Positions 1-63,484 of a stretch of 63,484 nt of DNA are shown here, piece after piece. The notes under the pieces were generated by a model that did no database searches, had not been told where the DNA came from, and saw nothing but the letters and a program-made list of their open reading frames with translations. Source of the DNA: a virus. Position numbers and translations under genes: made by a program. The DNA lies in the IMG/VR virus record IMGVR_UViG_3300018875_000006, positions 1-63,484 of that record; one strand, 5' to 3'. Positions within the stretch are counted from its first letter, which is position 1. Each line of letters begins with the position of its first letter.

Positions 1-126
1 ACGTCTACACCGAATGGCGCGGCGGCACCTGCCGCGTGAAGTGGTGGACGGGCGAGTACCACGACGACGGCCGTAAGCGCTTCGAGTCCAAAGGCGGCTT
101 CACCGACGAGGACGAAGCCTACGACT
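1..126. repeat. Terminal redundancy, left copy
   Basis: Identical over 126 bases to 63354-63479, in the same reading frame of the integrase. This is the signature of a circular or concatemeric molecule opened at an arbitrary point. It is more likely an assembly overlap than a biological end, because the cut falls inside a gene that is intact when the ends are joined. Confidence 0.9.
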
Positions 127-1271
127 ACGGCCTCGACAAGATGGCGGAGATACGCCGCGGAGAGCACGTCTCCAACCGCGACGGCCGGACCCTCATGACG
201 GACTGGCTCGACGACTGGCTCGAGGCCATGGACCACGCCCATCTCACCGAACGCGGCTACCGGTCCGTCATCGAAAACCACATCCGCCCGTACTTCAAGA
301 AGCGGAACACCGCCGTCGCCGACATCGACGTCCTCGCCTACCGCGCGTTCCGCAAGCACATCAACAGCGTCCTCAAGCCGGGCAGCGCCAAGAACGTGAT
401 GATGGTCCTCGGCATGGTCCTCGACGACGCCGTGCCCCGCCTCATCAAGACCTCCCCTGTCGAACGGACCAGGCGGCGCGGCAAGTTCACGAGGAAGCCG
501 AAGGAGCGCAAGAAGGACGTCTCCGAAGAGGCTGTCGAGCAGCTCGCGGTGAACGCCCGTACCTTCTTCGGCAGCGAATCCGGCTACGTCTTCATGTGGA
601 CCATGGCGATGACCGGCATGAGGCCGGCCGAGCTCTACGGGCTGACGCGCGAGTACTGCTACCCGAACTGGCCTGCCACCGACCCGCGGCCGGACCCCGA
701 GGAAGAGCCGCGCTACGACGAGGATCTCGAACGCTACGGCAAGGGCGAGGGTCTGATGCCCGCGATCCGCGTGGAGCGCCAGGTGCAGTACGCGGATTCG
801 GAGCTGAGCTTCTTCCCTCCGAAATACGAGAGTTACCGGACCTTGGTGGTGCCGCCGTTTCTGGCGGGCATGCTTGAGCAGCTGCTGGCCTCGCACGACA
901 GCCGCTGGGTTTTCCCGGCCATCCAGGGCGGGAGCCTGGGCGCGATCAACTTCGACTACGCGTACTGGCGGCCGATCGCGGACGGCGCCGACGCGAGACA
1001 GGGACCGCGCGTGAGGAAGCCGCGCCCGGCTATGCCCCCGGTCCCCACGTTTGCTGGGAAGCGGCTGTACCTCCTGCGCCATGCCCACAAGGCGTGGCTG
1101 GACGAGGACGGCCACAGCAAGTACGCGGTCGAGACCCGGATGGGGCACGAGGTGCAGGGCGTTGAGGGGACGTACAGCAGCTTGACCGTGGCGATGGAGC
1201 GTGCCTTCATGAAGACACTGCAGGAGCGCTGGGAGCGCCTGCAGGAGCGCCTTGGGCGGGCTGGGGCCTGA
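1..1271 (+). CDS. int: Tyrosine integrase, 3' part (gene spans the circle junction)
   Basis: Site-specific recombinase that would integrate the phage at attP/attB. The window opens inside the gene; its first 19 bases lie at 63335-63353, giving 429 residues when the ends are joined. Numbered on the joined protein, visible features are an N-terminal arm-binding region, a core-binding region around residues 70-170, and the catalytic domain: Arg214 (TGMRPAE), Lys282 (PPKYESYRT), Arg366 (YLLRHAHK), His389 (RMGHEV) and nucleophile Tyr398 (GTYSSLT). The His that usually precedes the second Arg (HxLRH) is Tyr here (YLLRH). A non-coding attP candidate follows directly, as is usual for this class. Confidence 0.95.
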   Translation, partial: VYTEWRGGTCRVKWWTGEYHDDGRKRFESKGGFTDEDEAYDYGLDKMAEIRRGEHVSNRDGRTLMTDWLDDWLEAMDHAHLTERGYRSVIENHIRPYFKKRNTAVADIDVLAYRAFRKHINSVLKPGSAKNVMMVLGMVLDDAVPRLIKTSPVERTRRRGKFTRKPKERKKDVSEEAVEQLAVNARTFFGSESGYVFMWTMAMTGMRPAELYGLTREYCYPNWPATDPRPDPEEEPRYDEDLERYGKGEGLMPAIRVERQVQYADSELSFFPPKYESYRTLVVPPFLAGMLEQLLASHDSRWVFPAIQGGSLGAINFDYAYWRPIADGADARQGPRVRKPRPAMPPVPTFAGKRLYLLRHAHKAWLDEDGHSKYAVETRMGHEVQGVEGTYSSLTVAMERAFMKTLQERWERLQERLGRAGA

Positions 1272-1272
1272 C

Positions 1273-1293
1273 TCATTTCCCACTCGTTTCCCA
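1273..1293 (+). repeat. Arm-like direct repeat, copy 1
   Basis: TCATTTCCCACTCGTTTCCC plus A starts 2 bases after the int stop codon. It recurs at 1491-1511 with one change. Each copy itself holds two TTTCCCA heptamers 11 bp apart, an arrangement expected for integrase arm-type sites. The function is inferred. Confidence 0.5.
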
Positions 1294-1350
1294 CCGGGTA
1301 GGGGGGAACCGGGGAGGTAGCAGGTCAGGGGCGAACTGAGCCCTAATCCC

Positions 1351-1371
1351 CCAACTTCCAGATGAAGTTGG
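1351..1371 (+). terminator. Hairpin downstream of int
   Basis: Perfect 8-bp stem CCAACTTC / GAAGTTGG with a 5-base loop, 80 bases after int. It could terminate int transcription, or be part of the attP structure. Confidence 0.4.
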
Positions 1372-1455
1372 TCTGCCATTTTCGCCCGCTGTCGTGACCT
1401 GCGCCTGCCGTCTCGGGTATGCCGCTGACCAGCAAGGAAGCCGTTCGAGGTCACT

Positions 1456-1490
1456 CACGTGTACTCATGTGTAAGCATGTGTGCGCATGA
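1456..1490 (+). repeat. 10-bp periodic repeats CAYGTGTNNN
   Basis: CACGTGTACT, CATGTGTAAG, CATGTGTGCG and a partial CATGA follow each other with exactly one helical turn between them and abut the second arm-like repeat. This is consistent with cooperative binding on one face of the DNA, for example by Xis or a repressor near attP. Confidence 0.4.
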
Positions 1491-1511
1491 TCATTTCCCA
1501 TTCGTTTCCCA
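1491..1511 (+). repeat. Arm-like direct repeat, copy 2
   Basis: TCATTTCCCATTCGTTTCCC plus A, 218 bp from copy 1 and in the same orientation, with a single C/T difference. It follows the 10-bp repeat block without a gap. Confidence 0.5.
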
Positions 1512-1911
1512 GTGGCAGACTGTCCTTGCGGGCGATGCACACATAGGCGCCGGGCCCGGCTCCCTTGGGACGCCCCTGGAGGCGATGCGAGAGCCGGGCC
1601 CGGCTTATATGCGGGTGCCCCGTGGACCGCAGGACGGCACACGGTTACCCCGTTCGAGAGCCGCTGGCCGAGGCCATGGGCCCCCAGGCCCACTTCAGGG
1701 CCGGTGGGGTATCCCGGCCGAGAAGTGCACCCAACGAGGCTGCAACTCGGAAGTCGCAGCCTCGAAGCTCGGAGAGGCGCTGGCATATGCCAAGGAGGCA
1801 GGAGGGTCATACCCGCGCAGGTGAAGCGGTCACACCCGTCCGACACCTTGGTCGAAAAATGCCTCAGATCTGCTGCTGACTTATGATCATGGTCGATAAA
1901 GCGTTGGCCGG

Positions 1912-2142
1912 GTGCCAGCCGATCAACCGCAGTGGATCCTCGACGCCCACCAGGGTGTCGGCGACCGCATTCGCGTGCGGCGGCTGCAGCAGGGCATGAC
2001 CCAGGAATCCCTCGCTTACGCCAGCGGCCTGGACCGATCGACGATCCAGCGCATGGAGGCCGGCGCCGAGATGAAACTCAGCCATCTGCTGCACGTTGCG
2101 CACGCGCTGAGGATCCACGTCACTGACCTCCTTCACGGCTGA
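1912..2142 (+). CDS. Small XRE-family HTH protein
   Basis: 76-residue DNA-binding protein. Residues about 16-72 form an XRE fold: GDRIRVRRLQQGMTQESLAY, then helix 3 SGLDRSTIQRMEAG, ending in HALRIHVTDLLHG. There is no dimerisation or cleavage domain, so it is probably a Cro-like or accessory regulator. GTG is the only workable start, since TAA lies in frame 12 bases upstream. The Shine-Dalgarno match is weak. It stands alone between the attP region and a regulatory intergenic region. Confidence 0.7.
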   Translation: MPADQPQWILDAHQGVGDRIRVRRLQQGMTQESLAYASGLDRSTIQRMEAGAEMKLSHLLHVAHALRIHVTDLLHG

Positions 2143-2283
2143 CGGCGCCCCCGGCCGCTTCCTGACCGGGCGCATAGACCCAGAGTCAACACCACGTCAC
2201 GCTGCGACGGAAGTGTGCCGGGGGCATATATCTGCACGGAAGCTGTACACCCTATGACGCTCCACACATGCCCTGGCCTGGGC

Positions 2284-2460
2284 TTAGGCGTTCCTGACCT
2301 TGGGCGCCTGGCCCCCGTGGCAGCCATGCCCGCACCGCAGCAGAGGCACCGCTGGCCCGCCGCCCGCTTTGAGGTCGACGTTGCCGTGGCAGTGGCCGCA
2401 CTGCCCGAGGCTGCACGCGCCAGAGACGTCCTCGTCGGCCCGTGCCGCAGCCCGGGTCAC
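2284..2460 (-). CDS. Small cysteine/histidine-rich protein (58 aa)
   Basis: Unrecognised small protein. GTG start overlaps the upstream stop in a GTGA tetranucleotide, so it is translationally coupled to 2457-2636. The middle holds CSLGQCGHCHG and the end LLRCGHGCHG, a CxxC-type spacing that suggests a zinc ribbon. Product unknown. The coupling and metal-ligand pattern support this frame over the longer overlapping frames. Confidence 0.5.
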   Translation of the reverse strand: MTRAAARADEDVSGACSLGQCGHCHGNVDLKAGGGPAVPLLRCGHGCHGGQAPKVRNA

Positions 2461-2636
2461 AGGACGCCCCGCAGGCCGGCCGGGCTCTGGGCCGGGCACA
2501 CGTAGACGCCCTCCGCCGCGCCGCTGGGCGCCAGTCGCTCTCCGATGCGGATGGGCTGGTGCTCGGTGCAGCCGCAGCAGCAGGTGTCGGGTGCGGTGGT
2601 CTGGCGTTCGGGGCCAGGGTCCGTAGGCTCGTCCAC
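2457..2636 (-). CDS. Small cysteine-rich protein (59 aa)
   Basis: GTG start preceded by GAGGAG at good spacing. The protein has an acidic N-terminus, then CCCGC followed by EHQPIRIGERLAP and a C-terminal VYVCPAQ segment, which looks like a small zinc-binding fold. It heads a two-gene unit with 2284-2460 and diverges from the GntR gene at 2800, with a palindrome between them. Function unknown. The longer frame across the region has shadow-like composition and was not preferred. Confidence 0.5.
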   Translation of the reverse strand: MDEPTDPGPERQTTAPDTCCCGCTEHQPIRIGERLAPSGAAEGVYVCPAQSPAGLRGVL

Positions 2637-2738
2637 GTCGACGCTCCTCAGCAGCGTGGGCCATGCCCCCGGGCCGCGGGCCAGCGGTCGCGGGGGTCCT
2701 GCAATTGCAGGCTAGCTGCACTTGTATCGCCCTGTCTC

Positions 2739-2758
2739 GCTACGTGTCGATACGTAGC
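2739..2758. promoter_or_regulatory. Palindrome between divergent genes; likely GntR operator
   Basis: GCTACGTGTCGATACGTAGC has perfect 7-bp arms around a 6-base centre. It lies about 40 bp before the GntR gene and 100 bp before the divergent small genes. A perfect 12-bp palindrome CTGCAATTGCAG sits nearby at 2699-2710. Autoregulation by the adjacent GntR protein is the simple inference. Confidence 0.55.
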
Positions 2759-2799
2759 TCGCGGTGCTGACCTGTAGGGGCTTGCCTAGCGTCGAGATC

Positions 2800-3066
2800 A
2801 TGGCCATGGATCCAGACGCTGAGATCGACCACGAGGGCCCGGTCACGCCGTACCGGCAGCTCGCCGAGATCCTGAAGGCGCGGATTGCGCGCGGGGACTG
2901 GGCGGAGGGCCGGCCGATCGCGTCCGAGACGCGGCTGGTGCAGGAGTACGGGCTGGCCCGGACGACGGTGCGACGCGCGATCGCGGTGCTCGTCGAGGAG
3001 GGCGTGGTGTGGACGGTGCAGGGCCGCGGCACCTACGTGGGGCAACCGCCCGCGGGGAACTCGTAG
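2800..3066 (+). CDS. GntR-family winged-helix regulator without effector domain
   Basis: 88 residues from ATG 2800 (an in-frame GTG at 2764 is possible). It is almost entirely the GntR DNA-binding domain: PYRQLAEILKARIARGDWAEG, then SETRLVQEYGLARTTVRRAI, then the wing VWTVQGRGTYVG. It lacks the usual C-terminal ligand-binding domain, as in KorA/KorSA-type repressors of Streptomyces plasmids and AICEs. That similarity is family knowledge; a role in repressing the tra-like genes is inference. A palindromic operator candidate lies upstream. Confidence 0.8.
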   Translation: MAMDPDAEIDHEGPVTPYRQLAEILKARIARGDWAEGRPIASETRLVQEYGLARTTVRRAIAVLVEEGVVWTVQGRGTYVGQPPAGNS

Positions 3067-3098
3067 CCGCTGTCAGACCCGCGCCCTAGAATCGCGGC

Positions 3099-3275
3099 AT
3101 GATCCCCTCTCCCCCGCCCGAGGCCGCGCGGCCTGCCGAGGTTGTGCAGGCGGAGATCCGTGCGCTGATGCGGGAGACGGGCGGCTGGCTGTGGGGGCCG
3201 ACCCGGGCCCGGTATGAGCAGCTGCGGGACGAGTGGGTGCGCGCGATGCACGGGGAGATGGCTCCCGCGGCGTGA
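3099..3275 (+). CDS. Small helical protein upstream of the Aca2-like gene (58 aa)
   Basis: ATG start shortly after the GntR gene. The sequence is mostly helical and charged: VVQAEIRALMRETGGWLWGP then RARYEQLRDEWVRAMHGEM. Not recognised. It ends at the edge of a perfect inverted repeat (3275-3302) and directly precedes an Aca2/YdiL-like regulator. That is the typical place for a small anti-defence gene, but nothing in its sequence proves such a role. Confidence 0.5.
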   Translation: MIPSPPPEAARPAEVVQAEIRALMRETGGWLWGPTRARYEQLRDEWVRAMHGEMAPAA

Positions 3276-3302
3276 TCACTTTGCGGGCACCCGCAAAGTG
3301 AT
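3275..3302. promoter_or_regulatory. Perfect inverted repeat upstream of the Aca2-like gene
   Basis: 12-bp arms ATCACTTTGCGG and CCGCAAAGTGAT around a 4-base loop GCAC. There is no T-tract. It could be a terminator for the 58-aa gene. Its location before an autorepressor-type gene also fits an operator, since Aca proteins bind inverted repeats in their own promoters. Confidence 0.55.
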
Positions 3303-3380
3303 ACCTGCGGCGTGACAGCAGCCCGCCCCGGTGCATCACGCCGGGGCGGGACCAGCAGCAGCAACCCGACTTGTCTCGGG

Positions 3381-4157
3381 ATGCTAGGTGTCTCCACTGT
3401 ACGGGCGGCCACTGACAATGCGTCTTGGGCGAACCTCTTGCGCTACGCCGTCGCCGCGGAAGAGGAAATCGAGAGGCTGCTCGGGCTGCCGTCCCAGGGC
3501 GGCGGCTACTTCGACGAGGACACTCAGGGCTTCTCCGACACAGACCTGATCGGCGTGTGGGACCTAGACGGAGCCGTCAACGGCCAGGAGGCCAGCGAGT
3601 ACGGTATTACCGCCGACACCACCGACGCCCGGCTCGATGAGATCGAGCAGACGATCCTCGACGACCTCCAGAAGTGCGGTGAGCACCCGGTTGTCGTTTG
3701 TCCCGGCCTGGACGACTACCTCAAGGAACTGCGGGACAACTTGGCGGACGAAGACCCGCTGACCCCGGCCGAACTGCGGATCGCCCGCGAGTACCTGGGG
3801 CTGACGGGCGACAAGATGGCGGAGAAGCTGGGCGTGAACCCGCGCACGCTGCGTTCCTGGGAGCAGGGCCGTGACCCGATTCCCGGCCGCATCCGTCCGG
3901 AGATCGCCGAGATGAAGGCCGCTACAGACGCCGCTGTCGCGAAGCTGGTTGCCAGCCTGGAGGATTCGGACGACGACACGCTGCTCACCTACCGCACCGA
4001 TGACGAGTACAAGGCCGGGGTGAGCGGCACCAGCTGGTCGGAGGGCTGGCACGGTTGGTCGGCGTCTTGGCACCGGCAGGTCTGCGCCCGGGCCGCAGCC
4101 CAGACCGGGGCGCGCATCGACTACGCCGAGACCGAGGAAGACGAGTCCACCGACTGA
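3381..4157 (+). CDS. Aca2/YdiL (DUF1870)-like HTH regulator with N-terminal extension
   Basis: 258 residues from ATG 3381; GTG 3312 would add 23. The C-terminal half reads like the YdiL/Aca2 family: TPAELRIAREYLGLTGDKMA, helix LGVNPRTLRSWEQGRDPIPG, then a dimerisation-like region LLTYRTDDEYKA and SWHRQVCARAAAQTGARIDY. The N-terminal ~115 residues are acidic, with no domain I recognise. Aca2 proteins autorepress anti-CRISPR operons; that role is family knowledge, and its transfer here is inference. Neighbours fit the idea: an inverted repeat upstream and CRISPR-repeat-like hairpins downstream. Confidence 0.65.
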   Translation: MLGVSTVRAATDNASWANLLRYAVAAEEEIERLLGLPSQGGGYFDEDTQGFSDTDLIGVWDLDGAVNGQEASEYGITADTTDARLDEIEQTILDDLQKCGEHPVVVCPGLDDYLKELRDNLADEDPLTPAELRIAREYLGLTGDKMAEKLGVNPRTLRSWEQGRDPIPGRIRPEIAEMKAATDAAVAKLVASLEDSDDDTLLTYRTDDEYKAGVSGTSWSEGWHGWSASWHRQVCARAAAQTGARIDYAETEEDESTD

Positions 4158-4181
4158 CCAGTTCCGCCTGAAGAAATGGTG

Positions 4182-4209
4182 AGGCCCCACCCGGTGTCGG
4201 GTGGGGCCT
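4182..4209 (+). terminator. Strong hairpin after the Aca2-like gene
   Basis: 11-bp stem AGGCCCCACCC / GGGTGGGGCCT with a 6-base loop, 25 bases after the stop codon, followed by T. Likely intrinsic terminator of the regulator transcript. Confidence 0.75.
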
Positions 4210-4336
4210 TCGACCCCCGCGGCGGCGGGGAGCAGTACTTCACGCCCCTGGAATCTGGGCCATCCCCACTACGGTGGGGACCCGCTGTCATGTCGTCATG
4301 AGCATCGGGGACATCCCCGCCAGTGCGGGGAGCAAC
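4208..4336 (-). repeat. Three hairpin units resembling type I-E CRISPR repeats
   Basis: Three 29-base units at 4208-4236, 4257-4285 and 4308-4336, separated by 20 and 22 bases. Each has a perfect 6-bp stem around a 4-base loop (CCCCGC/GCGGGG, CCCCAC/GTGGGG, CCCCGC/GCGGGG). Read on the - strand, unit 3 carries GTTGCTCCCC, its stem, then GGGGATGTCCC, close to actinobacterial type I-E repeats; unit 2 ends GGGGATGGCCC. The spacers are too short for a working I-E array (about 32). This may be a decoy or mini-array, or simply tandem hairpins. No cas genes are present. Confidence 0.5.
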
Positions 4337-4444
4337 CGCCGGTTTCCCGGCGGCCAGACCACTATGGCACGACCCACTGACTGTCCGCAGAGAAACGCGT
4401 AACAGGGGGGCGCCGGCCTCCCGTGGGGAGCCGGGAGGCGCGGC

Positions 4445-4477
4445 GGGCCCTGCCGTCCGCAGCAGACGGCAGGGCCC
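4445..4477. terminator. 13-bp perfect hairpin
   Basis: Arms GGGCCCTGCCGTC and GACGGCAGGGCCC with a 7-base loop. Strong enough to terminate in either direction. It isolates the recombinase gene from the transcript to its left. Confidence 0.6.
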
Positions 4478-4599
4478 AGCGAGGGGGACCACCCGGGGGG
4501 CGGTGATCCCGTGCGCACCACCATGCACCACATCCAGCCACGGCGGAAGATATCGGCCACGGGAATCTGGCAGCCGAGTCCGGCGAACGGCTGCGGAGT

Positions 4600-4697
4600 T
4601 ACCGCAGATAGCGGCACACTATCTGCGGTAGCAGCGGAGGCGGCCTGGAGGAACGGGCCCGCCGGAGGCTACCGACTCGGGAAACTATCTGCGATAG
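4600..4697. promoter_or_regulatory. CTATCTGCGRTAG repeats before the recombinase
   Basis: An inverted pair TACCGCAGATAG (4600-4611) and CTATCTGCGGTA (4619-4630) with a 7-base spacer, plus CTATCTGCGATAG at 4685-4697, ending 13 bases before the recombinase start. Two arms around a 6-8 bp centre is how Xer-type core sites are built, so this could be the recombinase target. It could equally be an operator. Confidence 0.5.
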
Positions 4698-4710
4698 ACG
4701 AGGGGACTCC

Positions 4711-5634
4711 TTGGGAACCGTCCACGCCCTGCCCGCCCGCACCACCGCCCCGGCGCTGCGCGACGCCGCCGCCACCTACCTTGCGACCATCGCCGACGCC
4801 GCCACCGCCCGCACCTACCGCGTCGTCCTCGACCGGCTCACCGCCCACTACGGGCCCGACGCCGGCGTCGACGCGGTCGCCGACCCGGACCGGCTCGCCG
4901 CCTGGTTCACCGATCAGTGGGGCAGCTCGGCGCCGCGCACCTGGAACACGCGCATGAACGCCCTGCACTCGGCGACCGGCTACTGGCGACAGCAGGGCTG
5001 GCTCGTCGACGACCCGACCGTGCGGCTGCGGATGCGCCCCACCCCCGCGGACCGCGACCGCGCGCTCAGCCGCGACCAGGTGCAGGCCTTGCTCGGCGAC
5101 AAGGCACCCGCGCTGCGCGATCGCGTGCTCTGGCACCTGCTGTACGAGACCGCGGCCCGCGCCGAGGAAGCCCTGCGCCTGAACGTGCTCGACCTCGACA
5201 TGCCGGCCCGGACCGCGCGCACCCGCCGCAAGGGCGGCGCCCGGGACGTCATCGCCTGGCAGACCGGAACCGCGCGGCTCCTCCCCCGCCTGCTGTCCGG
5301 GCGCCGCTCGGGCCCGGTGTTCCTCACCGAGCGGCGGGCCCGGCCGTCCGTGGCCGTCGCCGACGTCGACCCGACGACCGGCTGCGCGCGCCTGTCGTAC
5401 CGGCGGGCCGCGGAGCTGTTCGAGGAACACACCGAGCGCGTCCTGGGCGAGAAGGCCACGCTCCACCAGCTGCGGCACTCCGCGCTGACCCACGCGGCGG
5501 AGGACGGGGCCAGCACGCCGATGCTGATGGCGCTGTCCGGGCACACGTCGGTGCGTTCGCTGGCGAAGTACGCGCGGCCGTCCGCGGAGGCGCTCGCGCG
5601 CTGGCAGGCTGAGCGCGACCCGGCCCGGCGATAG
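4711..5634 (+). CDS. Second tyrosine recombinase, XerC/D-like
   Basis: 307 residues, the length of a Xer-type recombinase. TTG start with GAGGGGAC about 8 bases upstream. The N-terminal SAM-like core-binding region spans about 14-95. The catalytic domain has Arg in YETAARAEEALRL, a Lys candidate in RTRRKGGARD, HQLRHS (His and second Arg), SGHTSVRSLAKY (His and nucleophile Tyr). Unlike the main integrase it keeps the box-II His. It lies alone behind a hairpin-rich region whose CTATCTGCG repeats resemble a core site. It may resolve dimers, invert DNA or act on a host site; the target is unknown. Confidence 0.85.
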   Translation: MGTVHALPARTTAPALRDAAATYLATIADAATARTYRVVLDRLTAHYGPDAGVDAVADPDRLAAWFTDQWGSSAPRTWNTRMNALHSATGYWRQQGWLVDDPTVRLRMRPTPADRDRALSRDQVQALLGDKAPALRDRVLWHLLYETAARAEEALRLNVLDLDMPARTARTRRKGGARDVIAWQTGTARLLPRLLSGRRSGPVFLTERRARPSVAVADVDPTTGCARLSYRRAAELFEEHTERVLGEKATLHQLRHSALTHAAEDGASTPMLMALSGHTSVRSLAKYARPSAEALARWQAERDPARR

Positions 5635-5720
5635 GGCATGTTATCGAGAGCTGAGAGGCCCAACTCCGCGAGTTGCCCGAGCCGTTCAACGCTCCGTAAA
5701 GGCAGCCTTGACACACCCCC

Positions 5721-5754
5721 TTGACGGTAATTCTTGACTTGCTACCTTGAATGC
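5721..5754 (+). promoter_or_regulatory. Candidate promoter
   Basis: TTGACG (5721-5726) and TACCTT (5743-5748) are separated by 16 bp, and transcription would start close to ATG 5755, giving a nearly leaderless mRNA. A second TTGACA lies at 5708. Confidence 0.5.
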
Positions 5755-5925
5755 ATGACGACGACCGAGAGTCAGATCCGCACGGCCGCCCTCAATGAGG
5801 CGATCGAGGCGGCACGCGGCGAGTACCTGCACGACGAGACCGGCACCCCGGAGGACGAGGCGTACAACCAAGCCGTGTCCGACGTCGTTGCCGCGATCGG
5901 CGCGCTGCTGGAGGGCGGGAAGTGA
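5755..5925 (+). CDS. Small acidic helical protein (56 aa)
   Basis: Unrecognised. ATG 5755 was chosen over an in-frame upstream start because a promoter-like pair ends just before it. The sequence is one or two amphipathic helices (SQIRTAALNEAIEAARGEYL, then AYNQAVSDVVAAIGALLEGG). It overlaps the next gene by GTGA, so the pair is translationally coupled. Confidence 0.65.
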   Translation: MTTTESQIRTAALNEAIEAARGEYLHDETGTPEDEAYNQAVSDVVAAIGALLEGGK

Positions 5926-6224
5926 GCAAGCCCCGCCTCCTGCCCACCGGCAACTGCTGGTGCGGCTGCGGAAAGGAAGTCGGCCTCGGAAAGTTCTTCG
6001 CCCAAGGCCACGACAAGACCGCAGAGTCCGCGCTGATTGCACTGAACTACGAAGGCAGTGTTCCGCACTTCCTCCACGCCCATGGGTACGGCCCTCAGCA
6101 CTCCGTTACCGGAGACGCCGTCGACAAGGCGGGCTGGCAGGAGTGCGTCTGCGGGTATCGGGGCGCCCCAGACAGTATTCGACGGCACCAAAAAAAGAGC
6201 GGCCACAGCGGCCTGGCGGAGTGA
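5922..6224 (+). CDS. Two-zinc-motif hypothetical protein (100 aa)
   Basis: GTG start overlapping the previous stop. N-terminal motif NCWCGCGKEVGLGKFFAQGH is a cysteine/histidine cluster that I have seen in many Streptomyces and phage hypothetical proteins. A second cluster near the C-terminus (CVCGYRGAPDSIRRHQKKSG) looks like a C2H2-type finger. Likely nucleic-acid binding; the function is unknown. A strong terminator follows. Confidence 0.7.
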   Translation: MSKPRLLPTGNCWCGCGKEVGLGKFFAQGHDKTAESALIALNYEGSVPHFLHAHGYGPQHSVTGDAVDKAGWQECVCGYRGAPDSIRRHQKKSGHSGLAE

Positions 6225-6243
6225 GCCGCCTAACATGACGAAG

Positions 6244-6281
6244 CGCCCCCGCTCCCCTGCCGAGGCAGAGGTGCGGGGGCG
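6244..6281. terminator. Bidirectional terminator between convergent units
   Basis: 9-bp GC stem CGCCCCCGC / GCGGGGGCG flanked by TT on the right. It separates the + strand gene ending at 6224 from the end of the late operon on the - strand at 6285. Confidence 0.7.
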
Positions 6282-6284
6282 TTG

Positions 6285-6443
6285 TCACGCGGGTTCATCG
6301 TCGGGCGGCCAGTCCGGCTCCAGGAAGGGGTTGGTGGCCGGCGCTGGCACGGGCGGCGGTTCCACCCGGCCGAGCTGGATGAGGGACCGCATGTCGGCCG
6401 CGGTGTCATCGCGGCGCGGCTGCAGCGGAATGGGTTCGGGCAT
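6285..6443 (-). CDS. Last gene of the late operon, proline-rich small protein (52 aa)
   Basis: ATG preceded by GGAGGCG at ideal spacing. The sequence has a short helix (DDTAADMRSLIQLGRVE) and a proline-rich acidic tail. No family recognised. It follows the collagen-like gene by 8 bases and is closed by the bidirectional terminator. Confidence 0.6.
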   Translation of the reverse strand: MPEPIPLQPRRDDTAADMRSLIQLGRVEPPPVPAPATNPFLEPDWPPDDEPA

Positions 6444-6451
6444 CTCGCCTC

Positions 6452-7174
6452 CTACGGATATTCGCGCCGGCTGGGGTCAAGTCCGGCAGCGAGCGGGTCG
6501 GGTAGGTCGGGCCCGGGGTCCCCGGTCTGGCGGCATGTGTAGCGGGTGGAGCCGTCGCTATCGGGGGTGCACTCGTAGGTAGCGCCTCGGTACTCGAATG
6601 TCCAGCTCGACGGCGGCGACCCGGCCGGTCCTGGCTCGCCGCGCTCACCCTGCGGGCCCTGCGGTCCGGCGGGTCCTGGCTCTCCCGGGGATCCGGGATC
6701 TCCGGGCGGTCCGGGCGGTCCGGGTTCGCCGTCGGCGCCGTCCGCTCCTGGAGCTCCGTCGGATCCGGGCGCGCCGGACGCCCCCGGCGATCCAGGGGCG
6801 CCATCCTCCCCTGCTGATCCAGATGGACCGGGCGGTCCGGACCGCCCAGGTGAGCCGGACGGCCCCGGTGATCCCGGCTCGCCCGACACCCCGGGATCAC
6901 CCGGCTCCCCCGGGTCGCCCTTCGGTCCACGCACGGACTCGCCTGGCTCGCCGCGGGATCCGGGCGGGCCTGCGATCGGTGTGCCACCAAGCCGCTCGAC
7001 CTGCGTGGCCAGCGCGTCCCGGGCCTCGTTGGCAGTGCGCAAGTCGCCCGACAGCAGCACCACTTGGATGGCGAGCCAGCCGAGGAAGGCGACGACGAGG
7101 ACAGCGGTGAGGGCGATAAGCCATTCGGCGCGCGGCAGCCGAAGGGCGCGGCGCTTCTTGCGGAGGCCGATCAC
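6452..7174 (-). CDS. Membrane-anchored collagen-like protein
   Basis: 240 residues. A basic N-terminus ([15 protein letters not shown]) leads into one transmembrane helix (about 20-42) and a short coiled coil ([16 protein letters not shown]). About 120 residues of Gly-X-Y triplets (roughly 66-188) follow, then a small C-terminal domain with two cysteines (YECTPD, YTCRQT). The Gly-X-Y run should form a triple helix outside the membrane. It overlaps the previous gene by ATGA and lies in the lysis cassette, so a cell-envelope role at lysis is likelier than a tail-fibre role, though the latter cannot be excluded. Confidence 0.8.
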
Positions 7175-7521
7175 TTCTCCACCACCGCCCAGATCGCGAT
7201 CGCCGCCGACAGCAGTCCTATCAGCACCGGCACGATGAGCTGGTACAGGCGGGCCTGCCGCTCCCGCTCACGCCGGTCGCGTTCGTCGCGCTGATACTGC
7301 TCGAACGCGTTCTCCAACGCCTCGTTGGCGTCCTTGGCCTTCTGGAGCTCCTGGCTCAGCTGGTTGATGCGCTGGTCGGTGTAGGCGGACTGGAGGGCAT
7401 ACACCTCGGTGGAGACGACTTTGTCGAGGCGGGCGTTGATGCCCTGCCCCATCGCCTGGACCTCGTGACGGAGGGCCGCGACCGCGCGACCGAGCTCGCC
7501 GACGCTCAGGTCGTCGGTCAC
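7171..7521 (-). CDS. Coiled-coil protein with C-terminal membrane helix (lysis cassette)
   Basis: 116 residues. An N-terminal helical head carries [18 protein letters not shown], a long coiled coil spans about 45-90 ([20 protein letters not shown]), and one transmembrane helix closes the protein ([20 protein letters not shown]). The tail-anchored topology resembles second holins or spanin-like proteins. It lies between holin and collagen-like protein and overlaps the latter by ATGA. Confidence 0.7.
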
Positions 7522-7534
7522 GTGCTACTCCGAT

Positions 7535-7882
7535 TCAGATGCCCCGCGGACCGGCAGGCGAGTTGGCCGGGGACACCTGGCCGCGGGTGAGGAGGCCGAG
7601 CGCGGCGAGGACGACCGCGTTGAGGGCGCCGATCTTCTCCGGGTCGAGCTCCAGGCCGTATGCGGCGAGGAGCGCGGCCACGGCGGCGACCAGGCCGGTG
7701 AACGCGCTGGGCGCGATGGGCCGGGTCACGGCCGCGGTGGCCGCGGCGAACACCGCGGAGATGACGGCGACGATCGCGCCAGCCTGCTCGGCGGACAGGC
7801 CGAACCCGAACGTGACGAGCAGGGACAGGCCGGCCGAGATGGTGGCGATGAGAAGAGCAGGCTCTCTGCCGAAGATGCGCAT
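7535..7882 (-). CDS. Holin
   Basis: 115 residues from ATG 7882, overlapping the endolysin stop by ATGA. Hydrophobic segments include LLIATISAGLSLLVTFGFGL, AGAIVAVISAVFAAATAAV and AFTGLVAAVAALLAAYGLEL, with a weaker one near the end. Size, hydrophobicity and position immediately after the endolysin fit a holin that permeabilises the membrane. A longer frame that starts inside the endolysin was rejected. Confidence 0.8.
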   Translation of the reverse strand: MRIFGREPALLIATISAGLSLLVTFGFGLSAEQAGAIVAVISAVFAAATAAVTRPIAPSAFTGLVAAVAALLAAYGLELDPEKIGALNAVVLAALGLLTRGQVSPANSPAGPRGI

Positions 7883-8685
7883 CAGGACTCCTTCTGTGTG
7901 GCGGCCCGCAGCTGGGCGACCTCGGCACGGAGGGCTTCGAGCTGGCGGAGGATGGCGGTGGTGTCCTCGGCGGCGGCGCGGGCGTACCCGTAGGTCGAGC
8001 CGAGCGCCGTGTTCACCGTGATCGTCTTGTCGGCGAGGCCCTTGTCGTCGGGCCAGCGGGCGGGCAGCCAGCTGCCCAGCTTGACGTGGTCGCCGAGGTC
8101 CATGCCGGTCTCCTGCGCGGTCGAGGGGGTGTTGGGGCTCGGCGCGGGTACGGGGCTGCCCTTTGCGCGGGCGACGATGCCCGGGACCACGACCTCCCGG
8201 AACTGGCGGATGCGGGCCGCGCCCGGGCACGCGGTCCCGCCCGTAGACCACTGGGGGAAGAGGCTGTGGTAGCCGAACCCGGGGTCGTCGTGGCTGCGGC
8301 AGATCCGCAGGGGGATGCTGTGCCGCTGGTGCATCCACACACCGAGGCGGATCAGCTGCTCAATCTGCTCGGGCGTCCACGGGTCCGAGGCCTTCGTGTT
8401 GGACGCGGTCTCGATCGACACGGCGCCCGTGCCGTCCGGCCGACGGTTGGCGCCGGCGTTGGCGTCAGCGCGGGTCTCGGTGCCGATGTACTGGCCGAGC
8501 GATCCGTCGTAGTCCAGACCGAAGTGCGACTCCAGGTTGGTGCTGTCGCGCCAGTAGGCGTAGATCCGCTTTTCGTCCCACGGTGCGACGACCGAGTGGA
8601 CGATGAACTGCGTGGGTCGGATCGCGGGCTGCGCGTCCGACTCGGGCTGCAACTCCATGCGGGTGGCGCCGGGGTACCAGGCCAT
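7882..8685 (-). CDS. Endolysin, N-acetylmuramoyl-L-alanine amidase (Amidase_2/PGRP)
   Basis: 267 residues. The N-terminal amidase_2 domain has the zinc-ligand signatures FIVHSVVAP near residue 30, CRSHDDPGFGYHSLFPQW, and GGTACPGAARIRQF. Substrate loops include SHFGLDYDGSLGQYI. A proline/serine linker leads to a C-terminal region with a coiled coil (LRQLEALRAEVAQLRAATQ), perhaps for wall binding. It cleaves the amide bond between MurNAc and the stem peptide. First gene of the lysis cassette, 62 bp after the last tail gene. Confidence 0.9.
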   Translation of the reverse strand: MAWYPGATRMELQPESDAQPAIRPTQFIVHSVVAPWDEKRIYAYWRDSTNLESHFGLDYDGSLGQYIGTETRADANAGANRRPDGTGAVSIETASNTKASDPWTPEQIEQLIRLGVWMHQRHSIPLRICRSHDDPGFGYHSLFPQWSTGGTACPGAARIRQFREVVVPGIVARAKGSPVPAPSPNTPSTAQETGMDLGDHVKLGSWLPARWPDDKGLADKTITVNTALGSTYGYARAAAEDTTAILRQLEALRAEVAQLRAATQKES

Positions 8686-8747
8686 AGCGGCTCCAGAAAC
8701 GGGAGAAGCCCCGGGCCGGGCGGCGCGGAGCGGAGGGCAGGGCGGGG

Positions 8748-9407
8748 TTATGCGGGTTCGACGATGAGCTCGCGCAGGGCGATGGTGGCGGTCGTGCCGG
8801 TCTGGCTGGTGCGGTGCAGCAGCCTCGTGGTGTAGGTGGCGCCGGGTGTGAGCCCGACAAGGAGATGGGAGGCTGTGCCGCGCGCGAAGGTGCTGCCGTA
8901 GTGGCTGAAGCCGTTGATGTCGGCGGCGGCTTCCACTATCGTCCCGGAGCCGATACTGCTGCCGGTGCGGGTCTCGGGCGCGACGAGGGATCCGGCCGTT
9001 GTGCTCGAGTTCTCCACGCGCGCCCCGGAGGTGATCTTCACCGTGCCGGAGAGGGGGGCGGTGAAGACGACGCCGCAGGTCGCGTAGCTGCCGCCGGTCG
9101 AGCCGGTGCCGTAGGTGGTGATGCTGGTGTCGAAGGACGGGCTCTGCTGGTCGGACACGGATGCGCCGAGGAGTGGGAGCCAGGCCGACCCGGTGTAGAT
9201 GGTGATCAGATTGGAGTCCTGTAGCCAGGCGGCCATGCCCTCAACGGGGCTGGAGATCGCGGCGTTGCGGGCGGAAGCGGACGCGAACCGCATGATCGAG
9301 CGCTGGGCGAGGGCGTTGGCGATGTTCTTTGCGAGGGCCTCGGCGTTGGGGGCGTCGGTGAGGGACGCGACGCTGAGCCCCTGTCCGTAGTCGTCCGTTG
9401 TGGCCAT
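8748..9407 (-). CDS. Minor tail / appendage protein
   Basis: 219 residues, ATG start. The N-terminal 75 residues include an AWLQDSNLITIYTGSAWLPL segment typical of actinophage tail-appendage proteins, which ends the region that often trimerises. The C-terminal half is beta-rich (SGTVKITSGARVENSSTTAG, TYTTRLLHRTSQTGTTATI) and resembles a jelly-roll receptor-binding domain. Product assignment rests on gene order (between tail tip and endolysin) and this composition. Confidence 0.6.
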   Translation of the reverse strand: MATTDDYGQGLSVASLTDAPNAEALAKNIANALAQRSIMRFASASARNAAISSPVEGMAAWLQDSNLITIYTGSAWLPLLGASVSDQQSPSFDTSITTYGTGSTGGSYATCGVVFTAPLSGTVKITSGARVENSSTTAGSLVAPETRTGSSIGSGTIVEAAADINGFSHYGSTFARGTASHLLVGLTPGATYTTRLLHRTSQTGTTATIALRELIVEPA

Positions 9408-9421
9408 GCTGCACGACTCCC

Positions 9422-10021
9422 TTATGCGAGGCGGTACTTGCTGAGGGCGTCGAACTGGGCGTATTTGGTGCCGGTCGACGGCGGGGTTGGGTTGAAGTCG
9501 GTAAGCGTGACGGCACCGGTGCTGGTCACGGTCATGACACCGAAGTAGCCCGGGGCGACGCTCACGGTGACCCGGCTATTCTTCAGGGGTGTCGCCTCGG
9601 CGGGCAGAGTTGCGACCGTCATACCGGCCGTGAGCACACCCGAGATCGTGCCGATGCCGCACAGACCCGCCGTGCCGTCCCCGTACAGCCGGTAGGCGGG
9701 CGTGTTGTAGGAGGCGATCGCCGTCCATCCAGATGCCAACGTGAAAGGTTTCCACGCCCCGTCCCCGGTGGCGAGACGGCCGGCCGCAAGCCAGCTCCCG
9801 GAGCTGGAAACGGTGACAATGATGACGTCGCCGACGGTGGGCGCCTGGTAAGTCTGCAGGCGGCGGGCGACGATCCCGTCGGTGGTGGTGACCGTGCCGT
9901 CCGTGCCGACGGTCTGGACGACGGCCTGCCGCCAATCACTCCCACGTACCGTGGGGGACCGCTCTCCCGTGCGCCGGGCCTGCTGCCGCAGGGCGTAGGC
10001 CAGGTCCCGGTGTGTGCTCAC
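9422..10021 (-). CDS. Minor tail protein
   Basis: 199 residues. GTG start overlaps the preceding stop by GTGA. N-terminal helix DLAYALRQQARRTGER, then a small beta-barrel-like region (TVTTTDGIVARRLQTYQAP, VGDVIIVTVSSSGSW) and a second beta-rich domain. A short OB-like domain following the DUF5047 protein is the usual order in Streptomyces siphophages, so a baseplate/tail-tip role is inferred. Confidence 0.6.
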   Translation of the reverse strand: MSTHRDLAYALRQQARRTGERSPTVRGSDWRQAVVQTVGTDGTVTTTDGIVARRLQTYQAPTVGDVIIVTVSSSGSWLAAGRLATGDGAWKPFTLASGWTAIASYNTPAYRLYGDGTAGLCGIGTISGVLTAGMTVATLPAEATPLKNSRVTVSVAPGYFGVMTVTSTGAVTLTDFNPTPPSTGTKYAQFDALSKYRLA

Positions 10022-11109
10022 GTGCCCTCCCTCGCCGAGATGGTGCTGATCGGGAAGGCTCCGCCGATGTCGAGCGGCACGGTGAAGCTGGCGGTTTGGT
10101 GGAGTTCGGGGTAGCCGTCCGGGTGCACGATCCGGAGCACGTCGCCCGCCTCCAGAGCGGGGTTGGGCAGCGAGCTGAAGTCGCCGACAGCGTTAGGGGC
10201 CTTCAGTTCCGCGAGCTTCAGCCGGGCCGCTGACTGGCATGCCGCGGTGCTGATCAGCGTGGAGGAGCTATAGAAGGCCGGGCGGCGACCGAAAGGACCG
10301 CCCCAGTACGTGGGCGAGCCCGGGTCGTCGTCGGTGACCAGGGCGGAGACGGGTGCGACGCCGTCACTGGCGTTCTCGCCGCGGGCCAGGACCCCGTTGT
10401 GGACGCGGTCGCTGGACATGCCGCGAGTCGCCGAGATGTAGGCGCCGCCCTCCTTGGCCGCGATCTCCCAGACTGGGGTGGCGGTGAGCAGGTCAGGCAG
10501 GGTCGCGATGACGAACTCGCCATCCGGGGTCGCGTACACCTCGGCGCCCGCGGCGGCGGCGATCTCCTGGCACGCCGCCCACGAATCGCCCTCGATGTCG
10601 AAGGTGCGGCGGCCGATCGTGACGGTGCCGGTCGTGTTCAGGACGGAGGCGCTGGGCAGGGAGCGCTGGATGAGGGCGGTGATGGCGCTGGCCACGGTGC
10701 CGCTCGCGGTGTAGGGGGCGGTGAAGCGGTCGTCTGCGACGACCGCCGACAGGTCTTTGCCCTGCAGGGTGACGGGGCCCTCGGAGACGTCGCCGTCGAC
10801 CGAGTCGAGCCGGAACACGCCGAGTGGTACCAGCTCCTGGCTGCCGTCGCCGTAGTCGACGCCGCGGGAGATGCGGAGCCGGGCGCCATAGGTGGCCAGC
10901 TGGTCGGACGGGGTGCGCGGGATCAGCGCCGGGTCGGGGCAGGTGACGGTGCAGGTGCGGCGGATCACCTGTCCGCGGTCCACGGTCACCGACCCGCCCG
11001 TGTGCGGCAGGTCGATGACGCGTCCGTCTGTGAGGTACAGCTCCACCCGGGTGACTGGGGTGTGGTCTTCGGTGAGGCGGGTGAGGAACCGGTCGGAGAC
11101 GGGATACAC
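10018..11109 (-). CDS. Tail-tip protein, DUF5047-like
   Basis: 363 residues from GTG 11109, which has GGAGGTGAG in front; an upstream frame start would lie inside the previous gene. The N-terminus PVSDRFLTRLTEDHTPVTRV, then VTVDRGQVIRRTCTVTCPDP and YGDGSQELVPLGVFRLDSVD match my memory of DUF5047 minor tail proteins of Streptomyces phages, which resemble the gp27-like hub fold. Likely tail-tip hub component. Confidence 0.7.
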   Translation of the reverse strand: MYPVSDRFLTRLTEDHTPVTRVELYLTDGRVIDLPHTGGSVTVDRGQVIRRTCTVTCPDPALIPRTPSDQLATYGARLRISRGVDYGDGSQELVPLGVFRLDSVDGDVSEGPVTLQGKDLSAVVADDRFTAPYTASGTVASAITALIQRSLPSASVLNTTGTVTIGRRTFDIEGDSWAACQEIAAAAGAEVYATPDGEFVIATLPDLLTATPVWEIAAKEGGAYISATRGMSSDRVHNGVLARGENASDGVAPVSALVTDDDPGSPTYWGGPFGRRPAFYSSSTLISTAACQSAARLKLAELKAPNAVGDFSSLPNPALEAGDVLRIVHPDGYPELHQTASFTVPLDIGGAFPISTISAREGT

Positions 11110-11116
11110 GGCTGGC

Positions 11117-13345
11117 TCACCTCCGCCGGTCGAGGAGCACGTCCTCCCAGGTCTCGTAGGTGTCGAGGACGTCCTGCCAGGTCGCAAACTCGGTGAGCAC
11201 GTCCTGCCAGGTGCGGCCTGCGGCTCCGTTGACGCCGACCGCGGTCGGCATGTCCGCCTCCACCACGGGCAGCGTCCACGCCCGCCACGGTTCCTGCGCG
11301 AGCGCTCCGACCCGGGCTTCGGTGATGCCGGCGACGTTGACGTACATGTCGCTGACGCCCATGCCGGGTGCGGCCTGCCACAGCAGCGTGCTCCCGGAGT
11401 CGAGCAGTCGGTGCAGGGCGGCGAGTTCCTCGGCGGAGCGCGTCCAGACCGTCAGGTCACCTTCCAAGCCCTGCCGCTGCCCTGACAGGACGACCTTGTT
11501 GCGCCGCCCGCGGACGACGAACGTGGCCTGTTCGATGGGCCGCTGCCAGTCCGGCGCCCGCTGCACCAGCACTCGCATGTTGCGCTGCGGGTTGCCGGGA
11601 TCCTTCAACCACGCCTCGTTGACGTCCGGCAGGTCGAGTGTGACCGTCTCGGAGGAGCGGGTGGCAGCGGCAGCGGTCTTGCTGGCCCGGAGTTCGATGC
11701 GGTAGTAGACCGGCGTCCGCATCGGCGCCTCGTGATCCTCCACGATCAGCAGGTCTGAGGTGATCGGCACTTGGTCGAGGAGCCCGGACGGCCCGCGGAC
11801 CAGGGTGCGGGACCCGTCCTGCGTCACCCGGTACACGGTGAGTAGGTACTCCAGGGGCAGCTCGCGCAGAGTCAGCGTCGTGTAGCCGTCGTCCGAGTGG
11901 GTTTTGACATCGGTGAGCGGCAGCACCTGCCACAGAGCGACCGAGTCGATGTGGATGACACTGCTGGCGGCCGTCGCGCTGACCAGCACCTCGACGGCAG
12001 CCTGAGTGGCCGCAGCCGGGGCCTCGCCGTCGCTGGGCATGCCGTACCAGGCCGTGCCGGGCAGCGAGTAGGCGGTGCCGGTCGACGCGCCGAGATCAGT
12101 GTTGGCAGCGTTGTACCAGCGGACCCGGACGAGCACGCCCGACCAGCTGCCGGCCGCCGGACGGGCGGTCAACCTGGCCCTCCAGTTCACACCGCCCGTC
12201 ACCGGCACCCGCGCCGACCGCAGCGTCGACACGGACGCGGTCGACGACGTGACGGCCAGGGAGTAGGAGCCGTCATAGGCGGCGTTTCCCCACGGCGTGG
12301 ACCGGGCGATCGTGGCCACCCCGGCCGCGACCGTCCATCCCGCGATGCCCTGCTCGAACGAGCTGTCCGCATACGGCAGGACGCTGCCGGCTTGTACTAC
12401 GGGGGCGGCCCGGATTACGACGGTCTCCAGGCGCAGCACTTGCCCGGCCGAGGCGCCGTCCAGGCCGGCCGCCAGCGAGCACGTCGCAGCGGTGGGCGGC
12501 GCGATCGCGGAGACCCGCTGCCGGTACATGCCCGTTCCCGGCGGGGCCAGCGTGCTGCGCTCGGCGCCGACCTGGTTGCCGTTGACGTCATGGAACCGCA
12601 GCTCAATCCACGCCGAGGCGGTGAGGACGGGCGGCTGGAGGTAGGCGTAGGCAAGGTACTCGGTGCCCGGCGTGACCGTCGGCCGGTCGACGGTCTGCAC
12701 GGCCGCGTTGCCGACGGCGACCGCGGTCATCGCCAGCGTGTGCCCGCCCGCGAGCCAGCTCGTCGCCGACCACGACATCACCGGCACCTGGCGGGTGATG
12801 GTCGCGTTGACCAGCGGCATCCACCCGGAGGCGTCGACCTCGGTGGACTCCACGTTGAACGGCAGCAAATTGCCCTGCGTCCGCAGCGGCAGGCCGAGGT
12901 AGGCGTTCTCCCAGTAATGGTTGACGCCCGCACCGGGCTCTGTCGACGAAAGGATCACCTGCGCCCGCGTGGCGCCGGCCGGCGCGACCCCGGCGACACT
13001 GACCCGGTGCCACGACGAGGACGCGGCCATCGTGGACAGCGACCAGGTGATGCTGAGCTCGGTGGCCACGTTGGACATCCAGCGGATGCCGATCCGCTCC
13101 GCCGTCGACGATGCCCCGGCCGTGTCCGCGAACACGAAGTACGTCGTGCCCGCGGTGACCGGATAGGAGGCCATGGTGACGGCCTGCATCTCGCCCGCCG
13201 CCGCCGACTTGACGACGAGGCAGCCGTCACCCACCCGCCCGCCCGTCCCCTTCGACAGGGTGCAGTTGAGCTTCTGGACCCAGCCGGCGATGGTCGGATC
13301 CATCGTCTCGGTCGTCGAGGAGAGGAAGTTCCCGGGGAACGCCAA
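11117..13345 (-). CDS. Large minor tail protein with carbohydrate-binding-like modules
   Basis: 742 residues, TTG start with GAGGAGG upstream. Three or four beta-sandwich modules of about 150 residues fill the first 480 residues. They share a pattern of YPVTAGTTYFVFADT / PVTGGVNWRARL and paired Trp-rich strands, like CBM modules. The C-terminal part carries ATFVVRGRRNKVVLSGQRQG, a distal-tail-like region, and ends with three tandem copies of TWQDVL/TWEDVL. Probably a distal tail / host-binding protein. The module repeats suggest wall-polysaccharide recognition. Confidence 0.7.
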   Translation of the reverse strand: MAFPGNFLSSTTETMDPTIAGWVQKLNCTLSKGTGGRVGDGCLVVKSAAAGEMQAVTMASYPVTAGTTYFVFADTAGASSTAERIGIRWMSNVATELSITWSLSTMAASSSWHRVSVAGVAPAGATRAQVILSSTEPGAGVNHYWENAYLGLPLRTQGNLLPFNVESTEVDASGWMPLVNATITRQVPVMSWSATSWLAGGHTLAMTAVAVGNAAVQTVDRPTVTPGTEYLAYAYLQPPVLTASAWIELRFHDVNGNQVGAERSTLAPPGTGMYRQRVSAIAPPTAATCSLAAGLDGASAGQVLRLETVVIRAAPVVQAGSVLPYADSSFEQGIAGWTVAAGVATIARSTPWGNAAYDGSYSLAVTSSTASVSTLRSARVPVTGGVNWRARLTARPAAGSWSGVLVRVRWYNAANTDLGASTGTAYSLPGTAWYGMPSDGEAPAAATQAAVEVLVSATAASSVIHIDSVALWQVLPLTDVKTHSDDGYTTLTLRELPLEYLLTVYRVTQDGSRTLVRGPSGLLDQVPITSDLLIVEDHEAPMRTPVYYRIELRASKTAAAATRSSETVTLDLPDVNEAWLKDPGNPQRNMRVLVQRAPDWQRPIEQATFVVRGRRNKVVLSGQRQGLEGDLTVWTRSAEELAALHRLLDSGSTLLWQAAPGMGVSDMYVNVAGITEARVGALAQEPWRAWTLPVVEADMPTAVGVNGAAGRTWQDVLTEFATWQDVLDTYETWEDVLLDRRR

Positions 13346-13355
13346 GATGACCTCC

Positions 13356-16300
13356 TCAGCTCGCGTTCAGTGCCTGGATGAGCTCGCCTTGTGCGGTCCG
13401 CACCTCTGCCCGTGCGATGTCAGTGATCTGCTCGTTGCCGACGTACACGGCGATGGCGAGGTCGCCCAGCTGCTGCTGCGCCGACCGCGTGGCCAGTGAG
13501 GTGAGGGCGTTGGCTTGGGCCGTCGTGTAAACGGGCTCGGGCCGACCGGTGCCGTTGTAGGCAAGGTTCATCCCCGGCTGGAGGTAGCCGCCGCTGTCGT
13601 AGCTGCTGGGCTTGAAGCCGTACCAGCTGTCGAAGAGGCGGTCGTTGTAGCCTCGCGCCCGCCGGCCGACGACGACGCCGTCTCCGCCGCGGCTTTCGAC
13701 GTTGACGCCGCCGAGGGTGCCTGCGGTGTGGCCGACGCCCGCGTTCGTGATGCCGATCATAAACGGGGACTTCTGGCCCAGCCTCCACCCGGGCGGGGCT
13801 GTCCGGCCGGAAAACGCCATAGTCGCCCAGCGTCGGTGGGGCTTCTGGCCTCGAATCACCGACTCGATCGCCGACATGAATCCGGAGCAGTCCCAGCTGG
13901 GGTCGCCGTTGCCTGCCCACTGGTAGGGCTTGCCGTGCTGAGTCTTTGCCCAGGCCAGCGCCTTCTGGATGCGCGGCCCTCCGACGCCTCCGGCGCCCCG
14001 CTTGTCTGCCTCCTTGGAGTAGCCGAACAAGGCGTCGATGATCCGTGTGGGGATGCGGCGCAGCATTCGGCCGATACCGGTGTCCATACCGGGGAACCGC
14101 TTGAGCAGCGGGTCGACGACCTTCTCGACGCCCGCGCGCGCGGACCCTTCGAGGGTGTCGCCCAGCCACGATGCCCCCTCCTTGATCTTGTTCCAGGCGG
14201 CCGAGCCAGCGCCGGCGACGGCCGAGCCAGCGGACTTGATCCATCCGAAGATGCCGCCGTCCGCGAACCGCTGCACCGGGTAGGTACCGCCCGCCGCGTA
14301 GCGCAGCGAGCGGTCGGTGGGCGTGGGCGGGTTGCCTCCGAACACCGGCGCGAGGGCGGCCTTGATGCCCTGCGCACCCCGGGAACGGGCGATGGCGTTC
14401 ATGGTGTTGACGAAGCCTGAACCCATCGCGCGGGTGAATTCTGGCCGCATGATGGCTTCGCCGCCGCTGAGCTCCAGGGCTCCGCCGGTTGGGGAGATGA
14501 AGCGGTGCACGTCCCGTCCGGGGGTGTAGCCGGGCATGATGCCGCCGGACCGGAAGGTGAAGCGGTTCAGTTTGGGGGCACCGAACGCGCCCGCGATCTT
14601 GTTCCAGACGCCGCGGATGCCATTGTTGTAGACGACATCGACGATGAACTGTACGGGCGCCTTGGCGATGCCCTCCAGCTTGTCCCACGCAATCTTGATC
14701 GCCTTGCGGGCGGCGTCGAAGCTTGCGGCGACCGCCTTCACGGCGTCCTTGAGGGTGGTGAAAACGGGTTTGATGCCCTTCTCCCACACGGTGGAGATCG
14801 TCGACTTGATGCCGTCCCACACCGGCCTGATCACGTGGTCGTAGATCCACCGGAAGACTGCGGCGAACGGGCCTTTGATGTAGTCGGCGATGTCCGGCAG
14901 GATGCTGTGCCCGATCAGCACGTCGTAAAGCCACTCGAACTTACGGACGATCCAGCCGATGACCGGCTTGATGATCTCGGTCCACAGCCAGCTGAACCAT
15001 CCGCCGAGGGTCTGTAGGCCGCCCCACAGGTACTGAAAGCGCGGCTTGAGCCACTTGTCCCAGGCGGCGGCTACGGTGTCCTGGATGGCAGTCCACACCG
15101 CCTGGACGCCGTCCCGGAACCACTCGAACTTGGTGTAGAGGAACGCGACGATGGCGACCAGCCCGAGGATAGCCAGCCCGATCCAGCCCCAAGGCCCGGC
15201 CATGGAGACCAGATTGAACGCCGCCATAGCAACGCTGGCCAGCAGCATCGCTCCTCGCCACGCGAGCATGGCCAGTCGCCAGGCCGTCACGGCGAGGACG
15301 ATGCCGTAGATGCCTTGGATCACCCAGGGCGCGTTGTCTCCAACCCACTGGAGGCCCTGTGAGAGCACGCTGATCGTTCCGAGGACGATGCTAGTGATGG
15401 GCTGCATGGCCACAGCGATTGAGACCAGTGCGCCGCCGATGTCCTTCAGGACCTGCCAGAGCTGCGGCGCCATCTCTGCCGAGTAGGCGAGGAACCGCTC
15501 AAACCCCGGCGACCCCTTCAGGCTGGCACCCCAGTCGGCGAACCGCCCCGTAACGTCCTGCATCTTCTGAGAGATCGAATCCATGTGCGGCAGGAATGCG
15601 CCGACGATCCCCGCCATACCCTTGAAGACGTTGCCGAACGCCGTCCCCAAGCCGATAATGGCGGGCTTCACCGACTTCTGCAGGTCCTCCTTGAAGCCCT
15701 TCCAGAACGGCGTCTTCAGCTCTGCCGACGCCTTGTCCATGAGCGTCTGGATGGCCGACGCCGCCGCCAGCACGAAGGGGGTCAAGCCCGGAAGAGCATT
15801 CTTGATCGCGTTCAGCGCCCTCGTGAAGATCGGCATCACCGCGGGCTGCAGCGACCGCGACCACTGGGAGAACGCCGTGCGCAGGCCGAGAAACGCATTG
15901 AACGTCTCCCGGGCAGCAGGCGTCAGCTTCGCAAGCTCCTGCCGGTACTTAGCCTGCGCGATGGCAGCCTGATCGACGCCCCCGGCCGCCTGAAGCGACG
16001 CGGAGGCGATCCCACGCTGCGCGGACGCGATCGAGTCGGCCGCGGACTGCTGTGCCTCAGCCAGCTGCTCCTGCGCCCGGGCCACCGAGCGTGCGCCGTC
16101 CTCCTGGGTGCGTGCCACGTTGCGCTGGGCCTCGGCGACCGCCTGCTGCGCTTCGACCTGCTGCCGGGCAGCGTCCTGCCGCGCCCGGGCCAGCTCCGCC
16201 TGCTGTCGGGTGACCGCCTCGTCGGCCTCACGCAGACGCTCCTGCGCGGCACGGACCGTCTCCGAGCCTTCGATGCCCGCCTTGTCCGCAGCCTTCTTCT

Positions 16301-17645
16301 CCGAGGTCAGGTCTTTGGTTTCGGCCCGAGCCTCCTTAAGGCGCTGTATGGCCTGGTCGTAGGCGAGCTGGGCGCGCTGCTGCTCGATGAGCGTGGCTTT
16401 CGAGCCCTCCGCCTGCACTGCGCGGAGCCGGTCCTGCGCCTCCTGCACAGACAGCACGGCGTCCCGCTCGGACAGTTGGGCGTTCGTGAGGCGGGTCTCG
16501 AGGTCGGCGAGTTCCTGGGCGGCGTCCCGGCGCGCCTGGGTCAGGTCTTCCTGGGCCTGGCGGGCGGTGCGCTGCGCGTCGGCAAGGGACTCCTCGGCGC
16601 GGCGGACCTGTTCGGCGGCCTGCCGCTGCCGGTCCGCGGCCTGCTGCACCGCGTCCGCAAGCTGCTGCTTGGCTCGCCGGTTCGCGTCGGACGCCGACCG
16701 GACGGCGTCGGCTACTCCCTGCTCGGCCTGCGCGATCTGCCGGGCAGCCTTGCGGTGTGCCGTAGCCAGGGCCTGCTGGGCGCCGGCCATCTGCAGCGAC
16801 CGCGACGCCGCTTGCGATGCCGCCTGCCCACCCCTCAGCGTGGCGTTGGTGGCTGCGTCCTGGGCGGCTTTCTGGGCCTGCATGACCTTGCTCATCTGCA
16901 CGAACGCGGGGACCGCGACCAGGGCGATCGAGCCGATGCCGACGGCTGCCGCGGTGGCGGCAGCGGCGATCGCTCCGAGGCCGGCGGCTACCACCGGCAG
17001 AGCCGGGATGATGGCCGGCCCGAATGCGATGGCGGCGGTGGTCAGTAGGTGGAGGTTCGCTGTCGCCGACCGAGTGTCCACATCGACGTTCGCGGTCTGC
17101 CCGTCCAGCCGGTTGACCTGCGCCTGTATGGCGGCGAGCGTTGTGGCGGCGCCCGCGGCATCCACCCGGATCGCCACGTCTGCGTCCGACGCCGACAGGC
17201 GCTGCAGCCGCTCCTGCAGATGATTGACCGCGGCCACAGCCTGTGCGGAGCTGATGTCGATGCCGATTCGGGCGTCCTGCAGCGCCATGATCTGGCGACG
17301 GATGTTGTAGATCTCCCGCTCGGCGTCCGAGCTGTTCGCGTGCAGCCGCACCTCGGGCAGGTTACGCAGCGCGGCTTCCAGGGTGGTGCGCAGCGAGCGG
17401 GCAAAGGTGCTGCCCGTCGCCTGCCCCTGCCGGGCGGCCGGCGCCTGCGCAGTCCGGCCGCCAGCGGTGACGCCGTTACGGATTGCGGCGGCCACCTGGG
17501 TGGAGATGTGCCGGCCGAGGATGCGGCCCAGCTCGTCGCCGATCTGGTTGCCTGCCGGGACGAGGGCGGCCTGCAGGCGTGACCGGATGCCGCGCGTGTT
17601 GGGAACAACGTCGACTTCGACGGAACCAACGCTGATGGCGGCCAC
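13356..17645 (-). CDS. Tape measure protein with C-terminal NlpC/P60-like peptidase
   Basis: 1429 residues, GTG start with a strong Shine-Dalgarno. The N-terminal region is helical and repetitive, with long Ala/Gln/Arg coiled coils (about 280-560). The centre holds several transmembrane-like segments (about 760-830). Near the C-terminus, ALAWAKTQHGKPYQWAGNG followed by SWDCSGFMSAI supplies the Cys of an NlpC/P60 domain, and VGHTAGTLGGVNVE its His. The protein sets tail length and would locally open peptidoglycan during entry. Gene order after the tail chaperones is standard. Confidence 0.93.
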   Translation of the reverse strand: MAAISVGSVEVDVVPNTRGIRSRLQAALVPAGNQIGDELGRILGRHISTQVAAAIRNGVTAGGRTAQAPAARQGQATGSTFARSLRTTLEAALRNLPEVRLHANSSDAEREIYNIRRQIMALQDARIGIDISSAQAVAAVNHLQERLQRLSASDADVAIRVDAAGAATTLAAIQAQVNRLDGQTANVDVDTRSATANLHLLTTAAIAFGPAIIPALPVVAAGLGAIAAAATAAAVGIGSIALVAVPAFVQMSKVMQAQKAAQDAATNATLRGGQAASQAASRSLQMAGAQQALATAHRKAARQIAQAEQGVADAVRSASDANRRAKQQLADAVQQAADRQRQAAEQVRRAEESLADAQRTARQAQEDLTQARRDAAQELADLETRLTNAQLSERDAVLSVQEAQDRLRAVQAEGSKATLIEQQRAQLAYDQAIQRLKEARAETKDLTSEKKAADKAGIEGSETVRAAQERLREADEAVTRQQAELARARQDAARQQVEAQQAVAEAQRNVARTQEDGARSVARAQEQLAEAQQSAADSIASAQRGIASASLQAAGGVDQAAIAQAKYRQELAKLTPAARETFNAFLGLRTAFSQWSRSLQPAVMPIFTRALNAIKNALPGLTPFVLAAASAIQTLMDKASAELKTPFWKGFKEDLQKSVKPAIIGLGTAFGNVFKGMAGIVGAFLPHMDSISQKMQDVTGRFADWGASLKGSPGFERFLAYSAEMAPQLWQVLKDIGGALVSIAVAMQPITSIVLGTISVLSQGLQWVGDNAPWVIQGIYGIVLAVTAWRLAMLAWRGAMLLASVAMAAFNLVSMAGPWGWIGLAILGLVAIVAFLYTKFEWFRDGVQAVWTAIQDTVAAAWDKWLKPRFQYLWGGLQTLGGWFSWLWTEIIKPVIGWIVRKFEWLYDVLIGHSILPDIADYIKGPFAAVFRWIYDHVIRPVWDGIKSTISTVWEKGIKPVFTTLKDAVKAVAASFDAARKAIKIAWDKLEGIAKAPVQFIVDVVYNNGIRGVWNKIAGAFGAPKLNRFTFRSGGIMPGYTPGRDVHRFISPTGGALELSGGEAIMRPEFTRAMGSGFVNTMNAIARSRGAQGIKAALAPVFGGNPPTPTDRSLRYAAGGTYPVQRFADGGIFGWIKSAGSAVAGAGSAAWNKIKEGASWLGDTLEGSARAGVEKVVDPLLKRFPGMDTGIGRMLRRIPTRIIDALFGYSKEADKRGAGGVGGPRIQKALAWAKTQHGKPYQWAGNGDPSWDCSGFMSAIESVIRGQKPHRRWATMAFSGRTAPPGWRLGQKSPFMIGITNAGVGHTAGTLGGVNVESRGGDGVVVGRRARGYNDRLFDSWYGFKPSSYDSGGYLQPGMNLAYNGTGRPEPVYTTAQANALTSLATRSAQQQLGDLAIAVYVGNEQITDIARAEVRTAQGELIQALNAS

Positions 17646-17664
17646 GGAGCCTCCCTCCGCGGCG

Positions 17665-18497
17665 CTACTCGGCGCCCCCTTGGATGAGATGGAACAGGCG
17701 GTTGGCGCTGCCCTCGGTCAACGCGGCCTTCGCCTTGCGCGGCTTGGCACCGGGCCGCGGGATGGGCTCAGGCGGATCGGGGCGCTTCGACTTCTTGTCG
17801 GTGTTCACGCACCACAGCACCCACTCAACGCGGGCCAGCCGGTCGGCGACCAGCGCCAGCAGCTGCTCCTGCTGGGACCACTGCCCCTTCTCCGGATCGC
17901 CCTTGTCCGCCTGCGCGGCGAGCTCCGCCGGCGGCATGGCGTTGCGCAGCGCCGTCCACGTGGCGGACTCGGGCGGCAGTCGCTGGATAAGGACCCGTAG
18001 CCGTCGCGCGGACAGCTCGCCGCGGTAGTACGCGGCGAGCTGGTCCTCGCTGCGCGGGTAGTAGAAGGCGAGGTCGCCCTCTACCGCCTCCTCGTGCGCT
18101 GCGACGACCTGCCGGGTCCACGCGATTTCCCCAGGCTCTCACCGGCCTGCTGGGCCGCGTCCTCAATGAAGTCGTAGAACTCGGTGTTGACGGGGTCGAT
18201 CTCCCAGAAGGCTTCGAGGTCGTCCGGGTGCACGACGTGCTCGACGAAGGCAGCGATCTGCCCCTGGTTGAGGAGGGCCTGCCAGGAGGCCCGCCACGAA
18301 CCGGGCGGGATGATCTGCAGTTCCTCACCGCAGAGCTCGGCGGTGACGTAGATGCCTTCCGCCTCCGTCTCCGCCGCGGTCGGCTGCTGCACGTTGACGT
18401 CCTGCTCCTCCTGCTCCGGTGCGGGACGCGAGGGCCGGGAAGCGGCTCGGGCGGCGGTGCGGGGCTTCCTGCTGGTGGTGTTGCGCGTGCTGGCCAC
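17665..18497 (-). CDS. Tail assembly chaperone, -1 frameshift fusion (gpGT-like)
   Basis: Ribosomes that slip at 18126-18132 read past the first chaperone into the -1 frame and stop at 17665, giving about 277 residues. The downstream frame starts IAWTRQVVAAHEEAVEGDLA and continues FYYPRSEDQLAAYYRGELSA, ending in a Lys/Pro-rich tail; it has no start of its own at the junction. Paired frameshifted chaperones before the tape measure gene are a near-universal feature of long-tailed phages. The protein would bind the tape measure during tail assembly. Confidence 0.85.
18081..18497 (-). CDS. Tail assembly chaperone, zero-frame product (gpG-like)
   Basis: 138 residues. A charged, low-complexity N-terminus (about 1-45) precedes a folded part with CGEELQIIPPGSWRASWQAL and FVEHVVHPDDLEAFWEIDP, a pattern typical of actinophage chaperones. 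It terminates in an Arg-rich tail that is likely just the short read-through after the slippery site. Located between the tail tube and tape measure genes. Confidence 0.85.
   Translation of the reverse strand: MASTRNTTSRKPRTAARAASRPSRPAPEQEEQDVNVQQPTAAETEAEGIYVTAELCGEELQIIPPGSWRASWQALLNQGQIAAFVEHVVHPDDLEAFWEIDPVNTEFYDFIEDAAQQAGESLGKSRGPGRSSQRTRRR
18126..18132 (-). promoter_or_regulatory. Programmed -1 frameshift site GGGGAAA
   Basis: On the - strand the zero frame reads CTG GGG AAA TCG. Slipping back one base re-pairs GGG perfectly in the P site but puts GAA under the Lys tRNA, so the heptamer is not the canonical X-XXY-YYZ. The -1 frame then runs open for about 150 codons. Confidence 0.75.
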
Positions 18498-18582
18498 GGC
18501 GCGGGCCTCCTTCGTTCAGGGCGCGGGCAAGGTGAAGGTGGACGGGCCGGGCCCGCGCCAGGGTGGCGGCCCGTCCACCGGC

Positions 18583-19170
18583 TCAGGACCCGGTGTACGC
18601 CTCGGTCTCCGGCACACGGTCGAAGTGGTAGACGGTGTTGCCGGCCGAGTCCGGGTAGGCGGTGATCGTCCACTCGAAGCCGGCGACCTCGTCCTGCTTG
18701 TGGGTGACGTCGGACCGCTCGGTGATCTCTCCCTCGGGGACGTAGAAGCCGCGCTGGAAGCTGTCGCCGTCGAGGACGATGAACCAGAACGCACGCCGGT
18801 CGGGGCTCGGGCTCGCGGTCTCCGCGAACGTCGTCAGCCCGGACGTCGGAGCGAGGTCGGCGACGTCGACGCGGTACTGCAGGGACTGCACGGTGGTGCG
18901 GCCCGTCTCCCACGCCGTCAGGCCGAACGTGCGCAGCGACGACGTGATCGCGGTGCGGATCGGCGCAGTCAGGCCCCAGGGGGTGAAGGACTGGGAGTCC
19001 TCCTCGAAGCCCTGGACGAGGCCGTCGTCGCTGATGGCGCCGAGCGGCAGCCACGGTGACGGCGGCTGGGTGGCCGGGTCGCCGGGCGAGGTCGTGCCGA
19101 GAGGGGCAACCCAGCCGGCGCCGTTTGCACCGACTTCCAGGAGGTCCGCCGCGCGGGTGATCGAAACCAT
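18583..19170 (-). CDS. Major tail protein
   Basis: 195 residues, ATG start after CCTCC-rich spacing. Signatures: WLPLGAISDDGLVQGFEEDS near the N-terminus, then ITSSLRTFGLTAWETGRTTV and DRRAFWFIVLDGDSFQRGFY, with GEITERSDVTHKQDEVAGFE towards the end. This is the layout of actinophage tail-tube proteins. Position before the frameshifted chaperones supports the call. Hundreds of copies polymerise into the tail tube. Confidence 0.85.
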   Translation of the reverse strand: MVSITRAADLLEVGANGAGWVAPLGTTSPGDPATQPPSPWLPLGAISDDGLVQGFEEDSQSFTPWGLTAPIRTAITSSLRTFGLTAWETGRTTVQSLQYRVDVADLAPTSGLTTFAETASPSPDRRAFWFIVLDGDSFQRGFYVPEGEITERSDVTHKQDEVAGFEWTITAYPDSAGNTVYHFDRVPETEAYTGS

Positions 19171-19192
19171 GGAGGGTCTCCAGACATGCGAA

Positions 19193-19213
19193 GACCCCGC
19201 GGCTGGCGGGGTC
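19193..19213 (-). terminator. Hairpin before the major tail gene
   Basis: 8-bp stem GACCCCGC / GCGGGGTC with a 5-base loop, between the tail terminator gene and the major tail gene. An attenuator or RNA-processing stem here could set the abundance of the tube protein mRNA. Confidence 0.5.
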
Positions 19214-19245
19214 AGGGTTACAGGGTCCGGCGCGGGCCCAGCCGG

Positions 19246-19644
19246 TCAGGAGACCGGGTGACAGAAGATTTCGTAGGTCGCCCCGACACGGCGAAGGGCG
19301 GTGTTCTCGTAGGGGCGAACCGCGGGTCGGGAGATCGTGCCCGTCCGGCCGAACACCGCGGTGTGAGTGCTGCTGCCCCGCAGTTCGGTGAGCACCCAGC
19401 CGCGAATCTGCGCGGCTAGGGCGATCGCGTCGGCGCGGGTGGAGTGGTAGACGTCGATGTCGACGAACGACCGGTCCAGACGGATCCCGTCGTCGTCACC
19501 GCCGGACACCTGCACCTGCACGGTCGGCAGCTCCGCCGCGAGGTCGTTGTCGAGTTCGTCGCGCACCACCACGCCGTCGCCGAGGAACGCGCGCAAGGCG
19601 ACCATCACCTCCAGCTCGACGTCGACCGAGCCGACGGCGGCCAT
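19246..19644 (-). CDS. Tail terminator protein
   Basis: 132 residues from ATG 19644, overlapping the previous stop by ATGA. It starts with a helix (DVELEVMVALRAFLGD), followed by strands LPTVQVQVSGGDDDGIRL and FVDIDVYHSTRADAIALAAQ, and ends ALRRVGATYEIFCHPV. This alpha-beta pattern matches DUF3168/gpU-like tail completion proteins. It caps the tail tube at the head-proximal end. Confidence 0.7.
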   Translation of the reverse strand: MAAVGSVDVELEVMVALRAFLGDGVVVRDELDNDLAAELPTVQVQVSGGDDDGIRLDRSFVDIDVYHSTRADAIALAAQIRGWVLTELRGSSTHTAVFGRTGTISRPAVRPYENTALRRVGATYEIFCHPVS

Positions 19645-19970
19645 CAGTCGCCGCCCGACGCTGCGGCCCGCAGCAGCACGTGGTGGGCAGGGACGCGCTC
19701 GGTGCCGTACTCCACCCAGCGGGCGTAATAAGTGCCGTTCCGCACGTAGGCGACGGCACGGTCCCGGCGGTGGCCACCGCGTCTCGTGCTCGACACCTCC
19801 CAGGCGCCCTTGTACTGGCCCGGGTGCGGGTCGCGGGCAGAGCCCACCGGTGAGATCGCGACAGCCATCGCCTTGATGCCTTCTGCGCGGCGTACCAGGT
19901 CGCCGCGGATCATCTCTGATCGAAGCAACTGACCCACGCCCTTCTTCTTCAGCTTGAACCGGGCTGCCAT
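19644..19970 (-). CDS. HK97 gp10-like neck/tail completion protein
   Basis: 108 residues from ATG 19970 with AGGAGGTG upstream; a longer frame start was not used. A basic N-terminus (FKLKKKGVGQLLRS) precedes a helix (LVRRAEGIKAMAVAISPVGS), then RDRAVAYVRNGTYYARWVEY and GTERVPAHHVLLRAA, the characteristic layout of gp10-type proteins. Stops in an ATGA overlap with the tail terminator gene. Confidence 0.75.
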   Translation of the reverse strand: MAARFKLKKKGVGQLLRSEMIRGDLVRRAEGIKAMAVAISPVGSARDPHPGQYKGAWEVSSTRRGGHRRDRAVAYVRNGTYYARWVEYGTERVPAHHVLLRAAASGGD

Positions 19971-19978
19971 GGCACCTC

Positions 19979-20341
19979 CTAGCCGGTGACCCGGTCCGCC
20001 GCGAACTGCACCACGCCGCGCAGCCCGGTGAAGGGGTTGCGGCCCCAGTCGCCGGGCTCGCCAGTGATGTCGCAGACGATCCCGCGGATGCGGACCTTGT
20101 CGGTCGTGAGGATGACGGTTCCGGCGGGGGCGTACACCGTCCACCCCACGATGACCGTGTCACGGCCTTGCTGCTCGGAGCCACCCACCGTCGGCGTCTG
20201 CTCCCTCGGGGTGACGACGCAGCCCGGCACGTCAAAGGACTCGTCCGGGCCGGGCAGCGGCTGCCCGCGCGGATCCCGCCCGGGTGAGGGACCGGTGCGC
20301 AGGATCCGCACTGTCTCCCCGAACGGATACGGGGCGGGCAC
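19979..20341 (-). CDS. Head-tail connector (stopper-like)
   Basis: 120 residues, GTG start abutting the previous stop. Strands include ETVRILRTGPSPGRDPRG, DTVIVGWTVYAPAGTVILTT and DKVRIRGIVCDITGEPGDWG. The small all-beta fold with a terminal LRGVVQFAADRV matches head-closure proteins of actinophages. Role inferred mainly from position between connector 1 and the neck protein. Confidence 0.7.
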   Translation of the reverse strand: MPAPYPFGETVRILRTGPSPGRDPRGQPLPGPDESFDVPGCVVTPREQTPTVGGSEQQGRDTVIVGWTVYAPAGTVILTTDKVRIRGIVCDITGEPGDWGRNPFTGLRGVVQFAADRVTG

Positions 20342-20755
20342 CTACACCCACCCCCAGCCCGGCTCCCACTCCAGCGGCGGACCGGAGTCGTCGATCGGAT
20401 ACGTCGGCGACGGGTCCGCCGTGGCAGGCGTCGGGTCCACGGTGAACGCCCCTCCCCGGCCCGCCAGCGCCTTCAGCGCCGTCTTGTCGGCCTTCGTCAG
20501 GTACAGGCCTCCGGAACCCTGGGGTCGCTGCACCGACATGGGGCCGATCGTCTCGTAAGAGACCTGCTGAGGGTTGACGTAGGCCCGTCCGGCGGCTGAC
20601 AGGACCACCGCGGTGGCCTGGTCCGGGAGCGGCTTCACCACCGTCTCGCACAAGGCGATCGCCTGCTGGATCAGCAGCTCCGCTCGCGGCCCGCTGATCT
20701 CCGGCAGGTCCAGGTAGAGGGCCAGTTGCTCGGCCGTCGGGGTCACGAACGCCAT
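20342..20755 (-). CDS. Head-tail connector (gp6/gp15-like)
   Basis: 137 residues. N-terminal helices TAEQLALYLDLPEISGPRAE and LLIQQAIALCETVVKPLPDQ, then AVVLSAAGRAYVNPQQVSYE and a beta hairpin, ending in a Pro/Trp-rich tail. This all-helical adaptor pattern follows the capsid gene in most siphophages and attaches to the portal ring. Confidence 0.75.
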   Translation of the reverse strand: MAFVTPTAEQLALYLDLPEISGPRAELLIQQAIALCETVVKPLPDQATAVVLSAAGRAYVNPQQVSYETIGPMSVQRPQGSGGLYLTKADKTALKALAGRGGAFTVDPTPATADPSPTYPIDDSGPPLEWEPGWGWV

Positions 20756-20763
20756 GATCGCTC

Positions 20764-21786
20764 CTAGGCCAGGGCCTCGACGGCCTCACACCAGGCGGCC
20801 AGGTCGGCAGTCGGGTCCAGCTCGGCAGACCGCGCCCGGGCCCGTTTCGACGCCAGCCGGTACTCGGCCGGCACAAGCAGCTTGCGCAGCACCGCCTCGT
20901 AGCCGTCCAGATCGTTGCGGTCGACGAACACGCCCGCCTCGCCCAGCGACTCGCACAGGCCCGGCGTCGGGTGGGCCACCACGGGGATGCCCGAAGCGAG
21001 CGCCTCGACGCCGACCCGTCCCCACGACTCATACGAGGACGGCATCAGCAGCACCCGCGTGCGGCCGTACACCTTCTCCCGCATGTCCTCCCCACGGACG
21101 TGGTCGAGCACCGTCACGTTGGGCAGGTCCGGGAGGATCTGCTCCCCGTAGGCGCCACGCACGGCGAGGAACTGTTGATCCGGCATCCGGCGGGCCAAGG
21201 CCTCGAAGATCTTCCCGCCCTTGGCCTCGTTGCAGTTGATCAGTGTGATGGCCTTGCCGGGTCGCGTCCGGTACTCGTCGGCGAACACCGGAGGCCGCAC
21301 GATCAGCGACGCCCCGGGCCGCACGGCCTTCGGGTATTCGGCGAAGAACAGCTCCGCCTCCCGCTCCATCCAGTGGCTGTTGTAGACCGCCAGGGCGGTC
21401 CCGCCGGCAGCCATGTCACGGAACGTCGGCCGGTGCGTGTTGTGGCAGATCACCACCACCGGCTTGCCGTAGCCGCGGGCCAGCGCACTGGTCGACGGCA
21501 CGCATTCCAGATGCGAGACCAGCACGTGCGCCTGGCGGACCGCCGAGGGGAAATCCAGGCGGGCCTCCAACGGCACCACACGGATGCCCCGGTACTCGTA
21601 GACCTTGCTGGCCTTGCCGTACCGGGACAGCCACACCTGCACATCGTGCCCGCGCTCCACTAGAGGCCGCAGCATCGACACGAGCATGTGCTCGGCGCCC
21701 GCATTGTGCTCCGGCGGCATCGCGTGCACGCGGGCCACGATACGGAGCGCGGTCCCGCCCGGCGCGGAAGCCGGGACCGCCCCCAT
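20764..21786 (-). CDS. GT4-type glycosyltransferase inside the head operon
   Basis: 340 residues. N-terminal Rossmann-like part: MPPEHNAGAEHMLVSMLRPL, then YGKPVVVICHNTHRP. C-terminal GT-B half: AITLINCNEAKGGKIFEALA, LLMPSSYESWGRVGVEALAS, then GIPVVAHPTPGLCESLGEAG, with the E-x7-E motif of retaining GT4 enzymes. It would transfer a sugar from a nucleotide sugar. The start overlaps the major capsid stop by ATGA, so it is made with the capsid; the capsid or tail is the likely acceptor. Virion glycosylation by structural-operon glycosyltransferases is known in actinophages. Acceptor and sugar are not deducible. Confidence 0.88.
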   Translation of the reverse strand: MGAVPASAPGGTALRIVARVHAMPPEHNAGAEHMLVSMLRPLVERGHDVQVWLSRYGKASKVYEYRGIRVVPLEARLDFPSAVRQAHVLVSHLECVPSTSALARGYGKPVVVICHNTHRPTFRDMAAGGTALAVYNSHWMEREAELFFAEYPKAVRPGASLIVRPPVFADEYRTRPGKAITLINCNEAKGGKIFEALARRMPDQQFLAVRGAYGEQILPDLPNVTVLDHVRGEDMREKVYGRTRVLLMPSSYESWGRVGVEALASGIPVVAHPTPGLCESLGEAGVFVDRNDLDGYEAVLRKLLVPAEYRLASKRARARSAELDPTADLAAWCEAVEALA

Positions 21787-22745
21787 CAGGACCCCGACGG
21801 GGTGCCGGTGAACTTGACGAACGCCTCGGCGTCGCCCAGGACGAAGCCGTAGTACGCCTCGGCGAGGAGCAGCACCAGGTTCTCCTGGAACGCGGAGTGG
21901 ACCGCGCCGTCCTCGTCGATGTACGTAGCCTCACGGGACAGCTTGATGGAGATGTCCATGCCGACGCCGTAGGCGGCCTGCGAGAAGTCGCCGCCGATGG
22001 CGCGCAGCCCCGAGTCGACCGAGGTGGACTGGCGGCGCAGCTTGCCGGAGACGCTGCGAGAGTAGGCGATCGGCTCGCCGATCAGCTCGCCCTGCAGCGC
22101 CGCGCCAGTGCCGGCGCCGGGCTGACGGGTTGCCACGAACAGCGGCTCACCCGTGGTGGACGTGGCGGCGAGGAGCTTCGGCTTCAGCCGGTTGTCGGCG
22201 ACGGTACCGGTGTAGTCCCAGTCGTCGTCGATGATCTCCTCCATGCCGGCGACGAAGTCGCCCCAGATGCCGCCCTGGTTCTGCGCGGTCGTGCCGAGCG
22301 AGACGGCCTTGGAAGTGGCGGCCAGGTAGTCGACGAAGGGGCCGGTGCCGCCCTTCATGTTCTTGCCGTGGATCGTCGCCATGTCGAAGGCCCGGGCGAA
22401 CGCGGTCGGCAGGTCCCGCTGCAGCTGCGTCCACAACCCAGCCGCGTTGGAGTTCGCGACCTCCATCGACACGGGGATGAGCACGGCGATCTTCTTGCCG
22501 CTCATCTGCTTGACCTCGACACCGCCTGAGCTGAGCGGCTTACGGCCACCCTCGGACACCCAGTCTGCAGTCGGCACGTCCAGCGGCACCGGCACCGCGG
22601 TGTTCGCCGTCATCGACAGCGGCACCCGGCGGGCCAGCGACATCACGGCAGAGCCTTCGACGGACTTCTCGAAGATCGGGCCGACCAGCGTCTCCGGAAG
22701 GAAGATCGGGTCGATGGTGGACAGCTTGATGGGATTCGTCGCCAT
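21786..22745 (-). CDS. Major capsid protein, HK97 fold
   Basis: 319 residues. Typical signatures: FLPETLVGPIFEKSVEGSAV near the N-terminus, VPLDVPTADWVSEGGRKPLS (the E-loop region) and KKIAVLIPVSMEVANSNAAG (start of the spine helix). The A-domain contains EPIAYSRSVSGKL; the end carries LVLLLAEAYYGFVLGDAEAF. No N-terminal delta domain is fused; a separate scaffold gene precedes it. ATG start with upstream AGGTAG. Confidence 0.93.
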   Translation of the reverse strand: MATNPIKLSTIDPIFLPETLVGPIFEKSVEGSAVMSLARRVPLSMTANTAVPVPLDVPTADWVSEGGRKPLSSGGVEVKQMSGKKIAVLIPVSMEVANSNAAGLWTQLQRDLPTAFARAFDMATIHGKNMKGGTGPFVDYLAATSKAVSLGTTAQNQGGIWGDFVAGMEEIIDDDWDYTGTVADNRLKPKLLAATSTTGEPLFVATRQPGAGTGAALQGELIGEPIAYSRSVSGKLRRQSTSVDSGLRAIGGDFSQAAYGVGMDISIKLSREATYIDEDGAVHSAFQENLVLLLAEAYYGFVLGDAEAFVKFTGTPSGS

Positions 22746-22760
22746 CGGGGGCTACCTCTC

Positions 22761-23357
22761 TCAGTGGCCCCGTGCGAGGCCCTGGTTCAGGAAGGCGGCG
22801 AACTCGGCCGCCGGATCGTTGGGGGTTCGGTTGCCGTTGCCCGAGGAGCCCTGCGTGCGGTCCGCCTTCGGGGCCCGCGGTGAGGTGTCGGCCGGCTTGG
22901 CGAGGTGCGGCTTGCGCTTCAGCAGGTCCTTCAGGTCCTGCTGGATTGCCGCGGTGTCGACGTCGCCGTCTTCGTCCACGTAGGAGTTGAGGTCGAGGAA
23001 CGCGTGGGCGTCCTCCGGGTCGGCGAACTCGGTCGCCGCCAGGGCCTTCACCTCGGATCGGACAGCGCGCTGCCGGAAGGACTGGATGCGCTGCTCGGCC
23101 GCAGTGAGCTGCTCGGTGAGCCGCTCCTGTTCCGACTTCTGTGCGTCCTCCAGTTCCCGCGCCTTCTGAGCCAAGGGCTTGGTCTCCTGGTACTTCGTGC
23201 GCCATCCGGCGGACTCCTTGCGGAGCTTCTCGATCTCCTTGCGGGCCGCCTCCGGGTCCGCCCACGGATCCGCCTTCGCCTGCTCCGCCTCCGGGGCGGG
23301 CTCGGTCTCCTGCGGCTCCATCTCGACCTGCTCGGTCGTCTCCTCGTTCTCGGGCAT
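22761..23357 (-). CDS. Capsid scaffolding protein
   Basis: 198 residues, strongly acidic N-terminus (Glu-rich 1-35), coiled coil at about 38-105 (EAARKEIEKLRKESAGWRTK), and a basic/proline-rich C-terminus ending FAAFLNQGLARG. This architecture and the place directly before the capsid gene identify a scaffold that drives procapsid assembly and then leaves. Confidence 0.85.
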   Translation of the reverse strand: MPENEETTEQVEMEPQETEPAPEAEQAKADPWADPEAARKEIEKLRKESAGWRTKYQETKPLAQKARELEDAQKSEQERLTEQLTAAEQRIQSFRQRAVRSEVKALAATEFADPEDAHAFLDLNSYVDEDGDVDTAAIQQDLKDLLKRKPHLAKPADTSPRAPKADRTQGSSGNGNRTPNDPAAEFAAFLNQGLARGH

Positions 23358-23416
23358 GGTGAAGTCGCCCTCCAGGGGCTGAGAGAGGCCGCCACCGGGA
23401 CGGCCATAGGGGTTGG

Positions 23417-24190
23417 TCAGCGCGAGCTCGGCAGCGGGTTGCTGTCGTGCTCAGCGAGCGCCAGGCGGAACCGCCTGAGCTGATCACCCGAATGGGGCGC
23501 CGCGTATTCGCGGTAGATGCGCTCCCACTCGCGGGCCTGCGGAGACAGCTCGAAACGCTGCCCCCGAAACACCGGGATCACGCCGCAGTGGCAGCCGTCG
23601 TGCGCCCGGAAATCTGCCGTGTCCTGCGCGTACACCGCGCCGCGCAACGCGAGCATCTTGCAGAAGGTGCACGCCCCGAAGGCCGCCGAACGGGCCCACG
23701 CCGTGGCCTGCCGGTCCTGCCGCACCGCCTCCCGGACGGTGCCGCGTCCCGTGTCCGCGACCAACTTCTGCGCCACCAGCTCGGCCTTCTTCTCGGCCTG
23801 CACCAGGCGGACATCCATCGGCTGCAACTGGGCTGGCGTCGCCTCCTCCGGCTCCCGCGGCCACAGATCCTTGACCGCCCACCGCAGCGACTCCTCCGTC
23901 TGCTGCTCGGGCGGCGGATCCGCCAACGGCACCGCGAACGCCCCCGGCACCCCGGCGACCTCCCGCTGCCCGTCGTAGAAGTCGGCCGCCAAGGACGCCG
24001 ACACCCTCGCGTACTGGGCGATCACCGCGTCCATCGCCGTCAGCCAGTCAGGAACGGACTCGCGCAGCCGCTGGGGCAGGATCAGCCGCCGCAAGCGCCG
24101 CACATCCCGCACCAGCAGCCGTGTCAAGCCGACCTGCGCCGCCCGGTAGCGATTCGCGTCGTCACTGCTGTCCGAGACCGTCGTCGCCAC
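23417..24190 (-). CDS. Minor head protein (MuF/head-maturation type)
   Basis: 257 residues, GTG start overlapping the portal gene by 29 bases. The C-terminal half has ARSAAFGACTFCKMLALRGA then FRAHDGCHCGVIPVFRGQ, the Cys/His pattern of actinophage minor head proteins that follow the portal. The N-terminus is helical. It is probably ejected or sits at the portal vertex. Whether it has protease activity cannot be told. Confidence 0.8.
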   Translation of the reverse strand: MATTVSDSSDDANRYRAAQVGLTRLLVRDVRRLRRLILPQRLRESVPDWLTAMDAVIAQYARVSASLAADFYDGQREVAGVPGAFAVPLADPPPEQQTEESLRWAVKDLWPREPEEATPAQLQPMDVRLVQAEKKAELVAQKLVADTGRGTVREAVRQDRQATAWARSAAFGACTFCKMLALRGAVYAQDTADFRAHDGCHCGVIPVFRGQRFELSPQAREWERIYREYAAPHSGDQLRRFRLALAEHDSNPLPSSR

Positions 24191-25598
24191 CGGTCACCTC
24201 CGCAGCCGACGGCACCTCGCCCGCGCCGCCCAGCGCAGCCAGCCGCTTCATGAGCTGCCCGCCAGCCGCAGCGCCGGCGCTGCGGCGCCGTTCGGCCGCC
24301 ACCCGGCGCCGCTGGTCCTCAGACAGGCCCGCCATCTCCAGCACGACGTCGCCGTCGGCCGGCAGGATCCCGGCCTGAACCATCTTGACCGCGGCGTCCG
24401 TCTGGGCCGCGATCGTCGGGGTGGCAGGGTTCCGCCACACGCACTCGATGCGGCGTTCCTTCGGCGGCGGCTCGCCGTCCCGGAACCAGATCGCGAGCCG
24501 CATGGCGTCCCGATGCGTCGCCCCGAAGCGGCGGATCCGCCGTTCGGCCTTCTTCACCAGCATCGCCTCAGACGAGCGGATCGCGTCCGCCGAGGCCGGG
24601 TTGTCGCTGGTGTAACCCAGCATGTGCGGCGGCAGACCCAGCTGCGTCGCCATGATCCGCGCATACAGGTCAATGATCTTCGTCTGGCCGGACGGGTCAT
24701 GCGCCGCGAACTGGCCGACCGTCGGCACGTCACCGTTTTCGTCCCGTTCCAGCGCCAGCACGCGCCCGATGTACGTCTCCCACGCACTCTTGGCGTTGCC
24801 CTCAGCATCCTGGAAGGCGCTCTCCGACACACCCAGGATGTAGCGCTGCGGCGCCTGAAAGAACTCCGCGCCGACCTCGATGCCCATGAGCCGGCGGCAC
24901 GCCGCATCCGTGATCGACATGACCTCGGGCGTGATCTCCGACTTCCCGACCCGATCCGCGGTGCGCTGCCGGTTCGCCATCCGCAACACCGGCACGATCC
25001 CCAGATTGTGGATGTCACGGTCCAGGACTTCCCAGCCGCCATCGACCTCGGCCGCCAGGATCTTCTGGTTCGGGAGATCGAGCGTGACGATCCGGACCCC
25101 GTCCTCCACGGACTCGCGAAGCGCCGACGTCGCCATCCGAAGCCGCGCATCCCAGAACATCGTCATGTCCAGAGGACTTTCGAAGGTGATCAGCGGTGGG
25201 CCGTCACCCTCACCCGAGCCGACCGCCACGTACTCGCGGCCGTAGGTCAGCGCATCCAGATGCGCCAACGACGCCTCGTCGTACAAGTCGTTCGACTCAG
25301 CGATCTCCTCCAAGTCGGAGGCATCCGCGCCGTCCGCCCAGCGAAACGCCTCCAAGTCAAGACGCTGCTCCAGCGCCTCGACGCCGATACGCGGCCAGCC
25401 GATCACCGTGTGCAGGCCCTTGAGCTGCGGGGGAATCGCGATGCCGAGATCCCGCACAAGCTGCCCGCCGTTGAAGTACGCGTCCAGCAACTGCAGCTTG
25501 AAACGCTGCGACAGCAGATCCGAGCGCAGCGCCGTCAACAGGTCCAGCTCGTCCGGCGACAGCGACAGGAGCGGCAACTCGGGAATGACCGCAGTCAT
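24162..25598 (-). CDS. Portal protein
   Basis: 478 residues from ATG 25598, overlapping the terminase stop by ATGA. Family-typical pieces: LQLLDAYFNGGQLVRDLGIA, LVLE-like stretch in the clip, IHNLGIVPVLRMANR, and MATQLGLPPHMLGYTSDNPA with SADAIRSSEAMLVKKAERRI, seen in SPP1-type portals of actinophages. The dodecameric ring forms the DNA entry vertex. A longer frame extending into the terminase gene was not used. Confidence 0.92.
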   Translation of the reverse strand: MTAVIPELPLLSLSPDELDLLTALRSDLLSQRFKLQLLDAYFNGGQLVRDLGIAIPPQLKGLHTVIGWPRIGVEALEQRLDLEAFRWADGADASDLEEIAESNDLYDEASLAHLDALTYGREYVAVGSGEGDGPPLITFESPLDMTMFWDARLRMATSALRESVEDGVRIVTLDLPNQKILAAEVDGGWEVLDRDIHNLGIVPVLRMANRQRTADRVGKSEITPEVMSITDAACRRLMGIEVGAEFFQAPQRYILGVSESAFQDAEGNAKSAWETYIGRVLALERDENGDVPTVGQFAAHDPSGQTKIIDLYARIMATQLGLPPHMLGYTSDNPASADAIRSSEAMLVKKAERRIRRFGATHRDAMRLAIWFRDGEPPPKERRIECVWRNPATPTIAAQTDAAVKMVQAGILPADGDVVLEMAGLSEDQRRRVAAERRRSAGAAAGGQLMKRLAALGGAGEVPSAAEVTGGDDGLGQQ

Positions 25599-27268
25599 CG
25601 CAGCACCACCACCCTCCCAGCGCGCGCCTTCTTCTTGCCGAGCCCCTTGGCCAGCGCGTCGACCCGGCACTGCCACGCGAGGACCGCAGCCACAGCGGCA
25701 TCGATCTTGCGGGGTGACTCCGGATGCTCCTTGGCGATCTGGATACCGGACCGCGACTCGCGCCGCCGCGCGTTCAGGATGTGCCTCGTCAGAACGCTCG
25801 AACCGTCATGCGTCAGCTCCCCGTCCACGACCGACGAGCGGAACTTTTCCAGCGCCCGCACAATCTGCACCGCCCGTCCACCCGTCATCCACCACTCGAT
25901 CGGGTGCTGCATCGACGACTTCACCTTGAGGCGACGCCCATGCTTCGCCTCAAGAGCCGCGATGTGCGACTCCCACTTCGCCGGGTCCGCGTACATGCCG
26001 ACCACTCGGTAGTTCCGGAAGGCGTCCTCCACTGCGGCCAGAACCTCGACAGTGGGCACCTGCCAGTCGGCGCCGAACGGGCCATCCGGCTGCTCCCAGC
26101 AGCCCAGCAGGAAGAGGTGCCCATCCGACACGCGGCAGCCCACCAGTGCGGTCGCATCCGTCACCCCGCGCGAGCGTCGTCGCGAGCCATCGAAACCGAG
26201 AACGATCTCATCCCGGTCCCCGACAACCTTCTCCGGCGCCGCCACAGCCGCCCACTCCGGTTGGCTGATCCAGCCGTCCGTGGCGTGTGTGACCTGGTTG
26301 AGGTAGTAGCGGCGGGCATCCTGGGGATCCGTATCCGGGTCCCAGTACTCCGCCAGCAGGCGCCGCAGATTCACCCAGCCACCGTTGCGGTCCGCCGAGT
26401 CGCCGTAAGCCACTGCCAGCCCGTCCAGCAGCGAGCGCTCCTCGGCCGGGTCCGTATCTGCCGGCGCCTCACGATGGTCGAAGAGAAGGCCCTCGTCGAG
26501 CTTCAGCTTGCCTTCCTGCTGCTTCTTCCACGCCTCGAACGACCTCTCGGCTACAGACTCCTCTCCCGGGATAAAGGCGTTCGGCGTCTCGACGGAGCAG
26601 CCGTTCACCTTGCCCAAGTTGCGGCGGATCGTGGCAGCCAACTTCCGACCTCCGTTGGAGGGGATCCACGACTCCGTCTGGTCCATCGCCGAGAACACCG
26701 GTCGGAACCCCTCTCGGCTCGTGCCCGAGCTGGTGACGAACTCGATGCGTCCGCGAGGAACGTTGACGAAGCTCTCCATCGGCTCAATGTCGTAGGCGTC
26801 GAGCACGGGCCCGCCGCGCGCCATCTCCAGCAGCGGATCCCATGTGTTCGCCGTCTGATCTTCCGATACAGCGACGATCTGCACCTTCGCCTTGAACCCC
26901 AGCGAGGTCCAAGGGCGCCCGACCGGCTCCCCGTCCGCATCCCAGCCGTCCGGAACAACATCCGCCAGAGCCTCAGCAAGACACAGAGCTGCGACCAGAG
27001 GCGACTTCCCCCAGCCCTTCGGGCGCGAGAGAACGGCCCGCCGAATCTTGCGTCCGTTACGCAGAGCGCGCCCCCCGACGGCCGGCCCCTTGAAGTCGGG
27101 GTCGATCGCGTACAACTGCAGGACGAACATCGCCTGCTCATCGGTGAACTCCAGCGGCTCACCAGCAGCCGGGCCGTCCGGAACGATCAGGTTGTCCGCG
27201 ATCCAGCCCAGCACCTGGTAGCCGAGAGTCGGCACCTCTCCGGGATAGGAAGGTCCGCGCCAAGGCAT
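25595..27268 (-). CDS. Terminase large subunit
   Basis: 557 residues. The ATPase has Walker A SRPKGWGKSPL (81-91) and a Walker-B-like AMDQTESW (D197, E200). The nuclease domain has IVLGFDGSRRR (D361), VVGMYADPAKWE and RKIDAAVAAVLAW as its acidic sites. It packages DNA into the procapsid and cuts the concatemer. It is followed by portal and preceded at 5 bases by the small subunit. Confidence 0.95.
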   Translation of the reverse strand: MPWRGPSYPGEVPTLGYQVLGWIADNLIVPDGPAAGEPLEFTDEQAMFVLQLYAIDPDFKGPAVGGRALRNGRKIRRAVLSRPKGWGKSPLVAALCLAEALADVVPDGWDADGEPVGRPWTSLGFKAKVQIVAVSEDQTANTWDPLLEMARGGPVLDAYDIEPMESFVNVPRGRIEFVTSSGTSREGFRPVFSAMDQTESWIPSNGGRKLAATIRRNLGKVNGCSVETPNAFIPGEESVAERSFEAWKKQQEGKLKLDEGLLFDHREAPADTDPAEERSLLDGLAVAYGDSADRNGGWVNLRRLLAEYWDPDTDPQDARRYYLNQVTHATDGWISQPEWAAVAAPEKVVGDRDEIVLGFDGSRRRSRGVTDATALVGCRVSDGHLFLLGCWEQPDGPFGADWQVPTVEVLAAVEDAFRNYRVVGMYADPAKWESHIAALEAKHGRRLKVKSSMQHPIEWWMTGGRAVQIVRALEKFRSSVVDGELTHDGSSVLTRHILNARRRESRSGIQIAKEHPESPRKIDAAVAAVLAWQCRVDALAKGLGKKKARAGRVVVLR

Positions 27269-27272
27269 CGGA

Positions 27273-27761
27273 TCACCCCCCGGAAGACTTGCCCTCCTCG
27301 CCAGGCTTCACGACCCGCAGCTTCGCGTACCGGGCCTTCGCCGCCTCCGTACCCGACGACCCCTTACCGCCGTCAGCGTCATCAGCCTCCGCGAACGCCA
27401 TCCGAAGCCGCGCCCGGTCCTCCATCGTGGCGCCATGCTTCGCCACCCGAAGCCGCAGCTCCGCTGCCACCGACACGTCACCGCGCCAGAACCGGGCATG
27501 GATCAGCGCCGTGTCCAGCAGGAAGTCCCAGTCTGTGGATCCGAAGTGCTCCGCCTGCGGCGAGTCGATCCACATCTGCCACCACTCGCGCGTGCGCTCG
27601 GGCCAGATGAACTCGACCAGCTCGCCATCCTTCTCGATCCGGAAGTCGGGCAGCTCGGGCGCCTCGGCTCGCTCGAAGCGGAGGATCGTCTGCGGCTGCG
27701 CCTCCTTGTTCCGGCGCGCCCGGCGGGAGGGGTCCTTCGGGGCCGGCCCCACGCCTGCCAT
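27273..27761 (-). CDS. Terminase small subunit
   Basis: 162 residues, ATG with GGGAGGTGG upstream. Starts MAGVGPAPKDPSRRARRNK, a common opening of actinophage small terminases. The middle region (IWPERTREWWQMWIDSPQAE, then FGSTDWDFLLDTALIHARFW) forms the helical DNA-recognition/oligomerisation part. Acidic, low-complexity C-terminus. Recognises the packaging site and feeds DNA to the large subunit. Confidence 0.85.
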   Translation of the reverse strand: MAGVGPAPKDPSRRARRNKEAQPQTILRFERAEAPELPDFRIEKDGELVEFIWPERTREWWQMWIDSPQAEHFGSTDWDFLLDTALIHARFWRGDVSVAAELRLRVAKHGATMEDRARLRMAFAEADDADGGKGSSGTEAAKARYAKLRVVKPGEEGKSSGG

Positions 27762-27858
27762 TCAGACCACCTCCCAGAATCCCAGACCCGTACAGAAGGA
27801 CAGCGGCAATACGTCCCCGATCCGGAAAGATCATGGGAGGGGGTTTTCCCCCAGGTGA

Positions 27859-28398
27859 TCATGAGAGCTTGATCGGCTCGACTTGATCGATGATCTTGTC
27901 ACACTTGCGGCTGTTGCATCCCAGGTGGGCGCTCTGCACGTTGGCCATGCTGTGAGCTCCTCCCAGCGCGAGCGGAACGACGTGATCCACTGACGCACTC
28001 ATCGGGTCTGGCCACGCGACCTCAGGGTCGATGGGTAGACCGCACAGCTGGCATGTCCATCCGTCCCTGGCGTGCACAGTGGCCGGCACGACAAGCTCAC
28101 CCTGGCTCGCCTGCTCAACCCTCATGCGTCGGCGCGCATCGTAGGCTGCTGCAGCTGCTGGGTAGAGCTGCCTCCAGTGGCCACGCTCCTCGCGCCTCTG
28201 CCTGTGGTACACGCGCTGGGCTTCACCGTGCTTGTGGCTGGTGTACCACTGGCCATGCTCAGCCTGGTACTCACGCTGCCACTTGCGCATGCGCTCAGCG
28301 TTGAAGGCCCGCTTACAGTCGGGCTTCCCGCACTGCTTGCGCCTCGGGTTGGTCATGGGATCGCTGCAGTAGGGACAGGCTCGCGTAGCCTGGGTCAT
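27859..28398 (-). CDS. HNH endonuclease with N-terminal zinc finger
   Basis: 179 residues, ATG with AGGAGCG upstream. The N-terminal finger is CPYCSDPMTNPRRKQCGKPD (plus C), followed by a long basic helix. The C-terminal HNH domain spans about 105-175: RDGWTCQLCGLPIDPEV, SVDHVVPLALGGAHSMANVQ, HLGCNSRKCDK, with DH, N and H plus two CxxC pairs. HNH nucleases next to terminase are often needed for packaging cleavage in cos phages. A free-standing homing nuclease is the alternative. Confidence 0.88.
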   Translation of the reverse strand: MTQATRACPYCSDPMTNPRRKQCGKPDCKRAFNAERMRKWQREYQAEHGQWYTSHKHGEAQRVYHRQRREERGHWRQLYPAAAAAYDARRRMRVEQASQGELVVPATVHARDGWTCQLCGLPIDPEVAWPDPMSASVDHVVPLALGGAHSMANVQSAHLGCNSRKCDKIIDQVEPIKLS

Positions 28399-28528
28399 GT
28401 CGCTCCTGTCGTGTCAGGGTCGGCCATTGCCCCGGGAGCGTTGGCCCGCTCGCCGGGGCTTCATCTTCCCAACCGACACTGACAGCGGCGCCGTCTTCAT
28501 CGGCTCCGGCCCACATTGCGTCGGTCAC
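28313..28528 (-). CDS. Doubtful small ORF overlapping the HNH gene
   Basis: 71 codons from GTG 28528 that run into the HNH gene in another frame. Only the first ~43 codons are outside other genes, and they read as an acidic, unremarkable peptide. It is listed because it would fill the gap 28399-28496. A short untranslated gap is equally possible. Confidence 0.25.
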   Translation of the reverse strand: MTDAMWAGADEDGAAVSVGWEDEAPASGPTLPGQWPTLTRQERHDPGYASLSLLQRSHDQPEAQAVREARL

Positions 28529-28721
28529 CGGGCCAGACGCCGGTTCGTTCGCGGTGGATGCGGGCGCAGTAGCCCTTCGCCCGGGCGCCGAGGTACTTGT
28601 GCAGCTGCCTCGTGCACCTGGTGTAGTCGCCGGGCGAGCCCCACCTGATCTTGGCCGCGCCTCGGCCTTGGCCCCAGTACCGCTTCAGCGTCGCGGCGCT
28701 GCCGCCCTTGCTCCTTGCCAC
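28497..28721 (-). CDS. Conserved small basic protein near terminase (74 aa)
   Basis: GTG start. The sequence GGSAATLKRYWGQGRGAAKI, RWGSPGDYTRCTRQLHKYLG and AKGYCARIHRERTGVWPGD matches a hypothetical family I recall as very common near terminase genes in actinophages. Basic, with two cysteines and a WxPGD motif. Possibly DNA-binding. Function unknown. Confidence 0.75.
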   Translation of the reverse strand: MARSKGGSAATLKRYWGQGRGAAKIRWGSPGDYTRCTRQLHKYLGARAKGYCARIHRERTGVWPGDRRNVGRSR

Positions 28722-28727
28722 AGTGGA

Positions 28728-28934
28728 TCACTCCTCGTGTGGCGCGGGCTCCTGTTCGTCTACCCGCTGGATGGACGCTCCTTGCCCGCTGGGGATGGCG
28801 AGGCAGACGCCTCGGTCGTCGGCGAGGATGGCCCAGCCGGCTTCGAACGTGAGGGTAAGGGCGGGGTCCTCGACAAGGACGTCGTCCCGGCGTTGATCGC
28901 GGGGGTGGACGATGAGATAGGCCGGCATCTTCAC
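28728..28934 (-). CDS. Small beta-rich hypothetical protein (68 aa)
   Basis: ATG start overlapping the next upstream gene (second HNH) by ATGA. The sequence alternates strands: PAYLIVHPRDQRRDDVLVED, LTLTFEAGWAILADDRGVCL. It resembles a small SH3-like barrel. No family recognised. Confidence 0.6.
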   Translation of the reverse strand: MKMPAYLIVHPRDQRRDDVLVEDPALTLTFEAGWAILADDRGVCLAIPSGQGASIQRVDEQEPAPHEE

Positions 28935-29224
28935 CTCAGCCCAGGGTGTTGTTCGGGTGGCCGCTTCCGTCCGGGCCGGGGGGTGGCGCGCTGGGCAGCG
29001 TTCCCTTCAGCGCTGGACTTGCGGTCGTGGCATGGGCCGCAGACGCCTTGGAGTCCTTGCTCGCTGTGGTCGTCGGCCTTGGCCACGATGTGGTCGCAGC
29101 GGGTCGAGGGGCGCACGCCGCACAGCTTGCAGATGGGATCGCGCTCCAGGATGCGGGCCCGGATCCTTGCCCAGCCGGACGGGAGCCGGGCCTTGCGATC
29201 CGAGCCCTGCCAGCCGCCGCTCAT
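28931..29224 (-). CDS. Second HNH endonuclease
   Basis: 97 residues. Compact HNH: SGWARIRARILERDPICKLC, then STRCDHIVAKADDHSEQG, LQGVCGPCHDRKSSAEG, with two CxxC zinc pairs, the DH motif and the terminal H. This is the form often found just upstream of terminase genes and proposed to act with them in packaging. ATGA overlaps at both ends place it firmly in the operon. Confidence 0.88.
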   Translation of the reverse strand: MSGGWQGSDRKARLPSGWARIRARILERDPICKLCGVRPSTRCDHIVAKADDHSEQGLQGVCGPCHDRKSSAEGNAAQRATPRPGRKRPPEQHPGLR

Positions 29225-29682
29225 GACGCGCTGGCGTCTTGTTCCCGTGTGGTGTCAACCTGCTCCCGCATGCCGCGGGCAGCATTGACGATGTCGTCCC
29301 AGTCGAGCAGTCGGTCCAGGCCGAGCGCGTCGGTCAGGTTGGCCTTGCGCAGCTCCTCAATGGCGTAGCGCTTGTCCATGAACGCCTTGAGCTTTTCCTC
29401 GGCTCGCATGGCTCGCTCGTTCGCGCGAGGCGTTTCGGCCTGTTCCTCCGCTTCACCGAGGTAGGCGGTGAGGTCGTTCGCCGGGATATCGACGGCCTCC
29501 TCGAAGACGAGGACGGCGCGGGCGCCGATTTTTTTGGCGATGCTCTCGAACTGGTCGACGGGCTCGGGCTGGTCGGACCCGAGGATGTAGCGCTGCGGCA
29601 CATACTGGTCGACGACGAGGACGAACGGCGGCCGGTCGTCGTTGGCGCCTTCGGGGAGTTCGAGTATCTGCAGGCGCGCCAT
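29221..29682 (-). CDS. Hypothetical protein with alpha-beta head and coiled coil (153 aa)
   Basis: Coupled by ATGA on both sides. The N-terminal half has PPFVLVVDQYVPQRYILG and AKKIGARAVLVFEEAVDIP, strands of an alpha-beta fold. The second half is helical and charged (RAMRAEEKLKAFMDKRYAIE). No known family. It may be a packaging or structural accessory, judging only by its place before terminase. Confidence 0.6.
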   Translation of the reverse strand: MARLQILELPEGANDDRPPFVLVVDQYVPQRYILGSDQPEPVDQFESIAKKIGARAVLVFEEAVDIPANDLTAYLGEAEEQAETPRANERAMRAEEKLKAFMDKRYAIEELRKANLTDALGLDRLLDWDDIVNAARGMREQVDTTREQDASAS

Positions 29683-29870
29683 CAGCCGGTCACCGCCTTG
29701 GGCTCCTCGACGAGAACGATGCTGAGAACGTTCCCCTCCGGGACGTAGGCGACCACGCGGCCGTTGGCGTCGTGGAAGCGGTAGTCGTCTCCGTCGATGC
29801 TCTTGTCGACCCTGGCGGCGTGAACGGTCTCCTCGTCGCCGGTGAGGTAGTTGATCGTGTAGCGGGCCAT
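29682..29870 (-). CDS. Small beta-barrel-like protein (62 aa)
   Basis: From ATG 29870; a longer frame in the track region extends into the methyltransferase gene and is spurious. The sequence ARYTINYLTGDEETVHAARV, DKSIDGDDYRFHDANGRVVA, YVPEGNVLSIVLVEE is a five-strand pattern typical of small phage proteins with an SH3/PH-like fold. ATGA overlap with the next gene. Confidence 0.6.
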   Translation of the reverse strand: MARYTINYLTGDEETVHAARVDKSIDGDDYRFHDANGRVVAYVPEGNVLSIVLVEEPKAVTG

Positions 29871-29895
29871 GGGCGCGGGCCTTTCGTGTCGGGGG

Positions 29896-30441
29896 TCAGG
29901 TGCGGCGGCTCCACCACCACACGCCGAGCGTGTCACCGCGCATCGACTCGACCCGGCCGCCGAGTTTGGCAAGGACGGAGTCCATGTCGTTGGCGTCCCA
30001 GTGGTGGACGTGCTCTTCGTGGGGGTTGCCGTCGACTTCGCCCTGTGGGGCTTCGACGATCGGCAGGCTGACGAGGATGTTCCACGCCCCGGCCGCCTCC
30101 GCCTTGCGCAGCAGGTCGATGGCGTCTCCGCGGGCCATGTGCTCCAGGACGTCACCGAAAATCACGAGGTCCCGATAGAACAGGTGGTCGGATGCGACGC
30201 GGGCATCGAGGTTGTGCACCTCGTCGTACATGTCCTTGCGCTTGGCCGTGTTCTTCAGCCCGTACTTGCGGATGTAAGGCTTGTGGACCTCGATGGCCGT
30301 CCACCACACGCCGTGGTGTGCGGGCCGGAACAGCTTGGCGTAGGTGCCTTCGCCGGGGCCGACGTCGCACACAGTGTCGGGGCGGGCATGCTTGAACCGT
30401 GCCAGGGACCAGTCCTTACCCTCGGCGATGCTGGTCGGCAT
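29896..30441 (-). CDS. SAM-dependent methyltransferase (class I)
   Basis: 181 residues. Motif I is TVCDVGPGEGTYAKLF near residue 23; WWTAIEVHKPYIRKYG gives the acidic motif II, and LVIFGDVLEHMARGDAIDLL motif IV, followed by WNILVSLPIVEAP. The core Rossmann fold is complete. No target-recognition domain for DNA is present, so a small molecule, sugar, or protein substrate is likelier than DNA. It sits between structural genes, so it may modify virion glycans with the glycosyltransferase; that link is inference. Confidence 0.8.
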   Translation of the reverse strand: MPTSIAEGKDWSLARFKHARPDTVCDVGPGEGTYAKLFRPAHHGVWWTAIEVHKPYIRKYGLKNTAKRKDMYDEVHNLDARVASDHLFYRDLVIFGDVLEHMARGDAIDLLRKAEAAGAWNILVSLPIVEAPQGEVDGNPHEEHVHHWDANDMDSVLAKLGGRVESMRGDTLGVWWWSRRT

Positions 30442-30450
30442 GGTGGTCTC

Positions 30451-30768
30451 CTAATAGACGGTGAGCATTCCTGCCCGGTAGACGGGCGCCTCGGTGCCTG
30501 CCGCCCACGTCAGCCACACCCGGTAGTCGCCGGGCACCAAAGTGACGGCGCCGCCGTTCGGGCCGACGAGGATCCGAGCGTGCGGCGCGGCCCACTCCCC
30601 TGTCAGCCAGTCCTCGGCGGCGGGATTGTCGGTGATCGATGCAGCCAGGAAAGCAAACTTGGGCGGGGCGGCCAGGGTGATGGCACTGCCTGCAGCCATC
30701 GATACGGCGGTGACTCGCACGTACTCGGTGCTGGCGGCGGCTATCTCCACGGCCGGCTCACCACCCAT
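30451..30768 (-). CDS. Structural/decoration-like hypothetical protein (105 aa)
   Basis: ATG start, overlapping the upstream gene by 28 bases. Recurrent actinophage pattern: ASTEYVRVTAVSMAAGSAIT, PKFAFLAAS, AAEDWLTGEWAAPHARILVG, PGDYRVWLTWAAGTEAPVYR, ending in AGMLTVY. I recall this as a common protein of unknown function in tail-fibre neighbourhoods. A beta-sandwich is likely. Confidence 0.6.
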   Translation of the reverse strand: MGGEPAVEIAAASTEYVRVTAVSMAAGSAITLAAPPKFAFLAASITDNPAAEDWLTGEWAAPHARILVGPNGGAVTLVPGDYRVWLTWAAGTEAPVYRAGMLTVY

Positions 30769-31574
30769 CCGCTCGATGGAGTTCCGACGAGGGTGTCAAT
30801 GTCGGTGATCAGGTCGGCGTCACCGGATGCGGTGGCGTGGGTGTCGAGGTTGCCGCTGCCGGTTGCGTAGTACACGGCTCGGGCTGTCGCCGAGGTGTTC
30901 GTGTCGAGGCTGCCGAAGCCGACGCCGACAGCGGTGTGCTGTGCGGCGGCGGTGACGGTGACGTCGAGTCCGCCGGAGCCTGTCCCGTTGTGGGTGGCGC
31001 CATTGGCGAGGGTGTTGAAAAGGTCGAATTCGGCGTAGTCGGCTGTGCCGGCGTCGCGGTGGGCGCTCATGTCGAGTGCGCACGTGTCGACCGCGGCGGT
31101 GATCCATGCCGGAGTGGCGAGGGTGCGCCGGTTCGTCCATGTGGTGCCGTCGGGTGATGTGTCCCAGTAGAGGTTGGTGCCGTCCTCGCGCAGGCGCAGG
31201 AACGCGTGCGCGACCGGGTCGAAGGCGATCTCGACGGCCGCCGGGTCGAAGTAGCCGCTGTCGGACTGCATCCGCAGCAGGCTGCCGACGGCCTTCACGG
31301 TGAACCCTACGCGGGTGCCCGCGTTGTCGCCGTTGACGAGGACGCCGCAGTACGCCTCGGTCGCGCCGGCAGGGGACGGCACGGTGACGACCTTCACGAA
31401 GAAGCTCGCACCGGCCATCGTCCAGCTGTACGCGGTCTGGTAGCCGGCGAACCCGGTCGTGCAGGGCACACGGGCCCGGCCGCCTGTCTCCGTGACGCCG
31501 CCGTAGCTGTTGCCCCAGTCGGGTGCGATCGCGCCGTCGTTGAAGTTGTCGATCAGGGTAGACAGGCTGGGCAC
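30741..31574 (-). CDS. Lectin-like tail fibre/appendage protein
   Basis: 277 residues, GTG start. The N-terminal 190 residues look like a concanavalin/laminin-G jelly roll: LIDNFNDGAIAPDWGNSYGG, then VEIAFDPVAHAFLRLREDGT, LYWDTSPDGTTWTNRRTLAT and CALDMSAHRDAGTADYAEFD. The rest is low-complexity, Thr/Ala/Gly-rich with repeated THNGTGSGGLDV / ATGSGNLDTHATA units. Such proteins bind surface glycans. Unusually, it is encoded before terminase rather than with the tail genes. Confidence 0.65.
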   Translation of the reverse strand: MPSLSTLIDNFNDGAIAPDWGNSYGGVTETGGRARVPCTTGFAGYQTAYSWTMAGASFFVKVVTVPSPAGATEAYCGVLVNGDNAGTRVGFTVKAVGSLLRMQSDSGYFDPAAVEIAFDPVAHAFLRLREDGTNLYWDTSPDGTTWTNRRTLATPAWITAAVDTCALDMSAHRDAGTADYAEFDLFNTLANGATHNGTGSGGLDVTVTAAAQHTAVGVGFGSLDTNTSATARAVYYATGSGNLDTHATASGDADLITDIDTLVGTPSSGWVVSRPWR

Positions 31575-31586
31575 CGGCGCCTCCGA

Positions 31587-31979
31587 TCAGGATGACGTCC
31601 AGGTCCAGCCGCCCGCGGCGACCCGGAACTCGTCGCCGGCCGAGACGGTCTTCGGCGCGTCGAACAGCCCGTAGGACCAACGGACGGGGGTGCCGGCGGA
31701 GTCCCAGATCTCCCAGCCGACAACCGTGCACGCGGGCATCCCGGTGAACGACAGGTCAGCACTGTTGGACACGGACCCGTTGACCGCGGCAGCGACGGTG
31801 AGCGTCTTCCGGCTGTAGGAGCCGCCGGTAACCTCGGTGCCCTCGGTCGCATCGGTGCCGTTCGCGGTGGTCAGCGCCATCCGCAGCGGCAGTGTGGGCC
31901 CGGTCGCCGCCGTCCCGAAAAGCCAGTCCGTGACCCGATTCTCGGCGGTGTTCGTCAGGTTGTCCGCGATGGGACTCAC
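31587..31979 (-). CDS. Tail fibre-like protein (130 aa)
   Basis: GTG start. Pattern PIADNLTNTAENRVTDWLFG, LPLRMALTTANGTDATEGTE, VTGGSYSRKTLTVAAAVNGS, TVVGWEIWDSAGTPVRWSYG, VSAGDEFRVAAGGWTWT is the common small tail-fibre family of siphophages, where it supplies a trimeric beta domain. It is the first structural-type gene at the head of the late operon. Confidence 0.75.
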   Translation of the reverse strand: MSPIADNLTNTAENRVTDWLFGTAATGPTLPLRMALTTANGTDATEGTEVTGGSYSRKTLTVAAAVNGSVSNSADLSFTGMPACTVVGWEIWDSAGTPVRWSYGLFDAPKTVSAGDEFRVAAGGWTWTSS

Positions 31980-32033
31980 CCCCTTGTGGAAGCCCCGCCG
32001 TCCGGGACGGGGGTGGCACGGACGGCGGGACGA

Positions 32034-32291
32034 TCAGGCGGCGCGGCGGCTCGGGGTCATCGAGCGGCGGAGGTAGTAGCTGGTCCCCTCCGGCGGCACT
32101 GCCCTAGCCGCAGGGTCACGCACATCTCTGCGACCGCTCCATTCGCAGGGGAGCATCGAGCTCTCCTCCAACAGCATCAGCTGATCCAGCTCGGCTCCTG
32201 TGAAGGTCGCTTTGACCAGCTGCCGGAAGCGGGCGGCAAGAATGCCCTTGGGGCGCCAGCCGCAGGCTTCGCAAGAGTCCATGGCGGTCAC
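32034..32291 (-). CDS. Small hypothetical protein with Cys pairs (85 aa)
   Basis: The N-terminus MDSCEACGWRPKGILAARF carries a CxxC, followed by FTGAELDQLMLLEESSM and a Cys-Trp. The Arg-rich C-terminus could contact nucleic acid. Not recognised. It starts 4 bases after the HTH gene ends, so both are co-transcribed. Confidence 0.55.
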   Translation of the reverse strand: MTAMDSCEACGWRPKGILAARFRQLVKATFTGAELDQLMLLEESSMLPCEWSGRRDVRDPAARAVPPEGTSYYLRRSMTPSRRAA

Positions 32292-32295
32292 CTCC

Positions 32296-32523
32296 TCAGG
32301 CGGCGCGGGCGCCGGCGGGCAACGGTGGCGGCTTGCCGGGCTCCAGCAGCTCGCGCGTGTACTCGTCGCGGCGCGCCTTCGGCAGGTCGAAGACGAGGTA
32401 GCCCGCGGTCTTGCCGCGGCCGGTCTTGCTGATGCGACCTTCGGAGGCCCAGCGCCAGATGGTGCCGACGGGCACGCCCGCGTAGTAGGCGGCGTCGGAG
32501 GCGGATACGTAGCCGGGGGGCAT
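32296..32523 (-). CDS. MerR/excisionase-type HTH protein (75 aa)
   Basis: ATG 32523 with GGGGAGGTGACC in front; a longer frame would start within the intergenic region. YVSASDAAYYAGVPVGTIWR and WASEGRISKTGRGKTAGYL form the HTH_17 fold of Xis/Alpa-type proteins. It is the first gene downstream of the late-region leader, so it may regulate late transcription. It is distinct from the excisionase at 61768. Confidence 0.75.
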   Translation of the reverse strand: MPPGYVSASDAAYYAGVPVGTIWRWASEGRISKTGRGKTAGYLVFDLPKARRDEYTRELLEPGKPPPLPAGARAA

Positions 32524-32685
32524 GGTCACCTCCCCTGGAAATGGCGAGAGGCCCACCGATGTGGCGGGCCTCAAAGCGCACGAAGGCTATCTGAGCAGAT
32601 CTTGGCTTCGCTCCTGCTGATCTGTCAAGTCCTCAACTACCTCAGTAGTCGACTTCAGGGCTCGTGGTAGCTGGGGATCAGAGGG
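32524..32685 (-). promoter_or_regulatory. Candidate late-operon leader/promoter region
   Basis: On the - strand TTGACA occurs at 32628-32623, inside an inverted repeat of GCAGATC/GATCTGT, and a GAGGCCC/GGGCCTC hairpin lies between it and the HTH start. No good -10 at 17 bp is seen. The lower local GC suggests regulation, but the exact promoter is uncertain. Confidence 0.35.
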
Positions 32686-32988
32686 TCAGCTCCACTGCCA
32701 GGTCTGGTTGGCTCGCGCGGCGCGGTGCGCCGCAGAGGCGATGAGCGAGGCCAGTGTGCCCCATTCCGGGTCCATGGTTCGGTGCGCGGCGGCCTTGGTG
32801 AGGAGGTCCCCGATGCGGCCGGCTTGCGCGGGCGGGATGGCGACGGGGACGGCGAGCCGGCCGTCGAAGAGGTGCGCTACCTCCCGCCATTCGCTGCTGG
32901 TGAGGGCGTGGGCGAGGTGCTGGCCGAGGTTGGCGATGGTCGTCGCGGAGCGGGTGGAGGTGAGGCCGTGGCTGATGAAGATTCCCAA
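32686..32988 (-). CDS. Hypothetical protein, DUF7739-like (100 aa)
   Basis: ATG start. HGLTSTRSATTIANLGQHLA, HALTSSEWREVAHLFDGRLA and VPVAIPPAQAGRIGDLLTKA, then GTLASLIASAAHRAARAN: an all-helical protein that I have seen in Streptomyces genomes and phages without a function. The name DUF7739 is a recollection and should be treated as tentative. Confidence 0.6.
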   Translation of the reverse strand: MGIFISHGLTSTRSATTIANLGQHLAHALTSSEWREVAHLFDGRLAVPVAIPPAQAGRIGDLLTKAAAHRTMDPEWGTLASLIASAAHRAARANQTWQWS

Positions 32989-32997
32989 GGAGGGCTC

Positions 32998-33462
32998 CTA
33001 GAGGTTGCGGCTGTCGGCGAGTTGGGCGGCGCGGTCGAGCTGAAGGAGGACGGGTGCGGCGCCGGGCTGGCGGGCGTTCCAGGCGGGGATGGTGTGGTCG
33101 CCGAAGTCGCGTTCGATCGACTCGAGCAGGAGCACGCACGCGTCGTCGGCCTGCCCGCGGGTGTGGGCGGTGCGGCGGATGGCGTGGATGGGGCAAACGG
33201 CGCCGGCCTCGTCGTAGGCGGCGTCGCGGCACCAGCCCGCGGTTTCGATGAGGACGCGGGCCCGGTGCAGCAGCTGGGCGACCGGGGTGGTGTAGGGGCT
33301 GGGGGTCGGCTGCGGGGTGTCAACGGGGATGCGGATGATGTCGGCCAGGTCGACGGGGGTGGTGTCGATGCGGGCGTCGATGGCGAGGGCGGCGAGGGTG
33401 AGGCGCTCCTCGAAGGTGAGCGGCTTCGGCGGGCTTGCCGCGGGGGCAGTGATCGTGATCAT
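32998..33462 (-). CDS. DUF6197-like protein (154 aa)
   Basis: The core LHRARVLIETAGWCRDAAYD, GAVCPIHAIRRTAHTR and HTIPAWNARQPGAAPVLLQL matches the DUF6197 layout common in Streptomyces and its mobile elements (helical repeat with a W..N motif). Function unknown. Another protein with a similar ending is at 38202-38714. Confidence 0.65.
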   Translation of the reverse strand: MITITAPAASPPKPLTFEERLTLAALAIDARIDTTPVDLADIIRIPVDTPQPTPSPYTTPVAQLLHRARVLIETAGWCRDAAYDEAGAVCPIHAIRRTAHTRGQADDACVLLLESIERDFGDHTIPAWNARQPGAAPVLLQLDRAAQLADSRNL

Positions 33463-33499
33463 GTGGGGGTGCCCTTCTGCGCTGTCGTGGTCGGGTGGC

Positions 33500-33540
33500 G
33501 GGGCGCCCCTGGTCGCTTCCAGGCATTCGAGGGGCGCCCC
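33500..33540. terminator. Hairpin of two GGGGCGCCCC blocks
   Basis: Two copies of the palindrome GGGGCGCCCC, 31 bp apart, can pair with each other or fold separately. They lie between the 55-aa gene and the DUF6197-like gene. Confidence 0.4.
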
Positions 33541-33547
33541 GGGCCAG

Positions 33548-33715
33548 CTAGCCGCGCTGGCGGCGCATTTCGGCGGCGATATCGTCGTGCGTGGCTCCCG
33601 CTTCGAGAGCCCGGCGCATCGCCTCCATCGGGAGGCTCGGGTCGGTGAGCGCTGCGGGCCCGCCGTGCGCGAGAACTTCGCGGGCGGCTTCCTTCACTGC
33701 TTGCCGTCGATCCAT
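33548..33715 (-). CDS. Small helical protein (55 aa)
   Basis: ATG with AAAGGAACCGAG in front, ending in TAG. RRQAVKEAAREVLAHGGPAA, then MEAMRRALEAGATHDDIAAE: helices with a ribbon/HTH-like ending. No family known. Its ribosome site and typical composition support it as real. Confidence 0.55.
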   Translation of the reverse strand: MDRRQAVKEAAREVLAHGGPAALTDPSLPMEAMRRALEAGATHDDIAAEMRRQRG

Positions 33716-33760
33716 CTCGGTTCCTTTCAGGTGACGGTCGTGTCTGGGTTGGGTTGGTGG

Positions 33761-34171
33761 TCAGACGCGCCAGCTTCCGAGGCGGCGGCGGGTGCGGGGG
33801 TTGGATCCGTCGGCGACCTGCTTCTCCAGGGCGCGCAGTTCGGCTTCGTCGAGGACGCCTTCGTAGTTGCCGCCGAGCGGCCCGGCGACCTGCGGGGCGG
33901 GGGCGGCGATGTTGCGGACGCCGCGCGGGGGCTGCTCGTAGACGGTGCCTTCCTGGGCGAGGAGCCCGGAGGCGGAGAGGTGGCTGGTCATCCACTCGCC
34001 GGTGATCGGTGACCGCCGGTCGAAGGTGTGGGCGGAGTAGAGCTGGCTGTCCTCGTAGGGGGCGATGTTCCGGGCGACGTTGCGGAGGGTGTAGACGGTC
34101 TTGCCCTTGCTGAGCCAGCGGTTGAGTTCCTTGGCGCCCTTCTTGGTGGGCTCCCAGCTGCGTCCGGCCAT
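33761..34171 (-). CDS. Hypothetical protein (136 aa)
   Basis: ATG with GGAGACCG upstream. The N-terminus is basic and possibly nucleic-acid binding (EPTKKGAKELNRWLSKGKTV, YTLRNVARNIAPYEDSQL); the C-terminal half is acidic with GNYEGVLDEAELRALEKQVA. Not recognised. First gene beyond the octamer cluster that follows tra. Confidence 0.6.
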   Translation of the reverse strand: MAGRSWEPTKKGAKELNRWLSKGKTVYTLRNVARNIAPYEDSQLYSAHTFDRRSPITGEWMTSHLSASGLLAQEGTVYEQPPRGVRNIAAPAPQVAGPLGGNYEGVLDEAELRALEKQVADGSNPRTRRRLGSWRV

Positions 34172-34234
34172 GATCGGTCTCCTGTCTGGTGTGTGGTGAG
34201 GTTTGCCCAGCTTTGGGCGGTTCGGTAGGCGGTC

Positions 34235-34251
34235 GGCACCCAGTCGGTGCC
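34235..34251 (+). terminator. Small hairpin followed by T-run
   Basis: GGCACC / GGTGCC stem with a 5-base loop and CTCTTTT after it, read on the + strand. Short, but the only T-tract-bearing stem in this area. Confidence 0.35.
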
Positions 34252-34290
34252 TCTTTTGCGGTGGTTTGCGGCGTGGTCGAGGCGGGGTCT

Positions 34291-34386
34291 ACCCGGTCGG
34301 GCGACCGGGTGCGAGGCGGGCCCGACCGGGAGACATACCGGGTGATATCGGGGCGAGACCACGCACTGACCGGGTCTCGACCGGGT
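34291..34386. repeat. GACCGGGT octamer cluster beside tra; candidate clt locus
   Basis: Six octamers in 96 bp: GACCGGGT at 34303-34310, 34368-34375 and 34379-34386, GACCGGGA at 34324-34331, TACCGGGT at 34336-34343, and an inverted copy ACCCGGTC at 34291-34298. Start-to-start spacings of the five direct copies are 21, 12, 32 and 11 bp, near whole helical turns. They lie within 10 bases of the end of the TraB/FtsK-like gene. In Streptomyces plasmids TraB recognises short GACCCGGA-type repeats (TRS) at clt next to traB. Function here is inferred from that analogy. Confidence 0.6.
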
Positions 34387-34394
34387 GATATGCC

Positions 34395-36455
34395 CTACTT
34401 TCCGAGAGCTTCGGCGAGCTGCTCGCGGGTGTAGCCGTTCGGGTTGGTCATGCCGTCGAGCGCGCCGAGCTTGCGCGTGCCACCCGCCTTGGCGTCCCGC
34501 AGGCGGGCCTGCAGAACAGGCTCGGTCAGCCCCTGGTAGCGGTCGGGCCGGTGCGCGATCAGCAGTTTCAGAAGCCGCGGGGTGCGGGCCCTGTCCACGT
34601 TGGCGGAGTCGAGGACGGCGAGGCAGTCGGCCAGCAGGTCCTTGTGCCCGGTTGCCGCCCGGTCGGCCTTGCCGTAGTGGGCGGCGAACCCGGTGAGGGT
34701 GCCGGCGTCAATGCGGAGCTGCCGGCCGCGCATGCAGATCTCTCGGAACTCGGGGATCGTCATGAAGTCGGTCTTGAGGGTGACGTGGCCTTCCTCGCCG
34801 CCCTGGTCGAGGACGACGACGCCCTTCTGCGAGTCGAGCAGCATGTGGGGCGCGGCACCTGCGGCGACCGCGTCGTCACCGAGGACCATCCGGGAGCTGG
34901 CGGCGCCCTTGACGCGGAAGCAGGCGCGCTTACGGCAGACGTCGCGCAGCATGGTCGGCACGCTGGTGGCGTCCGGGCGCTGGGTGATGAACAGGCCCAT
35001 GCCGCCCACGTACCGGCTGACGCGCACGAACCGGGCCATCGTCTCGACGAGGACGTCCTTTCCGTTCCGGCCGCGGTCCTTGGCGTCCGGGTCGTCCTCC
35101 GTCTTGATCTTCATCATGGCGGCGGCGTCCAGGAGCTCCTGCAACTCATCCACGATCAGCAGGGTCAGGCCGCGCTTCCACTCCTTCGCCAGCTCCGGGG
35201 TGAGCTTGCCCTCGGGGCAGCGCTCCGGATGCTCCTCCGACAGCTGCTCCAGGCGCTCACCGATCTGCTGCATGTCGGCGATCAGCTCGTTGAGCAGGCC
35301 GAGGAAGGCGAGGATCTTCTCCGGGGTGTTGCCCGCGACGTAAGAGTGGGCGAACTGCTTGGTCCCCACCCAGTCCGGGCCGGCCTTGCCGGTGGCGACG
35401 TGGACGGTCATGTACGGGTCGAGCGCAGCGGCGGCAGTCACCAGGCGGGCCAGGAAGGACTTGCCGTAGTCGGGCAGGCCGCCCAGCAGGATGGAGCACC
35501 ACACCAGCTCAAGAGCGTGCCGCGCTCCGCGGGCGTCGGTTCCCAGTGGCACCCCGTACTGCCAGAAGTCCAGGCGGTCCGCGGTGAGCAGCGGCGAGGG
35601 CACCGGCTTGGAGCCGTAGGGGTTGGGCTCGTTCGCCACCCACAGCACCACCTGCCCCTCGTGGCCGTCTTCGGAGGTGTCGGCACGCATCTCGATCTGG
35701 GACTTCTTGACCCGCATCGACGAGGCCAGTTCTTCGGCGCGGGAGGTGGCGGCGGAGGCCTTCATGCCGCGGGGCAGTTCGATCGTGGCGGTCCATCCGG
35801 GCCCGGCCGGCTGGATGATGCCGACGATGTGAGTCTCCTCGCGTTGCGCTTCGGTGATGATCCCGGCCTTGATGAGCGCCGTCACCAGGTCGGCTTCGCC
35901 GCGGATCTGGGCTGCGTCCCGCGGGGCGACCGGGTCCTCAGGCGACTCGACCGCGTCGTGCTGGTCGCGGTCGCGGCCGTGGAAGGCTCCGATCCCCCAG
36001 GTGCCGAGGAGCGCGAGCGCGTCGATCCACAGGCTGCCGGTGACCGCTCCGAAGCCGACTCCCCCGGCGACCGCCCCGGCGACCCCGGCGGTCTTGGTCG
36101 CGAAGGTCTTGCGGTGCTGCTTGTACTCCGCGCGGTAGCCGTCGGCGAGCTTCTTGAAGTGGGCCGCCTGGCCGATGTCGCCGGCCGCGTCGCGCACGGC
36201 CCGGTCGGCGTCGGCGATCAGCTGCGGGTAGTGGTCGTGGTAGCGCTCCAGCCAGCGGCGGCCGAGCTGTCGGTAGCCGCGGACGGTGTGCGGGAGCAGG
36301 GCCAGGCGGGCGACCCGGTTGGTGCGGGCTGCGACGGTGCGGGCGGACTCGACCCACGTCGGCCGGCCGGGCTCGGCCTGGTCCTTGTAGACGGGGGTGG
36401 CGGGCGGCGGGACGAGCGTCAGGGTGGGGCGCTCGTCGGGCAGAGGGGTAGCCAT
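34395..36455 (-). CDS. TraB/FtsK-SpoIIIE-like DNA translocase
   Basis: 686 residues. An N-terminal region has two hydrophobic segments (about 122-160). The motor has Walker A GGLPDYGKS (325-333) and Walker B LLIVDE (432-437), followed by MGLFITQRPDATSVPTMLRD, the FtsK-type sensor. The C-terminal ~90 residues end in NPNGYTREQLAEALG, a winged-helix-like part analogous to the FtsK gamma / TraB recognition domain. Streptomyces conjugative plasmids and AICEs transfer double-stranded DNA with a single protein of this kind. It precedes an octamer cluster and is followed upstream by a DUF2637 membrane protein. In a phage, a role in transfer or in moving DNA is inferred. Confidence 0.85.
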   Translation of the reverse strand: MATPLPDERPTLTLVPPPATPVYKDQAEPGRPTWVESARTVAARTNRVARLALLPHTVRGYRQLGRRWLERYHDHYPQLIADADRAVRDAAGDIGQAAHFKKLADGYRAEYKQHRKTFATKTAGVAGAVAGGVGFGAVTGSLWIDALALLGTWGIGAFHGRDRDQHDAVESPEDPVAPRDAAQIRGEADLVTALIKAGIITEAQREETHIVGIIQPAGPGWTATIELPRGMKASAATSRAEELASSMRVKKSQIEMRADTSEDGHEGQVVLWVANEPNPYGSKPVPSPLLTADRLDFWQYGVPLGTDARGARHALELVWCSILLGGLPDYGKSFLARLVTAAAALDPYMTVHVATGKAGPDWVGTKQFAHSYVAGNTPEKILAFLGLLNELIADMQQIGERLEQLSEEHPERCPEGKLTPELAKEWKRGLTLLIVDELQELLDAAAMMKIKTEDDPDAKDRGRNGKDVLVETMARFVRVSRYVGGMGLFITQRPDATSVPTMLRDVCRKRACFRVKGAASSRMVLGDDAVAAGAAPHMLLDSQKGVVVLDQGGEEGHVTLKTDFMTIPEFREICMRGRQLRIDAGTLTGFAAHYGKADRAATGHKDLLADCLAVLDSANVDRARTPRLLKLLIAHRPDRYQGLTEPVLQARLRDAKAGGTRKLGALDGMTNPNGYTREQLAEALGK

Positions 36456-36461
36456 GGCGGG

Positions 36462-37811
36462 TCAGTCCTCCTGCTTCTTGGCTGCGTTCAGGCGGCGCTT
36501 CGTCTCGCCGTGGAGGCGGCGCGCGACAGGGTGGAATCGGGGTGTGTCGCCGGGCTTCCGGACGGGCGGAGTGGGCTTGTACGAGGACCGTCGTGCGGGC
36601 GCCTTAACTTGGATCGCACGCTGGGCGTTCATGGTCTTGCCGAGGGTGTTCACGGGGGCGCCAGTAAGGGCTGCTTCGACGCGCTTCTCGGCGGAGCGGC
36701 GGGCGGTGATGGACTCGATCGTCTCGCCCGGGTCGCAGCCCTTGATGTTGCGGTAGGCGCGCGTCCACACGGCGTCGTCGTCGGGGGTCGATCCGACCGC
36801 CGCAGCGATCTTCACGGCCTCCTTCCACACGTCCTCGAACTCCCGCTGACGCTCCGCCGCGAGCCGCTGCCGTTCTGCCTCGGCAGCCTTCTTCGTGGCG
36901 GCTTCCTCGGCGGCGCGCCGCTTCTCCTCCGCAGCCCTCTCCTTGGCTGCCGCAGCCTCGGCCTTGCGCTGCGCGCGGCGCTCCCGCCAGGTCGGCTTGC
37001 CGTCCCGCTTGCGGATGCGGCCGTGCTCGTGGAGGTCCCACATACCGGGGCCAGCCACCGAGGCGAGGGCAGTGCCGAAGGCGGTCGCCGCGTCGAACGC
37101 TTCGAGGCCGTGGACGATGTTGATCGTGGCGGCGGTGAGGGCTCCCGCCCATGCAACGAGCCGGTAGTGCCAGTGGGCACGGCCCGCCGTGACCGCGGCC
37201 GCCGCGCCAACGAGGGCGACGAGCGCGATCACCTCAATGAACACGGGGGCGACGAGCAGGTACTCGGCGTTCGGGTCATAGAAGGCGGCCATCTGGACGG
37301 GCAGGGCCACGCCGGCGCACAGGGCGTAGAAGGCCATCGCGACGCGACGCCAGCGCGTGCTGGACTTCTCGACCGCCTCGCTCTTGCTGGCCTCGGCTTG
37401 CTGCTCCTCCTCGGCCTTACGGGCGGCGTCGGCGCGGGCCCGGTCGGCTTCGTCGCGGCGCCGGTTGTGCTCGGCGATCCGCGCCTCGGAAGCGGCGGCC
37501 TCCTCGGCGGCCTTGCGCTCGGCACGGTCGTTGGCGAGGCGCAGCTTGCGCGCCTCCTCCTCCGCCTTGACGCGGATCGCGTCCGCCTGGGCCTCGGCCT
37601 TGAGCCTCTGCTCCTCTGCCTCGGCCCACGCCTTGGCGCGGATCGCTTCGGCCTTGGCCTGAGCGACGAGGTCGCTGTCGATCTGCGGCGTACTGGCCAG
37701 GGAGGACGGTGCGGTCTCCGCGGTGGGGGTGGCCTCTATGGGCTGCCAGTCCCCCAGCACGGGCGGGGCGGGCGGCCTCTCGTGGCCGTTCACCTGCGGG
37801 CTGGCAGTCAT
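36462..37811 (-). CDS. Spd-like (DUF2637) membrane protein with coiled-coil arms
   Basis: 449 residues, 6 bases upstream of tra. The N-terminal ~150 residues and a stretch after the membrane part are long Ala/Glu/Arg/Lys coiled coils. The centre has four transmembrane helices (about 158-270), e.g. VAMAFYALCAGVALPVQMAA and IEVIALVALVGAAAAVTAG, the DUF2637 pattern. The C-terminus is basic. In Streptomyces plasmids SpdB2-type proteins with DUF2637 spread transferred DNA in the mycelium. Pairing with a TraB-like motor is the plasmid arrangement. Confidence 0.75.
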   Translation of the reverse strand: MTASPQVNGHERPPAPPVLGDWQPIEATPTAETAPSSLASTPQIDSDLVAQAKAEAIRAKAWAEAEEQRLKAEAQADAIRVKAEEEARKLRLANDRAERKAAEEAAASEARIAEHNRRRDEADRARADAARKAEEEQQAEASKSEAVEKSSTRWRRVAMAFYALCAGVALPVQMAAFYDPNAEYLLVAPVFIEVIALVALVGAAAAVTAGRAHWHYRLVAWAGALTAATINIVHGLEAFDAATAFGTALASVAGPGMWDLHEHGRIRKRDGKPTWRERRAQRKAEAAAAKERAAEEKRRAAEEAATKKAAEAERQRLAAERQREFEDVWKEAVKIAAAVGSTPDDDAVWTRAYRNIKGCDPGETIESITARRSAEKRVEAALTGAPVNTLGKTMNAQRAIQVKAPARRSSYKPTPPVRKPGDTPRFHPVARRLHGETKRRLNAAKKQED

Positions 37812-37832
37812 GGCTGATCAGTCCTCTCTGCT

Positions 37833-37901
37833 CTAGCTGGCGGTGCCTTGGGGGCGGCGGCTGTCGTCGGTGCGGGCGCCGTGCGCGCGGTCGGCGGCCA
37901 T
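37833..37901 (-). CDS. Very short ORF coupled to the broken membrane gene (22 aa)
   Basis: ATG overlaps the preceding stop by ATGA. MAADRAHGARTDDSRRPQGT is a polar peptide. The only support is the overlap and the tight packing around it. It may be a leader for the Spd-like gene. Confidence 0.25.
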   Translation of the reverse strand: MAADRAHGARTDDSRRPQGTAS

Positions 37902-38110
37902 CAGGCGGCGCTCGCGGGCGCCGGGGCGGGGGCGGGCTGGTGTCGCCACCAGGCGATGAGGCCGGCGGCCAGCCAGACGGGCACGGGGATGAGGCTGAGG
38001 ATCACGGCGGCCCCGGCGGCGGCGAGCTTGAGCGGTGTCGCGGCGGCCGGCCACAGGCCGACGGTGATCAGGAAGGCTGCGAGCAGCAGTCAGCGGATGA
38101 GACGGATCAT
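37901..38110 (-). pseudogene. Small two-helix membrane protein broken by TGA at codon 7
   Basis: ATG 38110 is followed by five codons and an in-frame TGA (38092-38090). After it the frame continues open for 62 codons with an obvious membrane protein: LLLAAFLITVGLWPAAATPL, AAVILSLIPVPVWLAAGLIAW, then HQPAPAPAPAS. A TGG (Trp) to TGA change would explain it. No ATG, GTG or TTG lies between the stop and the first helix. Either a real nonsense mutation or a sequencing error. It sits in the Spd/Tra region where such SpdA-like small membrane proteins are common. Confidence 0.65.
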
Positions 38111-38201
38111 GGCGACCTCTTCGGGGGGCGGATTCGGATGGGGGTGGTGCTGGCCGGATCTCCAGGGCGCACGCGCTGTGTCGTGCGCCGAGGGCTACCG
38201 G

Positions 38202-38714
38202 TCAGCGAGGGCCGTGACCGCGGGCGAACTCGGCGGCGGCGACCAGCAGGTCCCGCACCTCGCCCCAGGCGCGGCCCCGCTTCGACACCCACGCGCCGTG
38301 GGAGACGAACGGCGCCCCGGTGTACGCGCGGAGCAGCGCGCCCATCACGCGGTCGGCGGCGGCCGCCGTGTCCTGGTCGCCGGCCGAGCCCTGCACCCGG
38401 CCCATCGCGACCGACAGGGTCAGCGAGCCCCGGTCCGCCGACCAGTCCCGCGCGACCCGCAGCAGGCTGAGCAGCATGGCCTTCACCGACATCGACTCGT
38501 CGGCCTCCGGCATCTCCGGGTCCGGGTCGCCGAACGTGCGGGACCAGCCGCGCTTCTCCAGAAGCTCGCGGGCCGCGTCCAGGTGCTCGGCGACCTCCTC
38601 GCCGTACACCGGCTCGCCGGAGTATCCGACCCAGAAGCCGGGCTCGGCCGCGACGATCTCGGCGGCGGCAGCCATCACGGCCGGCTCAGTCAGCGAACGG
38701 ATTGCGGTGGTCAT
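38202..38714 (-). CDS. Hypothetical helical protein with DUF6197-like ending (170 aa)
   Basis: From ATG 38714. LTEPAVMAAAAEIVAAEPGF, EHLDAARELLEKRGWSRTFG, then MSVKAMLLSLLRVARDWSAD and VSKRGRAWGEVRDLLVAAAE. The GW...W..V..LL pattern resembles DUF6197. It is preceded by one copy of a 73-bp repeat. No function known. Confidence 0.65.
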   Translation of the reverse strand: MTTAIRSLTEPAVMAAAAEIVAAEPGFWVGYSGEPVYGEEVAEHLDAARELLEKRGWSRTFGDPDPEMPEADESMSVKAMLLSLLRVARDWSADRGSLTLSVAMGRVQGSAGDQDTAAAADRVMGALLRAYTGAPFVSHGAWVSKRGRAWGEVRDLLVAAAEFARGHGPR

Positions 38715-38732
38715 GGGGTGTCCTCTCAAAGC

Positions 38733-38805
38733 GGGTGGATGGGGTGGTCTGGTGCGCGCCCCGGGCCGGATCCGATCCGGCACCATCGCGGCTGGGCCGG
38801 GGCTG
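38733..38805 (-). repeat. Upstream repeat, copy A (73 bp)
   Basis: Same as 38989-39061 except one base (38742). It ends 19 bases before the start of the 170-aa gene. It contains GCCGGATCCGATCCGGC, an 8-bp-arm palindrome. Confidence 0.85.
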
Positions 38806-38811
38806 AGTGGG

Positions 38812-38973
38812 TCAGCGGCCGTTCTTCTCGTGCTTGCTGGCCGCCTCCTCGGCGACGGAGCGGCTGCCGTAGTCGCCGCCGCGGGCCCCGCAGGTGCAGG
38901 TCCACGTGTGCGAGTAGCGGCCGTAGCCACGACCGTGACTGGAGACGTAGGCGCGGTGGGTGGGGGCGGGCAT
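38812..38973 (-). CDS. Small zinc-finger-like protein (53 aa)
   Basis: ATG with AAGGAGCC upstream. The sequence is THRAYVSSHGRGYGRYSHTW, then TCTCGARGGDYGSRSVAEEA and ASKHEKNG, where two cysteines and two His-bearing ends could bind zinc. It is flanked on both sides by the 73-bp repeats. Not recognised, but plausible in start, length and composition. Confidence 0.6.
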   Translation of the reverse strand: MPAPTHRAYVSSHGRGYGRYSHTWTCTCGARGGDYGSRSVAEEAASKHEKNGR

Positions 38974-38988
38974 GGCGGGCTCCTTCAG

Positions 38989-39061
38989 GGGTGGATGAGG
39001 TGGTCTGGTGCGCGCCCCGGGCCGGATCCGATCCGGCACCATCGCGGCTGGGCCGGGGCTG
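38989..39061 (-). repeat. Upstream repeat, copy B (73 bp)
   Basis: One mismatch to copy A, offset 256 bp. It ends 16 bases before the start of the 53-aa gene, so each of the two genes has the same upstream element. Possibly a duplicated leader or promoter. Confidence 0.85.
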
Positions 39062-39108
39062 GGTGCCGGGCGCGGCTGGGGGATGTACCGCGCCCGGCGG
39101 TCGGTGGG

Positions 39109-39318
39109 TCAGTGCTTGGGCCGCCAGGTGCCGTTCTTCGCGGCGTTCAGCTCGTCCAGGTGCTCGTCGACGGCTTCGCCCATGCGGGCGGCGAGCCGGT
39201 GCTGGCCGGCCTCCTGCAGGTCGCGCTGGGCTCCGCGGGCCGACGCGACGTCGGCCTTGATCTCGTCCACGAGCTGCTCGGTGGAGCTGGGCCGGGAGAA
39301 GTGACGGGATGCGGACAT
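39109..39318 (-). CDS. Small helical protein (69 aa)
   Basis: ATG start. FSRPSSTEQLVDEIKADVAS, ARGAQRDLQEAGQHRLAARM and GEAVDEHLDELNAAKNGTWR form one or two long helices with a basic end. A similar small protein precedes many Streptomyces element genes. Function unknown. Confidence 0.6.
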   Translation of the reverse strand: MSASRHFSRPSSTEQLVDEIKADVASARGAQRDLQEAGQHRLAARMGEAVDEHLDELNAAKNGTWRPKH

Positions 39319-39331
39319 GGGTTTCCTTCGG

Positions 39332-39712
39332 TTAGCGGTTGACGACGTCCTTGTGGACGTCGCGGTGGGTGACGGTCACGGTGTGGCCTCGGCGGCGGAG
39401 GCGGCGGGCGAGCCTGTCGGCGACGACGACGGACCGGTGGCGGCCTCCCGCACAGCCGGAGCCGATGACGATCCGCTCGGCGGACGGGCCGGCGGCGTAT
39501 GCCTGGACCTGTCGGGTGGTGGCTCGCAGCAGCCGCCGGATACCGCGGGTGCGAAGGACCTTTCGCTGCACAAGCGGGTCCCGGCCGGTCAGCTCCCGCA
39601 TCCGCGGGTCGACGTGCGGGTCCCGGAACGCGCGCCGCAAGTCGAGCACCACGTCCGCTTGCGGGGCGGCGCCGTGCAGGAACCCGAACGAGACGATCTC
39701 GACGACGGCCAT
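39332..39712 (-). CDS. Stand-alone RapZ C-terminal domain protein
   Basis: 126 residues from ATG 39712 (ATGA overlap with the previous gene). VVEIVSFGFLHGAAPQADVV, LDLRRAFRDPHVDPRMRELT, GRDPLVQRKVL and IVIGSGCAGGRHRSVVVADR with VTVTHRDVHKDV reproduce the RapZ C-terminal fold, including the GCxGGxHRSV loop. Full RapZ has an N-terminal kinase-like domain, absent here. RapZ-C binds small ligands and RNA in enteric bacteria. In Streptomyces elements this single-domain form is common. Role in the phage is unknown. Confidence 0.85.
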   Translation of the reverse strand: MAVVEIVSFGFLHGAAPQADVVLDLRRAFRDPHVDPRMRELTGRDPLVQRKVLRTRGIRRLLRATTRQVQAYAAGPSAERIVIGSGCAGGRHRSVVVADRLARRLRRRGHTVTVTHRDVHKDVVNR

Positions 39713-39945
39713 CAGGCGGCGGCCGGCAGGTCGAAGCCGTCGAGTTCGGCGAGCAGGTCGTCGTCGCCCTGGGCGGCGAGCCGGATGAGGACGGCGCGGG
39801 TCTCGTCGCCGGACTGGCGGGCCCGGGCGTAGTCGGTGAACAGGTCGCTGATCGACAGGACGGAGGCGTCGGCGACGGTGATGCGGGCGCGGGCCTGACC
39901 GTGGTCGGTGGCGGCGTGATCGGCGGAGAACAGGAACGGAGACAT
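39712..39945 (-). CDS. Hypothetical protein (77 aa)
   Basis: ATG start. It has SADHAATDHGQARARITVAD, SVLSISDLFTDYARARQSGD and TRAVLIRLAAQGDDDLLAEL. A short beta hairpin precedes helices. Coupled by ATGA to the RapZ-C gene. Confidence 0.55.
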   Translation of the reverse strand: MSPFLFSADHAATDHGQARARITVADASVLSISDLFTDYARARQSGDETRAVLIRLAAQGDDDLLAELDGFDLPAAA

Positions 39946-39984
39946 GGCGGTGCCCTTTCGGGTGCGGTGGGAGGGGGTGGGTGG

Positions 39985-40377
39985 TCAGGCGGTGGGGCGG
40001 GGCAGGGCGCGGCACTTTTCGGCGTGGGCCTGGGCATGCTTGCGGGCAGCCAGCCGGTGCTCCTCGGTGAAGTCGCCGTGATCGCAGTCGAAGACCAGGT
40101 CGCGCATCGAGACTTCGGCGAGCGGGTCGGTGCAGCCGAACCCGGAGCAGACCACGACGAAGCGGTGAAGGACGCTGACGCCGTGGTCGTGGGGTCCGAC
40201 GTCGATGCGCTGCTCTGCTGCTACCTCGGCGCCCACGAGGTTCCCGAACAAGCCGATCCGGAGTGCTCCGGAGCGGTTCTCTTGCCAGCCTTCACGGCGG
40301 TACTCGTTGCGTAGGTCGTTGACCTTGTCGTTCACCGTTGCGGCGTCGGAGCTGACGGTCTGGGTGGAAGAAGGCAT
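39985..40377 (-). CDS. Hypothetical protein with Cys/His-rich centre (130 aa)
   Basis: ATG with GGAGATCCGCC upstream. The N-terminal helix VNDKVNDLRNEYRREGWQEN is followed by a strand-rich part: HRFVVVCSGFGCTDPLAEVS, FDCDHGDFTEEHRLAARKHA. The cysteines and histidines could bind zinc. Not recognised. Confidence 0.6.
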   Translation of the reverse strand: MPSSTQTVSSDAATVNDKVNDLRNEYRREGWQENRSGALRIGLFGNLVGAEVAAEQRIDVGPHDHGVSVLHRFVVVCSGFGCTDPLAEVSMRDLVFDCDHGDFTEEHRLAARKHAQAHAEKCRALPRPTA

Positions 40378-40433
40378 GGCGGATCTCCTCGGTTGGTCAT
40401 GCCGGGATGGCGTGGGATGGGAAGAAGGGGGAG

Positions 40434-40471
40434 CCGCGGGGCGGGTGGCGGGGGATGGAACCGCCCCGCGG
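40434..40471. terminator. 11-bp GC hairpin
   Basis: CCGCGGGGCGG / CCGCCCCGCGG with a 16-base loop, after the small-gene chain 40489-41493. A likely terminator or stabilising stem. Confidence 0.5.
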
Positions 40472-40488
40472 CGGATCTGGGGGTGCGG

Positions 40489-40656
40489 CTACCTGCAGGC
40501 GTCGCAGATGCCGCCGTCCCAGTCGTCCAGCCACGCACCGCAGTAGGCGCACTGGCCGGAGCCGAAGAAGCAGACGAACGGGCTGATGCCCTGCGGGTGC
40601 GGGCGAGGTGGCCTCGTGGGGAGGGGGTCTTTCACGCGCTCGTGCTCGGCGCTCAC
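40489..40656 (-). CDS. Small zinc-ribbon-like protein (55 aa)
   Basis: GTG start overlaps the previous stop (GTGA). The C-terminal half is FFGSGQCAYCGAWLDDWDGG followed by ICDACR, a four-Cys knuckle pair. The N-terminus is Pro-rich. Not recognised, but the overlap and ligands make it convincing. Confidence 0.65.
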   Translation of the reverse strand: MSAEHERVKDPLPTRPPRPHPQGISPFVCFFGSGQCAYCGAWLDDWDGGICDACR

Positions 40657-40880
40657 CGCTGCTCACCCCGCTCGGCGTCCAGCGCGGCAAGCAGGTTGTG
40701 CAGGACGTAGTGGAGGCCGCAGGCGGCGCGGATCATCTCGTCCCGGTCGTGGATGTTCGCCCGGGCCTTCTCGTCGACGACCTTGCGGGCGTGGGCGATG
40801 GCCTGCTCCAGCGTCGGAACGACCTGTGTGTCGCTGCCCGGGTCATGGAGCGGCCTGTAGGAGATGCCATCCACGGTCAC
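40653..40880 (-). CDS. Hypothetical helical protein (75 aa)
   Basis: GTG 40880 is used because it overlaps the stop of the 35-aa ORF (GTGA). VTVDGISYRPLHDP, then VVPTLEQAIAHARKVVDEKA and DRDEMIRAACGLHYVLHNLL. A longer start at 40991 would run over the short ORF in another frame. Not recognised. Confidence 0.6.
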   Translation of the reverse strand: MTVDGISYRPLHDPGSDTQVVPTLEQAIAHARKVVDEKARANIHDRDEMIRAACGLHYVLHNLLAALDAERGEQR

Positions 40881-40984
40881 CACTTCCTGACGGCGAGCGT
40901 GCGGCGGCGGGCGGCCGGCTCCTGCGGCAACGGCGGCAGATCCGGCGTCGGCTCGGGCTGCGGCGCGGGGGCCGGGGCGCTCAC
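40877..40984 (-). CDS. 35-aa proline-rich peptide with basic end
   Basis: GTG start and TGA stop both form GTGA overlaps with the genes on either side, so the three reading frames interlock. It begins SAPAPAPQPEPTPDLPPLPQ, then EPAARRRTLAVRKW. Support is purely structural. Confidence 0.45.
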   Translation of the reverse strand: MSAPAPAPQPEPTPDLPPLPQEPAARRRTLAVRKW

Positions 40985-41493
40985 GCGGCACCTCCTCGGA
41001 CCCGGCGCAGCGCCTCCTCCACGTCCGGGTCGGAGTCGCCAGCCGCGTTGTGCAGGCGAGCCGTGCGGGAGAGCGAGCGGAGCGAGGACGCCAGGGTGAT
41101 CAGGTCGTCAGCGAGCTTGTCCGCCATGTCCGGGGTGAGATGCGATCCCTCGTCACCGGAGGCGTCCCCGATGGCGATGTGCGCGGCGCGGAACTGCGGG
41201 TCCGTCGCGGTCGGGTCGGACTCGACCCAGGCGTGCATCTGCACGGGATAGGCGCCGTAGCCGAAGGTCGGCACGTGCACGCTGGCAGTGTCGCCGCGGT
41301 GCATGACGTCCTCGACGGCGCGCACCGGCTCGTCGAGGTGGTCCTCAACACACCAAAATGGATCTTCGATCCAGGCGACGGTGCTGGTCGCTCCGGTGCC
41401 GATCCGCGCCGGGACCAGGCGGTGACCCGGCTTGATCGCAGGGAAGGGGTGCACGGTACCCAGGGGTGCCTGGGTAGACTGCTGGTCAGCCAT
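40981..41493 (-). CDS. DUF6907-like protein (170 aa)
   Basis: From ATG 41493. STVAWIEDPFWCVEDHLDEP, VEDVMHRGDTASVHVPTFGY, YPVQMHAWVESDPTATDPQF, then LTPDMADKLADDLITLASSL. This layout (Trp-x-x-Asp, Cys, His and an LTPDxAxxLAxxL end) fits DUF6907, common in Streptomyces and their mobile elements. First gene of a leftward operon that diverges from 41688. Confidence 0.7.
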   Translation of the reverse strand: MADQQSTQAPLGTVHPFPAIKPGHRLVPARIGTGATSTVAWIEDPFWCVEDHLDEPVRAVEDVMHRGDTASVHVPTFGYGAYPVQMHAWVESDPTATDPQFRAAHIAIGDASGDEGSHLTPDMADKLADDLITLASSLRSLSRTARLHNAAGDSDPDVEEALRRVRGGAA

Positions 41494-41687
41494 GAGGGGA
41501 CCCTTCAGAAGTTCCTCGTGGTTAGGGTCGGCCTGCGAGTGGAGTCGCAGCGTCGGCCCGCTTTGTTTTGTGGTGCTGGTGGAGCAGCACGAATGTCCCA
41601 TCTGGACCGGTGGAGCGGTCCGAGTGGCACTCCACTAACGTAGCGCCTTCTCTAGACCGTGGCAATCCACTGTGCGACGATTCGGTC

Positions 41688-41897
41688 ATGCCAGCCGGAG
41701 TCCACCTGAGAACCGCACGCACATTCCGCCCCGATCCCGACGTGTACGAGCGGGCAAAGGAGGCGGTGAAAGCCGTGGACTCGGACATGAACACGCACAT
41801 CAACGCGTTCCTGCTCTGGCTGGTGCACGACACGGACGAGCTGCCCGAGCGCCCGCCGAAACGTGAGCGCGGCGAGGCCCGGCCGAACGGCTCATGA
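41688..41897 (+). CDS. Ribbon-helix-helix-like protein (69 aa)
   Basis: From ATG 41688; upstream in-frame starts lie in the divergent promoter region. RTARTFRPDPDVYERAKEAV, KAVDSDMNTHINAFLLWLVH is a strand-helix-helix pattern of the Arc/MetJ type. The region upstream (41494-41687) separates it from the leftward accessory operon, so it may be that operon's regulator. Confidence 0.7.
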   Translation: MPAGVHLRTARTFRPDPDVYERAKEAVKAVDSDMNTHINAFLLWLVHDTDELPERPPKRERGEARPNGS

Positions 41898-41958
41898 AGC
41901 GCTGAAGTCATGGCGTCGAGTCAAGCGGCGGCACGACCCAGCCGCCATGGCCACCCAG

Positions 41959-41997
41959 TGCAGCGCCGATGCAGCAGGAGTGCAGCCGCCGTGCAGT
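41959..41997 (+). repeat. Four RTGCAG repeats at exact 11-bp spacing
   Basis: GTGCAG at 41959, ATGCAG at 41970, GTGCAG at 41981 and GTGCAG at 41992, each 11 bp apart, ending about 30 bp before the HTH-Nudix gene. Equal helical phasing points to a cooperative operator array. Confidence 0.6.
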
Positions 41998-42025
41998 CCG
42001 CCCGAATCGATCCGGCAAAGGGGCG

Positions 42026-42658
42026 ATGATGGACGTCGTCGAGACGTGGAGCGGGAGTCTGGCGACCGCGTTACAGGCCGCCCTGCGGATGACGAACGAG
42101 CAGTTCGCCGAGCATCTCGACGTGAGCGTGCGGACGGTCGCCGGCTGGCACGCCGAGCCTGACACCGTCCCCCGCAACGACACCCAGCAACTGCTCGATA
42201 CCGCCTACGAGAGGGCATCCGCCTCGGTGCAACGCCGCTTCAGTCTCTTGGCCCGCCCCAAGCCGAACGCCATGGAGGCGCAGGCCTTGCGCGTGGCCAT
42301 CGCCGTCGTCATCCGCGATGACGAGGTGCTACTCGTCTGCCGGCGCGGGTCGGACTCGCTCAGCTGGCAGTTCCCGGCCGGCGTGGTGAAGCCGGGCGCC
42401 TCCCCCGCGGTCGTGGCGGTCGAGGAGACACACGCGGAGACCGGCGTCCGCTGCACGGTCCGCGCGCCACTGGGGTCCCGGGTCCATCCGATCACGGGCG
42501 TGGTCGCCGAGTACCTGGCATGTGACTACCTGATGGGCGACGCCACGAACCGCGACCCGCTGGAGAACGCCGACGTGGCCTGGGTGCCCCGGTCGGCTCT
42601 GACCCGCTTCATCCCCAAGCAGTCCATCTATCCGCCGATCTTGGAGGCGCTGGCATGA
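42026..42658 (+). CDS. HTH regulator fused to a degenerate Nudix domain
   Basis: 210 residues from ATG 42026 (AAAGGGG in front; ATG 42029 possible). The N-terminal HTH reads ALQAALRMTNEQFAEHLDVS and VRTVAGWHAEPDT. The C-terminal Nudix fold begins LRVAIAVVIRDDEVLLVCRR. The Nudix box GVVKPGASPAVVAVEETHAE then TGV has Ala where the first Glu should be and Glu for Arg, so catalysis is doubtful. It probably senses a nucleotide and controls the coupled gene. The promoter carries the four RTGCAG repeats. Confidence 0.85.
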   Translation: MMDVVETWSGSLATALQAALRMTNEQFAEHLDVSVRTVAGWHAEPDTVPRNDTQQLLDTAYERASASVQRRFSLLARPKPNAMEAQALRVAIAVVIRDDEVLLVCRRGSDSLSWQFPAGVVKPGASPAVVAVEETHAETGVRCTVRAPLGSRVHPITGVVAEYLACDYLMGDATNRDPLENADVAWVPRSALTRFIPKQSIYPPILEALA

Positions 42659-43059
42659 CCGAGACGACCACGAAGCCGGGGATCTCCGCGGCGATCATCA
42701 CGAGCGAGGGCCGTGTGCTTATGGTCCGTCGCCGGGTGAAGGAGGGCGAGCTGTCGTGGCAGTTCCCGGCCGGCGGCATCGAGCCGGGCGAGACGCCGGA
42801 GGAGGCCGCGGTGCGGGAGACATTGGAGGAGACCGGCGTCAAGGTCGAGGCCGAACGGCTGATCGGCCAGCGCATCCACCCGAAGACCGGCCGCGAGATG
42901 AGCTACACCGCCTGCCGGGTCATCGACGGGGAGGCGCACGTCGCCGACGCCGACGAGCTGGACGCCGTCGCCTGGGTGTCACTGGAGGAGATCCCCGATT
43001 ACGTGCCCTACGGGCTGTTCGAGCCCGTGCAGAGGTATTTGACTGAGGTGATCCCGTAG
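42655..43059 (+). CDS. Nudix hydrolase
   Basis: 134 residues, ATG overlapping the HTH-Nudix stop (ATGA). The Nudix box GGIEPGETPEEAAVRETLEE then TGV is complete (G-x5-E-x7-RE-x2-EE-x-G). It hydrolyses nucleoside diphosphates linked to X with Mg. Closely similar start and layout to the C-terminal half of the gene before it, so the pair may come from duplication. Terminator follows. Confidence 0.92.
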   Translation: MTETTTKPGISAAIITSEGRVLMVRRRVKEGELSWQFPAGGIEPGETPEEAAVRETLEETGVKVEAERLIGQRIHPKTGREMSYTACRVIDGEAHVADADELDAVAWVSLEEIPDYVPYGLFEPVQRYLTEVIP

Positions 43060-43092
43060 CGAGACGCGCGCCACCCAGAGGCGAACAACCAC

Positions 43093-43127
43093 GCGAAGGG
43101 CCGGACGGTTCCCGTCCGGCCCTTCGC
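43093..43127. terminator. 16-bp bidirectional terminator
   Basis: Perfect arms GCGAAGGGCCGGACGG and CCGTCCGGCCCTTCGC with a 3-base loop, between the convergent Nudix (+) and repressor (-) genes. Confidence 0.85.
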
Positions 43128-43140
43128 GCGCCTGCACCTA

Positions 43141-43563
43141 CTAGATGTCATCGACGATGCCTTGCCGCTTTAGGTCTTCGATGACGCGGCGGGAGAGTTC
43201 TCGGATCTCGGCGCCGGTGAGGGTGTCAGAGACAGCGACGAAGGCGCTGGTTACTGCGCCACGCAGGGCGTCCTCGGGTACACGAGCGACGTCGACCCTG
43301 TGTCGGGGACCAGGCGAGATGAGCACGGGCTCGGTGGCGCCGTCGAGGATCTCCTGAACAGAGCCGGCCGCCCATCCCAGGGCGTTCTCGATCTTGGCGT
43401 AGGTGACGTCGCGGACTGGCGAGCCATCCTCTACGCGCTGGTAGGTGTTGATGGAGATGCCGGCCGCTTCTGAGGTCGCACGCTTGGACAGGTTGAGTTC
43501 CATGCGTCGCTGCGCCATGAGCTTGCCGAGTCGCTGGAGCGACTCATTGTCGTTGGCATCCAT
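43141..43563 (-). CDS. Immunity-type XRE repressor (paralogue of 62462)
   Basis: 140 residues from ATG 43563. HTH: LGKLMAQRRMELNLSKRATS, then AGISINTYQRVEDGSPVRDV and the conserved TYAKIENALGWAAGSVQEIL. The C-terminal ~50 residues, ending EIRELSRRVIEDLKRQGIVDD, may dimerise. No LexA-like protease is present. It shares its layout with 62462-62896. Divergent from the KilAC antirepressor gene at 43738, with AAGTTGAT repeats in between, so it is a lysogeny repressor candidate. Confidence 0.8.
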   Translation of the reverse strand: MDANDNESLQRLGKLMAQRRMELNLSKRATSEAAGISINTYQRVEDGSPVRDVTYAKIENALGWAAGSVQEILDGATEPVLISPGPRHRVDVARVPEDALRGAVTSAFVAVSDTLTGAEIRELSRRVIEDLKRQGIVDDI

Positions 43564-43737
43564 GTCTACATGATTGCAGACCACCTCAACTCCACCAACC
43601 CAGATGAGCGAAGTTGATGCAAGTTGATACTCGAATGCAGTACCGTGAGACGCGGCGGGCCCGCCCAGTACTTGGCGGTCAGGGCGGGCCCAGTCGATCA
43701 ATCCACTGTGTCCAAACAGATGGGAATGACCTTGTCC
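43564..43737. promoter_or_regulatory. Divergent control region repressor / antirepressor
   Basis: AAGTTGAT occurs at 43611-43618 and 43621-43628, 10 bp apart, and a reverse half (CTCAACT) about 25 bp to the left. Further right, GCGGGCCCGCCC and GGGCGGGCCC form a hairpin. The half-site repeats are likely operators for the flanking repressor. Confidence 0.5.
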
Positions 43738-44520
43738 ATGGTCTCACCTGAAGGCCCCTCCCCGTTCGACGCCCTCCGCAAAGCCGACGGCCGCTGGTCC
43801 GCCCGTGATCTGCAGACCCTCATGGGCTACTCCCGATGGGAGAATCTGACGTCGGCGCTGAACCGGGCCATGGCCAGTGCCCGCAACGAAGGGCTGGACG
43901 TCGACAACAACTTCCTGCGATCCCAGGAAGTAGCAGGTCAACGCGGCCCCGGCCGCCTGGACTACCGCCTCACTCGCCACGCCGCTTACCTGCTGGCCAT
44001 GAACGGCGACCCCAACAAGCCGGAGGTCGCCGCAGCTCAGGCGTACTTCGCCGTCAAGACGCGGGAGGCCGAGGTCCGCGGCAAAGCTCCAGCCCTCCCC
44101 CAGGACTACGAGGAGGCACTGGTCCACCTCCTCGACAAGGTGCGCGAGAACAAGCAGCTGGAGTCCAAGGTCAAGGAACTGGAGCCGGCCGCCCAGGCGT
44201 GGGACGTCCTGGCTTCCGCTTCCGGGGATTACAGTCTCCGGGACGCCGCCTTCATCCTCAACCGGGACCCGGCGATCTCCACGGGCCAGAATCGGCTGCT
44301 GCGGTCGATCCGCGAGTTCGACATGGTGGACCGCAATGGCGTCCCCTACGCCAAGCACGCCGCCCACCTGGTCGAACGCGCGACCTCGTACAACCATCCA
44401 CACACCGGCGAGCCGATGCTTTCAAGGCAGGTCCGGGTCACGGTCCAGGGCCTGCGCTACCTGCACCGGCGGCTCGGCGGGGAAGGCGCGTTGAGCCTTC
44501 CGCTCCCCGAGGCTGGATAG
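43738..44520 (+). CDS. Phage antirepressor (DinD/BRO-like N-terminus, KilAC C-terminus)
   Basis: About 260 residues. In-frame starts at 43708 (GTG), 43720, 43726 and 43738 (ATG) are all possible. The N-terminal domain SPFDALRKADGRWSARDLQT, LMGYSRWENLTSALNRAMAS, LRSQEVAGQRGPGRLDYRLT resembles DinD-type proteins. The C-terminal KilAC domain is SGDYSLRDAAFILNRDPAIS, LLRSIREFDMVDRNGVPYAK. It would relieve repression during induction by binding repressor or DNA. Divergent from the repressor at 43563. Confidence 0.88.
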   Translation: MVSPEGPSPFDALRKADGRWSARDLQTLMGYSRWENLTSALNRAMASARNEGLDVDNNFLRSQEVAGQRGPGRLDYRLTRHAAYLLAMNGDPNKPEVAAAQAYFAVKTREAEVRGKAPALPQDYEEALVHLLDKVRENKQLESKVKELEPAAQAWDVLASASGDYSLRDAAFILNRDPAISTGQNRLLRSIREFDMVDRNGVPYAKHAAHLVERATSYNHPHTGEPMLSRQVRVTVQGLRYLHRRLGGEGALSLPLPEAG

Positions 44521-44541
44521 CTCTGCCTCCTACGCCGACGG

Positions 44542-44563
44542 GCGCCCTGCTGTGACAGGGCGC
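44542..44563 (+). terminator. Hairpin after the antirepressor
   Basis: 8-bp stem GCGCCCTG / CAGGGCGC with a 6-base loop, 22 bases after the stop codon. Confidence 0.6.
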
Positions 44564-44638
44564 TCTCCACGTTTCTGCTCACCTCCTGCCCCGGCGCCCT
44601 CCTAAACTGGCCCGCGCCCCACGAAAGGATTTCTGTTC

Positions 44639-45025
44639 ATGCGCCCTCTGGAGTACCGCGACTATCTGGTTGACCTGCTCAAAAACTCGCCTGACGTGCA
44701 GCGTGTGGAGGTGCTGGAGAACGGCCCTTACCCCTACGCGCTGGCTGCTACGGCGGCTGGCCGCGAGCAGCGTTGGCAGGTGATTGGGCAGCTGGCGGAT
44801 GGGGCGAAGCACAGTGACGCGACGCCTTCTGTGGAGGGGCAGCCTCCCTCGTTCACGGCGGCGCCTGTGGGGGGTGCCGCGGATGCTTGGCTGGCTGGCG
44901 TGATTGGCGCGGCGGAGCCGGTGGACACGGAGCGGATCGAGGTGTGGTCGTCGCGTAAAGGCGCCTCGCAGGGGCTGACGGTGTTCTTCCGGAACGGGGA
45001 GCGTGCTTTCGTGCGCCTGGCTTGA
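44639..45025 (+). CDS. Hypothetical protein (128 aa)
   Basis: ATG with GAAAGGA upstream. N-terminal LEYRDYLVDLLKNSPDVQRV, then beta-rich YPYALAATAAGREQRWQVIG and ERIEVWSSRKGASQGLTVFF. Its own RBS and lower GC at the third base than its surroundings suggest a moron-type gene. No family recognised. Confidence 0.65.
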   Translation: MRPLEYRDYLVDLLKNSPDVQRVEVLENGPYPYALAATAAGREQRWQVIGQLADGAKHSDATPSVEGQPPSFTAAPVGGAADAWLAGVIGAAEPVDTERIEVWSSRKGASQGLTVFFRNGERAFVRLA

Positions 45026-45092
45026 GCCCTGCCTGCTGGGCGGCTTCGGCGTCATCGTGCGGTGGGTGATCCCGTCGAGCGAGGAGGCCAGA

Positions 45093-45239
45093 ATGGGTCT
45101 GTTCGATCCTGCCCGGGTTGAGGCGGCGTGTTCGGTGTGCGGGGCTTGGGTGGGTGCGGAGTCGGGTCAGCCGGCTGCGTATCACCAGACGCCTGGCGGT
45201 CGGGAGACGTGCCCGGGGAGTGGGCAGCCGACCCAGTAA
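45093..45239 (+). CDS. Small Cys-ribbon protein (48 aa)
   Basis: ATG with GAGGAGG upstream. FDPARVEAACSVCGAWVGAE, then HQTPGGRETCPGSGQPT: CxxC plus a late Cys. It ends 6 bases before a strong terminator. Upstream in-frame starts overlap the previous gene and lack an RBS. Confidence 0.65.
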   Translation: MGLFDPARVEAACSVCGAWVGAESGQPAAYHQTPGGRETCPGSGQPTQ

Positions 45240-45245
45240 CGCAAG

Positions 45246-45280
45246 AAGGGCCCCGACCGCAACCCGCGGTCGGGGCCCTT
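45246..45280. terminator. 15-bp bidirectional terminator
   Basis: AAGGGCCCCGACCGC / GCGGTCGGGGCCCTT with a 5-base loop. It separates the + strand moron-like genes from the end of the early operon. Confidence 0.85.
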
Positions 45281-45282
45281 GG

Positions 45283-45501
45283 TCATCTGGTGTGTTCGAT
45301 GGCGCGGCAGGCGATGGTGTCGGCTTCGAGGTCGATGGCGGTTGCGCCGGCGTGGAGGTTGCAGTCGGGGTCGTCGGCGAGGTCGCGGTGGGTTTCGGCG
45401 ATGGCGCGGAGGAGGGCGACGACGGCGTGGGCTGGGATGTAGGCGTGCCCGTCGGTCGCGGTGACGATGGGCAGGCGGTCCGCGGCGTGCCGGGCGGTCA
45501 C
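45283..45501 (-). CDS. Last gene of the early operon, hypothetical (72 aa)
   Basis: GTG start overlaps the previous stop by GTGA. ADRLPIVTATDGHAYIPAHA, VVALLRAIAETHRDLADDPD, ATAIDLEADTIACRAIEH. Helical middle, beta ends. No family recognised. Confidence 0.6.
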   Translation of the reverse strand: MTARHAADRLPIVTATDGHAYIPAHAVVALLRAIAETHRDLADDPDCNLHAGATAIDLEADTIACRAIEHTR

Positions 45502-46148
45502 GCCGCCCGCCTCTCGGCGAGTGCCAGTTGGACGAGGGCGGAGTGGCCGTAGTCGCTGCCGCAGCCTTTGCAGTACCGAATGTGGGTGTTGAGGTTGAAC
45601 CGGATGACGGTGCCGCAGTGGCAGACCGCGGTGAGGGGCTTGGGCGGTCGGGCGCCGACGATCATTCCTTCGCAGGTGCCGCGGATCTCTCGGACCTCTT
45701 CGGCGAAGGCGCCGATCGCTTCATGCTGGCGGACGGCGGTGTCGAGGTTGAAGCGGAGGGTGGCGACGGCTTGGTCCATGCGGTACTGGGGGCGGACGGC
45801 TTCGCAGGGGGTGGCGTAGCCGCGGTGGCCCCAGTCGCGGACCCATTCTTCGAGGTCGTTGACGAGGCCGCCGTTGGCGGAGTCGTTGAGTGGTGCGAGG
45901 CGTGCGGGTATGGGTGCGTTCTTGCTGCCGGAGACGCGTGGGCCGGTGCCGCGGGCGCCGGGTTCGAGTTCGTTGGGGAGTGCGGCGAAGAGGCCGGAGA
46001 CAAGGCGCCCGTTCTGCCAGATGGGCGGGCCGGCGAGGGCGGCGAGGTTGTTGTCGATGCGGTTCTCGCAGGGGCGGCAGCAGTAGCGGTCCCATTCGTC
46101 GGCGAAGAGGTCGTTTCGGCAGACGAGGCAGGCGGCGGGCTCGTTCAC
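45498..46148 (-). CDS. Zinc-binding protein (216 aa) with two Cys clusters
   Basis: N-terminal ACLVCRNDLFADEWDRYCCR then PCENRI; C-terminal LTAVCHCGTVIRFNLNTHIR and YCKGCGSDYGHSALVQLAL. Both ends look like zinc ribbons around a helical centre (VNDLEEWVRDWGHRGYATPC). Common in Streptomyces phages, function unknown. Possibly a transcription or DNA-binding factor. Confidence 0.7.
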   Translation of the reverse strand: MNEPAACLVCRNDLFADEWDRYCCRPCENRIDNNLAALAGPPIWQNGRLVSGLFAALPNELEPGARGTGPRVSGSKNAPIPARLAPLNDSANGGLVNDLEEWVRDWGHRGYATPCEAVRPQYRMDQAVATLRFNLDTAVRQHEAIGAFAEEVREIRGTCEGMIVGARPPKPLTAVCHCGTVIRFNLNTHIRYCKGCGSDYGHSALVQLALAERRAA

Positions 46149-46171
46149 GGCGGGCTCCTTGGTGCGGTGGT

Positions 46172-46393
46172 TCAGGGGCGGTTCTGAATGAGCTGGAGCT
46201 GCTGCTCAGCGGGGAGGTGGTGCAGGAACTGGGCGTCGCCGTAGGTGATGGACTTGTCGACAAGGGCTTCGTTTTTCGTGGCGCCGCGGAGCCAGGCCCA
46301 GGTGGCGGTGCACCAGGGCTCCTCGCCGGAGACGAAGCGGTGCAGACGGCCGTGGCTGAAGCACCAAGCCCACTCGCCGGTCGGAGTGCTCAC
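46172..46393 (-). CDS. Hypothetical protein (73 aa)
   Basis: GTG start with GTGA overlap. GEWAWCFSHGRLHRFVSGEE, PWCTATWAWLRGATKNEALV, DKSITYGDAQFLHHLPAEQQ. Two Cys and many Trp. Seen as a hypothetical in many Streptomyces phages (recollection). Confidence 0.6.
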   Translation of the reverse strand: MSTPTGEWAWCFSHGRLHRFVSGEEPWCTATWAWLRGATKNEALVDKSITYGDAQFLHHLPAEQQLQLIQNRP

Positions 46394-46620
46394 TGCCCCT
46401 CCCCGGCGTACTTGTCGGTCCACCAAAGGCGGTCGTCGACTGCCGCCTCCCGGACGCTGGGGCCGGCGTCGTGGGTGTCGAGCCGCTGTGCGCCCGTCTC
46501 GCGGCCGTTCTCCCCCTCCGACGGCTCTCGTTGCCCACTCGGGGGGTTGAGTCCGTCCTGGGTCCCGTTGTGGCCGTTCTCGGGCATCTCGAGGGTGGTC
46601 GGGTCGGTGGGGGTCGTCAT
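46390..46620 (-). CDS. Hypothetical acidic protein (76 aa)
   Basis: ATG with ATGA overlap with the HTH gene. Low-complexity middle (PENGHNGTQDGLNPPSGQRE) and SVREAAVDDRLWWTDKYAGE at the end. Probably mostly disordered. Confidence 0.5.
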   Translation of the reverse strand: MTTPTDPTTLEMPENGHNGTQDGLNPPSGQREPSEGENGRETGAQRLDTHDAGPSVREAAVDDRLWWTDKYAGEGQ

Positions 46621-46862
46621 GCGGCGGTCTCCCTCTGTTCGTCGGGGATGTGGATCTGGTGGACGCCCAACTCGCCGACGGCGAGGGCGATAGCGACGGC
46701 CTGGGCGCGGTCTCGGGCACCGAGCCGCCGGTATGCGGCGGTGAGGATCTCGCCGACGGAGTGCTGGGTCACGCCGAGCCAGTCGGCGATCTCCCGGTTG
46801 GTGTTGCCGTTCGCGGCGAGCAGCAGCACCTCCCGCTGCCGGACGGTGAGGCCACGGGTCAC
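46617..46862 (-). CDS. LuxR-type HTH-only protein (81 aa)
   Basis: GTG start overlaps the previous stop by GTGA. LTVRQREVLLLAANGNTNRE, IADWLGVTQHSVGEILTAAY and RRLGARDRAQAVAIALAVGE complete a GerE/LuxR HTH with no receiver domain. A short DNA-binding regulator in the early operon; the target is unknown. Confidence 0.8.
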   Translation of the reverse strand: MTRGLTVRQREVLLLAANGNTNREIADWLGVTQHSVGEILTAAYRRLGARDRAQAVAIALAVGELGVHQIHIPDEQRETAA

Positions 46863-47110
46863 AGCAGCCCCCCGGTGGGTACGTCGTCGGTCCCGGGCCG
46901 GGTGGGCAGCCGCGGCTGGGCGGGCGTGCACCAGGGGCAGCCGGGGACGGGCGCCGCATGGTGCTGGTCGTGGACGGTGCGCCGGCACACACACCGGTCC
47001 CGGCCAAGGACGGCGACCGCGGCGTTGGCGGCGCCGGTGACCGCCTCCGGGTCGGTCACCCCGTGCTCGGCCAGGGCGGTGGTGAGGGCGGCGAGGAGCG
47101 GGTCGTTCAC
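46859..47110 (-). CDS. Hypothetical protein with Cys/His motif (83 aa)
   Basis: GTG with GTGA overlap. Helical NDPLLAALTTALAEHGVTDP and AVTGAANAAVAVLGRDRCVC, then RRTVHDQHHAAPVPGCPWCT. C-x-C, H-rich and CxxC segments suggest a metal site. Confidence 0.6.
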   Translation of the reverse strand: MNDPLLAALTTALAEHGVTDPEAVTGAANAAVAVLGRDRCVCRRTVHDQHHAAPVPGCPWCTPAQPRLPTRPGTDDVPTGGLL

Positions 47111-47247
47111 GGCGCGGCCTGGCCGGTCTGGGGCTGGGCGGGCTGCACCCCGTCGGCGGGCCGGTTCGGGTTCGTCAGGCAGGTGTCGGGGTCGACGCCC
47201 AGGCAGTTCCGGCAGGAGTGCGGCGCGTCGCCGGTCTGGTTGCTCAT
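47107..47247 (-). CDS. Short Cys-containing peptide (46 aa)
   Basis: ATG with AGAGGAAC upstream; stop overlaps the next start (GTGA). MSNQTGDAPHSCRNCLGVDP, then TCLTNPNRPADGVQPAQPQT. CxxC plus a third Cys. Probably real because both boundary signals are good. Confidence 0.55.
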   Translation of the reverse strand: MSNQTGDAPHSCRNCLGVDPDTCLTNPNRPADGVQPAQPQTGQAAP

Positions 47248-47303
47248 GGTGTTCCTCTCGGGCGGGCCGGCCACCCCGCAGGGCAGCCGGCCAGGGGCGG
47301 GGG

Positions 47304-48101
47304 TCAGGTGGCGAGCGGTCGGTTGGACCAGAGGACTTCGGTGCGGTGGCGGCTATCTCGCCGGGCGTTGCCCGCGCTGGCTGCCAGCTCCACCCGCGAC
47401 CACGCGCCGTACAGCTCGTCGTAGAGCGGCGAGTCGTAGCCGGACAGGACGACCGCTGCCTGGCAGTCGGCGAGCGCGGCGGCCAGCTCCCGGTGCTCGG
47501 CTTCCGTGCGCATCTCGTGCCGGTAGCCGGTGGCGATCCGGGTGGACCCGAGGTACGGAGGATCGACGTACAGCAGCACGTCCGGTCGTCCACCGAACGC
47601 GTCGATCAACTCCAGGGCAGGCCGGCACTCCAGCTGCACGCCCATCAGCCGCTCGGCCGCCGGGTGAAGGCGCAGCCGGTACCCGTCGAGGTAGGCGGGC
47701 ATGTTGGTGCCGATGTCGGCTTTGCAGTGCCGCCAGCCGGTGCGGTCCATGCGCCCCGACCGGCCCTGGGTGAGGCGGACCCAGACGCGGCGGGCGGTCT
47801 CCAGGTCGTTGGCGGCCGGTTCGTAGGACTGGTGGTGCTCGGCACGGGAGTGCGGGGTGAGGGCGCAGACGCGGGCGAAGTCGTCGGGCTGTTCGCGGAG
47901 CACCCGCCAGAAGGTGACGAGTTCCTGATCCAGATCGTTCACCGTCTCCAGCGGGGCCCGGTCCTTGGCGAGGAGGACGGACAGGCCGCCGGCGTAGGGC
48001 TCGACGTAGTGGCTGTGCTCGGGCAGCAGGGCGGCGATGCGGCGGGCGAGGCGGCCCTTGCTGCCGAAGTACGGGACAGGCGGCCGAACGACCGTGCTCA
48101 T
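47304..48101 (-). CDS. DNA adenine methylase (D12/Dam class)
   Basis: 265 residues from ATG 48101. Motif X VPYFGSKGRLARRIAALLPE, motif I YVEPYAGGLSVLLAKDRAPL, motif IV VLLYVDPPYLGSTRIATGYR (DPPY), then LSGYDSPLYDELYGAWSRVE. A complete D12-class N6-adenine methylase with no partner nuclease, so an orphan that may protect phage DNA from restriction or modify gene control. Target sequence not deducible. Confidence 0.92.
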   Translation of the reverse strand: MSTVVRPPVPYFGSKGRLARRIAALLPEHSHYVEPYAGGLSVLLAKDRAPLETVNDLDQELVTFWRVLREQPDDFARVCALTPHSRAEHHQSYEPAANDLETARRVWVRLTQGRSGRMDRTGWRHCKADIGTNMPAYLDGYRLRLHPAAERLMGVQLECRPALELIDAFGGRPDVLLYVDPPYLGSTRIATGYRHEMRTEAEHRELAAALADCQAAVVLSGYDSPLYDELYGAWSRVELAASAGNARRDSRHRTEVLWSNRPLAT

Positions 48102-48135
48102 CGGGTTCCTTCCGGTGGTGGGTACGGTGGGTGCT

Positions 48136-48168
48136 GGGCTCGGCCGCGGTTCCAGCGCGGCCGAGCCC
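48136..48168. terminator. 13-bp hairpin upstream of the Dam gene
   Basis: GGGCTCGGCCGCG / CGCGGCCGAGCCC with a 7-base loop, between the hypothetical gene ending at 48176 and the Dam start. It may attenuate read-through into Dam. Confidence 0.6.
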
Positions 48169-48175
48169 ACAGCGG

Positions 48176-48661
48176 TCACGAAGCGGGGACGGCGGGACGC
48201 GGCTCGATGTAGGTCCGTCCGCGGTTGTAGTGCGGCACCGGGTCCGGGACGGCCAGCAGGACGCGGGAGTGCGGATCCAGCTCCTCGCCGTCACCGATCC
48301 GGTAGTACTCGGGCCGGTCCTGCTCGTGCTGGGCGCGCCACTCGGCGAACTCGTCGGCGGTCAGACCTTCCGGCGGGGTCTCCCCGCCGTACCAGTCGGC
48401 CTCGATCCCGGCCTCTGCGAGCTGCGCCTCGGTCATCTCGTTGATGATGTGCTCGGTCGCGGCCTCGACCTTGTACCGGTCCGGCTGCTCGACGTGCTGG
48501 AACGCGGCGTCCAGCTCTTTGAGGCAGGCGACCATGCGCTCCTGCCACTCGATCGGCATGGACTGGAGGAAGGTGCGGGGCAGGACTAGGTAGTTGCAGT
48601 AGGACAGGCCGAAGTGCTCGTGGATCGGGCCGTCGGTCGGGTGGGGGGCGGGTGTGGTCAT
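48176..48661 (-). CDS. Hypothetical protein (161 aa)
   Basis: ATG with AGGAGC upstream. HEHFGLSYCNYLVLPRTFLQ, SMPIEWQERMVACLKELDAA, then VEAATEHIINEMTEAQLAEA, YNRGRTYIEPRPAVPA. I recognise the pattern PRTxLQSMPxxWQxRxVxxL from many actinophage proteins of unknown function. Confidence 0.7.
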   Translation of the reverse strand: MTTPAPHPTDGPIHEHFGLSYCNYLVLPRTFLQSMPIEWQERMVACLKELDAAFQHVEQPDRYKVEAATEHIINEMTEAQLAEAGIEADWYGGETPPEGLTADEFAEWRAQHEQDRPEYYRIGDGEELDPHSRVLLAVPDPVPHYNRGRTYIEPRPAVPAS

Positions 48662-48704
48662 GGTTGCTCCTGGGTGTGGTGGGGTGGTCTGCCGTGGGGC
48701 GGGA

Positions 48705-48989
48705 TCAGGCGGCGGGCTGGTCACGCCGGTGGATGGCCGGGTTGCCGCCGCACTTGGCGCAGGTGCACTGGTTGGGTGGCGGAGTGGGGCCGGTGGCTGC
48801 GGCGCCGAGCGGCCAGCCGCCGGTGTGGGCGATCCGGTAGCCGGGGTCCGGGACCGCGGTCAGGGCCGGCTTGGCGGCTGGTGCCGGGGTAGGCCTGGGT
48901 GCCTGCTCGGCGAGGAAGCGGAAGTACTCGCGGAGGCTGCCGTCGGCGCGCATCGCGGCGATGTCTTCGACGCTGGGTTCGTTGATCAT
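48705..48989 (-). CDS. Hypothetical protein with C-terminal Cys motif (94 aa)
   Basis: ATG overlaps the DnaB stop by ATGA. SVEDIAAMRADGSLREYFRF helix, then a Pro/Ala linker and NQCTCAKCGGNPAIHRRDQP with C-x-C-x2-C. It may be a small accessory to the helicase. Unrecognised. Confidence 0.6.
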   Translation of the reverse strand: MINEPSVEDIAAMRADGSLREYFRFLAEQAPRPTPAPAAKPALTAVPDPGYRIAHTGGWPLGAAATGPTPPPNQCTCAKCGGNPAIHRRDQPAA

Positions 48990-50362
48990 GTCTGCGCCAT
49001 GTCGATGAAGCGGCTGTAGTGGCCCTGGAAGGCGACCGTGATCGTGGCGGTCGGGCCGTTTCGGTGCTTGCCGACGATCAGGTCGGCCTCGCCGGCCCGG
49101 GGGGATTCCTTCTCGTAGGCGTCCTCGCGGTGCAGGAGGATCACGATGTCGGCGTCCTGTTCGATCGCGCCGGACTCGCGCAGGTCGGACACCATCGGCT
49201 TCTTCTCCTGCCGCTGCTCTGGGCCGCGGTTGAGCTGGCAGAGAACGATGACGGTGATGCCGAAGTCGCGGGCGATCAGCTTGAGGTTGCGGCTGATCTC
49301 GGCGACGGCCTGCTGCCGGTTCTCGGCCTTGGGGGCCTGCATGAGCTGCAGGTAGTCGACGATGACGAGGCGCAGGCCCTGGGTGCGGACGAGGTTGCGG
49401 ATCCGGCCGCGCAGGGTGGGCAGGGAGAGCAGCGCACCGTCGTTGATCCACAAGGGGGCGGCGGCAATGTCGGGGGCCCGACGGGCGGCCCGCTGCATGT
49501 CGTCGTCGGTGGCGATGCCGTTCTTCAGGTGATGCAGAGCGATGCGGGCCTCGGCGGACAGGATCCGGTCGGACAGCTCGCTTTTGCTCATCTCCAGCGA
49601 CTCGAACAGGGTGGGGATCTTGTGCCGGATGGCGGCGCCACGGGCGAAGTCCTGCGCGACCGTCGACTTGCCCATGGCGGGGCGGGCGCCGATGACGACG
49701 AGCTGTCCGGGGGCCCAGCCGCCGCTGAGGAGGGCGTCGAGGTCCATGAAGCCGGTGGGGACGCGCTGCTCGTTGGTGGGCGGGGTGGTGGCCCGGTCGA
49801 TGCTGTCGAGGAGGAGGTCGCCGATGGGGGCCATGTCGGCGTCGTCGCCGGCGTGGACGACGCCGTCGAGGTCTGCCTGGATGGAGGCGACGTCGGTGTC
49901 CTCGTCGAAGGCCGGGGAGCTGCCCTTGAGGATGGCGTCGTAGCCGAGGGCGACGAGGCGGGCGGCGGCGGCCTTCTTGGTGATGCGGCGGGCGTACCAC
50001 TCGGCGGCGCCCGGGTGGGCCTGGCCGTACAGCTCCATGAGCTGGACGGCGGAGGGCGGACGGACGGGCATGCGGCCGTCGGCGTGCCAGGTTTCGAGCT
50101 GCCGGTGAACGGCGAGGTGGCGGAGTTCGCCGGCCTGGAACTGGGTCTGGAGCTCTTCGACGGCCCACCAGATCCAGCGGTAGACGTCGGTGGTGATGTC
50201 GGCGGGGTCGAAGTTCTCGGCGCCGAGTTCGTCGACGACGGTGGGCTGCATCATGGCGGTCGCGACGAGAACACGTTCGGCTTCGATGTCACGGGGCCGC
50301 TCGGGAAGGCCGGGGGCGGGGGCGGTTTCGTCGGCTGCCCACATGTCGATGTCGGTGGTCAC
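48986..50362 (-). CDS. Replicative DNA helicase, DnaB-like
   Basis: 458 residues from GTG 50362 (GTGA overlap with the loader gene). The N-terminal domain has DIEAERVLVATAMMQPTVVD. The RecA motor has Walker A VIGARPAMGKSTVAQDFARG, Walker B RLVIVDYLQLMQAPKAENRQ, then ITVIVLCQLNRGPEQRQEKK and VSDLRESGAIEQDADIVILL (DnaB motif 4). It unwinds the fork ahead of the host replisome. Complete. Confidence 0.95.
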   Translation of the reverse strand: MTTDIDMWAADETAPAPGLPERPRDIEAERVLVATAMMQPTVVDELGAENFDPADITTDVYRWIWWAVEELQTQFQAGELRHLAVHRQLETWHADGRMPVRPPSAVQLMELYGQAHPGAAEWYARRITKKAAAARLVALGYDAILKGSSPAFDEDTDVASIQADLDGVVHAGDDADMAPIGDLLLDSIDRATTPPTNEQRVPTGFMDLDALLSGGWAPGQLVVIGARPAMGKSTVAQDFARGAAIRHKIPTLFESLEMSKSELSDRILSAEARIALHHLKNGIATDDDMQRAARRAPDIAAAPLWINDGALLSLPTLRGRIRNLVRTQGLRLVIVDYLQLMQAPKAENRQQAVAEISRNLKLIARDFGITVIVLCQLNRGPEQRQEKKPMVSDLRESGAIEQDADIVILLHREDAYEKESPRAGEADLIVGKHRNGPTATITVAFQGHYSRFIDMAQT

Positions 50363-51069
50363 GCGGCGTTCCTCCGGCGGTCGTTGCCCTCCATGGGGAT
50401 GCGCTGGCACATCTCGGCGAGTCGGCTGGTGACGCGGTCGCCGAGGCGTTCGCCGAGTTCCTTGGGCCGGACGTTGGAGGTCATGAGGGTGGGCAGGTGG
50501 TGCTCGTACCGGTGGTTGATCAGCCGGAAGTTGATCTCTTCGGTGAACTCGGTGGGCTTCCGCTCGGCGCCGAGGTCGTCGACGAGGAGCAGCCGGGCGT
50601 CGCGGTAGCGGCGGAACTCGGCCTCGGAGTCGATGCCGTGGCGGGGGCGGAGCGCGGCATACAGGTCGGCTGCGGTGGTCACCTGCCACTGGGCGTAGAC
50701 GCCGGTGACGGCCAGCTCGCGCATCGCGCCGTAAGCCTCGTGGGTCTTGCCGACGCCGGTGGCGCCGAGGAGAAGCAGCGACGGGCCGTGGGTGATGCTG
50801 GCGATGGGGGAGCCGCGCTCGGCCTGCTGTTCGCGGGCGCCGTCGATGAGCGTGTTGATCCACTCGCGCAGCTGGGGCAGCGTCGGCAGGGCGGCCCGGT
50901 AGTGGAACGGGATCAGGCGGGCGGTCTCGGCGTAGGTGTAGCGGGCGACGTTCTGCGGGCTGTGCGGGTCGAAGTCGTGGAGGTTGATCCAGTCGGCGTC
51001 GTGGCCGCGGGCGGCGAGCAGCGGGGCGACGTTGTGGCCTCGGAGGTTGTTGGGCGGGATGTACTGCAT
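50359..51069 (-). CDS. Helicase loader, DnaC-like AAA+ ATPase
   Basis: 236 residues from ATG 51069. Walker A is GATGVGKTHEAYGAMREL; Walker B is RLLLVDDLGAERKPTEFTEE; sensor-1 LMTSNVRP and the arginine finger region RVTSRLAEMCQRI are present. The N-terminal ~80 residues likely bind DnaB, the next gene. The stop overlaps DnaB's start. It loads the helicase at the origin bound by the previous gene's product (lambda P analogue). Confidence 0.92.
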   Translation of the reverse strand: MQYIPPNNLRGHNVAPLLAARGHDADWINLHDFDPHSPQNVARYTYAETARLIPFHYRAALPTLPQLREWINTLIDGAREQQAERGSPIASITHGPSLLLLGATGVGKTHEAYGAMRELAVTGVYAQWQVTTAADLYAALRPRHGIDSEAEFRRYRDARLLLVDDLGAERKPTEFTEEINFRLINHRYEHHLPTLMTSNVRPKELGERLGDRVTSRLAEMCQRIPMEGNDRRRNAA

Positions 51070-51896
51070 CAGAAGTCCTCCTCGTAGACGGATTGGTCGG
51101 TGGGGTTGCGGTAGGGCTGGTAACCGCCGGCGACAGCGCGGAGCGGTGGGCGGCCGTTGGGGTCCGGCTGGGGCGCGAACTTGTCCTCGTAGCGGCGCTC
51201 GCGGAGCCAGTTGGCGGACTGCTTGATGAAGCGGAATTCCTGGCCGGCTGTCTCGCGGGCGTAGGCGAGGGCGGCGGCTGAGATGGCCTTGGGGTCGGCG
51301 CCGGCAAGGACAGCCTCGGTCCACGCTTCGAGGGTTCGGTCGTAGTCCTTGCTCTTCGGGTGGTGATGCCAGAAGCGGCCGAACTCCAGCTTGTCCTCGC
51401 TGCCGATCTGACGGGCAGGGGCGCCGGTAGAAGCTTCTTCTTCTACGTGGTTTCTGTGGTTCTGGTTATGGGGTCCGGTGACCGGACCCCTAGAGGTCCG
51501 GTTTTCGGACCCCTGGGGTCCGGTGACCGGACCCCTAGCGTTTTTGCTAGAGGTCCGGTTTTCGGACCCCTGCGCTTCGTCTAGAGGTCCGGTGACCGGA
51601 CCCCTGGAGCCGAAGTCGGGGCGGACGAATCCGACTGCTCCGGGGATCTTGTAGAGCGCGGGCCGGGTGCCACGCCCCTCCTCCAGGAGGTCCAGTTCGC
51701 CCGACTTCACGAGGGCATCGATGGCCGTGATGGCGGACGATCGGGCGGCGTTGCTGAACCTCACGAGTTCGGTGGTGCTGACCCGCGCCATGCCGTCGTC
51801 GCCGGTGATCCGGTTGGCGATCGCCAGCATGACGTGCCTTCCGACTCCCTTCGACTGGGAGTGGAGCCAGACCCAGTACATGGCGTCGATGCTCAC
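51069..51896 (-). CDS. Replication initiator, lambda O-like, with internal iterons
   Basis: 275 residues. The N-terminal winged helix (HSQSKGVGRHVMLAIANRIT, STTELVRFSNAARSSAITAI) would bind DNA. A flexible middle is encoded by palindromic iterons and therefore repeats GSENRTSRGPVTGP-type peptides. The C-terminal helical part (FGRFWHHHPKSKDYDRTLEA, WTEAVLAGADPKAISAAALA, FRFIKQSANWLRERRYEDKF) resembles DnaD/primosome domains. It is followed by loader and helicase genes, exactly the O-P-DnaB logic. Confidence 0.85.
   Translation of the reverse strand: MSIDAMYWVWLHSQSKGVGRHVMLAIANRITGDDGMARVSTTELVRFSNAARSSAITAIDALVKSGELDLLEEGRGTRPALYKIPGAVGFVRPDFGSRGPVTGPLDEAQGSENRTSSKNARGPVTGPQGSENRTSRGPVTGPHNQNHRNHVEEEASTGAPARQIGSEDKLEFGRFWHHHPKSKDYDRTLEAWTEAVLAGADPKAISAAALAYARETAGQEFRFIKQSANWLRERRYEDKFAPQPDPNGRPPLRAVAGGYQPYRNPTDQSVYEEDF
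51470..51602. repeat. Five palindromic iterons; probable replication origin
   Basis: GGTCCGGTGACCGGACC at 51472-51488, 51517-51533 and 51586-51602, alternating with GGTCCGGTTTTCGGACC at 51495-51511 and 51552-51568. Start spacings are 23, 22, 35 and 34 bp. All lie within the initiator gene. A lower-GC stretch (51430-51470) with a GTAGAAG/CTTCTAC hairpin borders the block and could be the unwinding element, as in lambda ori. Confidence 0.8.
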
Positions 51897-51980
51897 GTGG
51901 ACTCTTTTCTCGGTAGCGCTGGATGGCGGCGGGTTGGGGTGGGGTGTGTCAGGGCCGGTCGCGCGGCCAGCGGCCCGCGG

Positions 51981-52931
51981 TCACTGGGTGGCCGCCCGGA
52001 TGAGTGCGGCGGCGAGCGGCGGCGGGCAGGCGTTGCCGACCTGCTGCGGGATGTCACTGCCGGACCAGGGCCAATCGGCGGGGAACCCTTGGAGCCGGCC
52101 GGCTTCGGAGGGAGTGAGCCGTGGAAGCTCGGTGCCGTCGGGGGCGACGAGCCGAAGACGGCTGATCTTTCCGGTGACGGTGAACGCCGGCTCTCGGCTC
52201 GACCGGCGTCCGCGGTTCTTCGGGTCGCCGCCGGTGCCGTAGTTGGAGATCACTTCGAACGGTTCGGGCCGGTCAAGGGCCTCCCCCATCGACACCCACG
52301 GCTTCAGGCTCGGGTCACCGTCCTGCTGCGACTGGCCGCTGTCGTAGGTGCGGTGGGTGGGGGTGGGCAGCGAAACCGGAGCGTCGAGCCTGGCCACGAG
52401 CACGGCTCGACGGCGGGTCTGCGGGATCCCGTGCTGCTCGGTGCGCAGTACGCCGGTGGCGACCTCGTAGCCTTCCGCCCGCAGGACTTCGGCGTAGGCG
52501 TTCCACACCTGCTGCACCTGCTCCAGCACTACCGCCTCGTAGCCGCAGCCGGCGTCGAGGTCGGCGAGGATCCAGCGCAGCGGTTCGAGGACGAGTCCGG
52601 TGCGTTCGTCTCCGAACACTCGTGGGTCGACGGCTTCGCGGGCGCCCATGCGCTTGACGGCTTCGATGATGTCGGCGAGGACGAGGCGTCCGGCCCCGCC
52701 ACCGGCGACGGTGAAGGTCTGGCAGGGCGGGCCCGCGGTGAGCAGGCTGGCGCGGGGGAAGTCGTTGGGCCCGTGTTTACGCACGTCGGCGTGGATGGTG
52801 GGCAGCCCGGCGGCGCGCCGGGTGGCTACGGCGTTGTCGTCCCACTCGATGCCGGCGCCGTGGATGCCCTCGGCTTGGGCTCCGGCATCGAGCCCGCCGG
52901 GCCCGGCGAAGAGGTGGATGGCCTCGGTCAC
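51981..52931 (-). CDS. C5-cytosine DNA methyltransferase
   Basis: 316 residues from GTG 52931 (GTGA overlap). Motif I IHLFAGPGGLDAGAQAEGIH, motif IV LLTAGPPCQTFTVAGGG (catalytic Cys), motif VI VVLEQVQQVWNAYAEVLRAE, motif VIII GIPQTRRRAVLVARLD, and motif X QQVGNACPPPLAAALI. A complete enzyme without a restriction partner, so an orphan. It may protect the phage from restriction. The recognition sequence cannot be derived. Confidence 0.93.
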   Translation of the reverse strand: MTEAIHLFAGPGGLDAGAQAEGIHGAGIEWDDNAVATRRAAGLPTIHADVRKHGPNDFPRASLLTAGPPCQTFTVAGGGAGRLVLADIIEAVKRMGAREAVDPRVFGDERTGLVLEPLRWILADLDAGCGYEAVVLEQVQQVWNAYAEVLRAEGYEVATGVLRTEQHGIPQTRRRAVLVARLDAPVSLPTPTHRTYDSGQSQQDGDPSLKPWVSMGEALDRPEPFEVISNYGTGGDPKNRGRRSSREPAFTVTGKISRLRLVAPDGTELPRLTPSEAGRLQGFPADWPWSGSDIPQQVGNACPPPLAAALIRAATQ

Positions 52932-53794
52932 GCGGCCACCTGCTTCCGCTGCCGCGTCTGCCCGGTGCGCCACTCCTGTACGGCCTGGCGGACGGTAGAG
53001 AGGGACACCTCGCGGTTGAGCCGCTCGACGATCTCCTCGGCGCTGTAGCCGCACCAGGCCAGGTGCTCGATGTCCTCGCGGCGGAGACGCGCCCGTTCGT
53101 GGAGGTTGAGCTCGTGCTCGGCTTCGTCCGGGTCGAAGGCCGGGTCGTCGATGCGGTCGTAGTCCTCCCACCACTGCGGGTCGCGCCACCCCTTGCCTCG
53201 GGCCACGTTCTGAGTCCGGGTGGTGTGCTTGCTCGGAGTCGGCGGAGTGGCGGCGAACAGCGGGTAGATGGCCGCGATGCGGTTGGCGAGCGTGCGGCGC
53301 ACGGTGGGCTGCCGGCCGTTGATGATGAACATGATTCGGTTGGGTGACGTGTCGGCCGCTGCCGACAGGGTGGCGTAGGAGTGACCCATGACCGAGAGGG
53401 CTTGGAGGCGACGCATGCTGCCGGTGACGTCGACGTACTGGCCGGGGTCGCCTTCGACGGGGACGGCGACAGCAAGGATCTTCGCCTCGGTTTCGTGGCG
53501 GATCTTCGTGCGACTTCCGTTGTAGATCGCGATGAGGTTGCTGAACCACACGCCCGTTGCGGTTTCAAGGCTGTCCCAGCTCATGGGCTTGTGAAGCAGG
53601 TGCAGGTGGGCTTGCGCCTTGATCGGGCTGGTGAACGGGCTGCGACCGAGCTCACGGTTGATGCGGATCTGCTTTTGGTGGCGGTTGCGGGCCGTCCGGC
53701 AGGGCTTGCAGTTGCAGCGGGGCCAGCGGCCGGGACTTCCGTAGCCGCGCGCGGTGGTTCCGTGGGGCGGTCGGGGTTTGACGGCGGTGGTCAC
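52928..53794 (-). CDS. HTH-containing hypothetical protein (288 aa)
   Basis: GTG start with GTGA overlap. A Cys/Arg-rich N-terminus (GRWPRCNCKPCRTARNRHQK) precedes helices, then two HTH-like pieces: SVMGHSYATLSAAADTSPNR and AWCGYSAEEIVERLNREVSL with STVRQAVQEWRTG. I recall this arrangement in many actinophages without known function. Possibly an early regulator. Confidence 0.65.
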   Translation of the reverse strand: MTTAVKPRPPHGTTARGYGSPGRWPRCNCKPCRTARNRHQKQIRINRELGRSPFTSPIKAQAHLHLLHKPMSWDSLETATGVWFSNLIAIYNGSRTKIRHETEAKILAVAVPVEGDPGQYVDVTGSMRRLQALSVMGHSYATLSAAADTSPNRIMFIINGRQPTVRRTLANRIAAIYPLFAATPPTPSKHTTRTQNVARGKGWRDPQWWEDYDRIDDPAFDPDEAEHELNLHERARLRREDIEHLAWCGYSAEEIVERLNREVSLSTVRQAVQEWRTGQTRQRKQVAA

Positions 53795-53997
53795 GGGTTC
53801 TCCTTCCGGCTGGTGGTGGGCAGTACGTTGATGTGGCGGCAGACGGTGAGGGCGGCGGTGTCGCGGCCGGGCTGGTTGTCGGGGGCGGCGGGGATGCGGC
53901 GCGGGCCGGCGATGGCGTGCCACACGGCCCACACGCCGACGGTGAGAGCACCGGTGGCGACGGCGAGGGGGTAGGCCAGGCCGAGGTTGACCGTCAT
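53791..53997 (-). CDS. Small membrane protein (68 aa)
   Basis: ATG with ATGA overlap. LGLAYPLAVATGALTVGVWA and VWHAIAGP form one transmembrane helix near the N-terminus; the rest is polar. Candidate superinfection or membrane factor, but nothing specific. Confidence 0.6.
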   Translation of the reverse strand: MTVNLGLAYPLAVATGALTVGVWAVWHAIAGPRRIPAAPDNQPGRDTAALTVCRHINVLPTTSRKENP

Positions 53998-54335
53998 CAG
54001 GCCGCCTCCGCCTGGTCAGCCGCGGTGCGCTTCCGGTACACGGCTATCGGGTGGCCCTTGGTGCGGGGCGACGTGGACGGCACGTAGTTGCCGGTGTGGA
54101 TCAGGTAGTTGTGGCTCATGCCGCGGAGCACGCCCGGCAGGACGCCGCCGGCCACCTCGGGCAGCTGGTCGCGGAGGTCGTTGGCGGAGACGGTGTCGTG
54201 GTCGCGCATCCAGATGAGGACGGCCTGGGCGACGACCTTGCGGTCCCAGTCGGAGGCCTGGCGGACGAGCTGGGCCAGGGTCTTGTCGCGGGCGTCGGCG
54301 GCGACCTGCTCGGCGAGAGTCAGGCGGCGGCTCAT
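53997..54335 (-). CDS. Hypothetical DNA-binding-like protein (112 aa)
   Basis: From ATG 54335 with ATGA overlap. LTLAEQVAADARDKTLAQLV, RQASDWDRKVVAQAVLIWMR, VSANDLRDQLPEVAGGVLPG, then YVPSTSPRTKGHPIAVYRKR. A helical winged-helix-like arrangement with a beta hairpin end. Confidence 0.65.
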   Translation of the reverse strand: MSRRLTLAEQVAADARDKTLAQLVRQASDWDRKVVAQAVLIWMRDHDTVSANDLRDQLPEVAGGVLPGVLRGMSHNYLIHTGNYVPSTSPRTKGHPIAVYRKRTAADQAEAA

Positions 54336-54580
54336 GACGCCTTCCCCTTGATCTCGGCGAGCTCCATTCCTGCCGCAGGGCTGAAGGGGACGGCTCCGAC
54401 GACGGGCCAAGCGGCGACGGTCTCGTCGGGCTCGTAGCCGGTGGAGCCCCACCGGTCGGTGACCATCCAGCGGGCGGGGTGCGGCGGGGAGGGCCAGAGG
54501 ACGGCGAGGCGCGTGCCTTCCGGTGAGCGGCGGACGGAACCGATCAGGTCGGCGAGGAGGACGGTGGGCTTCTTGGCCAT
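54332..54580 (-). CDS. Hypothetical beta-rich protein (82 aa)
   Basis: From ATG 54580 with ATGA overlap at its end. KKPTVLLADLIGSVRRSPEG, TRLAVLWPSPPHPARWMVTD, then VVGAVPFSPAAGMELAEIKG. Unrecognised; possibly an SH3-like barrel. Confidence 0.55.
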   Translation of the reverse strand: MAKKPTVLLADLIGSVRRSPEGTRLAVLWPSPPHPARWMVTDRWGSTGYEPDETVAAWPVVGAVPFSPAAGMELAEIKGKAS

Positions 54581-54605
54581 GAGGTGTGGTCTCCTTGGGG
54601 TGAGG

Positions 54606-54632
54606 GGCCGCCCGCACTGCCCGCGGGCGGCC
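54606..54632. terminator. 10-bp GC hairpin before the gp3-like gene's partner
   Basis: GGCCGCCCGC / GCGGGCGGCC with a 7-base loop, between the gp3-like gene and the gene after it on the - strand. Confidence 0.55.
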
Positions 54633-54647
54633 GTTCGCGTGTGCGGG

Positions 54648-55616
54648 CTAGTCGACGAGTTCGCCTTCGACGGGCTCGTCCTCGATGTCGCTGGCTTCGG
54701 CGTCCATGCGCTCTGCGATCGCCATGAGCTGCTTGGACAGTTCGTCGCGCCCCTTCGGGTCGACGTGGCCGGCGGCGCGGGCCTTGCGCCACACGTCGCG
54801 GACGTCGTCGGAGGTGAGGGCACCCTCGGCCTCGGCGAGATAGTCCGGGCGCGGCGCCTCGATCGCAGCCACGGCCTGGCTGCCGCCCGGGTCCAGGGCG
54901 AGCGCGGTGGGCAGCGGCCCCGTGAGCGCCTGCCGCGGGGTGATGCCGCGGACTTCGACGACCACGACGGGGAAGTGCTTCGTCTGGCCGCCCGCGACGC
55001 GGGTTCGCGGCTCGATCCGCAGCGTCACCGGGACCAGGCCCTGGCCGCCGGTGCCGGACAGCACCATGTCGACGGTGCCGCCCCACTCGTTCGCGGCGTA
55101 GAAGCTGTGCGTCTCCGCCCGCCACACGCCCACGTCGGGCATGTCCGGGAGGACGACGTTCAGGCGGGATGTGGCCGCGCAGACCTTGTCCTTGCGGTAC
55201 TGGTCCTGCCGCAGCAGGTGCCAGTCCTCACCGAACTCGGCCAGGCACAGGCAGGGGCGGCGGGTGATCTGCTCCGTCTGTCCGTCACATCGCCGCTGGC
55301 AGCCGCCCTTGGTCCACATCTCGTTGTGCTGGTTCAGTGGGTCGCCGGGCGGCAGAAGGGCGTCGATCTGGCTGGCGTTGGTGATCACGCGGAACTGGGG
55401 GGCGCCGTTGCCCTGGGGCTGCCAGCATTCGACGTCACCGCCCCAGGCCTCGGCTGCCGCCTGCACGTAGTGCTCGGCGTGAGATGTCACGACCCAGGTC
55501 TTGGACTTCACCGGGCGGGGCCGCTTGTTCGGGTCGTCGTTGGGCACCGACCAGCCGGTGCGGAGCCGGCCCAGTTCGCGAGCCTGGCGCTGAAGGGTGA
55601 GGATGCGGGAGCCCAT
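54648..55616 (-). CDS. phiC31 gp3-like protein (recombination directionality factor family)
   Basis: 322 residues. GSRILTLQRQARELGRLRTG, SHAEHYVQAAAEAWGGDVEC, GNGAPQFRVITNASQIDALL, GGCQRRCDGQTEQITRRPCL and RLNVVLPDMPDVGVWRAETH closely follow the gp3/RDF family of Streptomyces phages. In phiC31 gp3 turns the serine integrase from integration to excision. This phage has a tyrosine integrase, so the primary role here is more likely in DNA metabolism. Four Cys in the centre suggest a metal site. Confidence 0.8.
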   Translation of the reverse strand: MGSRILTLQRQARELGRLRTGWSVPNDDPNKRPRPVKSKTWVVTSHAEHYVQAAAEAWGGDVECWQPQGNGAPQFRVITNASQIDALLPPGDPLNQHNEMWTKGGCQRRCDGQTEQITRRPCLCLAEFGEDWHLLRQDQYRKDKVCAATSRLNVVLPDMPDVGVWRAETHSFYAANEWGGTVDMVLSGTGGQGLVPVTLRIEPRTRVAGGQTKHFPVVVVEVRGITPRQALTGPLPTALALDPGGSQAVAAIEAPRPDYLAEAEGALTSDDVRDVWRKARAAGHVDPKGRDELSKQLMAIAERMDAEASDIEDEPVEGELVD

Positions 55617-55619
55617 CGG

Positions 55620-56465
55620 TCAGGCTGCCTTTCGGGTGGGCTGCTGCTCGGCGGCGGGCGGCAGCAGGGCGGGATAGGTGGCCGGCGCGGCGTGCAGCCA
55701 CTTGGTGGTCTCCAGGGCGCCGCGGAAGGCTCGGTGGGCGCGCCGGTTGCCGGGCATCGGCACGAGAGCGTGGGATCGGGAGCGGAGGTTGAGGATCCCG
55801 GTGCGCTGCACGGCCGGGACGGGGTGCTCGCTGTCGTCGGGCAGCAGCACCGTCTCGGCATAGCGCAGGGCCGCCAGCTGCAGCGTGTACTCGGGATAGA
55901 CGGAGGAGGCGGGCCGGGTCGCCGACGTCTTGTAGTCGACGAGCCATGACTGCTTCGCCCTGCGCCCGCGGATGCGGCGCCAGCCTGTGCGCAGCAGCAT
56001 CACGACGTCGCCGGTGCCGGCGTAGCCGAGGCGGCGGTGCAGAAACGTCATCTCGGCGGCGAGGATGTCGTCGTCGAGGTCGACGTCCCAGCGCTGCCAG
56101 AACAGCACCAGTTGGCGGGCGTAGGGGTCGACCTCGGCGTCCTCCGGGTACGGGGCGCCGAGCGCCATCATGTGGGCGCGGTGGTGGATGCGGCTGCCGA
56201 GATCCTTGGCCTTGTCGCTGGCGTTGCGGTGAACGGCCTTGATCTCCCTGAGCAGTTCCTCGCGGTCGGTCACGGCTCGGCGGGCGACCTCGATGCGGTG
56301 CTCGAGCACCCATTCGGCGGTGAGCTTGACGGCCCACGGCGGGATGGCGTGCTTGGCGACGCCGACGGAGAGGACGTTGGTGACGGAGACGAGGTCCGGC
56401 CCGCCGGCTGGGTCGATGTAGTAGCGGCCGTTGTCGGTGTCCTTGGCGTACTTGGGGTCGGTCAT
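55620..56465 (-). CDS. PD-(D/E)XK exonuclease (Cas4/RecB-like)
   Basis: 281 residues from ATG 56465. An N-terminal region with YIDPAGGPDLVSVTNVLSVG leads to helices carrying LGSRIHHRAHMMALGAPYPE. GTGDVVMLLRTGWRRIRGRR and KQSWLVDYKTSATRPASSVY give the D and DYK motif of PDDEXK nucleases, followed by PEYTLQLAALRYAETVLLPD (Q motif). It probably supports recombination or DNA processing with the gp3-like protein next to it. Confidence 0.85.
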   Translation of the reverse strand: MTDPKYAKDTDNGRYYIDPAGGPDLVSVTNVLSVGVAKHAIPPWAVKLTAEWVLEHRIEVARRAVTDREELLREIKAVHRNASDKAKDLGSRIHHRAHMMALGAPYPEDAEVDPYARQLVLFWQRWDVDLDDDILAAEMTFLHRRLGYAGTGDVVMLLRTGWRRIRGRRAKQSWLVDYKTSATRPASSVYPEYTLQLAALRYAETVLLPDDSEHPVPAVQRTGILNLRSRSHALVPMPGNRRAHRAFRGALETTKWLHAAPATYPALLPPAAEQQPTRKAA

Positions 56466-56767
56466 GCGGCGCCGTCCAGGGGCATCGGGCGGGCGCACGG
56501 CTCGCACAGCTGCTCGTCGGTGAACGGGCCGTCCTCGCCACGGCAGCGGCTGCAGCGGATTGGTTCGGCGGCAGCGCCGATGAGGATGCAGCCGCCCTGC
56601 CCCATCCGGTTGCCGACCCGGTAGGTGGCGGCGACGTTGTAGGGGTACGGGGCGTCACCGTCGGCGAGCAGGTACTGAAGGTTGCCCTCCAGGCTGTCGC
56701 CGCTGGCGACCCGGGCCCGGATGTCGTCGAGGAGACTGACGAGTTCTGTGCGACCCATGTTCTGCAT
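56462..56767 (-). CDS. Hypothetical protein with Cys ribbon (101 aa)
   Basis: ATG overlaps the nuclease start by ATGA. SLLDDIRARVASGDSLEGNL, QYLLADGDAPYPYNVAATYR, then IRCSRCRGEDGPFTDEQLCE and PCARP: CxxC...CxxC. A small factor next to the nuclease, unrecognised. Confidence 0.65.
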   Translation of the reverse strand: MQNMGRTELVSLLDDIRARVASGDSLEGNLQYLLADGDAPYPYNVAATYRVGNRMGQGGCILIGAAAEPIRCSRCRGEDGPFTDEQLCEPCARPMPLDGAA

Positions 56768-56798
56768 GTGAGGCTCCTGAGGGTGTGCGGGGTGGGGG

Positions 56799-56836
56799 CC
56801 GCCGCCCCGGGACGGGGAGGTTGCGGGGCGGCGGCC
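56799..56836. terminator. 11-bp GC hairpin after the clamp gene
   Basis: GCCGCCGCCCC / GGGGCGGCGGC with a 16-base loop, 56 bases after the DnaN stop. Attenuator or processing stem. Confidence 0.6.
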
Positions 56837-56891
56837 GGGGTGCCGCGGAGCGCTGGGGGTCGCTCAACGCGGCCGATGTGGGGGCTGCGGA

Positions 56892-58007
56892 TCAGGCGGC
56901 TGCAGCCTTGGCGGGGTCGCGGACGGGGGTGACGAGGTACTGGAAGGTGGGCTCGTCGATCGCCGCGTGGATGAGGGCGGGCTTGGCGTAGGTGGTGAGG
57001 TCGATCGCGACCTTGCCGTCGATGGGGGTCAGCCCGTCGAGGAGGAAGCGCGGATTAAACGCCACGTCGAAGGAGTCGGCACCTTCGAGCTGGCAGTCGA
57101 TGCGGGCTTTGCCGGTGGCTCGGGTGTTGCGTAGCGCCTGGACGGTCATGTGGTCGCTGGCCATGGACAGTTCGATCGCCTGGTGGCCTTCGAGGAGGAG
57201 CCCGATGCGGCGGAGTGCCTCCCGAAGTTCCTCAACGTCGCACGTGGCGGTCGCCGTGTAGTCCTTCGGGAAGGCCCGGTCGGCGTTGGGGAACTTGTCG
57301 ACGGGTAGCAGCCGGGAGACGGAGGTCCGGTTGCCGGCCTGCACGCCCGCCGAGCCGACAGTGAGCGCCAGGTCGACCGCTTCGGCCGCGCCCGCTGTCT
57401 TGGCGATGTCGACCAGGCCCTGCCCAGGGAGCAGGGCGGAGACGGCGTCCCCGCTCTGCTGCCACGGGATGTACTGCAGAGCGACCCGGTACCGGTCGGT
57501 GGCCATAACCTGCAGCCGGTCATCCATCGGTTGCAGGCGGATGCCGCCCAGTTCGGGCATGGCCTGCGTCTGATAGTCGACGGCCGGGGCGACGTTGGCG
57601 ACCGCGGTGGCGAACAGGTCGCCCGGGACGCTGCCGGACAGAGCCGGCATGGACGGCAGGCTCGGATAGCTGTGGACGTCGAGCGGGTTGAGGTGGAAGT
57701 CATTCTGCCCGGCGACCAGGTCGACGCCGCTGTCGCTGCTACTGATCTCCACCTGCGTCGGGGGCAGCGCGCTGAGGATGTCGGCGAAGATCCGGCCCGA
57801 CACTGCGGCCTTCCCGTCGTCGATGACGTTCGCGTCGACGGTGACGGACGCGGACACCTCGACGGAGCTGTAGGCGACGGTCAGTTGGTCGCCGTCCGCG
57901 GTGAGCAGTACAGCGAGGGCGGTCGGGTCGATGCCCTTCGTGGGGATGTGGCGGGCGATCCAGCGGGCGGCGTCCGCCAGCTCCGCCTGCTCGATTTGAA
58001 GCTTCAC
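56892..58007 (-). CDS. dnaN: DNA polymerase III beta-clamp homologue
   Basis: 371 residues, close to the normal clamp length of about 370. Domain marks: KLQIEQAELADAARWIARHI, VSASVTVDANVIDDGKAAVS, FATAVANVAPAVDYQTQAMP with ELGGIRLQPMDDRLQVMATD (the TDxxR centre as TDRYR), RLLPVDKFPNADRAFPKDYT, then FNPRFLLDGLTPIDGKVAID and the end PTFQYLVTPVRD. A phage-specific clamp would hold host or phage polymerase on DNA. Coupled to the PAPS-reductase-like gene at 58004 by overlap. Confidence 0.93.
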   Translation of the reverse strand: MKLQIEQAELADAARWIARHIPTKGIDPTALAVLLTADGDQLTVAYSSVEVSASVTVDANVIDDGKAAVSGRIFADILSALPPTQVEISSSDSGVDLVAGQNDFHLNPLDVHSYPSLPSMPALSGSVPGDLFATAVANVAPAVDYQTQAMPELGGIRLQPMDDRLQVMATDRYRVALQYIPWQQSGDAVSALLPGQGLVDIAKTAGAAEAVDLALTVGSAGVQAGNRTSVSRLLPVDKFPNADRAFPKDYTATATCDVEELREALRRIGLLLEGHQAIELSMASDHMTVQALRNTRATGKARIDCQLEGADSFDVAFNPRFLLDGLTPIDGKVAIDLTTYAKPALIHAAIDEPTFQYLVTPVRDPAKAAAA

Positions 58008-59203
58008 GACGCCTCCGCAAGGGCTCGCAGACTGCGGTGCTGTTCTTCGGTGATCAGGCCCTTAGCGAGCCACTCGTCATCCAGGGAGCCCTGGATGAGG
58101 CCGCCGCCGACACACTTCGCGCACGCCGGGGCGGGCACGATCTCCTCAGGCCCGGCGGGCTGCGGATTGAAGTCGGACGGCGGGGGTGTCCCCCATTTCC
58201 ATGCGGCGATGCCGGCCTCGCGGACGATCCGCTGCTCTTCCCGGATCCGCTCGGCGACCTGCGGGTAGAAGAACCCGATCTCATCGAGCTCGTTGGGCTT
58301 GGCGTAGCAGCCGCAGGTGCAGTCGCCGGACATGTGCAGGTTGGCGGTGACTTCGTTCAGCGGCAGCGCCTGCTCGAAGCACATGCGGTGAATCTCGTGC
58401 TTGTGGACCTTGTGGCAGCGCCAGCGGGCCCGGTACTCACGCATGTGGGCGTTGGTCCAGTGGACGAGTGCCGACACCCAGACGATCGCCCGCTTCTGGT
58501 CGATCTCCTCGGCGTTCTTGAAGCGCTTGTCGGACTCGTCCCACCTCATGCCGGCGATGTACAGCACCTTCTTGCGGGTGCCTTCGGTGCCGACGTACTG
58601 CTTGCGCAGCGCCTGCAGCGGCTGGTCCTTGAGTCGCATGTACATCACGTTGTGCGGCTGGCCGTTGCCCCCCGGGCCGGGGAAGCCGCGCCAGACAGGG
58701 CGGCCCACGTTCGGCGGCCGCGTCGACCGCACGTTGCCGAGGACCAGGTCCAGATAGGTGACCTTGGGGTGGAGCTCCAGCAGCTTGGTGCTCCACATCG
58801 CGGCGACCTCGCGGACGTGCTGCGTTGTCTGGGGGATGGCGATGCCGGTGTTGACGTGCACCATGCCCTTGAAGTGGTGCCGGAAGAGAGGCCGGTCGGC
58901 GAGGTAGCGGCGCAACATGTGCTGCAAGATCACCGAGTCGTTGCCGCCCGAGTACAGGCCGAACATCCCGGCAAGCTCTCGCGGGCCGTGGTTCTGCACC
59001 CGCCCCTTCTCGCTGACCGTGATCGCGTCGCCGGTCGAGTACTTCACGATGGCCTGGTCGAGGAGCTCGAACGTTCGCTGCTCGGCCTCCTCCAACGTGC
59101 GGGCCTTCCACGCCTCGTCGCCCGAGGCCTTCGGCGGCTTTTTCTCGACGCCATCCGGCATGCCGGGCAGCATCTCCCCGCCGTCACGGGCGCGGGACCT
59201 CAC
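58004..59203 (-). CDS. PAPS reductase-like / PP-loop protein
   Basis: 399 residues from GTG 59203, overlapping the previous stop (GTGA). The PP-loop is FGLYSGGNDSVILQHMLRRY; then HFKGMVHVNTGIAIPQTTQH, YIAGMRWDESDKRFKNAEEI, and a Cys/His cluster RMCFEQALPLNEVTANLHMS with DCTCGCYAKPNELDEIG, and late PACAKCVGGGL. Members activate substrates with ATP and handle sulfur; DndC of phosphorothioate systems is a relative. SGGNDS rather than SGGKDS is a variant seen in phage members. Substrate unknown. Confidence 0.85.
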   Translation of the reverse strand: MRSRARDGGEMLPGMPDGVEKKPPKASGDEAWKARTLEEAEQRTFELLDQAIVKYSTGDAITVSEKGRVQNHGPRELAGMFGLYSGGNDSVILQHMLRRYLADRPLFRHHFKGMVHVNTGIAIPQTTQHVREVAAMWSTKLLELHPKVTYLDLVLGNVRSTRPPNVGRPVWRGFPGPGGNGQPHNVMYMRLKDQPLQALRKQYVGTEGTRKKVLYIAGMRWDESDKRFKNAEEIDQKRAIVWVSALVHWTNAHMREYRARWRCHKVHKHEIHRMCFEQALPLNEVTANLHMSGDCTCGCYAKPNELDEIGFFYPQVAERIREEQRIVREAGIAAWKWGTPPPSDFNPQPAGPEEIVPAPACAKCVGGGLIQGSLDDEWLAKGLITEEQHRSLRALAEAS

Positions 59204-59388
59204 TGGTCGTCTCCGCCCTGCTCGAACGGAAGCTCCTCGCGCTGCTGCGGGAGGAAGGCCGGTGGAGCGGTGAACGGGCTGCGCCCAGGCGCAAAGCCGA
59301 GGCATTCCTGGCAGGCCGGTCGGGGCTCCGTCTCCGGCGGCGGGGTGATGGCGTCGAGCGGGAACAGAGACAGCTGCTTGGCCTTCAT
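59200..59388 (-). CDS. Small Cys-containing protein (62 aa)
   Basis: ATG with AGGAAGAAG upstream. KAKQLSLFPLDAITPPPETE, RPACQECLGFAPGRSPFTAP, then LPQQREELPFEQGGDDQ. The KQLSLFP start is a beta-clamp binding-like motif (QLSLF), which may be meaningful beside a DnaN gene. Coupled to the PP-loop gene. Confidence 0.6.
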   Translation of the reverse strand: MKAKQLSLFPLDAITPPPETEPRPACQECLGFAPGRSPFTAPPAFLPQQREELPFEQGGDDQ

Positions 59389-59497
59389 GTCTTCTTCCTT
59401 CTGGGATGCTGGTGGTGGGCCCCCGCCCGCTGGACCCGGGTGGGGTTCTTTCTTGGGCGCCGCCCCGCCGACCGGTGACATCCGGCAGGGCGGCGGG

Positions 59498-59680
59498 TCA
59501 GAGGGCGTCGCCGCAGAGGTCGTCGTCGATGTCGACGAGGCCGGCCTGGACGGACGCAACCAGGTCCGGGTCGGTGATCCAGGCGGGCACGCGGCGCGGG
59601 GTGATACCGAGACCGGACAGCAGGCCCGGCACTATCACCGGATCCGCGGCGACCGGAGTCGACGGCAAGTCGAGGATCAT
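59498..59680 (-). CDS. Hypothetical protein (60 aa)
   Basis: ATG with ATGA overlap. ILDLPSTPVAADPVIVPGLL, GLGITPRRVPAWITDPDLVA, SVQAGLVDIDDDLCGDAL. No family seen. A hairpin (about 59459-59497) follows it. Confidence 0.5.
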   Translation of the reverse strand: MILDLPSTPVAADPVIVPGLLSGLGITPRRVPAWITDPDLVASVQAGLVDIDDDLCGDAL

Positions 59681-60366
59681 GAGGTCGACTCCGCAGCTCG
59701 TGCGGGCAAGCACTTCAGCGCCTCGTCGATCGCGCTCCGCTTGGCCTCGTCGTCGTGCATCGGCCTGTTCCAGCCGCAGTTGGTGCACCAGAACTCGGCC
59801 GGTTCCGGCTTCGACTGGAAGTCGCGACACAGCGGACGCGGGTTGTTCGGCACGTTGCGTGCGGCGCTGGCCTCGGGGCTGGTGTCCGTCGCGCGGAAGG
59901 GGTCGATGTGGCTGAGGGCGATACAGGCGCTGTGCCCGTCGACCCAGACGACGCTGGTGTGGCCTCCCAGCACGGTGGCCTTGCTGCGCGTCCGGGTGAC
60001 GAGACGGGTGGCGTTGCGGTCATCCTCCGGGCGGCAGCCGGGGTAGGCGAGCACCGGGGTGCCCACCGGGTAGCGGGCGTTGAACTCGTCGACGCGGCGC
60101 TGCAGCTCGGCCTGCTCGGCTTCCTTCTTGGCCTGCTCGGCTTCCTTCTTGGCCCGGTAGTCAGCCTCGACCTTCTCCCGGTGCGCCCGGATCAGGGCGC
60201 GGGCCTCGTCGTCGGTGACCCCGGCCTCGCGCAGCGGCTGGCACGGCCACGCGATCGGGTCGTCGAAGCTGTCCTCGTCGTCGGGCGTGCAGTGCAGGCA
60301 GTAGAACCCGCCGAAGATCAGCTCGTCCCAGTCGTGCAGCTTCAGGAGCTCGGCGCGGTCGCTCAT
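59677..60366 (-). CDS. Hypothetical protein (229 aa) with helical middle
   Basis: From ATG 60366. LLKLHDWDELIFGGFYCLHC, then EALIR-type helices with KVEADYRAKKEAEQAKKEAE, VGTPVLAYPGCRPEDDRNAT, VTRTRSKATVLGGHTSVVWV, and FWCTNCGWNRPMHDDEA near the end. N- and C-terminal CxxC pairs suggest zinc binding. Not recognised. Confidence 0.65.
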   Translation of the reverse strand: MSDRAELLKLHDWDELIFGGFYCLHCTPDDEDSFDDPIAWPCQPLREAGVTDDEARALIRAHREKVEADYRAKKEAEQAKKEAEQAELQRRVDEFNARYPVGTPVLAYPGCRPEDDRNATRLVTRTRSKATVLGGHTSVVWVDGHSACIALSHIDPFRATDTSPEASAARNVPNNPRPLCRDFQSKPEPAEFWCTNCGWNRPMHDDEAKRSAIDEALKCLPARAAESTS

Positions 60367-61094
60367 GCCGCCACCTCCGCCTGCTTGCGGGCGGCGTCGT
60401 ATTGGGCGATGGCCCACACGGCGGCGTGGCACTGGTAGACGAAGTGGTAGTTCAGCTTGTCGAGGTTCCAGTCGCCGACGTCGGAGAAGGCGAAGCCGCC
60501 GGTCTCGCGGACCTTGACCTTGTGGTCACCTGCCGGACGGTGCCGGTAGAACTCCCAGGTGACCGCTTCGTCGTAGGAGTCGTGGTCCTTGAAGGCGCCG
60601 CAGGTGCACTCGGCGCGGTAGGTGACGCCGTGCTCGAAGTCGTAGACCATCTGCATGGCCCAGTCCCGCGAGTGCAGTCGGTCGCTTCCCAGGATCTGTT
60701 CACGGACTGCAGCGCGCAGACCGCGCGGGGCGCCTTCCTTGACCGCGTCCGCGACCTCGTCCTTGATCTGAGCGATCAGACGGTCCCGGTCGTACTCGCG
60801 GACGCTGTCGGCGCCGTTGACGAGCTTCGATGCCCACCGGTCCGGCTCGACCCGGATCCCGCGCAGCCAGTCGAACATGTCCTCGCTGTCCGGGCCGAAG
60901 CGCTCGAAGTGGAACGAACCGTGCGAGCCGGCCACCAGCAGGTTGTACGGCCAGGTCACCAGGATGATCCGCGACCAGCCCTTCAGGGCCGTGAACTCGA
61001 CGTGCCGGTACAGGCCGTCCTCGCGGAGTTCGGTCAGCTTGCCGTCCTTCAGATCGCGGGCGACATGGGCGGCGATCTCGGCGTAGTCGGTCAT
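60363..61094 (-). CDS. Hypothetical protein (243 aa)
   Basis: From ATG 61094, ATGA overlaps at both ends. DYAEIAAHVARDLKDGKLTE, LVTWPYNLLVAGSHGSFHFE, DRDRLIAQIKDEVADAVKEG, then MQMVYDFEHGVTYRAECTCG and GDHKVKVRETGGFAFSDVGD. A large, well-conserved-looking family of actinophages with no known role (recollection). Confidence 0.65.
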   Translation of the reverse strand: MTDYAEIAAHVARDLKDGKLTELREDGLYRHVEFTALKGWSRIILVTWPYNLLVAGSHGSFHFERFGPDSEDMFDWLRGIRVEPDRWASKLVNGADSVREYDRDRLIAQIKDEVADAVKEGAPRGLRAAVREQILGSDRLHSRDWAMQMVYDFEHGVTYRAECTCGAFKDHDSYDEAVTWEFYRHRPAGDHKVKVRETGGFAFSDVGDWNLDKLNYHFVYQCHAAVWAIAQYDAARKQAEVAA

Positions 61095-61327
61095 CGGGTC
61101 GCCTTCCTGGCGCGTCGGTTGTCGGCTTCGCGGGCGGCGACCCACTCGGCGAACCCCGGGTAGTCGGCGTCGGTGGCCAGCGGGGCCGTGGGGTGCAGCA
61201 GCTTCACGTCGAGCCGGTAGACCAGCTGGTCCTTCGGGTCGGTCGCCTTCGCGGCGGCGGCCAGGAAGCAGGCCTCGGTCTCAACCTCGGCCAGCGGCAC
61301 GTCGAGGGCGTCGATACGGCGCGTCAT
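61091..61327 (-). CDS. Hypothetical protein (78 aa)
   Basis: ATGA overlaps on both sides. RRIDALDVPLAEVETEACFL, AAAAKATDPKDQLVYRLDVK, DADYPGFAEWVAAREADNRR. Unrecognised; a helical C-terminus with basic end. Confidence 0.55.
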   Translation of the reverse strand: MTRRIDALDVPLAEVETEACFLAAAAKATDPKDQLVYRLDVKLLHPTAPLATDADYPGFAEWVAAREADNRRARKATR

Positions 61328-61680
61328 CGGGAGCCTCCGCCCGAGCAGGTGCAGCGGGTCGTCATTCCGGAGACGTAGGCGCAGAGCTCTGCGTGGCCAC
61401 CACGGGGCGGGAACGGCTCCTCGGTGCGGGCGGCGTACACGGCCTCGCGGTGGTCGTCCATCGCGGCGTTGCGGCTACCTGCCGCCTTCGAGGAGTGGCT
61501 GATCACGTAGCCGCCGAGGAAGAACCCGGCGTGCCGCTTGTCGGAGCTCTCGTCGAAGATGACGGTGTCGTAGTAGCCGCCGCCGATACGGATGGTAGAT
61601 ACGAGCAGGTTCTTGGTGTCCGTTACGACCGGTGTCTGCCGGACGATGTCCGGGAGGGTTCGTGAGATGCTGGGAGTCAC
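61324..61680 (-). CDS. Hypothetical protein (118 aa)
   Basis: GTG start. The sequence TKNLLVSTIRIGGGYYDTVI, FDESSDKRHAGFFLGGYVIS, NAAMDDHREAVYAARTEEPF, ELCAYVSGMTTRCTCSGGG has a beta-rich centre and a late Cys cluster. Not recognised. Confidence 0.6.
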   Translation of the reverse strand: MTPSISRTLPDIVRQTPVVTDTKNLLVSTIRIGGGYYDTVIFDESSDKRHAGFFLGGYVISHSSKAAGSRNAAMDDHREAVYAARTEEPFPPRGGHAELCAYVSGMTTRCTCSGGGSR

Positions 61681-61767
61681 GCGACTCCCTCCTTTCGCTC
61701 TGGTAGGGGGTTGTTCGCGTCGAGGTCGCCCGGACTTGGCCGTTGGGGCGGCCTCTTTGCATGCCGC

Positions 61768-62037
61768 TCAGGCAGCGGCGCGGGCCGGGCGGCGGCGGGC
61801 GGTTCGCGGGAGGGCGACGAGTCGGGTGGCCTCGTGGTAGGCGTCCAGGTCGGCGCGGGAGACGCGGATCGTGCCGCCCTTCGCGCTCTGACTGCACGGG
61901 AGCAGGCCGGCCTCGATGTAGCGGCGGACCGTGGGGACGCTGCAGTCCAGGATCCAGGCCACCTCGCGGATGTTGAAGAAGGGGGCGTTGAGGTCCCGGG
62001 GCTTAGTGGGGGTCCGCGGGGAATGCTTGGTGGGCAC
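61768..62037 (-). CDS. xis: Excisionase (HTH_17/AlpA-type)
   Basis: 89 residues, GTG start. FFNIREVAWILDCSVPTVRR, YIEAGLLPCSQSAKGGTIRV, SRADLDAYHEATRLVALPRT complete the MerR-like winged helix of excisionases. Basic C-terminus. Best candidate for Xis; it is expressed from the early promoter, while int is on the other side of the switch. It directly follows the XRE gene at 62039. Confidence 0.78.
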   Translation of the reverse strand: MPTKHSPRTPTKPRDLNAPFFNIREVAWILDCSVPTVRRYIEAGLLPCSQSAKGGTIRVSRADLDAYHEATRLVALPRTARRRPARAAA

Positions 62038-62038
62038 G

Positions 62039-62284
62039 TCACTTCCTTTCTGGCGGGTGGGCGTGGGGGGCGAGGAGTTCGTCGTCGGTCGCGTCCAGGG
62101 CGGCTCTGAGCCGTATGTACGGCTTGGGGCTCATGTGTCTGCGGGTGCCGCGTTCGAGCTTTCGCAGGTAGTTCGCGGTGATGCCGACGAGGTCGGCGAG
62201 CTGATTGACTTCCATCCCCGCTTGCATGCGCTTGGTGCAGATAGCCGTCCCGTCCACCTCGAAGGTGGTTGGGGTTTGTGCCAT
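62039..62284 (-). CDS. XRE regulator (Cro-like) at the early promoter
   Basis: 81 residues. DGTAICTKRMQAGMEVNQLA, DLVGITANYLRKLERGTRRH, MSPKPYIRLRAALDATDDEL: HTH and little else. It is the first gene of the leftward early operon and diverges from the repressor at 62462, so a lambda Cro role is a fair guess. Confidence 0.75.
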   Translation of the reverse strand: MAQTPTTFEVDGTAICTKRMQAGMEVNQLADLVGITANYLRKLERGTRRHMSPKPYIRLRAALDATDDELLAPHAHPPERK

Positions 62285-62461
62285 GCCAAGAAGTTACCTA
62301 TACATGCCCACCCTGTCTACCCACAGGCGCTGATTAGATGCCCATCTGTACTCAGGTGATACCTCTAGATGCGCGTTGACCTGCGCGAACGTGGGGTCAA
62401 GATTGGGCCTAAGTGCCTCCCAGTCCTGGCTGGTCCCCGCCAGTCCTGCCAAGATGAGCCC
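62285..62461. promoter_or_regulatory. Divergent control region with TANATGCSCR repeats
   Basis: TACATGCCCA (62301-62310), TAGATGCCCA (62335-62344) and TAGATGCGCG (62366-62375) with starts 34 and 31 bp apart; ACCTATACATGC and ACCTCTAGATGC extend two of them. AGATGCCCATCT (62336-62347) is a small palindrome. About 3 helical turns separate the sites, as in tandem operators. Confidence 0.6.
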
Positions 62462-62896
62462 ATGCCACCCACCCACGAACGTGACTACGCGCGGCTGGCA
62501 GCCATCGCCAGGCGTCGCCGGGCCGAACTGGGGCTCGCGTTGAATGACGCGAACGCCAAAGCGGCCGGCATGTCCAACCGCACCTGGCAGCGCGTCGAGA
62601 AGGGTCTCCCTATCCGCGAGACCAACTACGTGAAGATCGACGGAGCGCTGCAGTGGGCACCGGGGAGTTCCCTGCAGGTGCTCGAAGGCGGCGAACCGGT
62701 ACCGGTGAGCGACATGGCGGACGCCGACGCCGCCAGTGTCCAGAAGTCACCGGTGCCGCAAGAGGTCATCGACGAGGAGGTCCGTGATGTCGTACAGCTG
62801 GCACTGATCGCTACGGCGAAGGGGACGACAGCCGAGGAGATCCGTGAGATCAGCGATCGGGTCGTGCGCGACCTGCGGGAACGGGGCCTGGTCTGA
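62462..62896 (+). CDS. XRE repressor, paralogue of 43141-43563
   Basis: 144 residues from ATG 62462; ATG 62369 is in frame but would read through the operator region. LAAIARRRRAELGLALNDAN, KAAGMSNRTWQRVEKGLPIR, then TNYVKIDGALQWAPGSSLQV. C-terminal EEIREISDRVVRDLRERGLV. The pieces line up along the whole length with the 43 kb repressor. Candidate immunity repressor facing the Cro-like gene and early operon. Confidence 0.8.
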   Translation: MPPTHERDYARLAAIARRRRAELGLALNDANAKAAGMSNRTWQRVEKGLPIRETNYVKIDGALQWAPGSSLQVLEGGEPVPVSDMADADAASVQKSPVPQEVIDEEVRDVVQLALIATAKGTTAEEIREISDRVVRDLRERGLV

Positions 62897-63056
62897 CCGA
62901 AGTTCACTCGATCGGCGTACAACCTTCCGGCCGTTACCATTCCGTTACTTACTTTCCGTGCATCACTCAGTCCTAAGTAGTCCCATCAGCAACAAAACGT
63001 GGCACAGTCGTGACACGCCCTTGGAGGCTTCCCTTCCGAAGACATAAGGGGGAGCC

Positions 63057-63260
63057 ATGCAGCAAAAGGACGCGCTCATAGTCGACTACGGGCCAGCCTT
63101 CGACGGGGCGGCAGCCCGTACCGATGGAGGGATCGTCTGCGTGGTTCCGATCCAGATCCGCAACAAGCCTGAAGCTCAGGCGTCGATGCGGGAGATGGTG
63201 AGGGACCTTGGTGGTGAGTGTGGTCACTGCCCGCACTGTCCCCTGGGGCAGGCGAGCTGA
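63057..63260 (+). CDS. Small protein upstream of int (67 aa)
   Basis: ATG with AAGGGGGAG upstream. QQKDALIVDYGPAFDGAAAR, GGIVCVVPIQIRNKPEAQAS, DLGGECGHCPHCPLGQA with a CxxCxxC ending. Located 74 bases before int and in the same direction, so possibly co-expressed with it. Confidence 0.6.
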   Translation: MQQKDALIVDYGPAFDGAAARTDGGIVCVVPIQIRNKPEAQASMREMVRDLGGECGHCPHCPLGQAS

Positions 63261-63334
63261 GATCATGACGACGCGGAGGCACGGCGGGAAGGGGTACCCG
63301 CCGGCCCCCGCGCCACCAGCACCAAGGGGGCAAC

Positions 63335-63484
63335 ATGGCCAGACGCGCGAGGGACGTCTACACCGAATGGCGCGGCGGCACCTGCCGCGTGAAGTGGTGG
63401 ACGGGCGAGTACCACGACGACGGCCGTAAGCGCTTCGAGTCCAAAGGCGGCTTCACCGACGAGGACGAAGCCTACGACTTTACG
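63335..63484 (+). CDS. int: Tyrosine integrase, 5' part (continues at position 1)
   Basis: ATG 63335 with AAGGGGG just upstream. The first 19 bases (63335-63353) are unique and read MARRARD; from 63354 the sequence repeats positions 1-126 in the same frame, so the gene continues at position 1. The last five bases (63480-63484) do not match 127-131 and look like an end artefact. Full length is 429 residues. Confidence 0.9.
   Translation, partial: MARRARDVYTEWRGGTCRVKWWTGEYHDDGRKRFESKGGFTDEDEAYDFT
63354..63479. repeat. Terminal redundancy, right copy
   Basis: Identical to 1-126. The next base differs (T here, A at 127). Confidence 0.9.

Follow-up and report, generated by a model that had tools for sequence, protein, structure and literature searches.

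On conjugative Streptomyces plasmids, TraB, a motor protein that moves double-stranded DNA, uses a C-terminal winged helix to bind 8-bp TRS repeats in the clt locus, while Spd proteins aid spreading across septa (PMC3583192, PMC4170104, PMC5133688). The TRS of pSVH1 is GACCCGGA (PMC5133688), and the clt of pWTY27 comprises 16 bp at the end of traA together with the 159 bp that follow (PMC3583192); for pSAM2, no clt has been described (PMC9513070). Among phages with plasmid features, pZL12 requires a tra gene and two neighbours for transfer (PMC3583192).

Here, we describe a locus with the layout of such a plasmid transfer module in a viral genome. The window analysed is the entire IMG/VR virus record IMGVR_UViG_3300018875_000006 (63,484 nt). 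An initial annotation had likened one of its loci, with a TraB/FtsK-like motor gene, a DUF2637/Spd-like gene next to it and six GACCGGGT-type octamers directly behind tra, to the transfer loci of Streptomyces plasmids, and the layout does match those of pFP1, pSG5 and others as well as the clt of pWTY27. As detailed below, we think that Tra, its Spd-like partner and a clt-like array probably constitute a plasmid-type dsDNA transfer module on a temperate Streptomyces siphovirus. The features concerned are collected in the table.

Features of the transfer locus and of the phage backbone in the window
Feature	Position	Strand	Basis or remark
Octamer GACCGGGT, arm 1	34379..34386	+	exact copy; position kept in relatives
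Octamer GACCGGGT, arm 1	34368..34375	+	exact copy; position kept in relatives
Octamer variant TACCGGGT, arm 1	34336..34343	+	CCGGTAT invariant in class A
Octamer variant GACCGGGA, arm 1	34324..34331	+	CCCGGTCG invariant in class A
Octamer GACCGGGT, arm 1	34303..34310	+	exact copy
Octamer GACCGGGT, first site of arm 2, opposite orientation	34291..34298	-	CGACC invariant in class A
Full two-armed clt-like array	34235..34386	.	extent judged from alignment of relatives
Conserved small protein, directly behind the array	33761..34171	-	homologues in relatives
tra, 686-aa FtsK/TraB-type DNA motor	34395..36455	-	phrog_1358 (E 1.3e-20), profile, fold
Tra C-terminal winged-helix domain, residues 596-686	34398..34670	-	AF2 model
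Wing, residues 655-676, inferred base-reading element	34428..34493	-	covaries with array across relatives
Spd-like membrane protein, 449 aa, DUF2637-like core	36462..37811	-	plasmid homologue, profile-profile match
Major capsid protein	21786..22745	-	phrog_10 (E 9e-43)
Portal	24162-25676	-	phrog_104 (E 4e-130)
Large terminase	25595-27268	-	terminase ORF; 58% identical in G081
Tyrosine integrase, start	63335..63484	+	continues at 1-1271 over 126-bp overlap; frame intact
Tyrosine integrase, remainder	1..1271	+	ORF scan and join

The carrier is a temperate Caudoviricetes siphovirus, as judged by its portal, major capsid protein, terminase, tape measure and integrase. In addition to tail genes, the record encodes a KilAC-type antirepressor, a Gp3-like directionality factor and a DNA polymerase III beta clamp. 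Since the record ends overlap by 126 bp and the integrase frame stays intact across the join, the genome is either a closed circle or circularly permuted. Of 35 related records, 26 have a portal, and of 33, 23 have a tyrosine integrase. Some of the relatives reach 80-88 kb; these large genomes may represent plasmid prophages. Neither a partition (Par) gene nor an AICE Rep module was seen among the window ORFs scanned.

Because a Pfam scan named neither Tra (no model at E 0.1) nor the Spd-like protein, the FtsK and DUF2637 assignments were made with profiles and folds. Tra is a motor of the FtsK/SpoIIIE type, with a Walker A motif (GGLPDYGKS) at residues 325-333 and a Walker B motif (LLIVDE) ending at residue 437, and shares 26-33% identity with FtsK/SpoIIIE proteins encoded on 60 plasmids, mostly from Streptomyces. 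A search of the PDB with the single sequence returned only noise; a profile of 52 Tra relatives matched the FtsK structure 2ius (E 8.5e-15), and the best Foldseek matches of the AF2 model were TcpA of pCW3 (6o1w) and FtsK bound to dsDNA (6t8o), both with E values around 1e-13. The N-terminal part contains hydrophobic helices near residues 120-158, a possible counterpart of the N-terminal membrane segment of TraB-type motors, where confidence in the model is low. The Spd-like protein matched plasmid DUF2637 proteins, which sit beside plasmid tra genes, in a profile-profile comparison (probability 99.6, E 7.8e-25), and is 39% identical to the Spd-like protein at the same position on plasmid NBC_01310. 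Both gene assignments of the initial annotation are thereby borne out.

All six octamers lie where they had been noticed, behind tra, with the array starting within ~10 bp of the stop codon (34395-34397) and occupying the 223-bp gap between tra and a conserved small gene. The five plus-strand copies read against the direction of tra transcription and are spaced by 21, 12, 32 and 11 bp, as claimed; the octamers at 34291 (minus strand) and 34303 (plus strand) form a perfect dyad. With five exact copies of GACCGG/CCGGTC in ~100 bp, no other part of the record is as dense, the next best having two. Might a G+C-rich word simply have clustered by chance in a G+C-rich genome? Across the record, the octamer GACCGGGT is found nine times versus 4.8 expected, and if the record's 109 GACCGG/CCGGTC copies were evenly placed, such a cluster would arise with P = 0.0026, so that the window by itself gives modest significance.

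The relatives, however, refute the chance reading, to which we assign practically no weight. Nine viral contigs encode a Tra protein 77-85% identical to that of the window (together class A), and all nine carry the array at the same positions. Site distances from the tra stop are fixed, with a best lattice of 10.5-10.75 bp (mean resultant 0.84-0.86), which agrees with the proposed spacing near whole helical turns, and conservation is higher in the motif columns than in those beside them (0.89 versus 0.74, p = 8e-7). Loss or scrambling of the octamers in relatives with intact tra, the outcome that would have spoken against the proposal, was thus not seen, and the tra-spd-octamer block sought in related phages is real and conserved. 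Moreover, as shown below, nearly every motor family has a different array. The relatives also amend the picture of a cluster with five octamers in one direction: the six sites stand, yet they belong to two opposed arms extending ~155 bp beyond the tra stop, CCGGTC copies coming first and GACCGG copies following past a centre located ~100 bp downstream of that codon. The window has kept arm 1 well, and its arm 2 is degenerate (GACCACGC, GACTGGGT). A scan of genome contigs yielded a single relative, in S. tricolor, which is the L010 contig, and tblastn found neither window-type Tra nor window-type Spd among cultured phages.

For a broader view, a search with the window Spd identified 17 further viral loci, and searches with their Tra proteins identified more; the comparison set comprised about 50 related virus records and Streptomyces plasmids, including the conjugative pFP1 and pSG5. 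The slot behind the spd-like gene holds different Tra families, nearly each with its own short-repeat array: GACCGG, TGAGCA, CGAGCA, CGAGGG, GTAGCA, CGTGACG, GTAGAG or GACACC. In 74% of 53 loci, the top 6-mer had at least six copies in the 215 bp after tra, as compared to 1.5% of the 1998 windows taken from these loci as controls; the repeat signal was weak or absent in L011, L012, L015/L053, L023 and L038. Plasmids, too, carry arrays behind tra, namely, GCGACG on NBC_01310, GTGTCC/GACACC on two linear plasmids, CTCTAC/GTAGAG on pFP1 and GTCCGG/CCGGAC on pSG5. We discarded pIJ101 as a control plasmid, its clt not being adjacent to tra. A class-A-like tra, an spd gene, the small gene next to tra and a CCGGTC array in degenerate form occur on two Streptomyces chromosomes, where window-type phage structural genes were not found nearby.

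Which gene does the array belong to? L002, L004, L008 and L009 combine a window-type Tra and the array with no detectable homologue of the window Spd, whereas L012-L014 have an Spd that is 71-74% identical, yet a different Tra and a different array. From this pattern, the array follows Tra, not Spd, and it travels with tra rather than with spd or the downstream gene. This bears on the idea that the array is an operator through which a repressor, or Tra itself, regulates tra or the next gene. Its position in the gap before the conserved small gene, homologues of which directly follow the array in many virus loci, would suit such a role, and GntR-type regulators are common in such loci. But the array lies downstream of tra and changes with the Tra C terminus, although in many loci the downstream gene belongs to one and the same family, and so many motifs are beyond what a fixed regulator could recognise. 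We therefore deem an operator quite unlikely as the main function; autoregulation by Tra through the array may exist as a second role.

The arrays of a further group of relatives, class C, in which most members have a Tra 72-84% identical to their query, show what the motif changes with. About 11 shared positions carry TGAGCA, CGAGCA, CGAGGG or GTAGCA, with one form per phage. Motif similarity correlates with identity of the last 55 Tra residues (r 0.63; partial correlation controlling for the motor 0.69, permutation p 0.0005), whereas identity of the motor shows no such relation (r -0.01). TGAGCA arrays pair with T..Y.N wings (TLGYLN) and CGAGCA arrays with P..D/A.D wings, P(I)G(D/A)ID; a change from CGAGC to CGAGG, as in CGAGGG arrays, goes with NPR to NPN in NP(R/N)GY (L028 versus L064). 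The wing of the window class also reads NPNGY, with N673 of the window Tra at the R/N switch position, and its site contains CCGG. In class B, this correlation between C terminus and motif is absent because wing and motif hardly vary there. The concerted, in-place switch of ~11 sites thus tracks a few wing residues and not the rest of Tra.

The region that covaries with the array lies in a confidently modelled domain. The Tra C terminus has pLDDT values of 86-97 in the full AF2 model and a mean of 91.6 when modelled alone, and its Foldseek matches, though weak, are mostly winged-helix nucleic-acid-binding domains; no solved FtsK gamma domain was among the 50 best matches or reached E <= 0.001. 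We infer that this winged helix reads the octamers through its wing, and consider recognition of the octamers by the motor highly probable. With cis-acting repeats adjacent to tra, as in TraB/clt systems, an own array for nearly every motor family, wing covariation, an array that follows tra and array-less controls, we regard the array as very probably clt-like and recognised by the motor encoded with it. The same covariation argues against replication-origin iterons or a partition centromere, of which phased short repeats are typical: neither an initiator nor a ParB gene adjoins the array, and plasmids with replication genes elsewhere have an array in the same place, making this reading very improbable.

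How might the phage use such a pair? The Tra wing would read ~10 phased octamers, or TRS-like sites, in the two opposed arms, and this reading would load Tra onto the element that encodes it, most likely the phage genome in its excised, circular form. Tra could then pump this genome as dsDNA across hyphal contacts, septal cross-walls or both. The motor and its sites would co-evolve as a matched pair, the cassette being exchanged between phages and plasmids. That cell-to-cell transfer or mycelial spread actually takes place seems to us somewhat favoured, and either route, conjugation or mycelial spread, may be the one used.

The main rival keeps recognition of the array but confines the motor to the phage cycle or to a single mycelium, where it would serve the phage itself in segregating an extrachromosomal prophage, septum clearing, within-colony spread, packaging or as an entry aid. 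The lytic Samistivirus phages (Jay2Jay, Mildred21; phrog_1358) encode a related FtsK-like motor, 32-37% identical to class C Tra, which indicates that phages can use such motors without conjugating. Plasmid Spd proteins themselves act in spreading across septa (PMC5133688), and the large relatives that may be plasmid prophages would fit as well. However, the Samistivirus motors lack an array, the next gene abutting theirs and no Spd-like neighbour being annotated, and the array-bearing form is shared with conjugative plasmids; the window also has an integrase, and the ORFs scanned included no partition gene. We consider this use by the phage alone unlikely, if worth keeping in mind, and continue to prefer a transfer module.

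Phages and conjugative elements are usually regarded as separate vehicles. The component parts of the locus are of a known kind, and conjugal transfer by the Streptomyces plasmid-phage pZL12 has already been reported. In the literature searched, in which coverage of TraB was partial, TraB-clt cassettes in an integrase-bearing siphovirus family and their exchange may be new, as may concerted in-place site switching with wing residues. A plasmid transfer module is stable in many temperate phages and would offer lysogens a way through mycelia without lysis. That a widespread family of temperate Streptomyces phages moves in two ways, as virions and as a dsDNA conjugative element with an interchangeable motor-site cassette, is an evenly balanced proposition. 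If true, TraB-type motors would have a naturally occurring specificity code that can be read, in which a few wing residues set the octamer, with all ~11 sites changing together with them, and which could act as a barrier against elements pumping one another's DNA. The relatives amount to a natural experiment on DNA choice by an FtsK-type motor, with dozens of motors and visibly different sites, and the pairing of few residue changes with few base changes makes TraB recognition, cassette exchange and the evolution of specificity directly testable. Arrays behind tra also offer a simple route to finding clt, including in AICEs for which none has been described.

Compared with known systems, the window motor has its best structural matches in TcpA of pCW3, which acts together with other conjugation proteins, and in bacterial FtsK, which reads KOPS via its gamma domain; the C-terminal domain of Tra gave no significant match to solved gamma domains. 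Like pSAM2-like AICEs, whose transfer substrate is the excised circle, the phage combines an integrase with an FtsK-type Tra, but its full virion gene set (portal, capsid, tape measure, terminase) led us to reject an AICE identity. ZL12 (pZL12), pSLE1 and NBC_01005 are likewise Streptomyces phage genomes with plasmid features and an FtsK-like gene. However, ZL12 gp071 and its NBC_01005 homologue are of a different FtsK-like type, followed by a terminator-like hairpin and no octamer array, and the window Tra had no match in a phage collection containing ZL12. NBC_01005 and pSLE1 carry ParAB, unlike the window as far as its ORFs were scanned, and we rejected a ZL12-type phage-plasmid on both counts, the missing Par gene and a Tra not of the gp071 type. 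The closest likeness is to the TraB-clt loci of pWTY27, pSVH1, pFP1 and pSG5, which share an FtsK-type motor of ~690-740 aa with 7-8 bp repeats directly behind tra; in many of these plasmid loci an Spd or DUF2637 gene precedes tra, as it does in the phage. What sets the phage apart from them is its octamer, GACCGGGT, and a carrier with portal, terminase, capsid and tail genes. Its array spans much the same stretch behind tra as the clt of pWTY27, for which four TGACACC direct repeats are described, whereas the phage arrays comprise ~10 phased sites in two opposed arms.

A second conserved element lies inside most arrays of the Tra classes B, C and E and in the conjugative Streptomyces plasmid pFP1, namely the inverted pair CGCAGGTCA ... 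TGACCTGC, whose two halves are spaced ~85 to 100 bp apart. While the octamers vary between arrays, the pair stays constant, and outside these arrays we found only two such pairs in 586 kb. Arrays of class A, which accompany the window-type Tra and include the window's own, are without the pair. Possibly, it constitutes a site for a second protein common to the loci that carry it.

Many phage loci encode a conserved small protein directly behind the array, and two Streptomyces chromosomes that contain a class-A-like tra have a homologue next to it. The protein belongs to no known family.

The window record, classed as linear, is closed, because its ends share a 126-bp overlap within the integrase gene. 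Further genes of the window are listed in the table.

Features of the window and positions of the inverted pair
Feature	Location	Remark
Inverted pair	L013:10253-10350	locus outside class A
Inverted pair	L026:9398-9500	locus outside class A
Inverted pair	L084		also other array-bearing loci outside class A
Small protein	window 33761-34171	~135 aa
Terminal overlap	window 1-126 and 63354-63479	
Tyrosine-recombinase gene	window 4711-5634	second, besides the one spanning the record ends
Glycosyltransferase-like gene	window 20764-21786	within capsid gene block
NUDIX hydrolase genes	window 41969-43059	two side by side
Phage gene for the DNA polymerase III beta clamp, with neighbouring gene	window 56892-59305	neighbour is phosphoadenosine phosphosulfate reductase-like

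The related phage contig G081:C182 has a terminase 58% identical to that of the window, as well as tail genes; its Tra is 48% identical, with a different wing (the putative base-reading part of the C-terminal winged helix), and its array motif is CCGGAC/GTCCGG. Streptomyces sp. NBC_01005 carries a ParAB phage-plasmid, circular and 88 kb in size (NZ_CP108705; loci L029 and L030), in which a glycosyltransferase gene likewise adjoins the capsid gene. Its portal is 75% identical to that of the window, whereas its FtsK-like gene is of the type found in the Streptomyces plasmid-phage ZL12.
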